DNA from: Candidatus Magnetaquicoccus inordinatus
Lineage (GTDB): Bacteria; Pseudomonadota; Magnetococcia; Magnetococcales; Magnetaquicoccaceae
Direction: 5' to 3'
Length of the DNA stretch: 60,906 nucleotides
NCBI RefSeq assembly: GCF_004217665.1
Contig: NZ_RXIU01000001.1
Coordinates: forward strand, 1 to 60,906
Below the pieces are notes generated by a model, which was not told the origin of the DNA, searched no databases, and was given only the letters and a program-made list of their open reading frames with translations. Positions within the stretch are counted from its first letter, which is position 1. The number at the start of each line of letters is the position of its first letter. Both the position numbers and the translations under genes were made by a program. Shown piece after piece: positions 1 to 60,906 of this stretch.

Positions 1-73
1 AATGGCTTGCTGATTCACCAAGGAAACGAAAGCGTCAGATGGCAACTCTGGGGATGTTAGGTTAACGCTTATG

Positions 74-150
74 GGGCTTTGCCCTGCACCCACCAGGAGG
101 AGATAATCTCCTCCTGGACCTCCATAATAATTTATTGATTTTCAAATGCG
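74..150. repeat. Dispersed palindromic element, copy 1 (inverted partner of 47531-47607)
   Basis: A 77-bp element whose reverse complement matches 47531-47607 at 75 of 77 positions. Its core at 93-117 is a perfect palindrome with 12-bp arms (ccaggaggagat) and a single-base centre. A gggc-ttt-gccc hairpin lies at 74-84. It begins 11 bp beyond the stop codon of the minus-strand TPR-GT41 gene, so it could act as that operon's transcript end, although no clear U-tract follows. I see nothing else in bases 1-73. Confidence 0.75.
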
Positions 151-160
151 TTTGTCATGA

Positions 161-3100
161 TTAGTTATCCTTCTCCTTCCATAAACGATTGTCTGGGCGT
201 ATATAACTATACCGATTTTTCTCGCGCAAGCGCGCCAGATAGTCGGCGCGATAGCTGTTTTCTTCGGCGATACCACATCCCCCTTGATCCCGTTCGATGG
301 CGATCTCTTGATAGATGCCTAAATTGGCAAGATCCGGTCGGGGAAGGCGCCCCCCCTGATACTCTTGCCACATGTGGGCATAAAGCTCCTCCAAACGCTC
401 CACCAGCAGTGGCGTGGCAAAAAGAGTGCATCGGTCGCGGTTTTGCTGCAAAAAGCTTCGATATTGTAACAATTTTTCCCGATTGCGTCCCAGCTCAACC
501 GCTTTTGCAACATAACTGGCCGCATCATGGCAGATCAATTCATCCAGACCTGCCGCATGCACCAGACTGCCACAGACCCGTGCCGCAAAACCCAATCCCA
601 CCAAAGTCAACACCGGTACACCCATCCAGAGCGCATCCGAGGCGGTGGTGTGTGAGCCATATGGCGCTGAATCTATGCTGAGATCGGCCAAAGGAAAGCG
701 TACCAGATGCTCGGCGTTGAGTTTGCGTTCCGCAAAGATCAACCGCTCTGACGAGATCCCTTCTTGTTGTGCAGCCTGTCGTAAGCGCTGGCGAATGGCT
801 TCATCTTCATTGAGCAGCCACAACACACTCTCTGGAACCTGGCGGAGAATCTCCATCCATAATTTCCAGATGAACGGTGTGATTTTTTGGGCGCCGTTGA
901 GACAACTGTAGACCATCGCTTTTTCTGGCAAGCCTGCCTCTTGGCGGCTGGGAGTCTCTTCTGCCAGCAGTCGTTTTCTATCGTTTGGTTGATAGCAGGG
1001 CAGACGCAGCACCTTTTCCGAATAATAGAGTTCATGATGTTGCGGAATAATAAACTCGTCGGCGATGATATAGTTATGATAGGGGCTGCCGGTTGTGCCG
1101 GGATAGCCCAGCCAGTTGACAATGATGGGTGCGGGGCGCATGGCAATCAGGTTGAGTCGGGCACTGTGGGTATAGCCATTGAGATCAACCAAAATTTGGA
1201 TGCGATCTTCGACCATGCGTCGTGCCGCCTCTTCATCAGAGAGTTGGGAAAGATCTATCCAATGATCGGCAGCCCGCTTGATGCGTTGGTGAAAGGGGGT
1301 GTCGGTGGCGATACCGATATAATAGAGAAACTGCTCTACCTTGCGTCGATCGTGCAATTCGTAGACTTCAGCGGTCAAATAGCCCACCGCATGATCACGC
1401 AGATCGGAGGAGAGATAGCCAATGCGCAAGGGTTGTTGCCCATCATTTGCCAACAAAGAGTCGTGGCTGTCCAAAAAGGTCAGACTGGGTTTGCCAATCT
1501 CAAAATGGTTGTAATGGGCCGCATTGGCCAGTTGCCAGAGTGGATCATCGCTGTACAAAGCGGCAGAGAGAGGGGCAAAACCCTGCATCAATTGTGCTTT
1601 GCTGCAATAAGGAAAGGGTTCCAGAACCGGCCATTTGCATTGTGCCTGCCGCTTGTTGACCCATTGCTGAATAATTTCCCGTTGCCGTGGGTTGATCTCC
1701 AGACTTTGCCGCAACACCTCTTCGGCCTGCTCCGGGTCGGTAGAGACACGGGCAATCTGCTTCAAGGCCGCCAATTTATATTCAATGGTATCGCCACGCA
1801 GCAGGGGTAAACGATCCAGTACGTTTTGCCAACAGGCAATCGCCTCCTGTGGGGCGGCAAGACGATCCAGCAAACCACCCAAATTGATATAGGCGGGATA
1901 AAAATCGGGATTGACACGAATAGCCTCTTGAAAAGCCACTTGTGCCAGCAGCAGATCACTGCCTTGACTGAGATAGGTGCCCAGATTGAAATGGATGGCA
2001 TGGGCCAAAGGATCGTTGGCGTTATAGGTCAGCCAAATGCGATAGAGATCCACCATCTTTGCTGCAGCACCCTGGTCACTCAACTGGGTCGCCAATTGAA
2101 TCAGCTCCGGAACCGACAGCTTGCCTTCAATGGCCCGACTGGCGCCATCGGCAAACAGGCGGGTGTTGTGGGAAGCTGTCAAACGGGCAATCTGTTTACA
2201 GGCAGAGAGCAGCGTACCTTGTTGTTCTGTTTGCTGGATGGGCAGACAGGTCAAAAGATGCAGCCAACAGTTTTCCGCAGCCTGTGCCCCTTCCAGACCC
2301 TCCAGGATACCCGCCAGATTGATATGGGCCGGATAAAATTGCGGATGGCTGGCGATGACCCTCTGCCACGCCACTTTTGCCTGGGCGAGTTGCCCTGTTT
2401 GTTGATACAGAATGCCCAAGTTGAAACGTATGGCATAGGCAATGTGCGCAGATTCGTTATGGTTCAACCACTGTTGGTACAGTTCAATAGCCGCCGCAAG
2501 ATTTCCCTGGGCATTATATTGTTCGGCCAGTGTCACCAGCTCTACAGCCGAGAGAGTGAGTGGATTGCTGGCAGGGCTGGGAGCAGGAGGTGTGGTTGTA
2601 ATCATGGATGTTGTGGCCAAGCGAGCAGAAGGCAATGGTACCGCCGTGCGGGTGCGGGGCAGAGCGGGAATGGTTAGATGCTCAGGAGCGGCACCGCTGC
2701 TAAAACGCTGCCAGACGGTTTGATAGGCCAACTCCAGATGACGGGTAAAACGGGGTGAATCAAACAGAGGGGCGCTGGCCAGATTCTTTTGCAGACGCTG
2801 GCGTAAAGATAACAAACGCTCTGGATCGTGCGCCAGTTGCAGCGCCAGCTCTTCATACTCCTCCAGGGAGTGGGTGACCAGCTCTCCCAGCCCTACATGG
2901 GTCAAGAGACTTCCTGCCTGGCGTGACACAAAGGTTTTTCCAGAGCAGGTGAGCATCGGGCAGCCCGCCCACAGGGCATTGCTGGCGGTGGTGCCTGAAT
3001 TATAGGGATAGGTATCCAACACCAAATCGACCAGACGATAGTTGGCCAAATATTCGGCCAGCTCCATTTTGGGGGCAAAAAAGAGGCGCTGCCGCGCTAC

Positions 3101-6100
3101 ACCATGGGCCTCCGCTTGCCGACAGAGATTTTCCTCTACCCAGGCGTTGGAGGCGACCAGCCAGAGCAGACTGCCTGGAGTCCGTTGCAGAAGACGCATC
3201 CACACCGCAAAGGTATCTGGGTTGAATTTATAGCTCTTGTTAAAACTGGCAAAGAGGAAGCCCTGTTCCGGCAAACCGCGTTGGGCACGAGTCGGCGTCG
3301 GGGCAATCGTGCGTTGTCGATCGTTGGGTTGGAAGCACTCCGGTAGACGCAGCACCTTTTCACTAAAATCCCGCTCATATCCTTCCGGGGTGATAAAAGA
3401 GTCGGTGAGGATATAATCGATAAAGGGCGAGCCAGAGCTGCCCAAATAGCCCAGCCAACTGATTTGAATGGGAGCAGGGCGCATGGCGGGAATCTGCAGG
3501 CGGGCATCCTTGGTAAAACCATTGAGTTCAATCAGGATATGGATCCCATCATCGGCAATGCGTTGTGCCGCCTGTTCATAGGTGAGGGGGCGCAGATCGA
3601 CAAAATGGTCACTGGCCGCCATGATCCGCCGCCGCATCTCCCGGCCATCATCGCTGCCATAGGAATAGGCGGTGATCTCAAAACGGCTCCGATCATGCAA
3701 CTCAAACAGTTCAGCGGTCAAAAAGGCCACCGGATGATTTTGATAGTCACTGGAGAGATAACCGATTTTAAGGCGGGGCGGAGTGGCGGCAAAAGAGCGC
3801 CCGGCACTTAAATTGCGGGCAGTGGGATGGCGATGTTGAATAAAACGGCTGGCACACAGGCGCTGCTCTTCGGGCGTGGTGGGCAGCGATAAAAAGACAA
3901 ACGGATTGCACTCCTTGTCATGTGCCAAAAAGGTGCGGATCATCTGTTCATAGCGGCTATGAAACTGCCGCCAATCACATAAATGCAGCATTTGATGCAA
4001 TAAAGCGCTTTGATGGTTGGCCTCATCGGGAGCAGCGGCCACCGCCTGTTCATAACAGGCGATAGCTTCATCCAGTCGGCCTTGATCAATCAGCGCCACC
4101 CCCAGATTGCCCAAAGCACCACCATAGTCAGCTTTCAGGGCAATCGCTTGGCGATAACAGGCAATCGCCTCCTCCAACTGACCTTGCTCCTGCAGCGCAA
4201 TACCCAGATTATTATGTGCTTCGTAGAGATCAGGTGAGATGGCCAGCGCTTGCCGATAGCTTGCGGCGGCCTCCTGCAGTTTACCCTGTCCCAATAGGGC
4301 ATTGCCCAGATTGTTATGGGCATCCCGGTAGCCAGGATAAATCTGTAACGCCTGCCGATAGCTGGCAATCGCCTCATCACTGCGCCCCTGCATCAATAAA
4401 ATATTGCCCAGGTTGCGATAAGCCTCTGGATAGTCCGGCTTGATCTCCAAAGCTTGCCGACAGGCGGCAATCGCCTCATCCAAACGCTGCAATGCCTGCA
4501 GTGCTGCCGCCATATTGTTATAGGCTTCTGGATAGTGGGGATTGACCCGCAACCCTTGTTGATAGACAGTGATGGCCTCGTGAAAATTGCCCTCTTTTTG
4601 CAATGCGTTACCCAGGCTGTTATAGGCTGCATAAAAGTCGGGTTGTTCGCGAATGGCGGTGCGATACAGTTGCAGAGCCTCGTCCGTCTCGCCCATGTCA
4701 TAGAGTACGTTGCCCAGATTGCACAAGGTCATGGCAAAATGGGGTTGGATGGCCAGAGCCTGTCGATAACACTCTACCGCCTCCTGACGCTCGCCCATGG
4801 CCAAGAGCACAGTGCCCAAATTGTTGCGAAACAAAGGCTCATCCGCTTGCAAAACCACCGCTTTGCGGATCCATTCGGCAGCATTTTCATTGTCGCCTTG
4901 TTGATGCAGCAGATAGCCGTAAAGATGGCATGCTGCCGGATGGTTGGGATTGTCCGCCAAAATCTGCCGGTACAGCTTTTCGGCCTCGCCGAGCTGATTG
5001 CTTTGATGCAGGGCCAGAGCCTGTTGCAATATATCGATTGGAGTCACACTCGGCTGCTCTTCTGGGGAGGGTTGACGACGGTGGTGGTGGCGTGCGGTAT
5101 AAGTGCTTTCTGCAGGTGGGGAAAGATGCAAATGGTCAGCGGGCAGACCCTCTTGATAGCGCTGCCAAGCGGCATCATAGGCAGCCTCCAGGCTGCTGGT
5201 ATACAGTGGTGAATCAAACAACGGTGCGTGCGCCAGATTCTCCTGCAGGCGTTGGCGCAAGGCACGCAAACGCTGTGGCTCACCGGCCAAGGTGATGACC
5301 AACGCTTCATACTCTGCCAAAGAGCTGGTGACCAACTCTGCCAGACCCACATTATGCAGCAGACTGCCGGCCACCCGTGAGGCAAAGCTCTCACCGGCAC
5401 AAGTGACCATCGGGCAACCAGCCCACAGGGCATCACTGCCGGTAGTGTGGGAGTTGCAGGGAAAGGTATCCAGCACCAGATCCACCAGACGATAGCGTGC
5501 CAGATGTTGGGCAGTAGGCAGAAAAGAGGCAAATTGCAGACGTGCGCCCGCCACTCCCTGTTGTTCAGCCGCCCGGCGTAAATATTCAACGGCATAGGGG
5601 TTGGATTGCCACAACCAGAGCGTGCTCTCCGGGATGGCAGCCAAAATGCGCATCCACACGCTAAACAGGGTGGGATGAATTTTATAGGTTTTGTTAAAGC
5701 TGGCAAAGATCAATCCCCGTTCCGGCAATCCGCACTCCTGACGAGTCGGCTGCCAGGGAGCAATCGCCCGTTGTCGATCATTGGGTTGGTAGCAGTACGG
5801 CAGGCGGATGATCTTTTCGCTAAAATGCTCTTCGCTGCCCGGAGGGGTGATAAACGGGTCGCTGATCAGATAGTCGAGGAAGGAGCTGCCAATACTACCC
5901 GGATAGCCCAGCCAGGCAATTTGTACAGGGGCAGGGCGCCAGGAGGGAATTTCCAGGCGAGCATCTTTGGTATATCCCTTCATCTCCACCAGGATATGGA
6001 CACCATCCGCATGAATCTGTTCAGCCGCTTGCTGATGCGACAGGGGCAACAGATCCACAAAACGGTCACAGGCGGCCATGATGCGTTGTCGGCCCTGGCT

Positions 6101-7549
6101 GTTGCTGTCGATACCATAAGAGTAGGCAATGATTGTAAAACGCTGCCGATCATGCAGCTCAAACAGCTCCGCCATCAACTGCACCGTGGCATGATCTTGA
6201 AAATCGCAGGAGAGATAGCCAATTTTCAGCCGTTCTGGACGGCTTGCGGGTGGGGGTGCATTGTACAGAGGCGGGTGGGGTGGATAATAGCGTGCCGCCC
6301 AGCGACGGGCACATTGCAACTGTTCGCTGGCAGAGCAGGGGAGTGAGATGAAAAAAAAGGGATTGATCTCCTGCTGACCGGCGTGAAATATCTGCATCAT
6401 CCGCTCATAGAGGGCAGCAAAATCCTGCCAGTCTCCCAGATGCAGCGCCTGGTGGAGCAGCGAACCATAGGCAGAGAGATGTTGCGGCTGTTGGCGGATT
6501 ACCTGACGATAGCAATCGATCGAGCCAGGAAGATCTCCTTGATCTTGCAGGGCAAAACCAAGATTGCTGCGTGCCAGATGAAAATCGGGTTTAATCGCCA
6601 GCGCCTGTTGAAAGCAGGCAATCGCCTCCTGCATGCGTCCAGCGCGCACCAAGGTGGTGCCCAGGTTGCAATGACCTTCATAGAGCAGAGGCTGCAGACG
6701 TACCGCCTCTTGCAAGGCGGCTATAGACTCTTGCAAGCGTCCCTGATCGCGCAACAGATTGCCCAGGTTGCCATATGCTGGGTGAAAATGGGGATCGATG
6801 GCGAGCGCTTGTTGATAGCAGGCCAGAGCCTCCTCCTGTCGATGCTGATGTTGCAGGAGATTGCCCAGGTTGCTCAGGGCTGCTGGAAAATCCGCTTTGA
6901 TGCGTAAGGCGTGACGAAAACACTCTTCGGCCAGCGCATACTGTTGTTGGGCTTGACGAGCCAAACCCATATTGTTGCAGGCATCATAGGCAGCGGGTTC
7001 AATCGCCAAAGCCTGTTGATAACAAGCGATGGCCTCCTCCAATTGACCCTCTTCCTGCAGCAGATTGCCCAGGTTGCTGTGTGCCTCAAACAGGTTTTCT
7101 TGCCATGTCAGAGCTTGCCGATACAGGCTGATAGCCTCGGCACGCTGTTGCTGCAGAGAGCGCAGATCGGCCAAACTGCACAGGGCGATGACATGCTTGG
7201 GTTGCAGGTGCAGCGCTTGGCGAAAAGCCTGTTCTGCCTCCTCCAGCTTTCCTTCCTGGCGCAATACAAGACCTAAATTATTCCAAAAGAGCGGCTGCTT
7301 GCTGTCGGCTGCAATCGCCTTGTTTATCAGCTCCTTGGCCTCTGACAACTGACCTTGTTGCGAGAGCAGAAAACCCAGCAGATGCAGCGCATCGGCATGT
7401 TTGGGCTGTTTGTGCAGAGCCTGGCGATAACAGCGTTCCGCCTCAGCCAGAGATCCAGAGTGATGGTATTGCAATCCTTGACGGATCAGGTTGGCTACCG
7501 GATCACCTGTGCTGTGCGGCACTGAGGAGCGTTTAGGACGAGGAGGCAT
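161..7549 (-). CDS. Triple-module TPR / GT41 (OGT, SPINDLY-type) glycosyltransferase, 2462 aa
   Basis: Three consecutive TPR plus GT41 units in one polypeptide. TPR blocks lie at about residues 15-370, 840-1200 and 1660-1960. They carry the repeated NLG...A...YRQAL pattern. Each is followed by a GT41 domain (about 437-810, 1255-1620, 2035-2400) that opens with IGYLS-x-D and a conserved His (FQDHA, YQNHP, LRDHA). That His matches the active-site region of OGT. Each domain later shows FNKTYK-like and D-x-x-P-x-x-SxTT-x-x-DALW-x-G-x-P motifs. The family transfers a sugar from a nucleotide sugar to Ser/Thr (OGT) or Asn (HMW1C) of proteins. The first two modules are closely alike; the third is more diverged (LNGAQKI). 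The start at 7549 gives MPPRPKRSS and lies 43 bp after the rmlB stop; a longer frame would overlap rmlB. No signal peptide is seen, so it is probably cytoplasmic. Target and donor are unknown; the giant repeat protein is the obvious neighbouring candidate. Confidence 0.9.
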   Translation of the reverse strand: MPPRPKRSSVPHSTGDPVANLIRQGLQYHHSGSLAEAERCYRQALHKQPKHADALHLLGFLLSQQGQLSEAKELINKAIAADSKQPLFWNNLGLVLRQEGKLEEAEQAFRQALHLQPKHVIALCSLADLRSLQQQRAEAISLYRQALTWQENLFEAHSNLGNLLQEEGQLEEAIACYQQALAIEPAAYDACNNMGLARQAQQQYALAEECFRHALRIKADFPAALSNLGNLLQHQHRQEEALACYQQALAIDPHFHPAYGNLGNLLRDQGRLQESIAALQEAVRLQPLLYEGHCNLGTTLVRAGRMQEAIACFQQALAIKPDFHLARSNLGFALQDQGDLPGSIDCYRQVIRQQPQHLSAYGSLLHQALHLGDWQDFAALYERMMQIFHAGQQEINPFFFISLPCSASEQLQCARRWAARYYPPHPPLYNAPPPASRPERLKIGYLSCDFQDHATVQLMAELFELHDRQRFTIIAYSYGIDSNSQGRQRIMAACDRFVDLLPLSHQQAAEQIHADGVHILVEMKGYTKDARLEIPSWRPAPVQIAWLGYPGSIGSSFLDYLISDPFITPPGSEEHFSEKIIRLPYCYQPNDRQRAIAPWQPTRQECGLPERGLIFASFNKTYKIHPTLFSVWMRILAAIPESTLWLWQSNPYAVEYLRRAAEQQGVAGARLQFASFLPTAQHLARYRLVDLVLDTFPCNSHTTGSDALWAGCPMVTCAGESFASRVAGSLLHNVGLAELVTSSLAEYEALVITLAGEPQRLRALRQRLQENLAHAPLFDSPLYTSSLEAAYDAAWQRYQEGLPADHLHLSPPAESTYTARHHHRRQPSPEEQPSVTPIDILQQALALHQSNQLGEAEKLYRQILADNPNHPAACHLYGYLLHQQGDNENAAEWIRKAVVLQADEPLFRNNLGTVLLAMGERQEAVECYRQALAIQPHFAMTLCNLGNVLYDMGETDEALQLYRTAIREQPDFYAAYNSLGNALQKEGNFHEAITVYQQGLRVNPHYPEAYNNMAAALQALQRLDEAIAACRQALEIKPDYPEAYRNLGNILLMQGRSDEAIASYRQALQIYPGYRDAHNNLGNALLGQGKLQEAAASYRQALAISPDLYEAHNNLGIALQEQGQLEEAIACYRQAIALKADYGGALGNLGVALIDQGRLDEAIACYEQAVAAAPDEANHQSALLHQMLHLCDWRQFHSRYEQMIRTFLAHDKECNPFVFLSLPTTPEEQRLCASRFIQHRHPTARNLSAGRSFAATPPRLKIGYLSSDYQNHPVAFLTAELFELHDRSRFEITAYSYGSDDGREMRRRIMAASDHFVDLRPLTYEQAAQRIADDGIHILIELNGFTKDARLQIPAMRPAPIQISWLGYLGSSGSPFIDYILTDSFITPEGYERDFSEKVLRLPECFQPNDRQRTIAPTPTRAQRGLPEQGFLFASFNKSYKFNPDTFAVWMRLLQRTPGSLLWLVASNAWVEENLCRQAEAHGVARQRLFFAPKMELAEYLANYRLVDLVLDTYPYNSGTTASNALWAGCPMLTCSGKTFVSRQAGSLLTHVGLGELVTHSLEEYEELALQLAHDPERLLSLRQRLQKNLASAPLFDSPRFTRHLELAYQTVWQRFSSGAAPEHLTIPALPRTRTAVPLPSARLATTSMITTTPPAPSPASNPLTLSAVELVTLAEQYNAQGNLAAAIELYQQWLNHNESAHIAYAIRFNLGILYQQTGQLAQAKVAWQRVIASHPQFYPAHINLAGILEGLEGAQAAENCWLHLLTCLPIQQTEQQGTLLSACKQIARLTASHNTRLFADGASRAIEGKLSVPELIQLATQLSDQGAAAKMVDLYRIWLTYNANDPLAHAIHFNLGTYLSQGSDLLLAQVAFQEAIRVNPDFYPAYINLGGLLDRLAAPQEAIACWQNVLDRLPLLRGDTIEYKLAALKQIARVSTDPEQAEEVLRQSLEINPRQREIIQQWVNKRQAQCKWPVLEPFPYCSKAQLMQGFAPLSAALYSDDPLWQLANAAHYNHFEIGKPSLTFLDSHDSLLANDGQQPLRIGYLSSDLRDHAVGYLTAEVYELHDRRKVEQFLYYIGIATDTPFHQRIKRAADHWIDLSQLSDEEAARRMVEDRIQILVDLNGYTHSARLNLIAMRPAPIIVNWLGYPGTTGSPYHNYIIADEFIIPQHHELYYSEKVLRLPCYQPNDRKRLLAEETPSRQEAGLPEKAMVYSCLNGAQKITPFIWKLWMEILRQVPESVLWLLNEDEAIRQRLRQAAQQEGISSERLIFAERKLNAEHLVRFPLADLSIDSAPYGSHTTASDALWMGVPVLTLVGLGFAARVCGSLVHAAGLDELICHDAASYVAKAVELGRNREKLLQYRSFLQQNRDRCTLFATPLLVERLEELYAHMWQEYQGGRLPRPDLANLGIYQEIAIERDQGGCGIAEENSYRADYLARLREKNRYSYIRPDNRLWKEKDN

Positions 7550-7592
7550 GGTGTATGCGTAACAGCGGTAATGGAGAAAAGCGACTCCATGC

Positions 7593-8666
7593 TCATGGAG
7601 CCGCACGGGCCAATAATTCTCGCCACCAGGATTCGTTATCCAGATACCAGGCGATGGTTTTGCGCAGGCCGGAGGCAAAGGCTATATCTGGATTAAAATT
7701 CAGCCAATAGGCCATTTTATTGGCATTGATGGCATAGCGTCGATCGTGTCCAAGACGATCACGGACATAGGTGATCAAGCTTGTTGAGGGTTGACCATTG
7801 GCCGGGGGAGCCAAAGGATAGCGGGCAGCCAATTCGCTGCGTTCGGCAAAGGCACGATCCATCTCCTGACAGAGCAGATGCACGATGTCGATATTTTTCC
7901 ATTCATTATTGCCACCGATGTTATAGACCTCGCCGACAATACCAGCACTTAAAATCTTTTCAATGCCCCGCACATGATCCTCAACATAGAGCCAGTCACG
8001 CACATTGAGACCATCGCCATAAACCGGTAAAGGTTTATTATTCAAAATGTTGACCAGCATCAACGGAATCAGCTTTTCCGGAAATTGGTAAGGGCCATAG
8101 TTGTTGGAACAGTTGCTGACGGTGGTGGAGAGACCATAGGTATGATGATAGGCGCGCACCAAATGGTCGGAGGCAGCCTTGCTGGCGGAATAGGGTGAGT
8201 TGGGCGCGTATGGTGTCGTCTCGCTGAAAGGGGGATCCTCTGGCCCCAGGGAGCCGTACACCTCATCGGTGGAGACATGATGAAAGCGATGAATAAGACC
8301 AGGTTGTTCATCGAGCCAGACCGTTTTGGCAGCCTTCAGCAGGCTATGGGTGCCAAGAATATTGGTTTGGATAAAGGTGTCTGGACCATGGATGGAACGA
8401 TCGACATGCGACTCGGCAGCAAAGTGGACCAGAGTATCAATCTGTTGCTCGCGCAAAATCTGACAGATGTTCTCATAGTGGCCAATATCGCCGTGGATAA
8501 ACTGAAATTGCTGGTAGTGACGCAACGCATCCATATTGCGGCGACAACCGGCATAGGTCAGGGCATCAAGGCCAACCAGACGATCCTCTGGATAGTGCTC
8601 CAGCCAGTAGCGGACAAAATTGGTACCAATAAAACCGGCAGCGCCGGTAACCAATAGATTAGCCAT
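7593..8666 (-). CDS. rmlB: dTDP-glucose 4,6-dehydratase
   Basis: Second step of dTDP-L-rhamnose synthesis: dTDP-glucose to dTDP-4-keto-6-deoxyglucose, with NAD+ as cofactor. The 357-aa product is an extended SDR enzyme. It has the N-terminal nucleotide motif GAAGFIGTNFV, the STDEVYG motif with the Thr-Asp-Glu used in dehydration, and the YSASK active-site Tyr/Lys. The length is normal for RmlB. The start at 8666 (MANLLVTGAAGF) is chosen because it places the Rossmann motif at the N-terminus; the frame is open further upstream only inside rmlD. The start overlaps the rmlD stop by 8 bp, so the two are probably translationally coupled in the rmlACDB-glycosyltransferase operon. Confidence 0.95.
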   Translation of the reverse strand: MANLLVTGAAGFIGTNFVRYWLEHYPEDRLVGLDALTYAGCRRNMDALRHYQQFQFIHGDIGHYENICQILREQQIDTLVHFAAESHVDRSIHGPDTFIQTNILGTHSLLKAAKTVWLDEQPGLIHRFHHVSTDEVYGSLGPEDPPFSETTPYAPNSPYSASKAASDHLVRAYHHTYGLSTTVSNCSNNYGPYQFPEKLIPLMLVNILNNKPLPVYGDGLNVRDWLYVEDHVRGIEKILSAGIVGEVYNIGGNNEWKNIDIVHLLCQEMDRAFAERSELAARYPLAPPANGQPSTSLITYVRDRLGHDRRYAINANKMAYWLNFNPDIAFASGLRKTIAWYLDNESWWRELLARAAP

Positions 8667-9528
8667 GTTTTCCAATCCGTTGCAGCATGTTACACAAGGA
8701 GGTGCGCCAATGGTTGGCGCTATAGCCCAGAGCCTGCCAAGTAGCGGTTTTATCCAATACGCTATAAGGTGGTCGGCTGGCAGGTGTGGGATAAAGAGCG
8801 GTGGGAATGGGCTGGATGACAATGGATCGTTGCAACAAGCCACGCGACAAACTCTCTTCCTGGATGGCCTGGGCAAAATCATACCAACTGGCCACTCCGG
8901 CATCGCTCCAATGGTGGATGCCAGTCAGGCGCAACTCCACCATTTTCCAGAGGGCCGATGCCAACCCTTTGGCCCAGGTGGGAGAGCCAATCTGGTCGCT
9001 GACGACATTAAGGGTCGTTTTTTCCCGCATCAGGCGCAGCATGGTTTTGACAAAATTATTGCCATAAGAGGAGTAAACCCAGGAGGTGCGTACAATCAAG
9101 GCTTTGCTGCCACGAATTTCCAAGATTTGCCGCTCCCCTTCGCGTTTGCTGGCGCCATAGACACTGACAGGATTGGTGGGCGATTCGGGGCGATAGGGAG
9201 AGCCTTGACGGCCATCAAAGACAAAATCAGTCGATATATGAATGAGATCAATATCATATTCCTCGGCAAGCAATGCCAGGTTGGCCGGACCTTCGGCATT
9301 GACGGCAAAGGCTTGTTGCCGTTCGCTTTCCGCTTTGTCGACGGCGGTATAAGCAGCAGCATTGATGATGGCGTTGGGTTGAATCTCTTTAAGAGCCTGT
9401 TGCAGGGCAGGAAGATCCGTAATATCCAAAAGATTATGGCCTGCTGCAGTGACAGTCATACCGGCAGGAATGGTTTCCCGCAACTCACGTCCCACTTGTC
9501 CCTCTGCACCCAGCAATAGCACCTTCAT
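8659..9528 (-). CDS. rmlD: dTDP-4-dehydrorhamnose reductase
   Basis: Last step of dTDP-L-rhamnose synthesis: NAD(P)H-dependent reduction of the 4-keto sugar. The 289-aa product starts MKVLLLGAEGQVGREL (Rossmann glycine motif), contains STDFVFDG, and carries the catalytic YGASKREGE Tyr/Lys pair. It fits the RmlD family in length and motif order. The start at 9528 overlaps the rmlC stop by 4 bp (ATGA-type coupling), and its own stop lies inside the rmlB start region. The order rmlA-C-D-B is one of the usual arrangements. Confidence 0.95.
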   Translation of the reverse strand: MKVLLLGAEGQVGRELRETIPAGMTVTAAGHNLLDITDLPALQQALKEIQPNAIINAAAYTAVDKAESERQQAFAVNAEGPANLALLAEEYDIDLIHISTDFVFDGRQGSPYRPESPTNPVSVYGASKREGERQILEIRGSKALIVRTSWVYSSYGNNFVKTMLRLMREKTTLNVVSDQIGSPTWAKGLASALWKMVELRLTGIHHWSDAGVASWYDFAQAIQEESLSRGLLQRSIVIQPIPTALYPTPASRPPYSVLDKTATWQALGYSANHWRTSLCNMLQRIGKHG

Positions 9529-10079
9529 GGGTATACCTCAGCTTGGCCAAGCGGCAATCCTGCTTCATCCTTGCGCGAAAGCGCCGGAGGATTGCCATTC
9601 ACCAGCGGCCAGGGAATGGCCAGATCGGGATCGTTCCAGAGAATGGAGCGCTCATACTGTGGGGCATAAAAATCGGTACACTTATAGGTAAACAGTGCCG
9701 TGGACGAGAGAACGTAGAAACCATGGGCAAAACCGGGGGGAACCCAGAGCATATGCTTGTTTTCCCAAGAGAGTCTTTCAGCGACCCACTGACCAAAGGT
9801 GGGAGAGTGACGACGAATATCGATGGCCACATCATAGACTTCACCGGCAAGCACCTGAACCAGTTTGCCTTGTGCTTGCTGAATTTGATAGTGCAAGCCC
9901 CGTAAAGTCCCTTGTGTCGATTCGCTGAGGTTGTCTTGCACCATGGGAAGAGTGATACCGCCGACGGCAAATTTATCCCGTTGCCAGGATTCCAGAAAAA
10001 AACCGCGATTATCACCAAAGATGCGTGGCTTGATCAGCAATACTTCAGGGAGGCGGGTTGGGATAAATTCAAAAGACAT
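9525..10079 (-). CDS. rmlC: dTDP-4-dehydrorhamnose 3,5-epimerase
   Basis: Epimerises C3 and C5 of dTDP-4-keto-6-deoxyglucose. The cupin-fold product has IFGDNRGFFLESW near the N-terminus, the catalytic His in GTLRGLHYQ, the GEVYDVAIDIRRHSPTFGQW stretch, and the conserved Tyr region TALFTYKCTDFY. Two starts are possible. GTG at 10091 overlaps the rmlA stop as GTGA and adds four residues. ATG at 10079 is preceded by AGAGGGG 11 nt upstream and gives MSFEFIPTRLPEV, the usual family N-terminus. I chose the ATG (184 aa). Confidence 0.93.
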   Translation of the reverse strand: MSFEFIPTRLPEVLLIKPRIFGDNRGFFLESWQRDKFAVGGITLPMVQDNLSESTQGTLRGLHYQIQQAQGKLVQVLAGEVYDVAIDIRRHSPTFGQWVAERLSWENKHMLWVPPGFAHGFYVLSSTALFTYKCTDFYAPQYERSILWNDPDLAIPWPLVNGNPPALSRKDEAGLPLGQAEVYP

Positions 10080-10087
10080 GGCTGGAA

Positions 10088-10978
10088 TCACCCCTCTTTC
10101 AGAATATGCAGCAGATAGTCACCATAGCCGCTTTTGCGCAGAGGTTGCGCCAAATGGGTCAGTTGGTCGGCAGTGATAAAGCCCATGCGGTAGGCAATCT
10201 CTTCCGGGCAAGAAATTTTCAAACCTTGGCGCTCTTCCATGGCTTTGACAAAGCTGGTGGCATCGGCGAGAGATCCGGGGGTGCCGGTATCGAGCCAGGC
10301 GATGCCGCGACCCATCCGTTCGACACGCAAGGTGCCACGTGCAAGATAAGTTTTATTAACGTCAGTAATTTCCAATTCGCCACGGGGAGAGGGTTTGATG
10401 GTTTCGGCGATAGAGACCACATCGTTATCGTAAAAATAGAGGCCGGTCACAGCATAATGGGATTTAGGCTGGCTCGGTTTTTCCTCGATGCCCAGGGCGT
10501 TGCCATCCTTGTCAAAGTGGACCACCCCATAACGCTCCGGGTCGCGGACATAATAACCAAAAACAGTCGCCCCTTGCGTCTGTTGCGCAGAGTTTTGCAG
10601 AAGACTGATCAAACCTTTACCGTAAAAAATATTATCTCCCAGAATCAAGCAAACCGGATCTGCGCCGATAAAGGACTTACCGAGGAGGAATGCTTGCGCC
10701 AAACCATCGGGACGCTCCTGAATGACATACTCCAGGGAGAGTCCCCATTGCTGGCCGTTGCCGAGCAGCGCTTTATAGGCGGCTTGATCTTGTGGAGTGG
10801 TAATGATCAAGATTTCCCGGATGCCAGCCATCATCAGGATGGAGAGCGGGTAATAGATCATGGGTTTGTCGTACACCGGCAAAAGTTGCTTACTGACGGC
10901 TATCGTCAGAGGGTGAAGGCGTGTACCAGATCCGCCGGCGAGAATGATACCTTTGAAGGGCGTAGAGGGCATATTCAT
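10088..10978 (-). CDS. rmlA: Glucose-1-phosphate thymidylyltransferase
   Basis: First step of dTDP-rhamnose synthesis: dTTP + glucose-1-phosphate to dTDP-glucose. The product (296 aa, the normal RmlA length) has the nucleotidyltransferase motif [14 protein letters not shown] near residue 9, then [11 protein letters not shown], the metal-binding GDNIFYG, EEKP and [11 protein letters not shown]. The start at 10978 ([10 protein letters not shown]) is preferred because the 74 extra residues of the open frame upstream have no family resemblance; an alternative ATG is two codons downstream. It is the first gene of the minus-strand operon, so its promoter should lie in the 826-bp divergent spacer. 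Confidence 0.95.
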
Positions 10979-11804
10979 GTTTCCAGAGAGGCCAATCCAG
11001 GGAATTGGGCAATAGAGACAGGAAAGCACACTTTTATCCCATCTCCTGCCTAAATCCCAGGGAGAATAACGGTACGCATCCGCTTTGTACAGCAAAATTT
11101 GCCAAGCTTGTGCACTCCCTTGGCAGTGTGGCAGGGGTGGCAGAGGCAGGAGTTTGACTGGAGCAATGTGGGATTGCAAGAGGGTTTGCATATCCGGCAC
11201 TGTTTTTGCTCACAGGGTGTAGGGCAAGGAGTTTGTGCAGCAGTTTCCCGTTTGTTGGAGAAGGGTGACAAAGGCTGGATTTGTCTTCTCCAATATGGGA
11301 TTTGCCAGAGGGCGAGGGTAAGTTTCCGCTTGACAATGATGGGAAAAACATGGCACATTTAGGCTATTGTGAAAATTGGATTCAGGCAAAGACAAACCAA
11401 TTTTGGCCGCGTTTTACGCCGAGGCATCTGAGGGGTTCCTGCTCCTGTGCTGTTCCTTGCTGACTTTTGTTTGAGTTATATAGCTTCTGAAGTTGATTTT
11501 TAGCAGGGTTGGTTCGGCTTGTGGTGGCTGCCGGAAAATGTCCAGGAAAAAAATTCCAGCCATTATGGTCGAATTTGCTAAAGGAATGGTCGGATTTTGC
11601 CGACGATTCATGACGAGGGGTTGAAGAGGCGCCCGGATCGTGCCTGAGATCAGGCAGGATCTATAGAGGTTGTGCGCGCCTGCTTTACAGTTAAGTGAAA
11701 TGATCGATTTTCCTGAGCGATATCGCCGGGTCATAAGTTAAGACAGTGTATCCAACAATCGGGTCTCTGAACTTTCGGGCAACGTAGAGAAGAGGATTTC
11801 AATA
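10979..11804. other. 826-bp divergent intergenic region between rmlA and the giant repeat gene
   Basis: No convincing gene: short open frames here have no ribosome-binding site and no recognisable product. It must hold the promoters for the rml operon (leftward) and the giant gene (rightward). I could not identify a confident -35/-10 pair. It contains a perfect 7-bp-arm inverted repeat at 11641-11656. A good Shine-Dalgarno (AGAGGA, 11791-11796) stands 8 nt before the giant gene's ATG. Confidence 0.6.
11641..11656. promoter_or_regulatory. Inverted repeat TGCCTGA-GA-TCAGGCA, candidate operator
   Basis: Perfect 7-bp arms separated by 2 bp, 148 bp upstream of the giant gene start, in otherwise unstructured spacer DNA. 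The size fits a dimeric repressor or activator site. No regulator gene lies next to it, so the binding protein is unknown. Confidence 0.35.
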
Positions 11805-14800
11805 ATGGCAACGTATACAGGTTCATCCAGCGATCTCACCAGTGTAACTGACCTGCAGGCTAGCAACACTCCCTCTACGAACCAGGCGGATTTTTTTGGT
11901 GTTTCAGGGGCCTTGGCGACCACTGTGATCGATGGACTGCAGGCAGCAGCACTCTCCACCGCCACAGCGACACAGCTCAATTATCTCTCCTCGACGCAGG
12001 TGACCTCGCTGGCCGATACCCAACTGGATGGTCTCACCTCCACGCAATTGAGTGGCCTGGCCAACACCCAGTTGGATGGTTTGAGTTCGCTGCAACTGAC
12101 CGGGTTGGCGACCACGCAACTGGATGGCATGATCTCCACGCGCATCGCGTCCCTGGCCGATACCCAGTTGGACGGTCTGCTCTCCGATCAGTTTTCTTCG
12201 CTTGCCGCCACCCAATTCAATGGCCTCTACTCTCTGCAACTGACGGCGCTGGCCAATACCCAGTTGGATGGAATGACCTTTGATCAACTGAGCTCCCTGG
12301 CAGGTTCACAGCTTGATGGTTTGGGTTCGTTGCAACTGCAGGCTCTGGCAGATACGCAGTTGGATGGCTTTACATCCGTGCAACTGAAGACGCTGGCCAA
12401 TACCCAGTTGGATGGTCTGAGTTCGGTGCAGTTGTCGACGTTTGCCGATTCGCAGTGGGATGGAATGACCTCTGTGCAGTTGCCGGGTCTGGCGGATACG
12501 CAACTGAATGGAGTCAATTCCATGCAGTTTTCCGCGTTGGTCAACACCCAATTGGATGGCTTGCGTTCTCTGCAAATTCAGGCGTTGGCAGATACACAGT
12601 TGGCAGGCTTTGCCTCGTTGCAACTCAAGTCGTTGGCTACTACCCAGTTTGATGGTTTGAACTCCACCTTTCTTGCGGCGATTGCCGTGACCCAGTTGCC
12701 GGGTATCACCTCAGTCCAATTCAGCTCTCTGGCGGATACCCAGCTCAATGGGTTGACCTCCGCGTCCATCGGCATCATGGCCAGAACACAGTTGGATGGC
12801 CTCACCTCCGGACAGTTGGCAGCACTGGCAAATACCCAATTGGATGGTTTGACTTCTGATCAAATCACCTTCCTTGCCACTACGCAATGGGATGGTTTGC
12901 GCTCTTTGCAATTGGCCGCTTTTGCCGACAGCCAATTGGATGGCATGACCTCCGTGCAGTTCAAGAGCCTTGCTGACAGCCAATGGGATGGCATGACTTC
13001 GGTTAATCTGTCCTTGATGGAAAATACACAGTTGGATGGCTTGACCTCACTGCAGTTGTCGGGGCTAGCCGACAGCCAGTTGGATGGTCTGCTCTCCGAT
13101 CAGCTCTATTATTTGGCCAATACCCAGTTCAATGGTTTGGGTTCCTTGCAACTGTCACAGTTGGTGGATACGCAACTGGATGGTTTGCAGGGCGTGCAGC
13201 TTTTGAATTTGGCCGATACCCAGTTGAATGGTCTGACCTCGCTCGGTTTGGGTTCGATGGAGGATACGCAACTGGATAGTTTGGCCTCGTTGCAGTTGCA
13301 ATCCCTGGCCGATACCCAGTTGAATGGTGCCACCTCGGTGCAGTTGAGCACGTTGGCCAATTCGCAATTGAATGGTTTGACCTCTGGCCAGCTTTCCGCT
13401 TTGGCAGACAGTCAGTTGGATGGCTTGTCGGCGGATCATCTTAATTTTCTGGCCAATACCCAATATAATGGCTTGCAGTCGTTGCAGTTGACCGGTTTGG
13501 CCACGACGCAGTTCACCGGTTTGAGCTCGGTGCATTTGCAGGCATTGGCTGATACGCAGTTGAATGGCTTGTCGGCGACACAAATGGGCGTGTTGGCAAG
13601 CACACAGTTGGATGGCCTCTATTCGGCTCGTATCACTGCTCTGGCTGATACGCAGTTGGATGGCTTGACTTCAGATCAGTTTGCGAGCCTCGCCAATACC
13701 CAAATGGACGGGTTGTATTCGTTGCAACTGAACGCCTTGGCGGATACCCAACTGGATGGTTTGACCTCTGGTCAATTGACTGCCTATGCGGATACGCAGT
13801 TGAACGGTTTGCGCTCTCTGCAGTTGAGCGGTTTGGCTTCGACACAGCTTGACAGTATGCGTTCCTTGCAGTTTGCCGCTTTGGCCGATACGCAATTGAA
13901 TGGCTTGCTCAGTGACCAATTGACCAGTCTGGCATTGACGCAGTTTGATGGTTTGGGCTCGTTGCAGTTGAGCGGTTTGGCCGATACGCAACTGAATGGT
14001 CTGACGGCAGATCAGATGACCTCATTGGCCAATTCACAATTGGATGGTCTGGGTTCGCTGCAGTTGGCTGGTTTGGCTGATACGCAGTTGGATGGTTTTG
14101 TGTCGCTGCAATTAAAGGCGTTGGCCGATACCCAATTGAATGGTTTGACAGCGAGCAACTTTGGACTGTTTGCTGGTACACAACTGGATGGAATGCGTTC
14201 GCTGCAGTTGACCGGCCTGGCGGATACACAGTTGGATGGTCTGGGTACCGATCAATTCTTGAGCTTGGCCAATAGCCAACTGGACGGCTTGCAGAGTTTG
14301 CAATTGAGCGGTTTGGCCGATACGCAGTTGGATGGCTTGGCCTCTCTGCAGTTGAAAGGGTTGTCCGATACGCAATTGAATGGTCTGCGCTCCTTGCAGT
14401 TGAGCAGTCTGGATGGAACGCAACTGGCCGGTTTGACTTCAGGTCATTTGACCGCCTTGGCCGACAGCCAACTGAATGGCCTCTATTCTTCACAAGTCTC
14501 ATTGTTGGTCAATACCCAGTTGAATGGTTTGACCTCGCTGCAACTGACCGCTTTGGCGGATACCCAACTCGATGGTTTGACAACGGATCAACTAAAAGGC
14601 TTTGCAAATACCCAATTGGATGGTTTGGCCTCTCTGCAGTTATTGGGTTTGGCTGCTTCGCAGTTGGAGGGGTTGACCTCTGGGCAGTTGAGTGTGCTTG
14701 CCGATACCCAACTGAATGGTTTGGGTTCGTTGGGGTTGAAAGGTCTGCAAGATAGCCAGTTGAATGGCTTGCAGTCCTTGCAGTTGAATGCGTTGGCGGA

Positions 14801-17800
14801 TACGCAACTGGATGGTATGACCTCCGATCAACTGGCCGGTGTTGCTGGTACACAACTGGATGGTTTGAGTTCGATGCAGTTGAGCGCATTGGCGGATACC
14901 CAGTTGATTGGCTTGACCTCCACTCTGTTGAAGGGGTTGGCGGATACGCAACTGGATGGTTTGGGAAGTGTCAATCTGGGTACCCTGGATGACACCCAGT
15001 TGGATGGCCTGCGTTCTGGTCAGTTGTCAGGCTTGGCGGATACCCAACTGAACGGTTTGGATGATTCGCAGTTGGCAACATTGGCCAATACCCAATTGGA
15101 TGGCTTGATGTCGCTCTCTTTGCAGGGCTTGGCGGATACCCAGTTGGATGGTTTGCAGGCGGCGCAAGTGGGCGGTCTGGCCACCACGCAATGGGATGTT
15201 TTGGGCTCTGTCTCTCTGACCAATCTTGCCGATACCCAGTTGGACGGTCTGGTCTCGACACAACTGGCCTCTTTGGCTGATACGCAGTTGAATGGTTTGG
15301 CTTCGCTGCAATTGGATTCGTTGTCGGATGTGCAATTGAATGGTCTTACCTCTCTGCAGTTGCAGGGGTTGGCCGATACCCAACTCAACGGTATGAGTTC
15401 GGTACAGTTTGCCTCATTGGCGGCAACACAATTGAATGGATTGCTCTCTGTACAACTGACCGCTTTGGCGGATACCCAGTTGAATGGTTTGACCTCCACA
15501 CAGTTTGCTGGGCTGGCTGATACCCAATTGAACGGTTTGGCAAGCTTGAGCCTGCAGGGGTTGGCCGATACCCAACTGAATGGTCTGACCTCTACCCAGT
15601 TGGCTGATTTGGCCGATACTCAGTTGAATGGTCTGCAGTTATCACAATTGGCCGGCTTGGTGGCGACTCAATTGAGTGGCTTGAACTCCATGCAGTTGGG
15701 GTTGTTGGCGGATACCCAACTGAACGGCTTGACCTCCTCAGCATTGGCCAGTTTGTCCAATGTGCAGTTGAATGGTTTGGTCTCGCTGCAATTGGCATCT
15801 CTGGCCGATACCCAAATGAATGGTTTGACCAGTGGGCAAATGGGTGCATTGGCTGATAGCCAATTGGATGGTTTGTTGAGCCTGATGCTGGGCAATCTGG
15901 CGGATACCCAATTGAACGGTCTACTCTCCACGCAATTGACGGCGTTGGCGGATACCCAATTGAATGGTATGAGCGCAACACAGGTGGCGGCGCTGTCTGG
16001 AACGCAGTTGGATGGCTTGTCGTCGGTACAGTTGAACGGCTTGGCCGATACGCAGCTCAATGGTCTGACCTCAACTTTGTTGAAGACCCTGGCTGATACA
16101 CAATTGAACGGATTGGGCAGTGTGGGGCTTGGTTCGTTGGCCGATACGCAGTTGGACGGTTTGTTGTCTGACCAATTGACCGGTTTGGCGGATACGCAGT
16201 TGAATGGATTGACGCTGGCTGAGCTGGCATCGTTGTCCGGGACGCAGTTGAATGGATTGTATTCCATGCAGTTGCAGGGGCTGGCAGATACGCAGTTGAA
16301 TGGATTGAGCTCCAGCAGCTTGGCCTCACTGGCGGGAACGCAACTGGATGGCCTGAGTTCAGTAAATCTGACCAACTTGGCAGACACGCAGTTGAATGGT
16401 TTGACCAGTGGACAACTGAGCGGTTTGGCAGATACCCAATTGGATGGCTTAGGGTCATTGCAATTGACTGGTCTGGCGGCCACACAGTTGAACGGGTTGA
16501 GCTCATCGCAGTTGAATATGCTGGCCGATACGCAGTTGAATGGACTGAGCTCCGCACAGTTGGCCACCCTGTCTGGAACGCAGTTGGATGGTATGACCTC
16601 GGTAAATCTGACCAATCTGGCAGATACCCAATTGGATGGTTTGACCTCTGCTCTGCTCAAAGGTTTGGCGGATACGCAGTTGAATGGTTTGAGCTCGGTC
16701 AGTCTGACCAATCTGGCAGATACCCAATTGGATGGCATGTTGTCTACCCAGATTACTGGATTGGCCGACACGCAACTAAACGGTTTAAGCAATACGGAAT
16801 TGGCAGCTTTGGCGGCGACCCAGTTGAATGGTTTGAACTCCATGCAGTTGCAGGGATTGGCCGACACGCAGCTCAACGGTTTGACCTCCACACAACTTGC
16901 TTCGCTCTCTGGCACACAGTTGGATGGTTTGAATTCGTTGTCTCTGAGTTCGTTGGCCGATACACAGTTGGATGGTTTGAGCACTGTCCTGCTGCGTGAT
17001 TTGGCGGATACACAGTTGAATGGTTTGGGTTCGTTGCAATTGAGCGGCTTGGCGGCCACCCAGTTGAATGGCCTGCTTTCTGACCAATTGAGTGGTCTGG
17101 CGGATACACAACTGAATGGCTTGAACTCGTTGCATCTGGCCAGTTTGGCTGGTACCCAGTTGGACGGTATGAGCTCCGTGCAGTTGGCTGGTTTGTCCGA
17201 TACACAGTTGAATGGTTTGACCTCTGCGGTATTAAAAACGCTGGCGGATACGCAATTGAACGGTCTGGAATCATTGCGCCTGAATGGTCTGGCTGATACG
17301 CAGTTGAATGGCCTGACTTCGTCGCAAATGCTGGACTTGGCTGACACTCAGTTGAATGGTCTGCTCTCGACGCAACTGTTGGGTTTGGTTGGTACGCAGT
17401 TGGATGGAATGAGCTCCATGCAGTTGCAAGGTTTGGCCGATACCCAGATGCGCGGTATGGGTTCGCTGCAGTTGAAATCGCTGGCAACAACCCAGTTGGA
17501 TGGTCTGTATTCATTGGCGTTGCAGGTGTTGGCTGACAGCCAGTTGGATGCTCTGGCCACAGTGCAGTTGAAGAGCCTTGCTGATACGCAGTTGAATGGC
17601 TTGTTGTCGCTGCAGTTGAGTGGCTTGGCGGGCTCACAATTGGATGGTCTGACCTCGAGCCAGTTGACCGCCTTGGCCGATACACAGTTGAATGGCATGA
17701 CCTCCGATGTATTGGCTGGTTTGGCAGGTACACAGTTGGATGGTTTGACTTCATTGCAACTGCAGGCGTTAGCCGATACGCAGTTGAATGGTCTGTTGGC

Positions 17801-20800
17801 TTCCCGGTTGGCTACGCTGGCCAGTACGCAATGGGATGGCGTGCTTTCGTTACAGTTGCAAGCCTTGGCCGACACGCAGTTGGATGGCCTTGCTTCGGCT
17901 ACGTTGACCAACTTGGCCGACACCCAATTGAATGGATTGACCTCCGTACAGCTCTCTGGTTTGGCGGCGACCCAGTTGAATGGTTTGTCCTCACTGCAGT
18001 TGCAGGGGTTGGCGGATACGCAACTGAATGGATCTACCTCTGTTCAACTCACCTCTTTGGCCAATACCCAGTTGGATGGTTTGAATTCCCTGCAGTTGCA
18101 GGCGCTGGCCGATACCCAGTTGGACGGTTTGGCTTCCACACAGTTGAAGGTGTTGGCCGATACCCAGTTGGATGGTTTGACTTCGTTACAACTGCAGGGA
18201 TTGGCCGTTTCGCAACTGAATGGATTGCAGTCACTGCAATTGAGTGCTCTTGCCGACTCCCAATTGAATGGTCTGACCTCTGGCCAACTGACTGATTTGG
18301 CCAACACCCAATTGAATGGCTTGTATTCGTTGGCGCTTGCCTCCTTGGCAGACACCCAGTTGGATGGTCTGTTGGAGACGCAGGTTACCGCTTTGGCGGA
18401 TACGCAGTTGAATGGTTTGACCTCGGTGCAGGTGACCAGTCTGAATGATACCCAGTTGGATGGTTTAAGTTCTGTCCAATTGAGTGGTTTGGTTGATACC
18501 CAGTTGAATGGTCTGCTCTCTTCGCAACTGCAGGCGTTGGAAAATTCGCAGTTGAATGGGCTCACATCGCTTTCTCTTGGCTCTTTGGCCGATACACAGT
18601 TGAATTCGCTGTTGTCGACGCAACTGACCGAGTTGGCCGATACGCAGTTGAATGGTTTGACTTCACTGCAATTGACTGGGTTGGCCAACAGCCAGTTGGA
18701 TGCTTTCCTGTCGCAGCAATTGAAGGGGTTGGCCGATACGCAGTTGGATGGTTTGACCTCTGCGCAGATGAAGGCTCTTGTTGATACCCAGTTGGATGGT
18801 TTGCGTTCGGTGCAGTTGACTGGCTTGGCCGATACGCAGTTGAATGGCCTGACTTCCATGCAGTTGACAGCATTGGCAGATAGCCAGTTGGATGGTTTGG
18901 CCTCGCTGCAGTTGACCGGTTTGGCAGACAGCCAATTGAATGCTTTGATCTCCAGCCAGTTGACAGCTTTGGTGAGCAGCCAGTTGGATGGCTTGACCTC
19001 GCTGCAACTGAAGGCGCTGGCTGACACGCAATTGGATGGTTTGACCTCCGTACAACTGACTGGTTTGGCAGATACCCAGTTCAATGGTTTGAGTTCAGCC
19101 CATTTGAAGGGGTTGGCCGATACGCAGTTGAACGGTCTTACCTCAACGGCGTTGACCTCATTGGCCGATACGCAGTTGGATGCTGCCTTGTCGTTGCAGT
19201 TGCAAGCTTTGGCTGATACCCAACTGAACGGCTTGTTGTCGATGCAACTGAGTGGTCTTACTGACACGCAGTTGGATGGTGTGACTTCAACGCAATTGAC
19301 CGCTCTTGCGGATACCCAGTTGAATGGGTTGCGTTCCGGTTTGTTGAAGGCTCTGGCCGATACCCAGTTGGATGGTTTGGGCTCTTTGTCGTTGACTGGT
19401 TTGGCGGATACCCAGTTGAATGGGTTACGCTCTGTACAGTTGCAGAGTTTGGCTGATACGCAGCTCAACGGGTTTGTTTCCTTGCAATTGACCTCCATGG
19501 CCGACACGCAGTTGGATGGTTTGACATCTCTGCAATTGACCGCTTTGGCGGATACGCAGTTGAATGGTTTGACCTCTGGGCGGTTGCAGGGGTTGGCTGG
19601 AACGCAGTTGGATGGCCTGGTCTCGTTGCAATTGTCCGCTTTGGCCGACACGCAGTTGGATGGCGTGAGCTCGGCGCAATTGGCTGGTTTGGCAGATACG
19701 CAGCTTAATGGGCTCTATTCGCTGGCGTTGAGCGGGCTGGTTAGTTCGCAGTTGAAAGGTTTGACATCGTCGCAATTGACGGCATTGGCGGACACACAAT
19801 TGAATGGTCTGACTTCAGATCAGTTGTCTGCATTGGCTGCTACACAACTGAATGGTCTGACCTCCACGCAGTTGACGGCCCTTGCTGACAGCCAGTTGAA
19901 TGGTTTGAGCTCGGCGCAACTGGCCGGATTGACAGATACACAACTGAATGGTTTGCTCAGTTTGAGTCTGGTGGCATTGGCTGACTCACAGTTGAATGGT
20001 TTACCCTCGGTGCAGTTGGCAGCTCTTGCCGATAGCCAGTTGAATGCGTTGACTTCGCTGCAACTGCAAGGTTTGGCCAATTCTCAGTTGAACGGTCTGC
20101 AATCATTGCAATTGCAGGGGTTGGCCGACACGCAGTTGGATGGCATGACCTCTTCGCAACTGGCTGGTTTGTCGGCTACGCAGTTGAATGGTTTGTACTC
20201 ATTGCGTTTGAGCAACTTTGTGGACACCCAGTTGAACGGTTTGACCTCAACACAGGTCTCCACACTGGCTGACACGCAGTTGGATGCCTTGACTTCAGCG
20301 ATGTTGAGTGCGCTGGCGGTGACGCAGCTTGAAGGTTTGACCTCTGTTCAATTGACTGGTTTGGCGGATACCCAGTTGAATGGGTTGAGTTCTGTACAGT
20401 TGCAGAGCTTGGTTGGCACCCAGTTAAACGGTTTGACCTCTACGCAACTCAAGGCGATCGCGGATACCCAGTTGGATGGGTTGGCATCGGCGCAGTTGAC
20501 AACCTTGGCGGATACCCAGCTCAATGGTTTAACCTCGGTCAGCCTGGGGCAGTTGGATAATTCGCAGTTGGGTGGTTTGACCTCAGTTCAACTCTCTGGC
20601 TTGGCGGATACGCAGTTGGATGGTTTGGGCACAGGGCAGTTGCTCAGTTTGTCTGCGACACAGTTGGATGGTTTGACCTCCGTTCAATTGTCTGGTTTGG
20701 CCGATACGCAGTTGGATGCTTTGACCTCATCGCATATCGGGCAGCTCACGGCAGTGCAATTGAATGGTTTGACCTCTGTGGCGCTGGGTAATTTGGCCAA

Positions 20801-23800
20801 TACGCAGTTGCGTGGTATGAACTCTGCCTTGTTGAGTAGCCTGGCGGATACCCAGTTGAATGGTTTGGGTTCGTTGCAGTTTGCCTCTTTTGCCAGCACG
20901 ATGTTGGATGGTCTGGGTTCCTTGCAACTGAAGGGCTTGGCGGATACCCAGCTCAACGGCATGACTTCCATGCAGTTGAAGGGTTTGGCCTCAACGCAAC
21001 TGGATGGTTTGTCTTCGCTTTCGCTCAGTGCGTTGGCTGATACACAACTGGTTGGGTTGTTGTCGACGCAGTTGTCCACTTTGGCTGATACACAACTGGA
21101 CGGTTTGCAATCGCTCTCCTTGTCGCAATTGAGCACAGCACAGTTGAATGGTTTGCAATCGCTGCAGCTTAATGCGCTTACGGATACCCAATTGGATGGC
21201 TTGAGCTCTCTGCATGTGGCGAGCTTGGCCAATACCCAGTTGAATGGTCTGCTCTCGTTGCGTTTGGGCGGCTTGGCTGATACCCAATTGAACGGCATGA
21301 GCTATGGCCAGTTGTCGGTCTTGGCGGACAGCCAACTGAATGGTTTAGGTTCGTTGCAACTGAGCGGTTTGGCAAATACCCAGTTGACCGGTTTAAGTTC
21401 AGCACATTTGGCTGGTTTGGCCGATACCCAACTGAATGGTTTGGGCTCGCTGCAGTTGGATTCGCTGAGTTCAGCACAACTCAATGGCATGTCTTCATCG
21501 CAATTGTCGGGTTTGGCAGATAGCCAGTTGAATGGTCTCTCTTCCGACCTCTTGCTTGGCTTTGCCAATACCCAGTTGGATGGATTGGCCTCCTTGGCCT
21601 TGATGGGTTTGGCCGATACCCAGTTGCTTGGCATGACCTCCCTGCAATTGGTTGCTTTGGCCGACACGCAGTTGAATGGTTTGACCTCGACGCAGTTGAC
21701 AGCTTTGAAAGATTCGCAGTTGGCTGGTTTGGGTTCTCTGCAGTTGAATGCACTGGCTGATACCCAGTTGAATGGTATGACCTCGATGCAGTTGAAGGGG
21801 TTGGCCAATACCCAGTTGGATGGTCTGGTATCGCTGGTTCTTGGCAGCTTGGCCGATACCCAACTGGATAATGTGACCTCTGCCCAGTTGGCAGCTTTGG
21901 CTGATACCCAACTCAATGGTCTCACTTCCGTTCAATTGGCATCGTTGTCCAATGCACAACTGGATGGGTTTAATTCGCTACGTTTGCTTGGTTTTGCCGA
22001 TACACAGCTCAACGGCTTGGGCTCCCTGCAGTTGGCTGGTTTGGTGTCGACTCAATTGAGTGGCATCTACTCATTGCGTCTGCAGGCGTTGGCGGATACC
22101 CAGTTGAATGGGTTGGTCTCAACGCAGTTGCAGCGCTTGAGCAACACGCAGTTGGATGGTTTGACCTCGACGCAATTGACCTCGTTGGCGACTACGCAGT
22201 GGAAAGGTTTGAGCTCCGCCCAACTGTTGGGGTTGGCGGATACCCAGTTGAATGGTTTGACCTCGACACAACTGACCGCCATGGCTGGTACCCAGTTGAA
22301 TGGTTTGACCTCAGCGCGTCTGCTTGCTTTGGCTGATACGCAATTGAATGGTTTGAGCTCCTCTGCAGTGGTTGGATTGGCCTCTACACAACTGGATGGT
22401 TTGACCTCTCTCGCGTTGCAAGGGCTGGCAGATACACAATTAAATGGTTTAAGCAGTGCACAGGTGTCCACCTTGGCGGACACGCAGTGGAATGGCTTGC
22501 TGTCGATGCAGTTGACCGGGTTGGCGGCGACACAATTGGCTGGTTTGTCTTCAGCACGCTTGATGGTGTTGGCTGATACCCAACTGAATGGTCTGAGTTC
22601 GGGACAACTGAAAGTTCTCTCGACGGCATTGTTGGCTGGTTTGACTTCGGATCAATTGTCAGGATTGGCTGATACCCAATTGAACGGGTTGCAGTCAGCA
22701 CAGTTGCAGGCGCTCAAGAGCACCCAGTTGGATGGATTGGGTTCACTCTCGCTGAGTGGTTTGGCTGGTAGCCAGTTGGCTGGTTTGACTTCTGCGCAAT
22801 TGGCAGTTTTGGCCGATACACAACTGAATGGTTTGTCGAGCAGCTTGGCGGCTTCACTCTCTGCCGCACAATTGAATGGCTTGTCCTCGGCGCAGTTGAC
22901 TGGCCTGGTGGATACACAACTGAATGGCTTGGCGACCGAAGGGTTGCGTTCGTTGGCGGCTACCCAACTGAACGGTTTGTACTCCTTGGCATTGAACAGC
23001 TTGGCAGATACGCAATTGAATGGTTTGTTGTCTGCACAAGTGAACAGTTTGGCCGATACGCAACTGGATGGGCTGACTTCGGCGCAGTTGCAGGGGTTGG
23101 CAGGCAGCCAGTTGGATGGTTTGACTTCAGCGCATTTGCTGGCATTGGCGGATACCCAGCTTAATGGCTTGCGTTCCGGGCAGTTGTCTGGCTTGGTCAA
23201 TACCCAGCTCAATGGTCTGCAGTCGGTGCAGTTGACCAACTTGGCAGATAGCCAGTTGGATGGTTTGAGCTCGGCCCAGTTGGCAGCTTTGACGGATACC
23301 CAGTTGAATGGTTTGCAATCGCTGCAGCTTTCTGGATTGACAGCAGGGCAATTGGGTGGATTGAGTTCGGCTCTGCTCTCTGGTTTGGCGGATACGCAGT
23401 TGAATGGTATGAGCTCTACTCAACTGCAGAATCTGACGGTAGTGCAGTTGAATGGCCTCTCTTCGGTCAATCTGGGGTCGTTGGCCGATACCCAGTTGAA
23501 CGGTGTCACCTCGCAACAGTTGGCCAGTGTGGCGGATACGCAGTTGAATGGTTTGGCCAGTCTGCAGTTGACTGCATTGGCCGATAGCCAGTTGAACGGC
23601 TTGACCTCAGCACAGATGAGTGGCCTGGCCGATACCCAATTGAACGGTTTGAGTTCCGCGCAGTTGGCTGGTCTTTCCATGACCCAGTTGGATGGTGTGA
23701 CATCGACGCAACTGACTGGCTTGGCGGATACGCAACTGAATGGCCTGAGCTCGATGCAGATGCGTTCTTTGAGCTCTGCACAATTGGATGGTTTGCAATC

Positions 23801-26800
23801 GCTGCAATTGAGTGCGTTGGCCAATACCCAGTTGGCAGGGTTGACCTCTGCACAATGGGCAACTGTGGTTGATACGCAGTTGGATGGTATGGGCTCACTG
23901 GCCTTGACCGCACTGAGCGCAGTACAACTGCGGGGTCTTACCTCGGTGATGTTGGGCTCATTGGCAGAAACCCAATTGGATGGCTTGACCTCCACGCAAT
24001 TGAGTCTGTTGGCGGGTACCCAGTTGGCTGGTTTGGGCTCTCTGCAAATCAGCTCCCTGGCAGATACGCAGTGGAGTGGGCTGACCTCAGTTAAATTGGC
24101 TTCGTTGTCAACGGCAGTATTGAATAATTTTGACGATTCAATCTTTGGGCTCCTGGTCAATACCCAGTTGAATGGCTTGACCTCGGTACAGTTGGCTTCG
24201 TTGGCTGATACCCAGTTGGATGGTTTGGAGTCTGGACAGCTTAGCGGTTTGGCGGGTACACAGCTCAATGGCTTGACCTCGGCTCTGCTCACATCCCTTG
24301 CGGATACGCAGTTGAATGGTTTGAGCTCTGGGCAAATGGCGACACTGGCCGCCACACAATTGAATGGTTTGGGCTCGCTGCAGTTGAATGCTTTGGCCGA
24401 TACGCAATTGGTTGGTATCAGCTCTGCTGTTTTGGCCAGCTTGGCCGATACGCAACTCAATGGTCTGCTCAGTAGCGGTTTGGCTGGGATGACGGTAATG
24501 CAGTTGAATGGTTTGAGCTCTAGCCAGTTGGCTGGATTGGCAGATACCCAGTTGAATGGACTGAGCTCGGTACAACTGACCTCGTTGGCAGGGACACAAT
24601 TGAATGGTTTGCAGTCATTGAGTCTCACCGGTCTGGCCGACACCCAGTTGAATGGTCTCACCTCTGGGCAATTGAGCGGCTTGGCCGATACCCAGTTGAA
24701 TGGTTTTGTTTCGCTGCAGTTGACTGCGTTGGCGGATAGCCAATTGGGAGGCTTGACTTCTGTTCAGTTGACTGCGTTGGCGGATACGCAGTTGAATGGT
24801 CTTAGCTCCGTGCAGTTGACAGGTTTGGATGCCACCCAGTTGGATGGTTTGGGTTCGCTGCAATTGACCGGTTTGGCTGATACGCAGTTGAATGGCCTCT
24901 TCTCTTCACAATTGAAGTTGTTGTCTGCCACGCAATTGAATGGGTTGACTTCGTTGCAGTTGTCTGCTCTGGCTGATTCGCAGTTGGATAGCTTGAGCAC
25001 TGCACAATTGGCCACGTTGGTGGATACCCAGTTGAATGGTTTGAGTTCGGTTCATTTGGCTGGTTTGGAGACAGTGCAGTTGACTGGTCTGAGCTCATTG
25101 TTGCTGCAATCGTTGGCGGATACGCAGTTGAATGGGGCGACCTCGACGCAGTTGAGCAAATTGGCTGCTACCCAGTTGAATGGCTTGTCTTCGTTGCAGC
25201 TCACCGGTTTGGCCGATACCCAGTTGAATGGCATAATCTCCACGCAGTTGGCTGGTTTGGCAGATTCCCAACTCAATGGTTTGCAGTCGCTGCAGTTGAG
25301 CGGGTTGGCAGCCACACAACTCTCCAGTTTGACATCGACTCTGGTGAGCAGTTTGGCCGATACCCAGTTGAACGGATTGAGTTCGGCACAATTGGCTAAA
25401 CTGTCGGTGGTGCAACTGAATGGTATCTCCTCAACCAATGTGACCAATCTGGCGGATACCCAGTTGAATGGTTTAACCTCCGCTCAATTGGCTTCCTTGG
25501 CTGACACGCAGTTGAACGGTCTGGGTTCGTTGCAGTTGCAAGGATTGGCCGATACGCAGTTGGATGGTTTGACCACTGCACAGTTGCTGGGACTGGCTGA
25601 TACCCAATTGAATGGTATGACTTCCACGCAGTTGACCGGTTTGTCAGCAGCACAACTGAAAGGTTTGACCTCGGCAGCATTGAGTGGCTTGGTCAATACG
25701 CAGTTTGACAGCTTTGCCTCGGCGCAGTTGAAGGGGTTGGTCAATACCCAATTGAATGGTTTGAGCTCGGTGACGTTGGGTTCCTTGGCAGGGACGCAGT
25801 TGGCTGGTCTGAGTTCAGCGCAATTTGCTGGATTTGCTGATACCCAGTTGAATGGGATGACCTCGGTGCAAATTGCTTCCTTGTCAGCGGCGCAGTTGCA
25901 TTCCTTGACCTCGGCAAGTTTGGCCGCTCTGGCGGATACCCAGTTGAATGGTTTGACCTCAGTACAATTGGCTGGCTTGGCTGTGACTCATTTGGATGGC
26001 TTGACTGCCACCAATATCACCAACTTGGCCGATACGCAGTTGAATGGTTTGCGTTCTGCCCAGTTGAAACTCTTGACCGATGCGCAATTGAATGGTTTGG
26101 CCTCTCTGCAACTGACCGGCTTGGAGGGTACACAGTTGAATGGTTTAACCTCCTCGCAATTGGCGGGCATGGCTGATACGCAGTTGAATGGGGTGACCTC
26201 TACGGCAATCGCCAGCTTGGCAGGTACACAGTTGGATGGTTTGACCTCTGACGCCATCGCTGGACTGGCGGATAGCCAGTTGGCGGGGTTGAATTCAGCG
26301 GCATTGGCGGCTCTGGTGGGTACGCAGTTGGATGGTTTGGGCTCTCTTGCTCTGGCCAGTCTGAGTACCTCGGCTTTGAACGGTCTGAACAGCCTGCAGT
26401 TCTATGGCTTGGCCGACACGCAATTGAATGGTTTGACTTCACTGCAGTTGAACAGCTTGGATAGTGCACAACTGGAGGGCTTCACCTCTAGTCGCATCGC
26501 AGCTTTGGCGGATTCCCAATTGAACGGTTTGCTTTCCAGTCAATTGAAGGAGTTGGTCAACACCCAGTTGGATGGTTTAAGCTCTCTGGGTCTGCAATCC
26601 TTGGCTGATACCCAGTTGAATGGTCTGGCGACAGCGCAATTGGGTGCCTTGGCTGACACGCAGTTGAATGGTTTGTTATCAATGCAGTTGACCGGTTTGG
26701 CCAGCACGCAGTTGGAAGGTTTGTCCTCTCTTGGTTTGCAGGGCTTGGCAGATTCCCAACTGAACGGTTTGACCTCCTTGCAGATGAAGGTGTTGAAGGG

Positions 26801-29800
26801 AACACAACTGGATGGTTTGTCGTCGGTGAGCCTGACCGGTTTGGCCGATACACAGTTGGATGGTATGCTCTCCGCACAGTTGAAGGGGTTGGCCGATACC
26901 CAGTTGAATGGTTTGACCTCGCTGCGCTTGGCAGGCTTGGTGGCGACACAGTTGGGTGGATTGACCAGCGTACAGTTGTCTGCCTTGGTGGATACACAAC
27001 TGAATGGTATGAGCTCTGCACAATTGGCAACCATGAACGGTACGCTCTTGAATGGCTTGACCAGTACGGTTTTGTCCTCGTTGGCGGATACCCAGTTGGA
27101 TGGTCTGACCTCGGCGCAATTGGCTGGTTTGGCGGGTACACAGTTGGATGGTTTGGGCTCGCTGCGCTTGTATGCTCTGGCGGCTACCCAGATGGCTGGT
27201 TTGACCTCCACGTTGCTCTCCACTTTGGCCGATACCCAGTTGAACAGTGTCACCTCGACAGCTCTTGGTCTGTTGACGACGACGCAGTTGGCTGGTTTGA
27301 CCTCGGTGCAGTTGACCAGCTTGGCCGATACCCAGTTGAACGGTATGTCTTCGCTGCAGTTTAGCGTCTTGAAGAACACGCAGTTGGCTGGCTTAAGCCT
27401 GAGTCAATATCTGGCGCTGGCGGATACACAACTGCAAGGGTTGTCCACCAACCGTTTGGGTACGCTGGCCTCGACAGTATTGGATTCGCTGTCATCGGTC
27501 ACCTTTGCGGCATTGTCTAATGGCCAATTGAACAGCTTGACCTCAAGCCAATTGACCACTCTGGCCAATACGCAGTTGAATGGCTTTACCTCCAGTCAGT
27601 TGGCTGGTTTGGCGGCTACACAGTTGAATGGCTTGGCCTCCTTGCAATTGACCAGTTTGGCCGATACGCAACTGGATGGTTTGATCTCGTCTCAGGTGGC
27701 TTCACTTGCTGGTACGCAGTTGGATGGTCTCTCTTCACTGATGTTGACTGGTTTGAGCAGTGCTCAGTTGAATGGCTTGGCAAGTGCACAACTGTCTGGT
27801 TTGGCCGATACGCAACTCAACGGTCTGGGATCTGATCAATTGGGTAGCCTGGCAGGAACGCAATTGAATGGATTGCTCTCCTTGAGCTTGCAGGCTCTGG
27901 CAGATACCCAGTTGAATGGTCTGATTTCGACGCAGATGGCTACTTTGGCCAATACTCAGTTGAACGGTTTGACCTCGTTGCAGTTGAATGCCTTGGTGGA
28001 TACCCAACTGGATGGTCTGCTCTCGGCGCAGATGGCTGGTTTGGCGGATACCCAGTTGAATGGTTTGACCTCTCTTGGACTGGCTTCGTTGGAGGTGACC
28101 CAACTGGCTGGTATGAGTTCAGCGCAGTTGACTGGTTTGGCAGATACGCAGTTGAACGGGTTGAGTTCGGCACAGTTGAATGGGCTGACCACAGCACAGT
28201 TGAATGGGTTGAGTGCTTCGCAACTGCAGGGGTTGGCTGATAGCCAGTTGAATGGGCTGAAGTCGGCACAGTTGAGTAGTCTTGCTGATACGCAGTTGGA
28301 TAATTTGGTCTCAACGCAGTTGAGTGGCTTGGCAGATAGCCAGTTGGATGGTTTGACCTCAGGACAATTGACTGGTTTGGTGGATGCGCAATTGAATGGG
28401 CTGATCTCAGGACAGTTGACTGGCCTGAATGAGAGCCAGTTGAATGGATTGTCCTCCTTGCAACTGACTGCTTTGGCCGATACGCAGTTGGATGGTTTGG
28501 CATCCACGCAAGTGAAGGGGTTGGCTGCTACCCAGTTGAATGGTTTACAGTCGCTCTCTCTGAATCAGTTGGCGAATACCCAGTTGGCTGGCTTGACCTC
28601 GGCTCAGGTGGCATCGTTGGCTGATACCCAGTTGAATGGTTTGACCTCTGCACAGTTGGCAGGTTTGGCCTCCGCACAGTTGGCAGGATTGAGCTCTGCA
28701 CAACTGCAAGGGCTTGCCGATACCCAATTGAATGGTCTGCTCAATAGCCAATTGAGTGCTTTGACCAATAATCAATTGCGTGGCCTGACTTCATTGCAAC
28801 TGACCGGCTTGGCTGATACCCAGCTCAATGGTTTGACCTCTGGTCAAATGGCCTCCCTGGTGGGGACGCAGTTGGATGGTTTGACCTCTATCCAGATGAG
28901 CTCTTTGGCCAGCACCCAATGGCGTGGATTGACCTCGGCTAAACTGAGCACGCTGGCGGATACGCAACTGGATGGTCTGACCTCCTCCTTGTTGGGTAGC
29001 ATGGCGGTCACGCAGTTGGATGGTTTGAGCTCCGCACGTTTGAGTCAGTTGGCGGATACCCAGTTGAACGGCTTGGTGAGCAAGCAGCTTGCTTCCCTGG
29101 TCGGTACGCAGTTGGATGGCTTGAGTTCACTGCAACTGAGCGGTTTGGTTGATACACAGTTGGCTGGCCTCTCTTCAAGCCTGTTGGGAACCCTGGCAGG
29201 AACGCAGTGGAATGGCTTGAGTTCTATACAGTTGACAGCTTTATCTTCGGCGCAATTGGCTGGACTAAGCTCGACCAATTTGGCTGGCTTGGCGGATACA
29301 CAACTGAATGGTCTGACCTCAACCTCTTTGGCTGGTTTCAGCTCAGCCCAGTTGAATGGTCTGTCGGCAGCACAGTTGACTTCGTTGGCAACAACGCAAT
29401 GGGATGGTGTGAAGTCGAGCCAACTGGCCAGCTTGGCTGCCACGCAGTTGGCTGGCATGACCTCATTGCAGTTGGTCAGCTTGGCGGATAGCCAATTGAG
29501 TGGTTTGACCTCTACCCTGCTCTCCAGCCTGGAAGATACACAGCTTGATGGCATGAGTTCGTTGCAGTTGCGTAAATTGACAGCGGTACAGTTGAATGGC
29601 TTGGCCGATGATCAATTGTCTGACTTGGCGGATACCCAAGTTGCGGGCTTGACCTCAGTACAACTGGCCTCCTTGGCGGCAACGCAGTGGAGCGGTATGA
29701 CCTCGACAGTTCTTGCAACTCTGGTAGCCACGCAGATGAATGGCTTCCTCTCTGCGCAGATGAGTGGATTGGTTGATACCCAGTTGGATGGCTTGACTTC

Positions 29801-31052
29801 GTCGATCCTGACAAATTTGGCGGCAACGCAATTGGCTGGTTTGGCTACTGGTCAGTTGCTTGGGTTGGCTGATACCCAACTCGATGGTCTGACTTCGCTG
29901 CAAATGAAGGCGTTAACATCCGTGCAACTGAATGGTTTAAGTTCGTTGCAACTGACTGGCTTGGCCAATACCCAATTGGTGAGTTTGACCTCCGCACAGT
30001 TGGGCAGCCTGGCAGGTACGCAGTTGGATGGCTTGCAATCGACGCAGTTGGCTGCTTTGAATGATTCTCAGTTGGGTGGATTGACCTCCACACAGTTGAG
30101 TCAGTTGGCGGTGACCCAGTTGGCTGGTGTAACCTCTCTGCAATTCAAGGGCTTGGCTGGAACGCAGTTGGATGGCCTGAGTTCAACAGCTCTGAGCAGC
30201 ATGGTTGATGGTCCGTTGAATGGATTGACCTCGGCGCAGTTGAAGACTTTGGCTGGAACGCAGTTGGATGGCATCTCTTCGTCGCAGATCAGCTCCTTCT
30301 CGACCACACAACTGAGAGGTTTGACCTCGGCACAGTTGAGCACCTGGGCGGATACGCAGTTGAATGGCATGACCTCTGAGCAGTTGCGTGGATTTGCTAT
30401 CACCCAGTGGGATGCTTTGTCCTCAGTACAGTTGGCCAGCTTTGCTGATACGCAGTTGTCTGGTTTGACTTCGGCACAGATGAAGAACCTGAAGGATACC
30501 CAGTTGAATGGTCTCACTTCAGCACAGTTGGGTATCTTGACCACAACGCAGTTGGTGGGTCTTACCTCTGTTCAATTGGCTGGTTTGGCCAACACCCAGT
30601 TGGATGGCCTGACCTCTGGTCATTTGGCTGGCTTGAAGAGTACACAAATGCTTGGTTTGACCACGGCGCAATTGGTTGCTCTTGAGGATACGCAGTTGGA
30701 TGGTTTGACCACGACGCAGATTGTTGCGTTGACCACAACCCAGTTGGGTGGTTTGAGCTCCAGTCAGATCACTGGCTTGTCCACAGATCAGATTCGGGCT
30801 CTGACCAAGACAGCGGTTGTCTCCTTGTCTACAACGCAGATCGATGGTCTTACTGCTGTTGAGCTGCAGAATATGACCAAGACGCAGATGGCTGCCTTGA
30901 CCACCACGCAGTTGTCCAGTATGGACTCGGTACAAGCTGCGGCCTTCAGCACAAAGGCGGCATGGACAGCGGCTGGTATTACCACCACGCAGATCACCCA
31001 GTTGCACTCCGGTGGATTGGGTACGCCACTGGATACTTTGTGGAGCAGTTAG
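11805..31052 (+). CDS. Giant 16-residue-repeat protein, 6415 aa
   Basis: I do not recognise a named family. The ATG at 11805 follows AGAGGA with 8-nt spacing. Residues 1-37 are non-repetitive and Ser/Thr-rich (MATYTGSSSDLTSV). From about residue 38 to 6378 the protein is about 396 tandem copies of a 16-mer with consensus A-[D/x]-T-Q-L-[N/D]-G-L-[T/S]-S-x-Q-L-x-[G/A/S]-L, itself two 8-residue halves. The last ~37 residues are again unique (ends LDTLWSS). Leu recurs with 5-3-5-3 spacing, which does not suit a continuous alpha helix (8/2 residues per turn) but suits a beta-solenoid coil; that fold is inference. I saw no Cys, and charged residues, Pro and aromatics are scarce. There is no Sec signal, lipobox, LPXTG, RTX nonapeptide or transmembrane segment, so localisation is unknown. 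Neighbouring TPR glycosyltransferases suggest O-glycosylation of its Ser/Thr. A single uninterrupted frame over 19 kb argues that the gene is functional. It is probably a structural or surface fibre. Confidence 0.9.
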   Translation: MATYTGSSSDLTSVTDLQASNTPSTNQADFFGVSGALATTVIDGLQAAALSTATATQLNYLSSTQVTSLADTQLDGLTSTQLSGLANTQLDGLSSLQLTGLATTQLDGMISTRIASLADTQLDGLLSDQFSSLAATQFNGLYSLQLTALANTQLDGMTFDQLSSLAGSQLDGLGSLQLQALADTQLDGFTSVQLKTLANTQLDGLSSVQLSTFADSQWDGMTSVQLPGLADTQLNGVNSMQFSALVNTQLDGLRSLQIQALADTQLAGFASLQLKSLATTQFDGLNSTFLAAIAVTQLPGITSVQFSSLADTQLNGLTSASIGIMARTQLDGLTSGQLAALANTQLDGLTSDQITFLATTQWDGLRSLQLAAFADSQLDGMTSVQFKSLADSQWDGMTSVNLSLMENTQLDGLTSLQLSGLADSQLDGLLSDQLYYLANTQFNGLGSLQLSQLVDTQLDGLQGVQLLNLADTQLNGLTSLGLGSMEDTQLDSLASLQLQSLADTQLNGATSVQLSTLANSQLNGLTSGQLSALADSQLDGLSADHLNFLANTQYNGLQSLQLTGLATTQFTGLSSVHLQALADTQLNGLSATQMGVLASTQLDGLYSARITALADTQLDGLTSDQFASLANTQMDGLYSLQLNALADTQLDGLTSGQLTAYADTQLNGLRSLQLSGLASTQLDSMRSLQFAALADTQLNGLLSDQLTSLALTQFDGLGSLQLSGLADTQLNGLTADQMTSLANSQLDGLGSLQLAGLADTQLDGFVSLQLKALADTQLNGLTASNFGLFAGTQLDGMRSLQLTGLADTQLDGLGTDQFLSLANSQLDGLQSLQLSGLADTQLDGLASLQLKGLSDTQLNGLRSLQLSSLDGTQLAGLTSGHLTALADSQLNGLYSSQVSLLVNTQLNGLTSLQLTALADTQLDGLTTDQLKGFANTQLDGLASLQLLGLAASQLEGLTSGQLSVLADTQLNGLGSLGLKGLQDSQLNGLQSLQLNALADTQLDGMTSDQLAGVAGTQLDGLSSMQLSALADTQLIGLTSTLLKGLADTQLDGLGSVNLGTLDDTQLDGLRSGQLSGLADTQLNGLDDSQLATLANTQLDGLMSLSLQGLADTQLDGLQAAQVGGLATTQWDVLGSVSLTNLADTQLDGLVSTQLASLADTQLNGLASLQLDSLSDVQLNGLTSLQLQGLADTQLNGMSSVQFASLAATQLNGLLSVQLTALADTQLNGLTSTQFAGLADTQLNGLASLSLQGLADTQLNGLTSTQLADLADTQLNGLQLSQLAGLVATQLSGLNSMQLGLLADTQLNGLTSSALASLSNVQLNGLVSLQLASLADTQMNGLTSGQMGALADSQLDGLLSLMLGNLADTQLNGLLSTQLTALADTQLNGMSATQVAALSGTQLDGLSSVQLNGLADTQLNGLTSTLLKTLADTQLNGLGSVGLGSLADTQLDGLLSDQLTGLADTQLNGLTLAELASLSGTQLNGLYSMQLQGLADTQLNGLSSSSLASLAGTQLDGLSSVNLTNLADTQLNGLTSGQLSGLADTQLDGLGSLQLTGLAATQLNGLSSSQLNMLADTQLNGLSSAQLATLSGTQLDGMTSVNLTNLADTQLDGLTSALLKGLADTQLNGLSSVSLTNLADTQLDGMLSTQITGLADTQLNGLSNTELAALAATQLNGLNSMQLQGLADTQLNGLTSTQLASLSGTQLDGLNSLSLSSLADTQLDGLSTVLLRDLADTQLNGLGSLQLSGLAATQLNGLLSDQLSGLADTQLNGLNSLHLASLAGTQLDGMSSVQLAGLSDTQLNGLTSAVLKTLADTQLNGLESLRLNGLADTQLNGLTSSQMLDLADTQLNGLLSTQLLGLVGTQLDGMSSMQLQGLADTQMRGMGSLQLKSLATTQLDGLYSLALQVLADSQLDALATVQLKSLADTQLNGLLSLQLSGLAGSQLDGLTSSQLTALADTQLNGMTSDVLAGLAGTQLDGLTSLQLQALADTQLNGLLASRLATLASTQWDGVLSLQLQALADTQLDGLASATLTNLADTQLNGLTSVQLSGLAATQLNGLSSLQLQGLADTQLNGSTSVQLTSLANTQLDGLNSLQLQALADTQLDGLASTQLKVLADTQLDGLTSLQLQGLAVSQLNGLQSLQLSALADSQLNGLTSGQLTDLANTQLNGLYSLALASLADTQLDGLLETQVTALADTQLNGLTSVQVTSLNDTQLDGLSSVQLSGLVDTQLNGLLSSQLQALENSQLNGLTSLSLGSLADTQLNSLLSTQLTELADTQLNGLTSLQLTGLANSQLDAFLSQQLKGLADTQLDGLTSAQMKALVDTQLDGLRSVQLTGLADTQLNGLTSMQLTALADSQLDGLASLQLTGLADSQLNALISSQLTALVSSQLDGLTSLQLKALADTQLDGLTSVQLTGLADTQFNGLSSAHLKGLADTQLNGLTSTALTSLADTQLDAALSLQLQALADTQLNGLLSMQLSGLTDTQLDGVTSTQLTALADTQLNGLRSGLLKALADTQLDGLGSLSLTGLADTQLNGLRSVQLQSLADTQLNGFVSLQLTSMADTQLDGLTSLQLTALADTQLNGLTSGRLQGLAGTQLDGLVSLQLSALADTQLDGVSSAQLAGLADTQLNGLYSLALSGLVSSQLKGLTSSQLTALADTQLNGLTSDQLSALAATQLNGLTSTQLTALADSQLNGLSSAQLAGLTDTQLNGLLSLSLVALADSQLNGLPSVQLAALADSQLNALTSLQLQGLANSQLNGLQSLQLQGLADTQLDGMTSSQLAGLSATQLNGLYSLRLSNFVDTQLNGLTSTQVSTLADTQLDALTSAMLSALAVTQLEGLTSVQLTGLADTQLNGLSSVQLQSLVGTQLNGLTSTQLKAIADTQLDGLASAQLTTLADTQLNGLTSVSLGQLDNSQLGGLTSVQLSGLADTQLDGLGTGQLLSLSATQLDGLTSVQLSGLADTQLDALTSSHIGQLTAVQLNGLTSVALGNLANTQLRGMNSALLSSLADTQLNGLGSLQFASFASTMLDGLGSLQLKGLADTQLNGMTSMQLKGLASTQLDGLSSLSLSALADTQLVGLLSTQLSTLADTQLDGLQSLSLSQLSTAQLNGLQSLQLNALTDTQLDGLSSLHVASLANTQLNGLLSLRLGGLADTQLNGMSYGQLSVLADSQLNGLGSLQLSGLANTQLTGLSSAHLAGLADTQLNGLGSLQLDSLSSAQLNGMSSSQLSGLADSQLNGLSSDLLLGFANTQLDGLASLALMGLADTQLLGMTSLQLVALADTQLNGLTSTQLTALKDSQLAGLGSLQLNALADTQLNGMTSMQLKGLANTQLDGLVSLVLGSLADTQLDNVTSAQLAALADTQLNGLTSVQLASLSNAQLDGFNSLRLLGFADTQLNGLGSLQLAGLVSTQLSGIYSLRLQALADTQLNGLVSTQLQRLSNTQLDGLTSTQLTSLATTQWKGLSSAQLLGLADTQLNGLTSTQLTAMAGTQLNGLTSARLLALADTQLNGLSSSAVVGLASTQLDGLTSLALQGLADTQLNGLSSAQVSTLADTQWNGLLSMQLTGLAATQLAGLSSARLMVLADTQLNGLSSGQLKVLSTALLAGLTSDQLSGLADTQLNGLQSAQLQALKSTQLDGLGSLSLSGLAGSQLAGLTSAQLAVLADTQLNGLSSSLAASLSAAQLNGLSSAQLTGLVDTQLNGLATEGLRSLAATQLNGLYSLALNSLADTQLNGLLSAQVNSLADTQLDGLTSAQLQGLAGSQLDGLTSAHLLALADTQLNGLRSGQLSGLVNTQLNGLQSVQLTNLADSQLDGLSSAQLAALTDTQLNGLQSLQLSGLTAGQLGGLSSALLSGLADTQLNGMSSTQLQNLTVVQLNGLSSVNLGSLADTQLNGVTSQQLASVADTQLNGLASLQLTALADSQLNGLTSAQMSGLADTQLNGLSSAQLAGLSMTQLDGVTSTQLTGLADTQLNGLSSMQMRSLSSAQLDGLQSLQLSALANTQLAGLTSAQWATVVDTQLDGMGSLALTALSAVQLRGLTSVMLGSLAETQLDGLTSTQLSLLAGTQLAGLGSLQISSLADTQWSGLTSVKLASLSTAVLNNFDDSIFGLLVNTQLNGLTSVQLASLADTQLDGLESGQLSGLAGTQLNGLTSALLTSLADTQLNGLSSGQMATLAATQLNGLGSLQLNALADTQLVGISSAVLASLADTQLNGLLSSGLAGMTVMQLNGLSSSQLAGLADTQLNGLSSVQLTSLAGTQLNGLQSLSLTGLADTQLNGLTSGQLSGLADTQLNGFVSLQLTALADSQLGGLTSVQLTALADTQLNGLSSVQLTGLDATQLDGLGSLQLTGLADTQLNGLFSSQLKLLSATQLNGLTSLQLSALADSQLDSLSTAQLATLVDTQLNGLSSVHLAGLETVQLTGLSSLLLQSLADTQLNGATSTQLSKLAATQLNGLSSLQLTGLADTQLNGIISTQLAGLADSQLNGLQSLQLSGLAATQLSSLTSTLVSSLADTQLNGLSSAQLAKLSVVQLNGISSTNVTNLADTQLNGLTSAQLASLADTQLNGLGSLQLQGLADTQLDGLTTAQLLGLADTQLNGMTSTQLTGLSAAQLKGLTSAALSGLVNTQFDSFASAQLKGLVNTQLNGLSSVTLGSLAGTQLAGLSSAQFAGFADTQLNGMTSVQIASLSAAQLHSLTSASLAALADTQLNGLTSVQLAGLAVTHLDGLTATNITNLADTQLNGLRSAQLKLLTDAQLNGLASLQLTGLEGTQLNGLTSSQLAGMADTQLNGVTSTAIASLAGTQLDGLTSDAIAGLADSQLAGLNSAALAALVGTQLDGLGSLALASLSTSALNGLNSLQFYGLADTQLNGLTSLQLNSLDSAQLEGFTSSRIAALADSQLNGLLSSQLKELVNTQLDGLSSLGLQSLADTQLNGLATAQLGALADTQLNGLLSMQLTGLASTQLEGLSSLGLQGLADSQLNGLTSLQMKVLKGTQLDGLSSVSLTGLADTQLDGMLSAQLKGLADTQLNGLTSLRLAGLVATQLGGLTSVQLSALVDTQLNGMSSAQLATMNGTLLNGLTSTVLSSLADTQLDGLTSAQLAGLAGTQLDGLGSLRLYALAATQMAGLTSTLLSTLADTQLNSVTSTALGLLTTTQLAGLTSVQLTSLADTQLNGMSSLQFSVLKNTQLAGLSLSQYLALADTQLQGLSTNRLGTLASTVLDSLSSVTFAALSNGQLNSLTSSQLTTLANTQLNGFTSSQLAGLAATQLNGLASLQLTSLADTQLDGLISSQVASLAGTQLDGLSSLMLTGLSSAQLNGLASAQLSGLADTQLNGLGSDQLGSLAGTQLNGLLSLSLQALADTQLNGLISTQMATLANTQLNGLTSLQLNALVDTQLDGLLSAQMAGLADTQLNGLTSLGLASLEVTQLAGMSSAQLTGLADTQLNGLSSAQLNGLTTAQLNGLSASQLQGLADSQLNGLKSAQLSSLADTQLDNLVSTQLSGLADSQLDGLTSGQLTGLVDAQLNGLISGQLTGLNESQLNGLSSLQLTALADTQLDGLASTQVKGLAATQLNGLQSLSLNQLANTQLAGLTSAQVASLADTQLNGLTSAQLAGLASAQLAGLSSAQLQGLADTQLNGLLNSQLSALTNNQLRGLTSLQLTGLADTQLNGLTSGQMASLVGTQLDGLTSIQMSSLASTQWRGLTSAKLSTLADTQLDGLTSSLLGSMAVTQLDGLSSARLSQLADTQLNGLVSKQLASLVGTQLDGLSSLQLSGLVDTQLAGLSSSLLGTLAGTQWNGLSSIQLTALSSAQLAGLSSTNLAGLADTQLNGLTSTSLAGFSSAQLNGLSAAQLTSLATTQWDGVKSSQLASLAATQLAGMTSLQLVSLADSQLSGLTSTLLSSLEDTQLDGMSSLQLRKLTAVQLNGLADDQLSDLADTQVAGLTSVQLASLAATQWSGMTSTVLATLVATQMNGFLSAQMSGLVDTQLDGLTSSILTNLAATQLAGLATGQLLGLADTQLDGLTSLQMKALTSVQLNGLSSLQLTGLANTQLVSLTSAQLGSLAGTQLDGLQSTQLAALNDSQLGGLTSTQLSQLAVTQLAGVTSLQFKGLAGTQLDGLSSTALSSMVDGPLNGLTSAQLKTLAGTQLDGISSSQISSFSTTQLRGLTSAQLSTWADTQLNGMTSEQLRGFAITQWDALSSVQLASFADTQLSGLTSAQMKNLKDTQLNGLTSAQLGILTTTQLVGLTSVQLAGLANTQLDGLTSGHLAGLKSTQMLGLTTAQLVALEDTQLDGLTTTQIVALTTTQLGGLSSSQITGLSTDQIRALTKTAVVSLSTTQIDGLTAVELQNMTKTQMAALTTTQLSSMDSVQAAAFSTKAAWTAAGITTTQITQLHSGGLGTPLDTLWSS
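11916..30938 (+). repeat. Tandem 48-bp repeat array, about 396 units, coding
   Basis: Units are exactly 48 bp. At every 240-bp step (five units) from 12121 to 30841, 79 positions checked, the sequence begins with the same point of the unit: the second base of the Leu codon in TQL, usually followed by GAT/AAT-GGN. Hence there is no net insertion or deletion over 390 units. Units vary freely at synonymous positions (CAG/CAA, CTG/TTG, ACC/ACG, GGT/GGC), so this is not a recently amplified satellite. Confidence 0.95.
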
Positions 31053-31063
31053 TCTCAGCAAAC

Positions 31064-31146
31064 ACCGGCTCTCTCGACAAGAGGGAGCCGGTTTAGGTAG
31101 AGTTTTAAGCAATCCCTCTCCCGTTCTTTGGGAGAGGGTTTTTTTA
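31064..31146 (+). terminator. Tandem hairpins ending in a rho-independent terminator of the giant gene
   Basis: Twelve bases after the TAG stop is a GC-rich hairpin (31064-31092, accggctc...gagccggt with one mismatch). A second follows: CCCTCTCCC (31114-31122) pairs with GGGAGAGGG (31130-31138) around a 7-nt loop and runs straight into eight T residues. The second is a textbook intrinsic terminator and should separate the giant gene from the glycosyltransferase gene downstream. Confidence 0.9.
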
Positions 31147-31242
31147 TTTGGGGAATCGGTCAGATCTGTGGTTTTGCCAGTCAACTGATACCAATTGGCC
31201 TTCGTTCAGGTAAAAAATCTGCCTAAAAATTTTTGAGGAGCT

Positions 31243-31364
31243 CCAGGAGGAGATCATCTCCTCCTGGCGGAGGATTGGAAGCGGAGCCTCCAAGATCTTG
31301 ATTTTGCTTTTTAGCGGCGCTTTATCCACAAGCCAAGGCGTTTTTTGCCTTGGCGCAGCGCCGC
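31243..31364. repeat. Composite hairpin element (core palindrome plus nested stem)
   Basis: 31243-31267 is a 25-bp palindrome identical to the cores at 93-117 and 47564-47588 except for the central base. At 31314-31364 an outer stem (gcggcgct / agcgccgc) encloses an inner stem (gccaaggc at 31332-31339 / gccttggc at 31347-31354) with a T-rich loop. The nested part has the same plan as 34477-34528 but different inner-arm bases. The rest of the 31147-31409 spacer holds no gene. Confidence 0.75.
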
Positions 31365-31409
31365 AATGTATTTCTACTCATTTGCTTGCAAATTGGTATG
31401 AGGTGAGGA

Positions 31410-33818
31410 ATGGCCCGCAAAAAGAGCGAACGCTTGGCGAACAAGGGGAGCAACCGTACAGAGCAAGCAACGGTTCCGGCACGATCTGATCCGTTATTGT
31501 TGCCAGGGAGCAACCGTACAGAGCAAGCAACAGTTCCGGCACGATCTGATCCATTATTGTTGCCAGGGAGCAACCGTACAGAGCAGGCAACGGTTCATAG
31601 CTCTCCCGATTCGTTATTGTTGCAACTGCGCCAATGGTATGCCGAAGGTAAACTGCAGGAGTGTTTACAGGCAGCGGAAGCGGCATTGCAGCAGGGGCTG
31701 GAGGATGCCGCTCTATTCAATCTGGCGGCAGTGTGTCATGTTCGTTTGGGGCAAAGTGAAAAAGCCCAGGAGTATTGGCAGAAGGCTCTTGGTCTGCGTC
31801 CGGATTATGCGGAAGTGCATAATAATTTGGGTAATCTGCATTTGCAACAAAACCGCTGGAGTGCAGCAGAAGAGTGTTACCGTCAAGCTTTATTGGTACG
31901 GCCTGCCTATGGCGATGCTTTGAACAATCTCGGTAATCTGCTGCGCAAACAAAACAAGGAGGAGGAGGCGGAAGCGCTATACCGTCAGGCATTGCAACTG
32001 GATCAGCAACTGATTCCTGTCGAAATCTATTGCAATTTTGGCTCTTTGCTTCTGGAGCAGAAGCGTTTCAGCCAGGCAGAATCCTGCTATCAGCAGGCTT
32101 TGCAGCGTTTTCCACAGGCGCCAAACGCCCGTTTTGGTTTGGCTTCGGTTTGGCATCAACGGGGCAATTGGCAAGAGGCTGAAGCGGAATATCGACAATT
32201 ATTGCAGCAGCAAGCGGATCATCAGGGTGCACTCTTTGCTTTGGCTAAGCTTCTGCAACAGCAAAAGGATTATGTGCAAGCAGAGGCTCTCTATCAGCAA
32301 TTATTAATCATCCATCCGGCGATGGCAGAGGCGCACAACCAATGGGCCACCTTGCTCAAGGAGATGAGCCGTTATGCAGAAGCAGAAGAGCATTATCGGT
32401 CAGCGTTGCGCTTGCAAGGTAATGATGCAACCTATCATAACAATTTGGCAACGCTGCTGCAGACGCTAAAACGTTATGCGGAAGCGGAGAGCGCTTACCG
32501 GCAGGCGCTGCTTCTCTCAGGGGGGCGGGTGGAAATTTATAACAATCTCGCTGTTTTGTTGCAAGAGATGGGTCGAGGAGAGGAGGCGGAACAATATTAT
32601 CGCCAAGCTTTGCAACAGGATGCGCAGTATGCGGTAGCCTATTGCAATTTGGGATCTTTGTTGTTTGAACAGAAGAGAGCCGTAGAGGCTGAAGCAAGCT
32701 ATCGTGATGCCTTGCGCTTGCAGCCGGACTATGCCGAGGCGTTGAACAATTTGGGCAACTTGTTGAAAGAGTTGCGACGCTACAAGGAGGCCGAGGAGTG
32801 TTATCGTCGGGCCTTGTTGTTGCAGCCCGACTATCGGCAGGCAGAGTGGAATTTAGCTCTGTTGCTGCTGTTGCTGGGACGTTTTCACGAAGGATGGCCC
32901 TGCTATGAGGTGCGTTGGCAGATCAATAGTGCAGAATGGCGACAAGTGGAGGATTTGCCGTTTGTGCGTTGGCAGGGGGAGTCATTGGTTGGCAAATCGA
33001 TCATCGTGGCTCCAGAGCAGGGCTATGGTGATCAGATTCAATTTTGTCGCTATGTACCGTTATTGAAGGAGCGTGGAGCCACTTGGGTGACGGTGCTCTG
33101 TTCATTGTTGCTCAAGCCATTGTTTGCCACATTACCAGGGGTGGACCAGGTTTTGGCCTATGAGCAGGTCAGTCTCTATCCTCGGCATGATTATTGGGTG
33201 AGTTTGTTGTCATTGCCAATTTGTTTTGCCACTACCCTGCAGAACATGGTCAACCAATTACCCTATTTGCAGGCCACTGCAGAGCGCATCAGTTGGTGGC
33301 GCCCGTTGTTGCCTCGGCGTGGTCTGCGGGTTGGTCTGTTTTGGCGCGGGCGGGCAACGCCACGCGATGTCAATCGCTCTCTGCCAGATATGACTTTGTT
33401 GGCACCTTTATGGTCAGTAAAAGGGGTTAGCTTTATCAGTTTGCAAAAGGGTGAGGGTGAGGAGGAGGCCAGTCATGCCCCTGCCCAGCAGCCCCTGTTG
33501 CCGTTGGGAGCGATGATTCGGGACTTTGCCGATACGGCAGCCATTGTTGCCCAATTGGATCTGTTGATTACAGTGGATTCTGCAGTGGCACATGTGGCTG
33601 GAGCTTTGGGAAAACCCTGCTGGCTGTTATTGTCGGCCTGGGATAGTGACTGGCGCTGGTTGCTGGAGCGGGATGATTCGCCCTGGTATCCTGGTGTGCT
33701 GCGTTTGTTTCGCCAGCGTCAAATAGATGATTGGGCAGCGCTGCTTGCGGAAGTGGCAACAGAGTTGGCAGTTGTGGTCAGCAAGAGGCAGGAGAAAGGA
33801 GAGAGCAATCATGGGTGA
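31410..33818 (+). CDS. TPR protein with C-terminal GT9-like (heptosyltransferase-fold) glycosyltransferase domain, 802 aa
   Basis: Residues 13-72 are three near-identical 20-residue units beginning GSNRTEQATV. A long TPR array follows (about residues 75-500, repeated NLG...L...ALRLQPDYAEA pattern). The C-terminal domain (about 500-795) resembles the TPR-linked glycosyltransferase family related to ADP-heptose:LPS heptosyltransferases: it has IIVAPEQGYGDQIQFCRYVPLL, LRVGLFWRGR, ISLQKGEGEEE, and near the end DLLITVDSAVAHVAGALGKP, the usual nucleotide-sugar region. The ATG at 31410 follows AGGTGAGGA directly. The stop overlaps the next gene by 8 bp. There is no signal peptide. It lies next to the giant Ser/Thr-rich protein and may modify it, which is inference; the acceptor could equally be a lipid-linked glycan. 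Confidence 0.88.
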   Translation: MARKKSERLANKGSNRTEQATVPARSDPLLLPGSNRTEQATVPARSDPLLLPGSNRTEQATVHSSPDSLLLQLRQWYAEGKLQECLQAAEAALQQGLEDAALFNLAAVCHVRLGQSEKAQEYWQKALGLRPDYAEVHNNLGNLHLQQNRWSAAEECYRQALLVRPAYGDALNNLGNLLRKQNKEEEAEALYRQALQLDQQLIPVEIYCNFGSLLLEQKRFSQAESCYQQALQRFPQAPNARFGLASVWHQRGNWQEAEAEYRQLLQQQADHQGALFALAKLLQQQKDYVQAEALYQQLLIIHPAMAEAHNQWATLLKEMSRYAEAEEHYRSALRLQGNDATYHNNLATLLQTLKRYAEAESAYRQALLLSGGRVEIYNNLAVLLQEMGRGEEAEQYYRQALQQDAQYAVAYCNLGSLLFEQKRAVEAEASYRDALRLQPDYAEALNNLGNLLKELRRYKEAEECYRRALLLQPDYRQAEWNLALLLLLLGRFHEGWPCYEVRWQINSAEWRQVEDLPFVRWQGESLVGKSIIVAPEQGYGDQIQFCRYVPLLKERGATWVTVLCSLLLKPLFATLPGVDQVLAYEQVSLYPRHDYWVSLLSLPICFATTLQNMVNQLPYLQATAERISWWRPLLPRRGLRVGLFWRGRATPRDVNRSLPDMTLLAPLWSVKGVSFISLQKGEGEEEASHAPAQQPLLPLGAMIRDFADTAAIVAQLDLLITVDSAVAHVAGALGKPCWLLLSAWDSDWRWLLERDDSPWYPGVLRLFRQRQIDDWAALLAEVATELAVVVSKRQEKGESNHG
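31446..31625 (+). repeat. Three 60-bp in-frame direct repeats at the start of the TPR-GT gene
   Basis: Copies at 31446-31505, 31506-31565 and 31566-31625 begin gggagcaaccgtacagagca. Copies 1 and 2 differ at only a few bases; copy 3 diverges in its second half. Near-identity at the DNA level indicates recent duplication or slippage and possible length variation of the N-terminal 20-residue linker. Confidence 0.9.
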
Positions 33819-34353
33819 ACTGTATGCAGAGATCAATCCAAAGGTAGAGGAATTTATCAAACAGCAGCATCTCTTTTTTGTGGCGACCGCGCCTGTGCAA
33901 GGGCGGATCAATCTTTCGCCCAAGGGGATTGATACCTTTCGGGTGATCGATGCGCGTTGTGTGGCATTTCTGAATTTGACCGGCAGTGCCAATGAGACGG
34001 CGGCGCATTTGTTAAGCGACAACAGAATTACCTTTATGTTTTGCAGTTTTACGGCGCAACCATGGATTGTGCGACTCTATGGTCAGGGGAGGGTCTATCA
34101 TGCCAGAGACAGCGAATGGTCGCATTGGTTGGCCCATTTTCCCGATTTGCCGGGAAAACGACAGGTGATAGTGGCGGATATTGATCTGGTACACAGCTCC
34201 TGTGGTTTTGGTGTTCCTTTGATGGATTTTCAAGGTGAGCGCCAACAGATGTTGCGTTGGGCAGAAAAAAAGGGCGAGGAGGGGATCAGGCGCTATTGGG
34301 AGGAAAATAATCTGCTCAGTTTGGATGGAGTGCCTACCCAGATTTTACCTTGA
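33811..34353 (+). CDS. Pyridoxamine 5'-phosphate oxidase-family flavoprotein, 180 aa
   Basis: FMN-binding split-barrel protein of the PNPOx-like family. Typical stretches are GELYAEINPKVEEFIKQQHL at the N-terminus, INLSPKGIDTFRVID, FLNLTGSANETAAHL, ITFMFCSF, and the C-terminal CGFGVPLMDFQGER...WAEKKGEEG. The start at 33811 is chosen because AAAGGAGAG (33796-33804) precedes it and it begins the conserved domain; it overlaps the upstream TPR-GT stop by 8 bp. Family members bind FMN or F420, but substrates are mostly unknown. I do not infer true PNPOx (pdxH) activity. Confidence 0.85.
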   Translation: MGELYAEINPKVEEFIKQQHLFFVATAPVQGRINLSPKGIDTFRVIDARCVAFLNLTGSANETAAHLLSDNRITFMFCSFTAQPWIVRLYGQGRVYHARDSEWSHWLAHFPDLPGKRQVIVADIDLVHSSCGFGVPLMDFQGERQQMLRWAEKKGEEGIRRYWEENNLLSLDGVPTQILP

Positions 34354-34396
34354 TAGCCATTTGTGGTAACTATTCACACCCAAAACAACTGCGGGT

Positions 34397-34442
34397 CCAG
34401 GGAGGGCACCTCCCTGGCTGGGTCCAGGGATGGAATCCCTGG
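34397..34442. repeat. Pair of adjacent perfect hairpins
   Basis: 34397-34417 has 9-bp arms (ccagggagg / cctccctgg) and a 3-bp loop; 34424-34442 has 8-bp arms (ccagggat / atccctgg) and a 3-bp loop. Both begin after ggtcc, as the core palindromes at 93-117 and 47564-47588 do, so this looks like a diverged relative. It starts 43 bp after the PNPOx-like stop and may also end that transcript. Confidence 0.7.
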
Positions 34443-34460
34443 GATTTTGCTCTTAATTTT

Positions 34461-34799
34461 TTAATCGTTTGCTTTTGGCGCGCTTTACACACCAAGCCGA
34501 CGCGCTTTTTGCGTCGGCGCAGCGCGCCTAATGGAAGCAAGCTGTGCGGATTGGCGCGCCTATTTGCGCCAATTCGCACAGCATCCCCATGGGGGTAGAG
34601 CTGGCGAGCCAGCACAAACCTGAATAGTTACTAATCTTTTGCCTTTGGCGCGCTTTACACACCAAGCCGACGCGCTTTTTGCGTCGGTTTAAGCGCCCAA
34701 TGGAAGCAAGCTGTGCGGATTGGCGCGCCTATTTGCGCCAATTCGCACAGCATCCCCATGGGGGTAGAGCTGGCGAGCCAGCACGAACCTGAATAGTTA
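34461..34799. repeat. 170-bp direct repeat, two copies in tandem
   Basis: Copy 1 is 34461-34630 and copy 2 is 34631-34799; they are almost identical, with one net base missing in copy 2. Each contains a run of palindromes. In copy 1 an outer stem ggcgcgct (34477-34484) / agcgcgcc (34521-34528) surrounds an inner ccgacgc (34497-34503) / gcgtcgg (34511-34517). Then follow attggcgc...gcgccaat, ccccatgggg and gctggcgagccagc. The outer stem is altered in copy 2. The rest of the 34354-34926 spacer has no gene that I can support. Confidence 0.85.
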
Positions 34800-34926
34800 C
34801 TTGGTATGAAACAACCCCTGCACTGTGTTGGTGCAGAGGGCAAAGGCATCGGTAATTTGCGATCTCTTGGGTTGCCTGTCTCTGTTTTATGCTTCAGCAG
34901 TTCTATGGTATGGGTGGGGGTAGTGC

Positions 34927-38021
<3,095 letters not shown>

Positions 38022-38145
38022 TATTTCATTTGTGACAAAGGCACTGTATGATCAATTTGGTAAATGGCACGAAAAGTACTTTTTTGGCTAGGAGTTTTAG
38101 AGTATTCTGACTCGGCTTATTCCATTTTGTTCAGGAGAATGTTGC

Positions 38146-38472
38146 ATGAAGCGGATGCTGTTATCATTGGCGCTGTTGTTGGTGTTGGTACCTGGTGTGG
38201 GTACTGCGGAAAAAGAGGGTGCTGTGCGCGAGAAAGGGGCCAACTCAGAAGCCAATTTTGAGAGGGCAAAAGCGCGTAAAATAGAGGATTTGAAGACATT
38301 ATTGGCCTGTGTCGAAGCGGCAACCAGCCGGGAGATGATGAAGGGGTGTCGGGAACAGGTAGGTAAGCGGCGCGAGACGGAAGAGAAACGGGTAAAGTTG
38401 CAAAAACTTCAGGAGCAAAAACAACGTCTGGAAGAGCGGGAACGCAAACTCCAGAGTGAGGCTGCCAAATAG
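38146..38472 (+). CDS. Small exported coiled-coil protein, 108 aa
   Basis: No family recognised. An N-terminal signal peptide (MKRMLLSLALLLVLVPGVGTA) is followed by a highly charged, predicted helical segment with heptad-like Leu (LQKLQEQKQRLEERERKLQ). It has two Cys (about residues 54 and 68) that could form a disulphide. AGGAG stands 8 nt before the ATG. Probably a soluble periplasmic protein. It lies alone between ligA and the convergent lnt. Confidence 0.75.
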   Translation: MKRMLLSLALLLVLVPGVGTAEKEGAVREKGANSEANFERAKARKIEDLKTLLACVEAATSREMMKGCREQVGKRRETEEKRVKLQKLQEQKQRLEERERKLQSEAAK

Positions 38473-38480
38473 TTGTCCCC

Positions 38481-38735
38481 CATCCAGGAGGCAGCCCCAA
38501 CCTGGATGCAGCAAGCAGGCTGTTCGCGCGCTGCACGGCTCTCTTTCAGACAAAACATCTTTTGACTGGAAGAGGGGTGCGGAAAAAAAGAGTCCTAACG
38601 ATCTCTCAGAACACTCTCCAGGAGGAGCGATATCCCTTCCTGGAGCTTTTAAGCAAAAAGAACAATCCACAAGCTGTTTGCTGTTGTAAGGCAGAAAAAC
38701 GAGCAGCCGCAACCAGTAGGAGGACAAATCCTACT
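38481..38735. other. Intergenic hairpins between the small exported gene and lnt
   Basis: 38481-38508 has perfect 8-bp arms (catccagg / cctggatg) with a 12-bp loop, starting 8 bp after the upstream stop. 38616-38645 is an imperfect palindrome (ctccaggagg...ccttcctggag) related to the window's core palindrome family. 38715-38735 (agtagga / tcctact) overlaps the lnt stop. With convergent genes on both sides these probably help end transcription. No gene lies in this spacer. Confidence 0.6.
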
Positions 38736-40248
38736 CGGCATTTTTGCGCAGATAAGCGAGCAGGAGCAACAGCAACCAGAGCGCCAGCCACCAGCCACCA
38801 AAACGGGTATAAAACGAATTGGCACTGCCAGCAGGTACTGTCACCACCAAGCTGTCGGTTTGATTGGCAGCAATACGGCCCAACTCCCGGCCCCATTGAT
38901 CTATAACCGCGGAGATGCCGGTATTGGCAGCCCGAATCATCGGTAAACGATTTTCAATGGCCCGCAGACGGACCATGGCCAAATGTTGTGGTTTAGCGCT
39001 TTCGCCAAACCAGCCATCGTTGGTGATATTGACCAACCATTTGACCCCAGTAGCCGCCAGGGTGCGTACTTCATCAGGAAAGATGGCCTCATAGCAGATC
39101 AAGGGACCAATATCTCCTTTGTGCCAAGGGAGAGCGACTGGACCAGGACCACTGGAAAAATCTTCGGTTCCCTCAGTAAATTTTTGAAAAGTGGCGGGTA
39201 CCAAATGACGGAAGGGAATAAATTCGCCAAAGGGAACCAGATGGTGCTTGTCATAGCGCTGTTCCAGAGAGCCACTTTCATCCAGAAGCAGCATGCTGTT
39301 GAAATAGCGCCAAGGCTCCTCCTCGCCAGTGCGGTCGATGCTCGGTGCTCCGGTCAAAATCGGTGCCTGGATCTGTTGACTGGTTTGGGCAATGCGCTGC
39401 AGATAGTCTGGTTTGGCGCGGAAAAAAAAGGACATGGCGGTTTCCGGCCAGACAACCAGATCTACCGGGCGGGGGATCTCCAGGCTCATCCGCAGATAGC
39501 GCTCCAGAGTCTCTTGTTGTTGGCTGGTGGCCCATTTTAGCTGTTGGGGAATATTACCCTGCACGATAGCCACGCGAATGGCTGCTTGTGCGCTATTGTT
39601 GAGTGTCGCGGAGTCGGCAAGCCGCCAATGGCCATAGCCGGACAACAGCAGTAACAACAGGAGGAGAGCGGCAGTTTCACTGGCGATGCGTTGCAGAGGA
39701 GGGCGGCGCAACCATAAAGAGGCAAACAGTGCTGCCGGGAGCAACATCAACCAGGAGAGCAGATAGATGCCGCCCAGATCGGCAATTTGCAGAATATTTT
39801 CCCAGTTGTTCCAACCATAACCCAGCAAATTCCAGGAAAATCCGGTAAACAGATGGGTGCGTAACCATTCACAGAGAACCCAAAGTGCCGGAGCTGCCAA
39901 AGGCAACAAATGCGGGCGCGGAGCCAGAGTGGGGAGCAGGGCGCCGAACATGGCCGGATAGAGCGCCATCAAGGCAGAGAGTGCCACCAACATCAAGAGG
40001 GCAAGGGGGGGAGCAATCCCACCAAACTGCTGCAAGCTGGTCAGCAACCAGGAAAAGCCGAGAGTAAAATGGCTCAGCCCAAAGAGAAAGGCCAACCAGG
40101 CACTCTGCCGGGTAGAGCTGCCAGAGAGCAGAATCAGCAATAGAGTCAAGCCAAGCGTGGCGGTGAACGGTGTGAGGGCAGAAGGAAACTCCCAAATGGA
40201 GATGCCGCCTGCCAATAAGGCCAGCAAGGAGGGAAGAAGAGCTCTCAT
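38731..40248 (-). CDS. lnt: Apolipoprotein N-acyltransferase
   Basis: Inner-membrane enzyme that N-acylates the lipoprotein N-terminal Cys, the final step of Gram-negative lipoprotein maturation. The 505-aa product has an N-terminal bundle of Leu-rich membrane segments (about residues 5-215), a periplasmic nitrilase-fold domain, and a last membrane helix (WWLALWLLLLLLAYL). Catalytic residues are seen in order: Glu in VVWPETAMS, Lys in DKHHLVPFGEFIP, Cys in GPLICYEAIFPDE. NITNDGWFG is also conserved. The start overlaps the ybeY stop by 4 bp. The corC gene often found between ybeY and lnt is absent. Confidence 0.96.
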   Translation of the reverse strand: MRALLPSLLALLAGGISIWEFPSALTPFTATLGLTLLLILLSGSSTRQSAWLAFLFGLSHFTLGFSWLLTSLQQFGGIAPPLALLMLVALSALMALYPAMFGALLPTLAPRPHLLPLAAPALWVLCEWLRTHLFTGFSWNLLGYGWNNWENILQIADLGGIYLLSWLMLLPAALFASLWLRRPPLQRIASETAALLLLLLLLSGYGHWRLADSATLNNSAQAAIRVAIVQGNIPQQLKWATSQQQETLERYLRMSLEIPRPVDLVVWPETAMSFFFRAKPDYLQRIAQTSQQIQAPILTGAPSIDRTGEEEPWRYFNSMLLLDESGSLEQRYDKHHLVPFGEFIPFRHLVPATFQKFTEGTEDFSSGPGPVALPWHKGDIGPLICYEAIFPDEVRTLAATGVKWLVNITNDGWFGESAKPQHLAMVRLRAIENRLPMIRAANTGISAVIDQWGRELGRIAANQTDSLVVTVPAGSANSFYTRFGGWWLALWLLLLLLAYLRKNAE

Positions 40249-40724
40249 ACTGTTTCTCGGAGAGCGTAGGGATTGGCGATACCCAATTGTGCTAAAATGG
40301 CGATCTCCTTCTTTTCTTGACGTTCTGCTTCTTTCTCTGAACGTTCATGATCATAGCCCAAAAGATGCAAAAGGCCATGCACTACCAGGTGCATGGTATG
40401 CTCCAGAAAAGATATGGGAGCCTCAGTGGCCTCCTGTTCGATGGTCTGATAGGCCAAGACCACATCACCCAGAAGTCGTTTATTCTCTTTCACACCGCTT
40501 GCCTCGCCCTCTTGCAAGGCAAAAGAGAGCACATTGGTGGCTTTATCTTGTTGGCGAAAGTGTCGGTTGAGCTGACGGATATGGTTGTCATCAGTCAGCA
40601 GAATACTGACTTCACACTTTTTGCCCTTTCTTTGCTCCGACAAAGTCAATTTGGCTGCTTTGCGGATGCTTTTGTCAATGGGAGGCCACTGAGTGGATGC
40701 GTGCTGAATAAGAACCTTTGCCAT
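40245..40724 (-). CDS. ybeY: Endoribonuclease YbeY (rRNA maturation factor)
   Basis: Zn-dependent RNase in 16S rRNA 3'-end maturation and ribosome quality control. The 159-aa product carries the family signature HGLLHLLGYDH with three metal-binding His near residue 120, plus ATNVLSFAL and LLGDVVLA. The ATG at 40724 lies 50 bp inside the end of the upstream HD-protein gene. There is no later Met before the conserved core, so the long overlap appears real and implies tight coupling. Its association with phoH upstream is conserved in many bacteria. Confidence 0.95.
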   Translation of the reverse strand: MAKVLIQHASTQWPPIDKSIRKAAKLTLSEQRKGKKCEVSILLTDDNHIRQLNRHFRQQDKATNVLSFALQEGEASGVKENKRLLGDVVLAYQTIEQEATEAPISFLEHTMHLVVHGLLHLLGYDHERSEKEAERQEKKEIAILAQLGIANPYALRETV

Positions 40725-43116
40725 GGTTGCGCATAACCGCCTGTTTAGAGTGGGCCAGTTTCAGAAGATTGGCTTGGTCGGGATATTCGATGCGATGATG
40801 GTAGAAGCCCAAGGTCAAGACGCGAGTGAAAGCCTCTTCGATGCGCGCCACTTCACGCAAGGTCAAGGTACACTCATCCAGTTGGCCTTCACGGATTTTA
40901 TTGCCGACAATCCGTTTTACCAGCGCTTGAATTTGTGCAGGTACCGGATTTTTCAAAGTACGCGAAGCGGCCTCGACCGAATCAGCCAACATCAGGATTC
41001 CCGCCTCGCGTGAGCGAGGACGTGGTCCCGGATAGCGATACTCTTCGGGAGAGATGGTTTCATGACGTTCGTTGGCTTGATTGAGGGCGCGGTTATAAAA
41101 ATATTGCAGCAGCGAGGTGCCATGATGGGTGGCTATGGCCTCTTGGATAAAGCCACCCAATTTATATTTGCGCGCCAACTCCAGCCCGACTTTGACATGG
41201 GCCATGATCACTTTGGTAGACATGGAGGGGGTCAGTTGATCGTGGCGATTCTCCCCGGATTGGTTTTCGATAAAATAGTGAGGGGAGTGCATTTTGCCGA
41301 TATCATGGTAGAGAGCCATCACCCTGGCCAGGAGGGGATTGGCTTGGATGCTTTCGGCGGCAGCTTCGGCAAGGTTGCCCATCATGACCGAGTGGTGATA
41401 GGTGCCCGGACTGTGCAGGGAGAGTTCGCGAATCAGAGGATGGTCACCCGAAGCCAATTCGGTCAAGCGGGAGTCGGTGGTGATGTTAAAGAGAAACTCC
41501 AGCAGCGGAATCAGAGCCAGCGCCCATAAACCCAGCAGCAGACCACTGGCCATGGCCATCAGGATACCGGTTATCCAGGTCCAGGAGGGTTCATTGCCGG
41601 TGAGCAGTTCGATGACAGGAACGGTCAGAGCTTGGGCGATACCAATTTTGACCCCAGCAAAGAGGACATCAAAACGACGGCGACAGGCGCGCAAAGTGGC
41701 TCCGCCAACCAGTGAACCAATAATAAAATAGACAAAGAGCGGCAAGCCGCCATTGGTGACCAGGGCTCCCAACAAAGAGAGAATAATGCCGATTACCACC
41801 GAGCCACCTGGGATGCCCGCCCGGGCTCCCACAGTCAGAGAGGTCAACGCCGAACCCATGGCAGCCAGAGGCAGATAGATCACCATATTGGCGGGCCAAC
41901 CCAACAGTTCCACCACCCCTTGACCGGTGGCCAAAGTGACGGTTGACAACAGCGAGGAGATCAAAATAATCGCACCCAAAAGATAAAAGGTGCGTTGATC
42001 ACGGGGAAAAGAGGTCGAGGTGATCAGGATAAACCAGCGACCGACCAGCAATAATCCCCCCAGGGCAAACATTAACCCCAAGGTGCGCCAGAGCATGGAG
42101 TTGGTCCATTGGTGCTGGTGCATCGCTTCCAGTTTGGTGCGCATCTCCTCGGTGACTATGGTGCCTTCGCGTACCACCATCTGCCCATGTCGGGACTGCA
42201 AATAGACCGGTTCGACCGCATCATGGGCCAATTTTCGGCGGGCGTGGGTTTCACTATAGTTGTAGACAAGATTGGGTCGGAGTTGTGCGCGTGCCTCTTC
42301 CAAAAGCCAATGACGCACCTCACCAGGATATTCACCTAACGTATGATGCAGTTTTTCTTCCATCAAACGGCGCATTCCAGCCATATCCAGCAGTTCAGAG
42401 GTGTCAGTGGCTTGTCGTTCCGAACCATCATTCAGGGAACGCACCACATAGAATGGCATACGGGCCAGTTCATCCAGCAACTCAGAGCCTTCCACCACCG
42501 CTTGATTTTTCAGATTGCCCAGCCAAGTATGAATGGAGCTGCGCAAGTTTTTCAACTGCGGCATGTTGAGTAGCGCTTGATAGGCAGCCTCCGGGATCTC
42601 CTCTTCCAGGCGTTGGGTAAAGCTGTCTCTGCGACTGTCACGCAGGGCTTTGCCCAGGAGTGCTTTGTTATCTGTACCAGCACGGCTTTCCTGATTGCCA
42701 TCATTGCTGCCGATGTTGTGCATGCTGCGTACACTATCCAGCCAGGCTAACGCCTCATCCAATTGCAGGATGATGGTGTCGATCATCCCGTTATCCCAAT
42801 CATATACGGGTGGTACACTACTGGCGGCCTGTTGTCGTCTTTGCGTGGTGGTCTCCACATCCTCAACCAGCAGATCGCGGTTGGCTTTGATGTTGCGAAT
42901 CGCCACCTCCCCCACTTCCGGTAAATAGGGAGGGCGCAGCACCACTGGTGAATAGACCAGGGTCAGGATGAGCAGCAGCAAAGTAAAAGAGAGGAGGTGA
43001 ACAATGCGAGGAAAGTTAAAGTCACCCATACCGGTGATCTCACTGCGCTGGGTGTCGCGCAGGTTTTGTTTTTGATTGAAGCAAAAGTCAACAAGGTCTT
43101 GCCAGAGTTTGAACAA
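40675..43116 (-). CDS. 7TM-HD (PgpH-like) phosphohydrolase, putative cyclic-dinucleotide phosphodiesterase
   Basis: The 813-aa product has this layout: a short cytoplasmic N-terminus, one TM helix (about residues 38-60), a large extracytoplasmic 7TMR-HDED-type region (about 60-340), a multi-helix membrane block (about 345-560), and a cytoplasmic HD domain with TYHHSVMMGNLAEAAA, ALYHDIGKMHSPHYF and ATHHGTSLLQYFY. PgpH of Listeria hydrolyses c-di-AMP; activity here is inferred. The start is a TTG at 43116, 28 bp after phoH, preceded by GGGAG at 7-nt spacing; ATG at 43029 is an alternative that still leaves TM1 intact. Placement between phoH and ybeY resembles Firmicutes and deltaproteobacterial gene order. 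Confidence 0.88.
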   Translation of the reverse strand: MFKLWQDLVDFCFNQKQNLRDTQRSEITGMGDFNFPRIVHLLSFTLLLLILTLVYSPVVLRPPYLPEVGEVAIRNIKANRDLLVEDVETTTQRRQQAASSVPPVYDWDNGMIDTIILQLDEALAWLDSVRSMHNIGSNDGNQESRAGTDNKALLGKALRDSRRDSFTQRLEEEIPEAAYQALLNMPQLKNLRSSIHTWLGNLKNQAVVEGSELLDELARMPFYVVRSLNDGSERQATDTSELLDMAGMRRLMEEKLHHTLGEYPGEVRHWLLEEARAQLRPNLVYNYSETHARRKLAHDAVEPVYLQSRHGQMVVREGTIVTEEMRTKLEAMHQHQWTNSMLWRTLGLMFALGGLLLVGRWFILITSTSFPRDQRTFYLLGAIILISSLLSTVTLATGQGVVELLGWPANMVIYLPLAAMGSALTSLTVGARAGIPGGSVVIGIILSLLGALVTNGGLPLFVYFIIGSLVGGATLRACRRRFDVLFAGVKIGIAQALTVPVIELLTGNEPSWTWITGILMAMASGLLLGLWALALIPLLEFLFNITTDSRLTELASGDHPLIRELSLHSPGTYHHSVMMGNLAEAAAESIQANPLLARVMALYHDIGKMHSPHYFIENQSGENRHDQLTPSMSTKVIMAHVKVGLELARKYKLGGFIQEAIATHHGTSLLQYFYNRALNQANERHETISPEEYRYPGPRPRSREAGILMLADSVEAASRTLKNPVPAQIQALVKRIVGNKIREGQLDECTLTLREVARIEEAFTRVLTLGFYHHRIEYPDQANLLKLAHSKQAVMRNHGKGSYSARIHSVASH

Positions 43117-43143
43117 TCCTGTCTCCCGGACAATGGCAGGGGG

Positions 43144-44181
43144 CTAATCCTCCGCCAGGCGAGCAAGCTCTTTTTTGCGTTGTCCGGCTTGTGCTTGTTC
43201 ATAAGCCTGGACAATCTTGCCCACCAGCGGATGGCGTACCACATCCTGATGTGTGAAATAAACAAAAACGGCCTCTGGTATATTTTGCAAAATTTTGGCC
43301 GCTTGCACCAGACCGGATGGTTGCCCTTTCGGCAAATCGATCTGGGTAATATCCCCGGAGATGACGGCACGCGAGCCTTCACCAAAGCGGGTTAAAAACA
43401 TTTTCATCTGCTCGGTGGTGGTATTTTGTGCCTCATCCAGAATGATAAAAGATTCATCCAAGGTGCGTCCGCGCATATAGGCCAAAGGTGCCACCTCCAG
43501 TTCGTTACGCGAAAGCATCCGTTCGACCTTTTCCGGGCCGAGCATGGCATACAGCGCATCGTGCAACGGTCGCAGATAGGGATCCACCTTGGCCTGCAGA
43601 TCACCCGGTAAAAATCCCAACCGTTCACCTGCTTCCACAGCAGGGCGGGTCAAAACAATTCGTGCCACGCGACCATCCAACCATTGGGTGACCGCAGCAG
43701 CAACCGCCAGATAGGTTTTTCCTGTGCCCGCCGGTCCGATGGCAAAGGTCAAATCTGCTTGCTGCAAGGCACGCAGATATTCGCTTTGTTTATTCGTCCG
43801 TGGGTAGATCTGGCGTCGCGGTGTGCGCAGTGCCACCTCGCCACTTGGTGGCAGGGCATGAGCTGTTTTGTGCAGAGCGGGTGCGTGCCAGGATTCAGTG
43901 TCATCCAAGGCACGAATACCCCGTTCTACCCAATGATGGTCAACAGGATGCCCTTGTTCCAGATCTGCATAAAGAGTTTCTAGCAACTGTCGTACCTTTT
44001 TTGCGCGCGTTCGATCGGCGGTGATCAGCACGCCATTGCCTTGTGGCAGCAGCGTCACCTGCAGTTGCTGCTCCAAATGTCGCAGATTATGATCCAAGGC
44101 ACCACGCAGTTGCACCAGCAAGCGATTATCTGGAAATTCAATCTTTTCTGTCAATAGCTTGTGCACCGGGTTTTTGGGCAT
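43144..44181 (-). CDS. ybeZ: PhoH-family ATPase (YbeZ)
   Basis: PhoH-like P-loop ATPase, a functional partner of YbeY in ribosome and RNA metabolism. The product (about 345 aa) has an N-terminal KH-like region, Walker A GPAGTGKT followed by YLAVAAAVTQWL, the PhoH signature LTRPAVEAGERLGFLPGDLQ, Walker B ESFIILDEAQNTT, and VISGDITQIDLP. Two starts are possible: GTG at 44196, directly after the miaB stop, or ATG at 44181. Neither has a good Shine-Dalgarno; I chose the ATG. Confidence 0.94.
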   Translation of the reverse strand: MPKNPVHKLLTEKIEFPDNRLLVQLRGALDHNLRHLEQQLQVTLLPQGNGVLITADRTRAKKVRQLLETLYADLEQGHPVDHHWVERGIRALDDTESWHAPALHKTAHALPPSGEVALRTPRRQIYPRTNKQSEYLRALQQADLTFAIGPAGTGKTYLAVAAAVTQWLDGRVARIVLTRPAVEAGERLGFLPGDLQAKVDPYLRPLHDALYAMLGPEKVERMLSRNELEVAPLAYMRGRTLDESFIILDEAQNTTTEQMKMFLTRFGEGSRAVISGDITQIDLPKGQPSGLVQAAKILQNIPEAVFVYFTHQDVVRHPLVGKIVQAYEQAQAGQRKKELARLAED

Positions 44182-44196
44182 GGGCGGTTGCAGCAC

Positions 44197-45549
44197 TCAG
44201 AGTGCAGGAGGTGTAGCGCAGTGGCCGCGCAGTGAATTGGCAAAACCTTCACTGATACGTACCGGCACAATGTGTCCAATCCATTCCACAGGGCCAGGAA
44301 AATTGACTTTGCGAAAGCCAGGCGTCCGTCCACTCAATTCGCCGCTGCCTTTTTTGGCCACACCTTCGACCAGTACTGATTCGATGCGTCCTACTCGTTG
44401 TTGGTTGCGCTGCAGTTGGTGGGCATTCAGTCGCTCTTGCAGACGTGCCAAACGCGCGCTGCTGATTTCGGGAGGAACGGCATCGGCCATGTTGGCCGCC
44501 TCTGTTCCAGGGCGGGCAGAGTAGCAGAAGGAGTAGGCATGATCAAAAGAGACCTCCTCTACCAAACGCAGAGTCTCCTGAAAATCCTCTTCTGTTTCCC
44601 CAGGAAAGCCGACTATAAAATCGGATGCAATGGCCATGTCAGGATGAACCGCCCGCAGTTTGCGAATCCATGAGAGATATTCCGCCCGATCATGTCCTCG
44701 GCCCATGCGCTGCAATATACGATCCGAACCGCTCTGTACCGGCAGGTGAAAATAGGTGCACAATTGGGGAATATCAGCAAAAATATCCACCAGATCCTCA
44801 TTCATGTCTGCAGGATGCGAGGTGACGAAACGTATCCGTTGCACGCCAGGCAGCAGGGCAACCTGGCGAATCAACAGTGCCAGATCATGGACCACTCCTG
44901 TGGCATCCATACCCTGATAGGCGTTGACATTCTGACCGAGCAGTTGAATCTCTTTGGCTCCCTGACCTGCCAGGTGACGCACCTCCTGCAGAATATCCTG
45001 TACCGGGCGACTCCACTCGCGGCCACGGGTATAGGGCACCACACAAAAGGCACAAAATTTATTGCACCCCTCCTGCACCGTCACCGAAGCAATCGCTCCG
45101 ACATTTTGGCTTTGCGGCAGCTCATCAAATTTGGATTCGGGAGCAATTTCAGCATCACAAAGCTGTCCCCCTTCGCGTTCCAAGCGGGACAACATGATCG
45201 GTAGACGATGATAGGTTTGTGGACCAAAGACCAGACGCACAAAAGGGGCACGGCGAAAGATCTCTTCCCCACTGGCCTGGGCAACACAACCGCCGACTGC
45301 AAACAAGGCAGGTGGCAGACCCGCATTGTGCCGGGCAGTGTTGACCAATTTATGCAAACGGCCCAGTTCGGAAAAAAGCTTTTCTTCCGCCTTTTCCCGA
45401 ATATGACACGTATTGAACAGAATCAGATCGGCCTGTTCGGGGGTGTCGGTCTGTTGGTAGCCGCAGTTGACCTGCAGTTGATCGACAATTCTGGCTGCAT
45501 CATATTCATTCATCTGGCAGCCGAAGTTTTTGATATAGAGCTTTTTCAA
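44197..45549 (-). CDS. miaB: tRNA-2-methylthio-N6-dimethylallyladenosine synthase MiaB
   Basis: Radical-SAM methylthiotransferase acting on i6A37 of tRNAs. The UPF0004 domain supplies three Cys for the auxiliary cluster: FGCQMNEYDA, FNTCHIREKAEEK and VGGCVAQ. The radical SAM motif is CNKFCAFC in EGCNKFCAFCVVPYTRGRE. A C-terminal TRAM region contains VLVEGVAKKGSGELSGRT. The start is placed at TTG 45549, giving (M)KKLYIKNFGCQMNEYD, the usual family N-terminus, 7 bp after the coaD stop. An in-frame ATG at 45645 would add 32 residues buried in coaD. No ideal Shine-Dalgarno is visible, so the start is less certain than the identity. Confidence 0.95.
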   Translation of the reverse strand: MKKLYIKNFGCQMNEYDAARIVDQLQVNCGYQQTDTPEQADLILFNTCHIREKAEEKLFSELGRLHKLVNTARHNAGLPPALFAVGGCVAQASGEEIFRRAPFVRLVFGPQTYHRLPIMLSRLEREGGQLCDAEIAPESKFDELPQSQNVGAIASVTVQEGCNKFCAFCVVPYTRGREWSRPVQDILQEVRHLAGQGAKEIQLLGQNVNAYQGMDATGVVHDLALLIRQVALLPGVQRIRFVTSHPADMNEDLVDIFADIPQLCTYFHLPVQSGSDRILQRMGRGHDRAEYLSWIRKLRAVHPDMAIASDFIVGFPGETEEDFQETLRLVEEVSFDHAYSFCYSARPGTEAANMADAVPPEISSARLARLQERLNAHQLQRNQQRVGRIESVLVEGVAKKGSGELSGRTPGFRKVNFPGPVEWIGHIVPVRISEGFANSLRGHCATPPAL

Positions 45550-45556
45550 GGATTGA

Positions 45557-46048
45557 TCATCTGCTCCCGTGTGCAAGACGCTGACGCAGCTCCGGTACCA
45601 CCCAGGGGGGGACAAAGGGGCTGACATCACCACCCATGGTAGCAATCTCTTTGACCAGCCGGGAAGAGATAAAAGTGGTTGACTCTCCAGCCATCAAAAA
45701 GACGGTTTCGACATGGGCATTGAGTTTGCGGTTCATGGCCGCCATCGGAAACTCATACTCAAAATCGGAGATGGCGCGCAAACCGCGCAGAATAAAACCT
45801 GCCTGCCGCTGCCGTACAAACTCCACCAACAGGCCATCCATGCTGCAGACTGCGACATTATTCATGGTACAGGTCTGTTTTTCCAGGAAACGGATGCGAT
45901 CGGGCACAGAAAAGAGCGCCTCTTTACTGGTATTGATGGCGACTGCGACAATCAATTGATCAAACAGAGTGGCGCCTCGTTGAATCAGATCGATATGTCC
46001 GAGGGTAACCGGATCAAAGGTACCGGGATAGACTGCAATTCTAGGCAT
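45557..46048 (-). CDS. coaD: Phosphopantetheine adenylyltransferase
   Basis: Penultimate step of CoA synthesis: ATP + 4'-phosphopantetheine to dephospho-CoA. The 163-aa product has YPGTFDPVTLGHIDLI (T/HxGH motif), LRGLRAISDFEYEFPMA and the C-terminal TFISSRLVKEIA, all standard for CoaD. The ATG at 46048 is preceded by AGGAGA. A 174-bp gap separates it from rsmD upstream, where a secondary promoter could lie; I see no other feature there. Confidence 0.97.
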   Translation of the reverse strand: MPRIAVYPGTFDPVTLGHIDLIQRGATLFDQLIVAVAINTSKEALFSVPDRIRFLEKQTCTMNNVAVCSMDGLLVEFVRQRQAGFILRGLRAISDFEYEFPMAAMNRKLNAHVETVFLMAGESTTFISSRLVKEIATMGGDVSPFVPPWVVPELRQRLAHGSR

Positions 46049-46222
46049 GATTTCTCCTGCTGAGGAGTCAAGTAAAAATCACTTGTACATATGGCGCCGG
46101 ATTTTGCTACACCTGGCACGAGTGGCATGGCGCACATTGTCGTTCGGTCAGGCATGCAGCATCATCGTCGCTACAGCAAAAGACAAGCAATATCTTCAAG
46201 CTGTTCTGCTTGCCTTCGTGGG

Positions 46223-46849
46223 TCAGCACGCGACACCCTTGTCACTCTGTTTTGCGACCGCGGTGTGCTGCCAAACTGTGATACGGGTATCGCCATAACG
46301 GCGATTCTGCAGCAGCAGCCACTCTTCTACGGCAACAGCCTCTGCCAGTGCCTCTTGTTCAGCCGCGACAATTGCACCGGGAGCCAACAGGTCACTCTGC
46401 CGCAAACGTTGCACCATGAGCGGTATCCAACCTTGCCGATAAGGGGGATCCATCAACACCAGATCGAAGCGTTTTTGGTGCAATGGGGGGCAAAGCGAGG
46501 CTGGCGACTCTTCCAGAGCAATTCTGTTCCAGGTCCGCTCCTGCAGCAGATCTCCTTGAATCAGAGTGCACTGCTGGCGGACGCCGCATAAGGTGACGTT
46601 TTTTGCGATCGATTGCACGGCTTTCTGTTGCTGGTCTACAAAAAAAACCTCTCTGGCGCCGCGACTGAGTGCTTCCAGACCCAGCAAGCCGCATCCCGAA
46701 AAGAGATCCAGGACACGACTTTCCGCCAGATAGGGTTGTAAAAGTGTAAAGAGAGCCAGGCGAATTTTACCCATGGTGGGGCGAATCCACGGTTCATTGG
46801 GTACCGCCAGGCGGCGTCCACGCCATACTCCTCCTGAAATATGGATCAT
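46223..46849 (-). CDS. rsmD: 16S rRNA (guanine966-N2)-methyltransferase
   Basis: SAM-dependent methyltransferase of 16S rRNA. The 208-aa product opens with the RsmD signature GGVWRGRRLAVP...RPTMGKIRLALFTLL, then SAM motif I LDLFSGCGLLGLEALSRGA, and the catalytic LMDPPY motif. It starts 6 bp after the stop of the DUF523 gene. RsmD next to CoaD is a common bacterial arrangement. Confidence 0.95.
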   Translation of the reverse strand: MIHISGGVWRGRRLAVPNEPWIRPTMGKIRLALFTLLQPYLAESRVLDLFSGCGLLGLEALSRGAREVFFVDQQQKAVQSIAKNVTLCGVRQQCTLIQGDLLQERTWNRIALEESPASLCPPLHQKRFDLVLMDPPYRQGWIPLMVQRLRQSDLLAPGAIVAAEQEALAEAVAVEEWLLLQNRRYGDTRITVWQHTAVAKQSDKGVAC

Positions 46850-46855
46850 CGCAGC

Positions 46856-47425
46856 CTAATCCGCAGAGTGGCTGCAAGCATAGTAGGTTGCGGGTGCAAG
46901 CCGACTCAAAAAATGCACCAATGCCGGTTCATCCTGCAATAAATCCCCTTCGGTAATGACAGCTTGTGGCTTGCTGGCCAACAGCAGACGGGGAAAAAGA
47001 CCGATGCTGCGATGCGGAGGTTGCCCGGGAGCTTGTTGAATCTCTACTCCAGTTACGCCGCACGAGGGCGAACGACTTTTCAAGAGCCAACCGGCAATTC
47101 CAGCATGCCGTTGCAAGCGCACCTGTCGTGTACACCACTGCTGCAGTTGTTGGGTATAATCGCGCTGGCTGTGCAGAGCACGCAGGCGTGGTTGCAAGGG
47201 ATCACCTTGCCATTGCATCGGCTCTCGAGGTGTGCCCAAACCGCACTCCTGCTCTGGGCAAAAGGGGATCCACTGCATGTGTGCGGTCAGGGGAGAGTTG
47301 GTCAACAGCGGATTCTCTTTATGGCCGCCATCATATCGCACCGGAATGCCCAGCAGACAGGCGCTAATCGCCACACGGATGCGACCAGGTGCAAAAGGGT
47401 GCGTGGTGGGCAGGGAGATGCTCAT
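46856..47425 (-). CDS. DUF523 family protein
   Basis: Family of unknown function (YbbK/DUF523). The 189-aa product shows its hallmarks: ISACLLGIPVRYDGGHKEN near the N-terminus, FCPEQECGLGTPREPM in the middle, and LKSRSPSCG with conserved Cys. Conserved Cys suggest metal or thiol chemistry, which is unproven. It is the first gene of the eight-gene minus-strand operon ending at lnt. The promoter should lie within the hairpin-rich region just upstream. Confidence 0.88.
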   Translation of the reverse strand: MSISLPTTHPFAPGRIRVAISACLLGIPVRYDGGHKENPLLTNSPLTAHMQWIPFCPEQECGLGTPREPMQWQGDPLQPRLRALHSQRDYTQQLQQWCTRQVRLQRHAGIAGWLLKSRSPSCGVTGVEIQQAPGQPPHRSIGLFPRLLLASKPQAVITEGDLLQDEPALVHFLSRLAPATYYACSHSAD

Positions 47426-47530
47426 GGTGGGTGCTCGTCAACCATACAGGCAATTGGAGATTATTCTATTTCTTTGCAAACTGTATCATACCATGCCCCA
47501 GCAGCAAAGCTCCTGCAAGATCAGGGCAAT

Positions 47531-47607
47531 CGCATTTGAAAATCAGAAAATTATTATGGAGGTCCAGGAGGAGATTATCTCCTCCTGGTGGGTGCAGGGC
47601 AAAGCCC
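47531..47607. repeat. Dispersed palindromic element, copy 2 (inverted partner of 74-150)
   Basis: Matches the reverse complement of 74-150 at 75 of 77 positions, the two mismatches being adjacent. The core palindrome is 47564-47588 (12-bp arms, one-base centre). It sits about 105 bp upstream of the DUF523 start codon. Confidence 0.85.
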
Positions 47608-47689
47608 TGCTGGAAATGTGCGGCGTTTCAGCAGAAGCGAATGCGAAGCATTCGCGCACGCCGCACAAATTTGTGCCCCGGAGGGGCAC
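47594..47689. repeat. Chain of perfect hairpins adjoining the dispersed element
   Basis: Four successive perfect stems: 47594-47610 (gcagggc / gccctgc), an outer stem 47618-47626 with 47658-47666 (gtgcggcgt / acgccgcac) enclosing 47637-47655 (gcgaatgc / gcattcgc), and 47673-47689 (gtgcccc / ggggcac). No coding frame is credible here. It could be a structured RNA, a protein-binding array or a mobile REP-like unit. Confidence 0.8.
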
Positions 47690-47753
47690 GCTCTGGGAGG
47701 GCGGACGCCCGACATGCACCGTTTCGCTTGTGGCAACAGTGAGGAAATTGGCA

Positions 47754-47963
47754 AATGCGCTTGCCCTGCCTGCAAGAATGGAAAAGAAACAGTATGTTCA
47801 GACAATGCCTTGCTATTGTCTGGAATGCGCTTGCCCTGCCTGCAAGAATGGAAAAGAAACAGTATGTTCAGACAATGCCTTGCCATTGTCTGGAATGCGC
47901 TTGCCCTGCCTGCAAGAATGGAAAAGAAACAGTATGTTCAGACAATGCCTTGCTATTGTCTGG
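47754..47963 (+). repeat. Three 70-bp tandem direct repeats
   Basis: Copies at 47754-47823, 47824-47893 and 47894-47963 are nearly identical (aatgcgcttgccctgcctgc...). Each holds two hairpins: cttgc...gcaag, and cagacaat / attgtctg with an 8-bp loop. Seventy is not a multiple of three, so the frame changes between copies and the repeats are not coding. They lie 83 bp upstream of the Crp/Fnr gene. There are no spacers, so this is not a CRISPR. Confidence 0.9.
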
Positions 47964-47987
47964 TGAGCATGTCAACATCCTAGACCG

Positions 47988-48010
47988 GTTGTACAACGGG
48001 AACACGTGTT
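47988..48010. promoter_or_regulatory. Two 10-bp palindromes upstream of the Crp/Fnr gene, candidate operators
   Basis: gttgtacaac (47988-47997) and aacacgtgtt (48001-48010) are both perfect palindromes, three bases apart and 36 bp before the start codon. Neither matches the canonical FNR (TTGAT-N4-ATCAA) or CRP site. Autoregulation is a guess. Confidence 0.35.
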
Positions 48011-48045
48011 GCAAGTTCGTGTTTTTTATGGCAAAGGACAACGGT

Positions 48046-48744
48046 ATGGCACGTTCCTCCTTCAAAGAGTCCATCATCCGCCAATCAGAGCTTTTTTCCG
48101 CCCTTTCTCCCGTACAATGGGAGAGTCTTCGCAAGGAAGCCTCGATTATCACTCTGAAACGGGATGAATATTTGTTTGCTGAACACGATGCCGCCGATCG
48201 TTTTTTTATGGTGGCACGGGGGATGATCAAGCTGTTTCTGCTCTCGGACGAAGGGCAGGAGAAGGTATTGCGCATTGTCAATTCGGGTCAGACCTTTGGC
48301 GAGGCGCTGATGTTTTTGAAAAAAGGACGCTATCCGGTGCATGCGGCTGCACTGCAGACCAGCGATATCTATTCGTTCAAATGTTCGGTATTTTTGAAGA
48401 TATTGCGCGAGTCGCCGGAGACCACGTTTCGCTTGCTGGGGTTGCTGAGCTGCCGCCTGCAAAGCCAATTGCAAGAGATTGATGGCATTACTCTGCAAAA
48501 CGCTCCCTGTCGTTTTGTGCGTTATCTGCTGGAACATGTTCCTGAAGAGCAAAAAGGCTCGGCAGAGGTGACCCTCACCATTCCGAAACAGGTGTTGGCA
48601 GCCCACATCTCTGTGCAACCGGCCTCTTTCTCCCGTCTGCTCCGTGATTTGGCGGAACGGGGTTTGATACGGGTAGCCGGTCACACCATTCATATTCCCA
48701 ATGTCAGCAATTTGCGCAGCCAATTTGGTTCCTGCAATCGCTAA
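48046..48744 (+). CDS. Crp/Fnr-family transcriptional regulator, 232 aa
   Basis: Residues ~15-135 form a cyclic-nucleotide-binding-like beta-barrel (FSALSPVQWESL, FFMVARGMIKLFLLSDEGQEKVLRIVNSG, GEALMF). A linking helix follows, then a C-terminal winged HTH (TIPKQVLAAHISVQPASFSRLLRDLAERGLI). The N-terminal Cys cluster of FNR is absent, so no Fe-S cluster is expected; the effector is unknown. ATG 48046 is chosen because AAAGGA precedes it by 7 nt, while ATG 48028 has no Shine-Dalgarno. It is convergent with ntrX, only 11 bp apart. Confidence 0.9.
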   Translation: MARSSFKESIIRQSELFSALSPVQWESLRKEASIITLKRDEYLFAEHDAADRFFMVARGMIKLFLLSDEGQEKVLRIVNSGQTFGEALMFLKKGRYPVHAAALQTSDIYSFKCSVFLKILRESPETTFRLLGLLSCRLQSQLQEIDGITLQNAPCRFVRYLLEHVPEEQKGSAEVTLTIPKQVLAAHISVQPASFSRLLRDLAERGLIRVAGHTIHIPNVSNLRSQFGSCNR

Positions 48745-48755
48745 TGGCTTGCGGT

Positions 48756-50129
48756 TTAGCCCAATCCCAAAATCTTTAATTTGCGATGCAGAGCCGAACG
48801 CTCCATACCGATAACTTCGGCAGTACGGGAGATGTTGCCCTGTTGCCGATCCAATTGTGCCTGCAAATAGACCCGTTCAAACATCTCTCTGGCATCACGC
48901 AGATTGTGTTCCAACAGCTCCTGCCACGGTTGGCCCACATCCGGCAGCTCCCGCTTGTACAGAAAATCGGGCAGGTCGCTGGGTTCAATCCGTTCACCGC
49001 TGGCCATGATCAGCAAACGCTCTACCAGATTTTTCAGCTCCCGTACATTGCCCGGCCAATGATAATTTTGCATGGTAGCCAACGCTTCGGCAGAAAAATG
49101 CCGGGTTTGCACCATATTGGCCTGCTGCATGGCAATAAAATGTTCCACCAGAAGCGGAATATCCTCCAAGCGTTCCCGCAAGGGCGGAATATGCAGCGGG
49201 ATGACATTCAGCCGATAATAGAGATCCTGGCGAAAACGTCCTTCGGCAATCTCTTCCTCCAAATTTTTATTGGTGGCGGCGATAACCCGCACATCCACCC
49301 GTATCGGCTGTTGCCCTCCCACCCGTTCAATCTGTTGTTCCTGGAGGGCGCGCAAGATTTTTGCCTGCATTTTCAGTGGCATATCACCAACAGCATCCAG
49401 AAACAGTGTGCCATGATTGCTCTGTTCAAAGCGTCCTGGCTGCACAATGGTGGTGCCGTCTGGTCCGCTTTTTTCCCGGCCAAACAGTTCGGTTTCAATT
49501 GCTTTTTCGGGAATGGCCGCCGAATTGACAGCAATGAAGGGGGCGTTGGCGCGTTTGGAGAGTTCATGTACCCGACGTGCCGCCACCTCTTTACCCGTAC
49601 CATTTTCTCCAATCAACAAAACCCAGCCATCGGTGGGAGCCATGCGGCGAATCTGTTGCTCCAAAGCCTGCATCACCGGTGCGGTACCGATCATCGCGGG
49701 GGCATTTTCAATCCGTGCCCGCAAGGCACGGTTTTCCCGGAGCAGCAGCCATTCGCGAATCGCCCGGCCTAAAAGCAGCAGAATCCGATCCAAAGAGAGC
49801 GGTTTTTCCAGAAAATCATAGGCTCCTTCTTTGGTTGCAGTAACCGCTGTTTCGATTGTGCCGTGTCCCGACATCATGATCACAGGCACATCTGCATTGA
49901 GCTCTTTGCCAATCTCCTGTTGCTTGAAACGACGCAAGGTCTCCACCCCATCGATACCATCCATCCAGATGTCCAGCAGGACAGCAGAAACAGGGTGGGT
50001 GCTTAACAGTTCCAGAGCGGCTTCACCAGAGGGAGCCTCCAGGACTGCATATTGCTCATCTTCCAGAATGCCCCGCAAACTGGTACGAATCGATTCCTCA
50101 TCGTCAACAATCAAGATGGTATGGTTCAT
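48756..50129 (-). CDS. ntrX: NtrX-type nitrogen response regulator lacking GAFTGA
   Basis: Two-component response regulator paired with NtrY. The receiver domain has phosphoacceptor Asp53 (LLDIWMDG) and Lys in EKP. The AAA+ domain has Walker A GENGTGKE, Walker B GTLFLDAVGDMP and an arginine-finger region (FRQDLYYRLNV). The C-terminal Fis-type HTH is NISRTAEVIGMERSALHRKL. The sigma54-contacting GAFTGA loop is replaced (FGREKSGPDG...GRFEQS), as in several NtrX proteins, so it may not drive sigma54 promoters. ATG 50129 is used; a GTG at 50144 would add five residues. It ends the DUF4390-ntrY-ntrX unit. Confidence 0.92.
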   Translation of the reverse strand: MNHTILIVDDEESIRTSLRGILEDEQYAVLEAPSGEAALELLSTHPVSAVLLDIWMDGIDGVETLRRFKQQEIGKELNADVPVIMMSGHGTIETAVTATKEGAYDFLEKPLSLDRILLLLGRAIREWLLLRENRALRARIENAPAMIGTAPVMQALEQQIRRMAPTDGWVLLIGENGTGKEVAARRVHELSKRANAPFIAVNSAAIPEKAIETELFGREKSGPDGTTIVQPGRFEQSNHGTLFLDAVGDMPLKMQAKILRALQEQQIERVGGQQPIRVDVRVIAATNKNLEEEIAEGRFRQDLYYRLNVIPLHIPPLRERLEDIPLLVEHFIAMQQANMVQTRHFSAEALATMQNYHWPGNVRELKNLVERLLIMASGERIEPSDLPDFLYKRELPDVGQPWQELLEHNLRDAREMFERVYLQAQLDRQQGNISRTAEVIGMERSALHRKLKILGLG

Positions 50130-50186
50130 GCTGTTCGGCTCCACTCCCTGGCCAAAGCGTTTTCCTCGACAAGTGAGGTCTGGGTA

Positions 50187-52430
50187 TTATCCGGGAAGGA
50201 GGGTGCGCTGCAAAGGTAATTTAATCTCCACCAGTGTCCCTCCCCATGACGAATCGGTAATGCGAATGCTGCCACCATGATCTTCGATGATTTTTTTCAC
50301 AATAGGTAATCCCAAACCGGTGCCTTTTTTCTTGGTGGTAAAATAGGGCTCAAACACCCGGTCACGATGCGCCGGCGCAATACCGGCACCACTATCGGCA
50401 ACCTGTATCAAAACCCATTCACCATCCGCAGAAAGATCAGTCACAATGGCCAGATGCGCCTCTTGGCCACGTTCGGCCATGGCTGCCAGACTGTTGCTGA
50501 TCAGGTTGGTGATCACCTGTTTCATCTGACTGCGATCATGCGGGCAACGCTTGATTTGTTTATTGAACTGGGTCGTGACTGCAACCTTATTCAATTCCGC
50601 CGCGTGCAAGCGCAAAGCCTCGCCTATGGTGACCATAATCTCTTCATCGTGCAGATTAGGTCTGGGCAGACGGGAAAAAGTGGAAAATTCATTCACCAGA
50701 ATGCGCAACTCTTCCACCTGATTGATGATGGTTTCTGTTCCTTCATCCAAAACCCGCCAGTCGCGCCGTTCTTTATTGGCAGGTAGCAGATATTTACGGC
50801 GCATGCGCTGCGCCCAGAGCTGGATCGGGGTCAAAGGATTTTTGATTTCATGGGCGATGCGTCGCGCCACTTCGCTCCAGGCGTGGGTGCGTTGGGCGAT
50901 TAATACCTCGGTCAAATCATCAAAAGTAAGAATAAAAGCCCGATTTTCTCCATCATCCTCTTCCAGAAAGGTGAGACGCGCCAGCAGAGTTTTTGGTTTT
51001 TCCGGTCCCTGAATCTGGATCTGCAGCGACGGATTTTTACTGGATAAAGTGGCCAGATCCTCTGTCTCCAGTGTGCGGTTGCTTGTTGCGCTGCTCAATG
51101 TACGGTTGTGATGAGTAGTGCGGGTCTGTCCGTGCTGCAACAGAGTGGGCATAACCTGCAATAATTCTGGTGGCAGAACCATACTATAGGGTTGTCCCAA
51201 TGCCTGCTCCGCCGCACAATTGAGCAACATTCCGGCAGCCGGGTTCATCAAGGTGATGGCATCGTGTCGATTGACACTGACCACTCCGGCAGAAATATTG
51301 CCGACTATGGCAGCCAGATAACGACTGCGCTCCTCCAGCAGAGCATTGGTGCTTTGCAGTTCATGACGGTTTTCGTTCAATTTTTGGGTCATGGCATTAA
51401 ATGATGCCATCAAAGCGGCCAACTCATCATCGCCGGTGACCGACAAGGTCACCGAAAGGTCGCCAATTGCCACTTTGCGTGTGCCGACCACCAGTTCGGT
51501 GATCGGGTCGGTCAACTCATCGGCGATGTGTAAACCTGACCAGATGGCCGCCAACAGCAGCAGCAGGGAGATCAAGGCCAGCGTCACCGTATGATTGGCT
51601 TTCAACAGGCCATGGGAAGCGCGCATGCGATGGTAGTGAACATAAACCGATTCGACGGTATCCATTTGCCCAAGAATTTGTCGATCGATCCAATGGCCGA
51701 CAGAGAGAAACAGATCTTCACCCAACATGACAAAGGCCCGTACCCGGTCGCCGCTATCATTGGTGCTCAGCAACGAGCGGGTGGTGCCATCGGTCAAGGG
51801 TGTCAAATCGGGAATCGGATCCAGTGGCAGACTGCCCGCGCTGGCGATGCGGGTGCGATCCTGCCGAAAAATAGTAATTTCATCCAAACCGCGCGCTTCG
51901 CGTTCTGCCTCCAGGGCAGCAGAGGCTGCTTCATCATCCTGCAGGGCCAAAGCGGTGGTGATGGCCCGGTTGCGGATGATCGATTCGGCATCATGACGGA
52001 TCACCCGTTGATTTTCCCGATAGTAGGATTTTGATACCTCCAGAGAGTTGGCCAATGCCAGCGAGATCTGTTCAGAAAACCAGGTGTCCACACCCCTGTT
52101 GAGAAAATTGACCGAGAGGATGGCCACAATCAGGGTAGGGACCAAGGAAAGAGCTACAAACATCAAGGCCATACGGGTGCGCAAGCGCGAGCCTGTGCGT
52201 CTCTGACGGCGATCCAACCACAGGCGGTGCAGGTTGCGGACAACCAGCACACCCAGCAAAAGAACCAGAAACAGGTTGACATAGAGGAGCACCAAAAAAA
52301 ACATGCCATATTTGCCGCTCTCCATCGTGGCGATACCACGTAATCCCTGTCCAGTCAAAACAGTGATGACTACTACCGCAAACAGTAGTGGCAAAATCCA
52401 GGTGCGTAAATTTTTTGCTGAAGGTTTCAT
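50187..52430 (-). CDS. ntrY: NtrY-type membrane sensor histidine kinase
   Basis: The 747-aa product starts with three membrane helices (about residues 10-110), followed by an extracytoplasmic region, a fourth helix (LALISLLLLLAAIWSGLHI, about 290), HAMP, a PAS domain (about 365-480), and HisKA with the phosphorylatable His near 527 (RRIAHEIKNPLTP). The HATPase_c has N box ITNLISNSLAAM, G1 DSGAGIAP, F box FEPYFTTKKKGTGLGLPI. This is the standard NtrY layout. The start overlaps the DUF4390 stop by 4 bp. It likely phosphorylates the adjacent NtrX in response to nitrogen or redox state (inferred from the family). Confidence 0.95.
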   Translation of the reverse strand: MKPSAKNLRTWILPLLFAVVVITVLTGQGLRGIATMESGKYGMFFLVLLYVNLFLVLLLGVLVVRNLHRLWLDRRQRRTGSRLRTRMALMFVALSLVPTLIVAILSVNFLNRGVDTWFSEQISLALANSLEVSKSYYRENQRVIRHDAESIIRNRAITTALALQDDEAASAALEAEREARGLDEITIFRQDRTRIASAGSLPLDPIPDLTPLTDGTTRSLLSTNDSGDRVRAFVMLGEDLFLSVGHWIDRQILGQMDTVESVYVHYHRMRASHGLLKANHTVTLALISLLLLLAAIWSGLHIADELTDPITELVVGTRKVAIGDLSVTLSVTGDDELAALMASFNAMTQKLNENRHELQSTNALLEERSRYLAAIVGNISAGVVSVNRHDAITLMNPAAGMLLNCAAEQALGQPYSMVLPPELLQVMPTLLQHGQTRTTHHNRTLSSATSNRTLETEDLATLSSKNPSLQIQIQGPEKPKTLLARLTFLEEDDGENRAFILTFDDLTEVLIAQRTHAWSEVARRIAHEIKNPLTPIQLWAQRMRRKYLLPANKERRDWRVLDEGTETIINQVEELRILVNEFSTFSRLPRPNLHDEEIMVTIGEALRLHAAELNKVAVTTQFNKQIKRCPHDRSQMKQVITNLISNSLAAMAERGQEAHLAIVTDLSADGEWVLIQVADSGAGIAPAHRDRVFEPYFTTKKKGTGLGLPIVKKIIEDHGGSIRITDSSWGGTLVEIKLPLQRTLLPG

Positions 52431-53143
52431 GGCAGATAGGGGGTGTGCAGATAAAATTGACCGGACTGACCCAGGTTAAACCATTGATCAAGCAGATGGA
52501 AAAGATGCGACAGATCCTCTTGTTCCAGTGTCAAATCCACTTTCAGACGGTAGTTGTAGCGGGAGGAGAGATGGCTTTTTTTATCGTGCAGGGTGGCCAT
52601 GGCTATATAGCGTGGTGCACCCAGAAAATTCATCGCTTCATCGGGATTGCCGGTATATTGAATCTGCCCGCTTTGTCCATCCAGCATTTCAAAGCGGTGG
52701 GTGATCAGACGAAAACGCAGGCGCCGTTTGACAATGGTTTGCGCCAGACGCAGATCCGGGAGCAAACTGTTTTGTTGATACAAACGAAAGCGGTAGGTGG
52801 CCCAAAGAGGCTCTCCGTTATTCAAAAACTCCATCAAACGCTTTAATATGGTGGAATCCAACTCAGCGCGTACATAGAGCTTGTCCCCCTGTTTGAACAG
52901 TGCGGCTTGCTGAATGACGCCGGGTTGTGTAGGCGCTTTGTTTTCGCGACAGGTGAGAAGATGGGAACCCTGGCAGAGAAAAGGCATCTCTTTGCTGTCG
53001 GTACAGCCAGCCAGGGGGAGTAGCAATACAATCAGTCCAATCAGTACAGCGGGAAAGGCATGAAAGAGCTTACCAGGAGCCTGCTGCAGAGGGGCGCGTG
53101 AGCTGTTGTTGCAGCATTGCATGCCTTTTGCTGATCCTCGCAT
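52427..53143 (-). CDS. DUF4390 lipoprotein-like protein
   Basis: The product (238 aa) has a hydrophobic N-terminal segment ending in a lipobox-like LLPLAGC near residue 47, then a beta-rich domain with ALFKQGDKLYVRAELD, LRFRLITHRFEML and LTLEQEDLSHLFHLLDQWFNLGQSG, matching the DUF4390 family typically encoded just before ntrY. The unusually long N-terminus before the hydrophobic stretch suggests a downstream start; ATG 53122 (preceded by AAAAGG) is an alternative. ATGA overlap with ntrY suggests a role in its sensing (inference). Confidence 0.82.
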   Translation of the reverse strand: MRGSAKGMQCCNNSSRAPLQQAPGKLFHAFPAVLIGLIVLLLPLAGCTDSKEMPFLCQGSHLLTCRENKAPTQPGVIQQAALFKQGDKLYVRAELDSTILKRLMEFLNNGEPLWATYRFRLYQQNSLLPDLRLAQTIVKRRLRFRLITHRFEMLDGQSGQIQYTGNPDEAMNFLGAPRYIAMATLHDKKSHLSSRYNYRLKVDLTLEQEDLSHLFHLLDQWFNLGQSGQFYLHTPYLP

Positions 53144-53234
53144 CCTGTTCTGATGTAGCGATTATGACAAAGGATGCCACTTCCTGAACAGCACAATCAC
53201 CTTTTGCCAGCAGCTTTCCTGCTTTGCGATTGTA

Positions 53235-54185
53235 TCAGGCGGTCAGACCCATGGCCGGAGCCAGTGCTTCCATCGGAGTGGGCAATTCAAGGGATGAACG
53301 TTCGCTTTCGCGCAGATATTGGGCAACCCGCTCTCCTTCCACAAACTCCCAGGCATTGGCGTGCGAGAGCAGTTTGCGCAGCAGAGTATTATTCAGGGCA
53401 TGACCGGAACGCACCCCCTTGAAATGGCCGATCACCGGATGACCGAGCAGATATAAATCACCAATGGCATCGATCATTTTATGATGCACGAACTCTTTTT
53501 CATAACGCAGTCCGCCTTCATTGAGGATGCGAAAATCCCCCATCACAATGGCATTGTCCAGCGAACCACCGCGAGCCAGACCATTGGAACGCAACTGCTC
53601 CACCTCTTTCAGGAAGCCAAAAGTACGCGCCCGGCTGATCTCTTTGATGAATGTGGTTTCGTTGATGTCCAGATCCTCTTCCTGTTCGGAGAGCAAAGGA
53701 TGGTCAAAATCGATGCGAAAACTGACGCGAAAACGATCATTGGGTTCAAAAGAGGCCCTTTTATTGCCCTGAACCACAGAAACAGGCCGTTTGATGCGGA
53801 TCCACCGTTTATAAGCCTTTTGTTGCACGATGCCAGCACATTGAATGAGAAAGACAAAAGGAGCGGCACTGCCATCCATAATGGGGATTTCGGGACCATC
53901 CAAATCGACATAGGCGTTGTTGACACCCAGGCCAGCAAAAGCCGCCAACAGATGTTCAACCGTTGAGACACGCACACCATCGGTATTGGCCACTGTAGAA
54001 CAGAGTCTGGTATCTACCACGTTTTGCACCTTGGCCGGGACCAAAGCCCCTTTCATATCCGTGCGGTGAAAAACGATTCCGGTATTTGCCGGGGCCGGAC
54101 GCAAGGAAAGATAGACCTTCTTGCCGCTGTGCAGGCCAATCCCCGTGCAACGAATGGTATTCTTTAAGGTCCGTTGGAAAATCAT
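53235..54185 (-). CDS. lpxC: UDP-3-O-acyl-N-acetylglucosamine deacetylase
   Basis: Zn-dependent committed step of lipid A synthesis. The 316-aa product (from [10 protein letters not shown]) has base Glu77 and zinc ligand His78 ([10 protein letters not shown]), zinc ligands His235 and Asp239 ([13 protein letters not shown]), and catalytic His262 (SGHALNN). GIGLHSG is near the N-terminus. The start at 54185 fits family length; 15 further upstream codons are open but unlike LpxC. It follows ftsZ after a 491-bp spacer, as in many proteobacteria, probably with its own promoter. It shows the organism makes LPS. Confidence 0.96.
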
Positions 54186-54676
54186 TATGGCAGTTCCCAG
54201 TGAAAAATGTTGGCCCGGTGCATCACTCATTGTGTCATGGATCGTAACCCGCCGTTAACAGCTACCCTTCGGGTGTCATTTTTTTGGGGGTGTGATCCGG
54301 GAGGTGTCAAAAAATCTGTTGGAAAGGGTGTCAAAACTGCGTTCCAGAAGATTTTCGTTAACCTGACATTCGTTTCAGCAATCCTGGTGCCAATAATTGA
54401 ATATAAAAGATGATTTATCCAGGAAAAGGGGATGGTACTTTTTTTTGTTTGGAAATGGAAGGAAAAAAGAGCTTTTGCCCGTTTCTTGACTGCTCAGGTA
54501 TATGTAAAGAAAGGAAAGTGGCTGTTCAAGAGGGGCTACAGGGATGCGAGTAAAATTTGACAAATAGATGTTTTATTGGTTGCAACCGGCTCTTTCTCCC
54601 TCTCTTTCCGCCTTTTTTTGTGCGTTGAGAAAGAGAGAGAGGTGACAATTTTTTTACAAGTCTTTACCTGAGCAAC
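54186..54676. other. 491-bp AT-rich spacer between ftsZ and lpxC
   Basis: No credible gene. It holds three ggtgtca repeats (54272-54333) and poly-A/T tracts. An imperfect 13-bp stem (ctccctctctttc at about 54597 / gaaagagagagag at about 54628) is followed by tgacaattttttt on the plus strand; a leftward terminator for ftsZ is not evident. It should contain the lpxC promoter on the minus strand, but I could not assign one. Confidence 0.55.
54272..54333 (-). promoter_or_regulatory. Three iterated TGACACC sites upstream of lpxC
   Basis: Read on the minus strand, TGACACC occurs at 54333-54327, 54309-54303 and 54278-54272 (24- and 31-bp steps). The first two sit in TTTTGACACC and the third in AAATGACACCC. 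They are 87-148 bp before the lpxC start. TTGACA resembles a -35 box, but no -10 stands 16-18 bp further on, so a regulator-binding array is more likely. Confidence 0.4.
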
Positions 54677-55975
54677 TTAGTCCATCTGCCGACGCAAGAA
54701 GGTCGGTACGTCAAACGAGTCTTCCGAATTGATCTGGTCCAAGGTGTGATCCAGATTGACGGGGCGACGTGTTGTAGTACTGGTTGTCCGATTGCTGCGA
54801 TACTCCTCTTGCGCAGCAGGCACAGGTGCGACCGCCGGTTTGCGTTGCTGTTGTGCCGGAATGGGGGCTGCTGCAGCATTGGCAGCGGCGGTATAGCGGC
54901 GTGGTTGTTGCTGTCCTGTCTGCCCATAAGAGGGCTGCCCATAGTGCGGGGCTTGCGGATAATGAGAGGCTGTACTGCCCTCCCGTTTGTTGCTGGGGAA
55001 GGCCATTTTTTCGGCAGTTCCAATACCGGTGGCAACCACAGTCACCCGGACCGTATCTTCCATGGCTTCATCCAATACGGCGCCAAAGACAATAATCGCA
55101 TCTTCGTGTGCCATATCACGCACCACCGTTGCCGCCTCATCCACCTCTTGCAGTGAGAGATTATAACCGCCAGTGATATTGATCAATACCCCACGAGCGC
55201 CATGGATGGAGACATCATCCAACAAAGGACTGGAGATGGCATGGGTAGCGGCATCCAAAGCCCGTGTATCGCCACTGGCTTCGGCAGCTCCCATCATCGC
55301 CTGTCCCATCTCATCCATGACCGTGCGTACATCGGCAAAATCAACGTTGATCAATCCTGGCACGGTAATCAAATCGGTAATACCGCGAACCGCCTGATTC
55401 AACACATCGTCAGCACGACGAAACGCCTCCAGAATAGTGGTGTTTTTGCCAACAACCGCCAACAGCTTCTGGTTGGGGATGGTAATCACCGTATCCACAT
55501 GTTTGCGCAGCTCATCCAGCCCCTCTTCGGCAAAACGGTAACGCCGTTTACCCTCAAAGTTGAATGGCTTGGTGACAACAGCGACAGTAAGTATGCCCAA
55601 CTCTTTGGCAATACGGGCAATAATGGGTGCTGCCCCGGTGCCGGTACCGCCGCCCATGCCTGCCGTAATAAAGACCATATCGGCACCATCCAGGCTTTCA
55701 CGAATACGATCCTGGCTCTCTTCCGCAGCGCGCATGCCCACTTCCGGTTTGGCCCCTGCACCCAAACCACGGGTAACATTTTCACCAATTTGGATCCGTG
55801 TGGGGGCCAGATTGCGGGCCAATGCTTGGGCATCGGTGTTGGCAACGATAAATTCAACTCCATCCAATTGGGATTGAATCATATTATTAATAGCATTGCC
55901 GCCGCCCCCGCCAACGCCGATAACTTTGATCCGTGCATCCAGATGATTGCCCTGTCCAAAATCTTCGATGATCAT
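54677..55975 (-). CDS. ftsZ: Cell division protein FtsZ
   Basis: Tubulin-like GTPase forming the division ring. The 432-aa product has [17 protein letters not shown], the GTP-binding signature [10 protein letters not shown] near residue 108, the T7 loop region [12 protein letters not shown], a Gln/Ala/Pro-rich linker (about 325-415), and the conserved C-terminal peptide DVPTFLRRQ that binds FtsA/ZipA. The ATG at 55975 follows a GGGGGA site. It is last of the mur-fts block, directly after ftsA (96-bp gap). Confidence 0.97.
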
Positions 55976-56071
55976 CGAAATCCCCCAAGGAGAAAGACCC
56001 TCTTACCCAACAGCGTGTTGCCGCTATATGGAAACGCGCTGATTCGTTATGCTTTTATTGTATCTGTACAG

Positions 56072-57316
56072 CTAAAATATTTCACCCAGCCAGGAGCGCA
56101 TTCGGTGAAAGATTCCCTGCACCGATTGATGGTTGCCCCCTTGTGGGGCCATTTGCCGGGAAATCTCTTTTTCGTTACGGCTGGCAAACATCACCAGACC
56201 GACTGCGGTAGCATAAACAGGACTGTTGACCACATCGGTCAAACCGCCAATACCCTGAGGGGTGCCTCGGCGAACCGGCTTGTTGAACACCTCTTCTGCC
56301 AATTCAACCATACCCTCAGTAATGGAAGATCCTCCTGTCAGCACCACTCCGGCAGCCAACTGCTCCTCAAAGCCTGAACGGGCAATCTCTCGGCTGACCA
56401 GAGTAAACAGCTCCTCGACTCTGGGTTCGATAATTTCCGCCAGAATATGTCGTCCCAATGAACGGGCCTTGCGGTCACCGATGCTGGGAACTTCAATGCT
56501 CTCTTCCGGGTTGACCAGAGAGGAGAGGGCGCAGCCATATTTGCGCTTGATCAACTCCGCCTCACGGGTAGGTGTGCGCAAGCCGACGGCAATGTCGTTG
56601 GTGAGGTGATCACCGCCGATGGCCAACACGGCGGTATGTTTGATGTGACCTTCGCTGAAGAGGGCGATGTCGGTGGTGCCGCCACCGATATCCAGCAGGC
56701 AGACCCCCAACTCTTTTTCATCCGGGGTGAGTACCGCTTCGGCAGAGGCCAACTGTTCGAGGATAATATCGCCAACATCCAGTCCACAACGATTGACACA
56801 TTTGATGATATTTTGTGCAGATGCAACTGCTCCGGTGACGATATGGACACGAGCTTCCAGCCGTACACCAGACATGTTCAACGGCTGTTTGATCCCATCC
56901 TGGCCGTCGAGAATATACTCTTGCGGGATAATATGGAGAATCTCCCGGTCCATCGGGATATTGTGTGCTCTGGCGGCGTCCAAAACCCGTTGGATGTCGC
57001 TGGCGGTGACTTCACCATCTTTGGTTGCCACCACGCCGTTGGAGTTACCACTTTTGATATGGCCTCCGGCGATACCCGCATAAACCATGCGAATCTCCAC
57101 GCCGGCCATCATCTCTGCCTCTTCCACCGCCATGCGCATGCTTTCCACGGTGGAATCGATGTCGATCACCACACCCTTGCGGAGGCCGCGGGAGGGATGA
57201 GTGCCCACGCCAATGATGTCAAGACGTCCATCAGGCTGCTGATCGGCAACGATACAACAAATTTTTGTTGTACCTATATCCAAGCCAACAATCAGATTTT
57301 GGTCCTGTACAGGCAT
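56072..57316 (-). CDS. ftsA: Cell division protein FtsA
   Basis: Actin-like membrane tether of FtsZ. The 414-aa product has phosphate-1 motif GLDIGTTKICCIV, phosphate-2 CLLDIGGGTTDIALF, adenosine motif GVVLTGGSSITEG, the SHS2/1C region, and a C-terminal amphipathic helix (VQGIFHRMRSWLGEIF) for membrane binding. Complete and standard. A 137-bp gap to ftsQ upstream holds no gene. Confidence 0.96.
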   Translation of the reverse strand: MPVQDQNLIVGLDIGTTKICCIVADQQPDGRLDIIGVGTHPSRGLRKGVVIDIDSTVESMRMAVEEAEMMAGVEIRMVYAGIAGGHIKSGNSNGVVATKDGEVTASDIQRVLDAARAHNIPMDREILHIIPQEYILDGQDGIKQPLNMSGVRLEARVHIVTGAVASAQNIIKCVNRCGLDVGDIILEQLASAEAVLTPDEKELGVCLLDIGGGTTDIALFSEGHIKHTAVLAIGGDHLTNDIAVGLRTPTREAELIKRKYGCALSSLVNPEESIEVPSIGDRKARSLGRHILAEIIEPRVEELFTLVSREIARSGFEEQLAAGVVLTGGSSITEGMVELAEEVFNKPVRRGTPQGIGGLTDVVNSPVYATAVGLVMFASRNEKEISRQMAPQGGNHQSVQGIFHRMRSWLGEIF

Positions 57317-57453
57317 AGCCTATCCACTCGCAGGAGATTAACAACCAACTTCCCTATTTCCAGGAAATCATTTTCCCGGTTCGCAAAACTCTTCTGGCTC
57401 TTCTTACCATTATCGCCTTACTAATGGAAGGGACAATGATCAAAAAATTAGCC

Positions 57454-58143
57454 TTAAAGAGCAAATCGTACCATCGCCTTGCCTGAAATGCGCAACTCCA
57501 CTTGTCGTACTTTGCGATCCAAAATCGCATACTGTTCTTGCAGCTTTTTCAGCAATTCCAGTTCCTGGTCAATACGTTTGGAAAGCAACAGTTTAATCCC
57601 CTGTTTGGTATACAGAGTCCATCGCCCACCGGGATAACTGACCGCCTCGGAAATCCGTCCTTGCAGCCAAGCATGCTTGCTGAGCAGATTGATCAGCCAG
57701 ACCACTTGCGTTGCTTTTTCTTCTCCTGGTGCCGAAACAATAATCGGCAGCATTAACGGATCCTCTTTTTCCATCGGTTTGATGGTGGCGCCATACTCAT
57801 CAACCAAAAACAGGCGATCTCCCTCTCTGACCATCCCTACGGCCACCTTTTCCACCACCCGAATCATCAGGATGGAGGGAAACTGCCGTTTGACGTGTAC
57901 CGAGCGGACCCAGGGCAGACTCTCCAAACGCGCCTGCACCTGTTTGGGCTGCACGCTTAACAGATTACTGCCTTTTTCAACCCCGATGGTATCGGTTGCC
58001 AACGTCAGCGGTGTGTTGACCAAACCGGAAACACGCATCTCCTGGAGCGGAAACCAACCAGGTTTGTTGATCTCCCGCCAACCTGCCACCATCGTGGTCA
58101 ACAAAATGATCAACAAAAAAAAAGCTATTTGTGAACGCAACAT
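57454..58143 (-). CDS. ftsQ: Cell division protein FtsQ
   Basis: Bitopic divisome protein linking FtsA/Z to FtsL/B and FtsW/I. The 229-aa product has a short N-terminus, one TM helix (IAFFLLIILLTTMVAGW, residues 6-22), a POTRA domain (MRVSGLVNT...LESLPWVRSVHVKRQFPSILMIRVVEK) and the FtsQ beta domain (DEYGATI). The cytoplasmic N-terminus is unusually short (about 5 residues). The start overlaps the ddl end by 19 bp, so it is coupled. Confidence 0.92.
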   Translation of the reverse strand: MLRSQIAFFLLIILLTTMVAGWREINKPGWFPLQEMRVSGLVNTPLTLATDTIGVEKGSNLLSVQPKQVQARLESLPWVRSVHVKRQFPSILMIRVVEKVAVGMVREGDRLFLVDEYGATIKPMEKEDPLMLPIIVSAPGEEKATQVVWLINLLSKHAWLQGRISEAVSYPGGRWTLYTKQGIKLLLSKRIDQELELLKKLQEQYAILDRKVRQVELRISGKAMVRFAL

Positions 58144-59111
58144 GAATCCAAGGTTGCTCCTGCCAGGATACGTTGCGCCATCTCCTCAAAGGCGATACCG
58201 CTTGCTGCTGCCGCCTTTGGGGCCAAGCTGGTTTCTGTTTGACCGGGAATGGTATTGATCTCCAATACCCAGGCCGTTCCTTGTGCATCCATGATCATAT
58301 CCACCCGATACAGACCGCGACATCCTAAAACATTGCCAGCAGCCAATCCCGTGGCAGTTGCCTTGTTTCTCTCTGCTTCCGAAAGAGAGGGGCTCGGAAT
58401 CAGATAGCGGGTGCGTCCGGGGGTATATTTGTTTTGATAGTCAAAAAACCCACTTTCCGGGCGAATCTCAATCAAAGGCATGGTCATGCCATCCAGCACC
58501 GCCAAGGTGATCTCATGACCCACAATCTCTTGTTCCAGTATAATGTCCGCCTCTGTACCCATCGGGGCCGCAGCATGGGCGGCTGCCTGCAGTGCTGTTT
58601 CCAACTCGGCCACATCGCCAACACGGCAAATACCTACGCTGGAACCGGCAGAGGAGGGTTTGACAAACAAAGGAATACCCTGCCATGCCTCGCTGAGATG
58701 GCTGCGTTGCTCAGCGCTTAACGCTGCTCCTGCCGCGAGACGCAACTCTTCCCAGGCCGGTGTGGCAATTCCAGCGGCTTGCAACAAGCGTTTGCTCAGT
58801 GCCTTGTTCATGCAGATGGCAGAGGCGGTTACGCCAGAGCCGGTATAGGGAATCTGCATGACCTCCAATAATCCTTGTATGGTCCCATCCTCGCCAATCG
58901 GTCCATGCAAAGCGATAACAGCCACTTCAATGCCATGCTCCAGCAGTTGCCTGGGCAGATCACGACCGGATTGCGTATCGATGGCAACTGCCGTATAACC
59001 CAAACGCTGATAGGCAGAGAGCAGTGCTGCCCCGCTGCGCAGACTGACTTCCCGTTCGCTGGAGGAACCACCCAGCAAGACACCAATTTTTTTCCCTTTA
59101 TCCACTGTCAA
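58125..59111 (-). CDS. ddl: D-alanine--D-alanine ligase
   Basis: ATP-grasp ligase making the D-Ala-D-Ala dipeptide of peptidoglycan. The 328-aa product has IGVLLGGSSSEREVSLRSG, ALHGPIGEDGTIQGLLE, FVKPSSAGSSVGI, the YTPGRTRYLIP omega-loop region and VLEINTIPGQTETSL. The start is TTG at 59111 (or GTG at 59105); no ATG is available near the conserved N-terminus, and GGAATAGG lies just upstream. It is 21 bp after murB. Confidence 0.95.
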   Translation of the reverse strand: MTVDKGKKIGVLLGGSSSEREVSLRSGAALLSAYQRLGYTAVAIDTQSGRDLPRQLLEHGIEVAVIALHGPIGEDGTIQGLLEVMQIPYTGSGVTASAICMNKALSKRLLQAAGIATPAWEELRLAAGAALSAEQRSHLSEAWQGIPLFVKPSSAGSSVGICRVGDVAELETALQAAAHAAAPMGTEADIILEQEIVGHEITLAVLDGMTMPLIEIRPESGFFDYQNKYTPGRTRYLIPSPSLSEAERNKATATGLAAGNVLGCRGLYRVDMIMDAQGTAWVLEINTIPGQTETSLAPKAAAASGIAFEEMAQRILAGATLDSCCVHK

Positions 59112-59132
59112 GCCTATTCCGGGTGCTGGGTG

Positions 59133-60086
59133 TTAGTCGGAGAGCAACCCCTCACTGCCAACAATTTTTACTTCTAAAGCCAATTCAACGCTGCCAGATT
59201 GCCAGACCCGACTGCGGATATGTTCAATCAATCTCCGCATCTCACTAGCCTGCGCTCCACCCAGGTTGAGCAAAAAATTACAATGTTGTTCAGAAACCTG
59301 CGCTTGTCCTTCGCGGGCGCCGCGCATGCCCACCCTCTCAATCCATTGCCACGCCTTTGCTCCCATAGGCGGATTTTTGAAGGTGCTGCCAGCCGATGGA
59401 TAGCGCAAGGGCTGTGCCTCCCGTCTTTGGCGATTCAAGCTCCGCATCCGCTCCCGTATGCGTTGTGGATCATCGCGGCGCAAAGAGAAGAGAGCTGATA
59501 CAAAAAGCCAATCCTGGGCAATTCCACAGCTTCGGTAGCCCATGCCCATCTCTGCGACAGTCAAGGTGTGGCGTTGACCCTGCGTATCCAATACCTCACA
59601 CGAGCTTAAAAGGGCTTGGATGTCACTGCCATACGCCCCGGCATTCATGCGCAACGCACCACCAACAGTACCAGGAATGCCTCCTAAAAATTCGGCACCG
59701 CTCAAACCGTTTTGGCGGGCAAAATGGGCCAGCGAGCGGGTATCAACACCTGCATCTGCGCGAATTTGTACAATTTCATCATCAGGGTGTCCGCTGAGCA
59801 ACTCCAGACGATTCAGATAGCGCCTCAGCTCCAAGACTACCCCAGTAAAGCCATTATCGTCAACCAGCAAATTGCTGCCACCACCCAGAATGAGACGCGG
59901 CAAGCCATCAGGCCAATGGGCCAACAACTGTTGCAACTCCGTTATGGAGCGCGGCTGCAATAGCCAACGGGCAGGACCACCAATTTTCCAGGTTGTCCGC
60001 CCAGCCAAAGATACCTGCTCAAGTATAGGGAGTTTCAGGCTGGCAATCCAGGTATTATTGCGAGTCAGATCTACTTTTCTGTCCAT
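59133..60086 (-). CDS. murB: UDP-N-acetylenolpyruvoylglucosamine reductase
   Basis: FAD enzyme reducing UDP-GlcNAc-enolpyruvate to UDP-MurNAc. The 317-aa product has TTWKIGGPARWLL, ILGGGSNLLVDD, GIPGTVGGALRMNAGAYG, the catalytic-Ser segment PSAGSTFKNP, and a C-terminal Glu (LALEVKIVG). The length and layout suit the shorter (type II-like) MurB. It lies 60 bp after murC in the same operon. Confidence 0.95.
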   Translation of the reverse strand: MDRKVDLTRNNTWIASLKLPILEQVSLAGRTTWKIGGPARWLLQPRSITELQQLLAHWPDGLPRLILGGGSNLLVDDNGFTGVVLELRRYLNRLELLSGHPDDEIVQIRADAGVDTRSLAHFARQNGLSGAEFLGGIPGTVGGALRMNAGAYGSDIQALLSSCEVLDTQGQRHTLTVAEMGMGYRSCGIAQDWLFVSALFSLRRDDPQRIRERMRSLNRQRREAQPLRYPSAGSTFKNPPMGAKAWQWIERVGMRGAREGQAQVSEQHCNFLLNLGGAQASEMRRLIEHIRSRVWQSGSVELALEVKIVGSEGLLSD

Positions 60087-60146
60087 TATATTGACAAAAA
60101 TAAATTTCCAAAGGCAACATTTCAGCCAACATGAAAGGAAAATAGC

Positions 60147-60906
60147 CTATGCTTCGGCAAAATTGCGGGCTTTTTTGGTAATACTGCCAGCACCCAGAAA
60201 CACGACCACATCACCTGGCAGTAAAAATTCCTCCAGTTGTGAACGGCCTTGCTGCAGAAAATCACCATCAGGAAGCGGAAAGGTAACAACCTCGCTCTGT
60301 TCGGCAATCCCCTCCAGCAACTGTTGACGCATGGCATCGGGAGTCAGATGAGCCAGCGGACTCTCTCCTGCCGGATGGATGCGATCCACCAAAACCAGAT
60401 CGGCTTGCCGGAAACAGGAGAGAAATTGCGGCAGCAGGGATTGCACCCGGCTGTAGCGATGCGGTTGAAACAAGGCTACCAGACGGCGTTCCGTGCCGAA
60501 GCCTTCGCGTACCCCTTGCAGCGTCGCTGCTATTTCGGTGGGATGATGGGCATAGTCATCAATGATCACCCGTTCCGGGGTGTTGCAGAGCAGATCAAAG
60601 CGCCGCCGTACCCCCTTGTATTGATCAAGCGATTGGTCGATGACCGGCCAGGGAATCTCCAACTCCAAAGCGACAGCAATGGCCGCCAAGGCATTGCTGA
60701 CATTGTGCCGACCGGGCAGAGCCAAGCCAACCTCACCCAGGATTGAGCTCTTGCCACTCACCGGATCCAGACGTTGCACGGCAAAACGGGTACGCTCCCC
60801 TTCGCGCCGAATCTGCACGGCTTGATAATCGGCACCATCCTGCAAGCCATAAGTAATCACCCTTTTATCGGTCAAGCGGGGCAGTAGTGCTGCCACCTCT
60901 GGATGA
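60147..60906 (-). CDS. murC: UDP-N-acetylmuramate--L-alanine ligase, C-terminal part (cut by the window end)
   Basis: Mur ligase adding L-Ala to UDP-MurNAc. Only about 253 C-terminal codons are inside the window; the frame runs open to the last base. Seen: LPGRHNVSNALAAIAVA (central domain), RRFDLL, IIDDYAHHPTEIAATL (hallmark of the MurC/Mpl C-terminal domain), FQPHRYSRVQSL, and GDVVVFLGAGSITK at the end. The N-terminal domain and Walker A lie beyond 60906. The GTG inside the window is an internal Val codon, not the start. Confidence 0.94.
   Translation of the reverse strand, partial: HPEVAALLPRLTDKRVITYGLQDGADYQAVQIRREGERTRFAVQRLDPVSGKSSILGEVGLALPGRHNVSNALAAIAVALELEIPWPVIDQSLDQYKGVRRRFDLLCNTPERVIIDDYAHHPTEIAATLQGVREGFGTERRLVALFQPHRYSRVQSLLPQFLSCFRQADLVLVDRIHPAGESPLAHLTPDAMRQQLLEGIAEQSEVVTFPLPDGDFLQQGRSQLEEFLLPGDVVVFLGAGSITKKARNFAEA

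Follow-up and report, generated by a model that had tools for sequence, protein, structure and literature searches.

Nested hairpins with co-varying arms lie within probable MITEs of Candidatus Magnetaquicoccus inordinatus

In this study, a stretch of 60,906 nucleotides of Candidatus Magnetaquicoccus inordinatus, hereafter called the window, was analysed. One open reading frame of 6415 amino acids, whose C-terminal 1350 amino acids match ALTTAQ repeats, occupies positions 11805-31052 and precedes a TPR gene, which is also preceded by a similar giant repeat ORF in the relatives G004 and G006. Three direct repeats of 60 bp, with identities of 97% and 78%, lie at the start of the TPR gene (31446-31625) and keep the frame. 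The initial annotation of the window flagged two nested hairpins, at 31314-31364 and 34477-34528, whose inner arms are unlike each other and yet pair perfectly, and it proposed selection on folding, as in REP/BIME units or structured RNA. The positions and the pairing were both correct. The first hairpin lies in an element (family C) that reaches to within a few bases of the probable ribosome-binding site in front of the TPR gene and is thus now the leader of that gene, and the second lies in an element (family A) between the PNPOx gene and an aminotransferase-like gene (Table 1).

Table 1. Coordinates of the annotated features, in positions of the window.
Feature	Position	Strand	Basis or remark
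Family C element, approximate ends	31181-31406	+	about 226 bp; TIR-like arms 31181-31199 and 31388-31406, 84% complementary
Hairpin 1, family C	31243-31267	+	repeat search and fold
Hairpin 2, family C, plus start of T-rich spacer (approximate)	31272-31300	+	weak fold
Nested hairpin of the initial annotation, family C	31314-31364	+	fold; R1 67.3 bits
Family A MITE, complete	34366-34631	+	266 bp (family median 259 bp); both TIRs
Left TIR, GTAACTATTCA	34366-34376	+	ends as in IS66-family elements L113, L114 and L110
Hairpin 1, CCAGGGAGG-GCA-CCTCCCTGG	34397-34417	+	fold; found in families A-D
Hairpin 2, terminator-like, then T-rich spacer	34423-34443	+	terminator-site count
T-rich spacer	34444-34476	+	length varies among copies and relatives
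Nested hairpin of the initial annotation, family A	34477-34528	+	fold; R1 78.3 bits
Hairpin 3, 17-bp stem	34541-34582	+	fold z -7.3; co-varies among own-genome copies
Right TIR, TGAATAGTTAC	34621-34631	+	sequence
Partial tandem second copy	34632-34800	+	nested hairpin 34647-34697, TTAA sub-variant; identical right TIR at end
Family B MITE	47522-47768	+	ISAs1-type TIR CAGGGCAATCGCATTTG; 10-bp target duplication with one mismatch
Family B nested hairpin	47620-47664	+	model without any B sequence: 33.6 bits, E 1.4e-4

The RNA folds of the two flagged hairpins were -31.7 kcal/mol (z -5.0) for the family C copy and -31.5 kcal/mol (z -4.3) for the family A copy, and in each case 0 of 200 shuffles was equally stable. 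The window has two occurrences of the combined nested-hairpin pattern, compared with none in 100 shuffles, and two members beyond the flagged pair were found, one in the partial tandem copy and one in family B. Twelve copies of the nested hairpin served as seed for a covariance model (52 positions, 16 pairs), and the scores of the flagged hairpins under covariance model R1 are given in Table 1. In the whole genome (4.14 Mb), there were at least 138 matches at E<=1, approximately 129 of them at E<=0.001, these counts being lower bounds from the 150 candidates scored. The genome-wide model that the initial annotation had suggested thus yielded more than a hundred family members, and the objection that further members might be lacking or might not pair does not hold. 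BLAST with the stretch 34440-34620 returned at least about 40 near-full-length copies in the own genome with 88-95% identity. Beyond this genome, matches at E<=0.01 were found in 13 of the 150 genomes drawn from the phylum, all of them Magnetococcales, the order of the window. A scan of named genomes gave three matches outside Magnetococcales, each single, which is close to the number that we estimate to be expected.

From member to member, changes in one hairpin arm are matched by changes in the other, which keeps the fold intact despite sequence change. In the 12 seed sequences, both sides were changed at 9 of the 16 pairs while 100% of cells paired, and there were 24 double-changed cells compared with 6.6 expected, a score that no shuffle attained. 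In 79 distinct sequences, whose alignment had been fitted to the structure, 171 double-changed cells were counted compared with 41.6 in shuffles; covariation figures of this kind, including those for hairpin 3 below, are inflated by the relatedness of the sequences. The co-variation that had been read from two copies was therefore borne out in a family dispersed through the genome, with arm changes matched far above shuffled and slid controls. In the internal loop, the 5' strand positions TTT and AA and the 3' strand positions GCA are nearly invariant, while the inner-stem pairs vary. Hairpin 3 of family A behaved similarly in own-genome copies, with 18 mismatched cells compared with 55.5 in shuffles; the conservation of the inner stem in family A was left out as evidence because the hairpin model had itself picked many of the copies. 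Rare stem mutations (singletons) in family A were C>T in 6 and G>A in 8 cases and showed no preference for preserving G-U pairs, and so speak against strong current selection on the RNA of each copy, in a wobble test that is weak because the alignment mixes two hairpin-2 subtypes.

The ends of the elements point to transposition. The own genome holds at least 51 oriented full-length family A copies with both flanks and with the ends GTAACTATTCA...TGAATAGTTAC. An exact 8-bp TSD was present in 21 of the 51 and one with a single mismatch in 8 more, compared with no exact direct repeat of 4-7, 9 or 10 bp at any of them. No clear target duplication was seen at the window's own family A and family C copies. 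Elements of the IS66 family typically have ends beginning with GTAA and produce 8-bp duplications. Complete IS66-family elements of 1.72-1.74 kb were found in three relatives (L113, L114 and L110), with ends GTAACTATTCA[CG]CACC, an NF033517 match of E 1e-87, and exact 8-bp TSDs at two of the three. From these identical ends and 8-bp TSDs, family A is taken as an IS66-type MITE. In the own draft genome of 546 contigs, no IS66-family transposase was found; the gene may have been lost or may be missing from the draft. Because the elements carry only ends that such a transposase recognises, family A would have been mobilised in trans by an IS66-family transposase. Family A also contains a GTAG-tagged mini-hairpin (GTAG-A-GCTGGC-GA-GCCAGC) at 34595-34613, and the 28-bp unit that holds it is tandemly repeated in some copies (L011, L003).

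Empty sites in relatives agree with this origin. In five same-genus relatives (G001-G005), the distance from the stop of PNPOx to a conserved motif of the aminotransferase-like gene was 41-109 bp, compared with 588 bp here, and the MITE together with the partial tandem copy (34366-34800) makes up most of the extra DNA, an insertion that none of these 5 relatives has between the two genes. In the nearest relative, G004, no 31181-31406 element is present between the TPR gene and the giant gene with ALTTAQ repeats, where the same terminator is kept without any nested hairpin. Since the gaps of the relatives are without the elements, both flagged copies are best read as lineage-specific insertions. 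For family C itself, the genome yielded a single near-complete relative (L032, with 89% identity across 188 bases) and a partial one (L035); its ends matched none of the transposons found in this analysis, and no recognisable target duplication was seen.

The same hairpin also travels with other ends. A model lacking B sequences gave 14 more family B nested-hairpin matches in addition to that in the window, with B scores of 30-38 bits. The TIR of family B had 162 matches in the genome compared with 0 for the reversed pattern, and its target duplications are 9-10 bp. A complete 1220-bp ISAs1-family element in G021 (L395) has the ends of family B. By the same reasoning as for family A, which rests on the ends that family B carries, an ISAs1-family transposase would have mobilised it in trans. 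An IS4 parent had been assigned to family B at first, since IS4 transposase ends follow B hairpins, and was ruled out once the IS4 element proved to be an insertion within the hairpin, with ISAs1 as the parent. In several species, such an IS4-family element (ends CATA[TA]GCG[CT]TAAC) has inserted itself at the border of the hairpin palindrome, for example as GGGCAAAGCCC followed directly by the element; insertions of this kind were seen at L041, L044, L379, L376 and other loci, and L379 encodes 403 aa (NF033592, E 2.6e-44).

Relatives carry further forms of the cassette. In G006 and G001, copies of two arm types are arranged as inverted pairs, and mixed forms were observed at L065 (G004) and L063 (G006), the latter with an IS66-like left end and an ISAs1-like right end, which may be a hybrid element. 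In the related cassettes of G006 and G025, IS66 or ISAs1 ends are mostly absent, and at the G006 elements no target duplication was detected (29 of 200 shuffles were as good). We believe that the two flagged hairpins are very probably one structural module within short non-autonomous DNA transposons (MITEs), and the best reading is a structured MITE cassette that rides on several unrelated transposases and is tolerated at the 3' ends of genes. The interpretation of the initial annotation is partly supported.

With simple longest-ORF gene calls, the elements lay in 33 convergent, 31 co-directional and 5 divergent gaps. Because convergent and divergent gaps are equal in number on a circular replicon, the deficit in divergent gaps is probably not due to chance, and it fits both the removal of harmful insertions and a role at 3' ends. 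The first idea about this context, a directional terminator at gene 3' ends, was ruled out because the elements in co-directional gaps had no orientation bias (15 compared with 16). Hairpin 2 of family A (34423-34443) is followed by ATTTTGCTCT, and the region holds 2 terminator-like sites where 1.3 are expected by chance. In Rfam, no family reached the curated threshold; the best was RT-15, with 28.6 bits against a threshold of 82, and its E value of 0.0005 became 0.046 when the stretch was searched alone, so it was taken as chance. We propose that a self-folding, possibly terminating element would do little harm when transcribed from either side; the hairpins may be kept because of this low harm, and the copies would then survive at gene 3' ends. 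The hairpins may also act as weak terminators or protect the 3' ends of mRNA. Such an RNA role is possible, and we lean slightly against it.

How the hairpins are maintained is the part of the reading that has competitors: the candidates are RNA-level selection, selection acting through transposition, and template switching. Selection on folding, as proposed in the initial annotation, is plausible, and correction of one arm from the other would yield an identical pattern. In template switching, a change in one arm of a near-palindrome is copied onto the other, which is mutation and not selection, so this explanation competes with the selection part only and not with the identity as MITEs. Block changes on both arms of single copies, such as ACTGTACCCA/TGGGTACAGC, and the presence of one-sided intermediates speak for it, and the rare mutations show no sign of selection against G-U-breaking changes; it leaves unexplained the constancy of the internal loop, in different families and species, amid changing stems. 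We regard template switching as a real competitor and still a rather unlikely one. Alternatively, selection may act on a structured RNA with a host function (as a 3' UTR element, a terminator or an sRNA) that acquired the transposon ends as vehicles, with stems co-varying around a conserved TTT..AA / GCA internal loop recognised by a protein or an RNA. The nearly invariant loop amid changing inner-stem pairs speaks for a host function, as do the presence of one module in families whose ends are unrelated, its occurrence without such ends in G025 and G006, and the T-rich sequence after hairpin 2. It is opposed by the even orientation in co-directional gaps, the rare stem mutations without G-U bias, the Rfam search without a match at threshold and the terminator-like sites hardly above chance, and we consider it unlikely, a little more so than template switching. 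A further reading, to us as improbable as template switching, makes the cassette the selected unit in its own right: a structured module whose internal loop is fixed and whose stems co-vary freely, passed between unrelated vehicles (IS66-type, ISAs1-type and others) across the order and used as a landing pad by an IS4-family element.

The REP/BIME reading, in which palindromes are moved by a RAYT tyrosine transposase, did not stand. The elements are extragenic, hairpin-forming, high in copy number and mostly outside divergent gaps, they form inverted pairs in G001 and G006, and family A includes the GTAG-tagged mini-hairpin, all of which would suit REPs. However, the superfamilies of REPs are defined by their tags (PMC3733652), and the nested hairpin is preceded by T-rich sequence without a GTAG or CGTC tag, while the units are bounded by DDE-type TIRs with TSDs. 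The single Y1 transposase of the own genome (G000:C147:1824-2126) has an internal stop and no flanking inverted repeats or hairpins. The search for a RAYT, which the initial annotation had also suggested for this genome, found none flanked by hairpins among about 30 Y1 loci of Magnetococcales, where the one weak nested-hairpin match lay more than 1 kb from the gene. The missing tag, the DDE-type ends and Y1 loci without adjoining hairpins led us to reject this reading as highly improbable, and the structured MITE cassette remains our preferred one.

MITEs, IS66 elements and REPs are well-known kinds of sequence (PMC10969869, PMC3733652, PMC1525189). Bacterial IS-derived MITEs (reviewed in PMC10969869), for example MITEAba12 (PMC6382973) and QMITE2 of Coxiella (PMC5896051), have no coding capacity, a length of about 260 bp, TIRs, target duplications, high copy number and stable transcript hairpins, and they often lie in a 3' UTR or intergenic region; the elements described here are alike in these respects. 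In contrast to known MITEs, one structured cassette is here common to unrelated ends (IS66-type, ISAs1-type and an unassigned type), and the hairpin arms co-vary between families. The review of bacterial MITEs (PMC10969869) does not mention IS66. REP/BIME sequences with RAYTs (PMC3733652, PMC2817692) are similarly extragenic, number hundreds of hairpins with compensated stem changes, form inverted dimers, as seen here in relatives, and serve as landing sites for IS elements, and insertion of an IS4-family element into REPs is known for ISRm22 (PMC1525189). Unlike REP/BIME, the hairpin here is nested and not single, carries no tag and no link to a RAYT, and lies in units with TIRs and TSDs. The single-ORF IS66 family (PF03050/NF033517) shares the ends beginning with GTAA, the 8-bp duplications and, in the complete elements of relatives, the very same ends. 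In contrast, a transposase gene is lacking from the window element, whose hairpins are absent from the three complete IS66 elements. In the open-access literature searched for Magnetococcales repeats, these elements were not described, and the novelty of the element family is accordingly provisional.

The species-specific copies, the parent IS elements with the same ends and the empty sites together form a natural series, in which compensatory change is visible inside recent copies. This series lets one test how hairpins are maintained in bacterial repeats, through RNA selection, transposition or template switching. It also presents one structured cargo on several transposase systems in a little-studied magnetotactic order.
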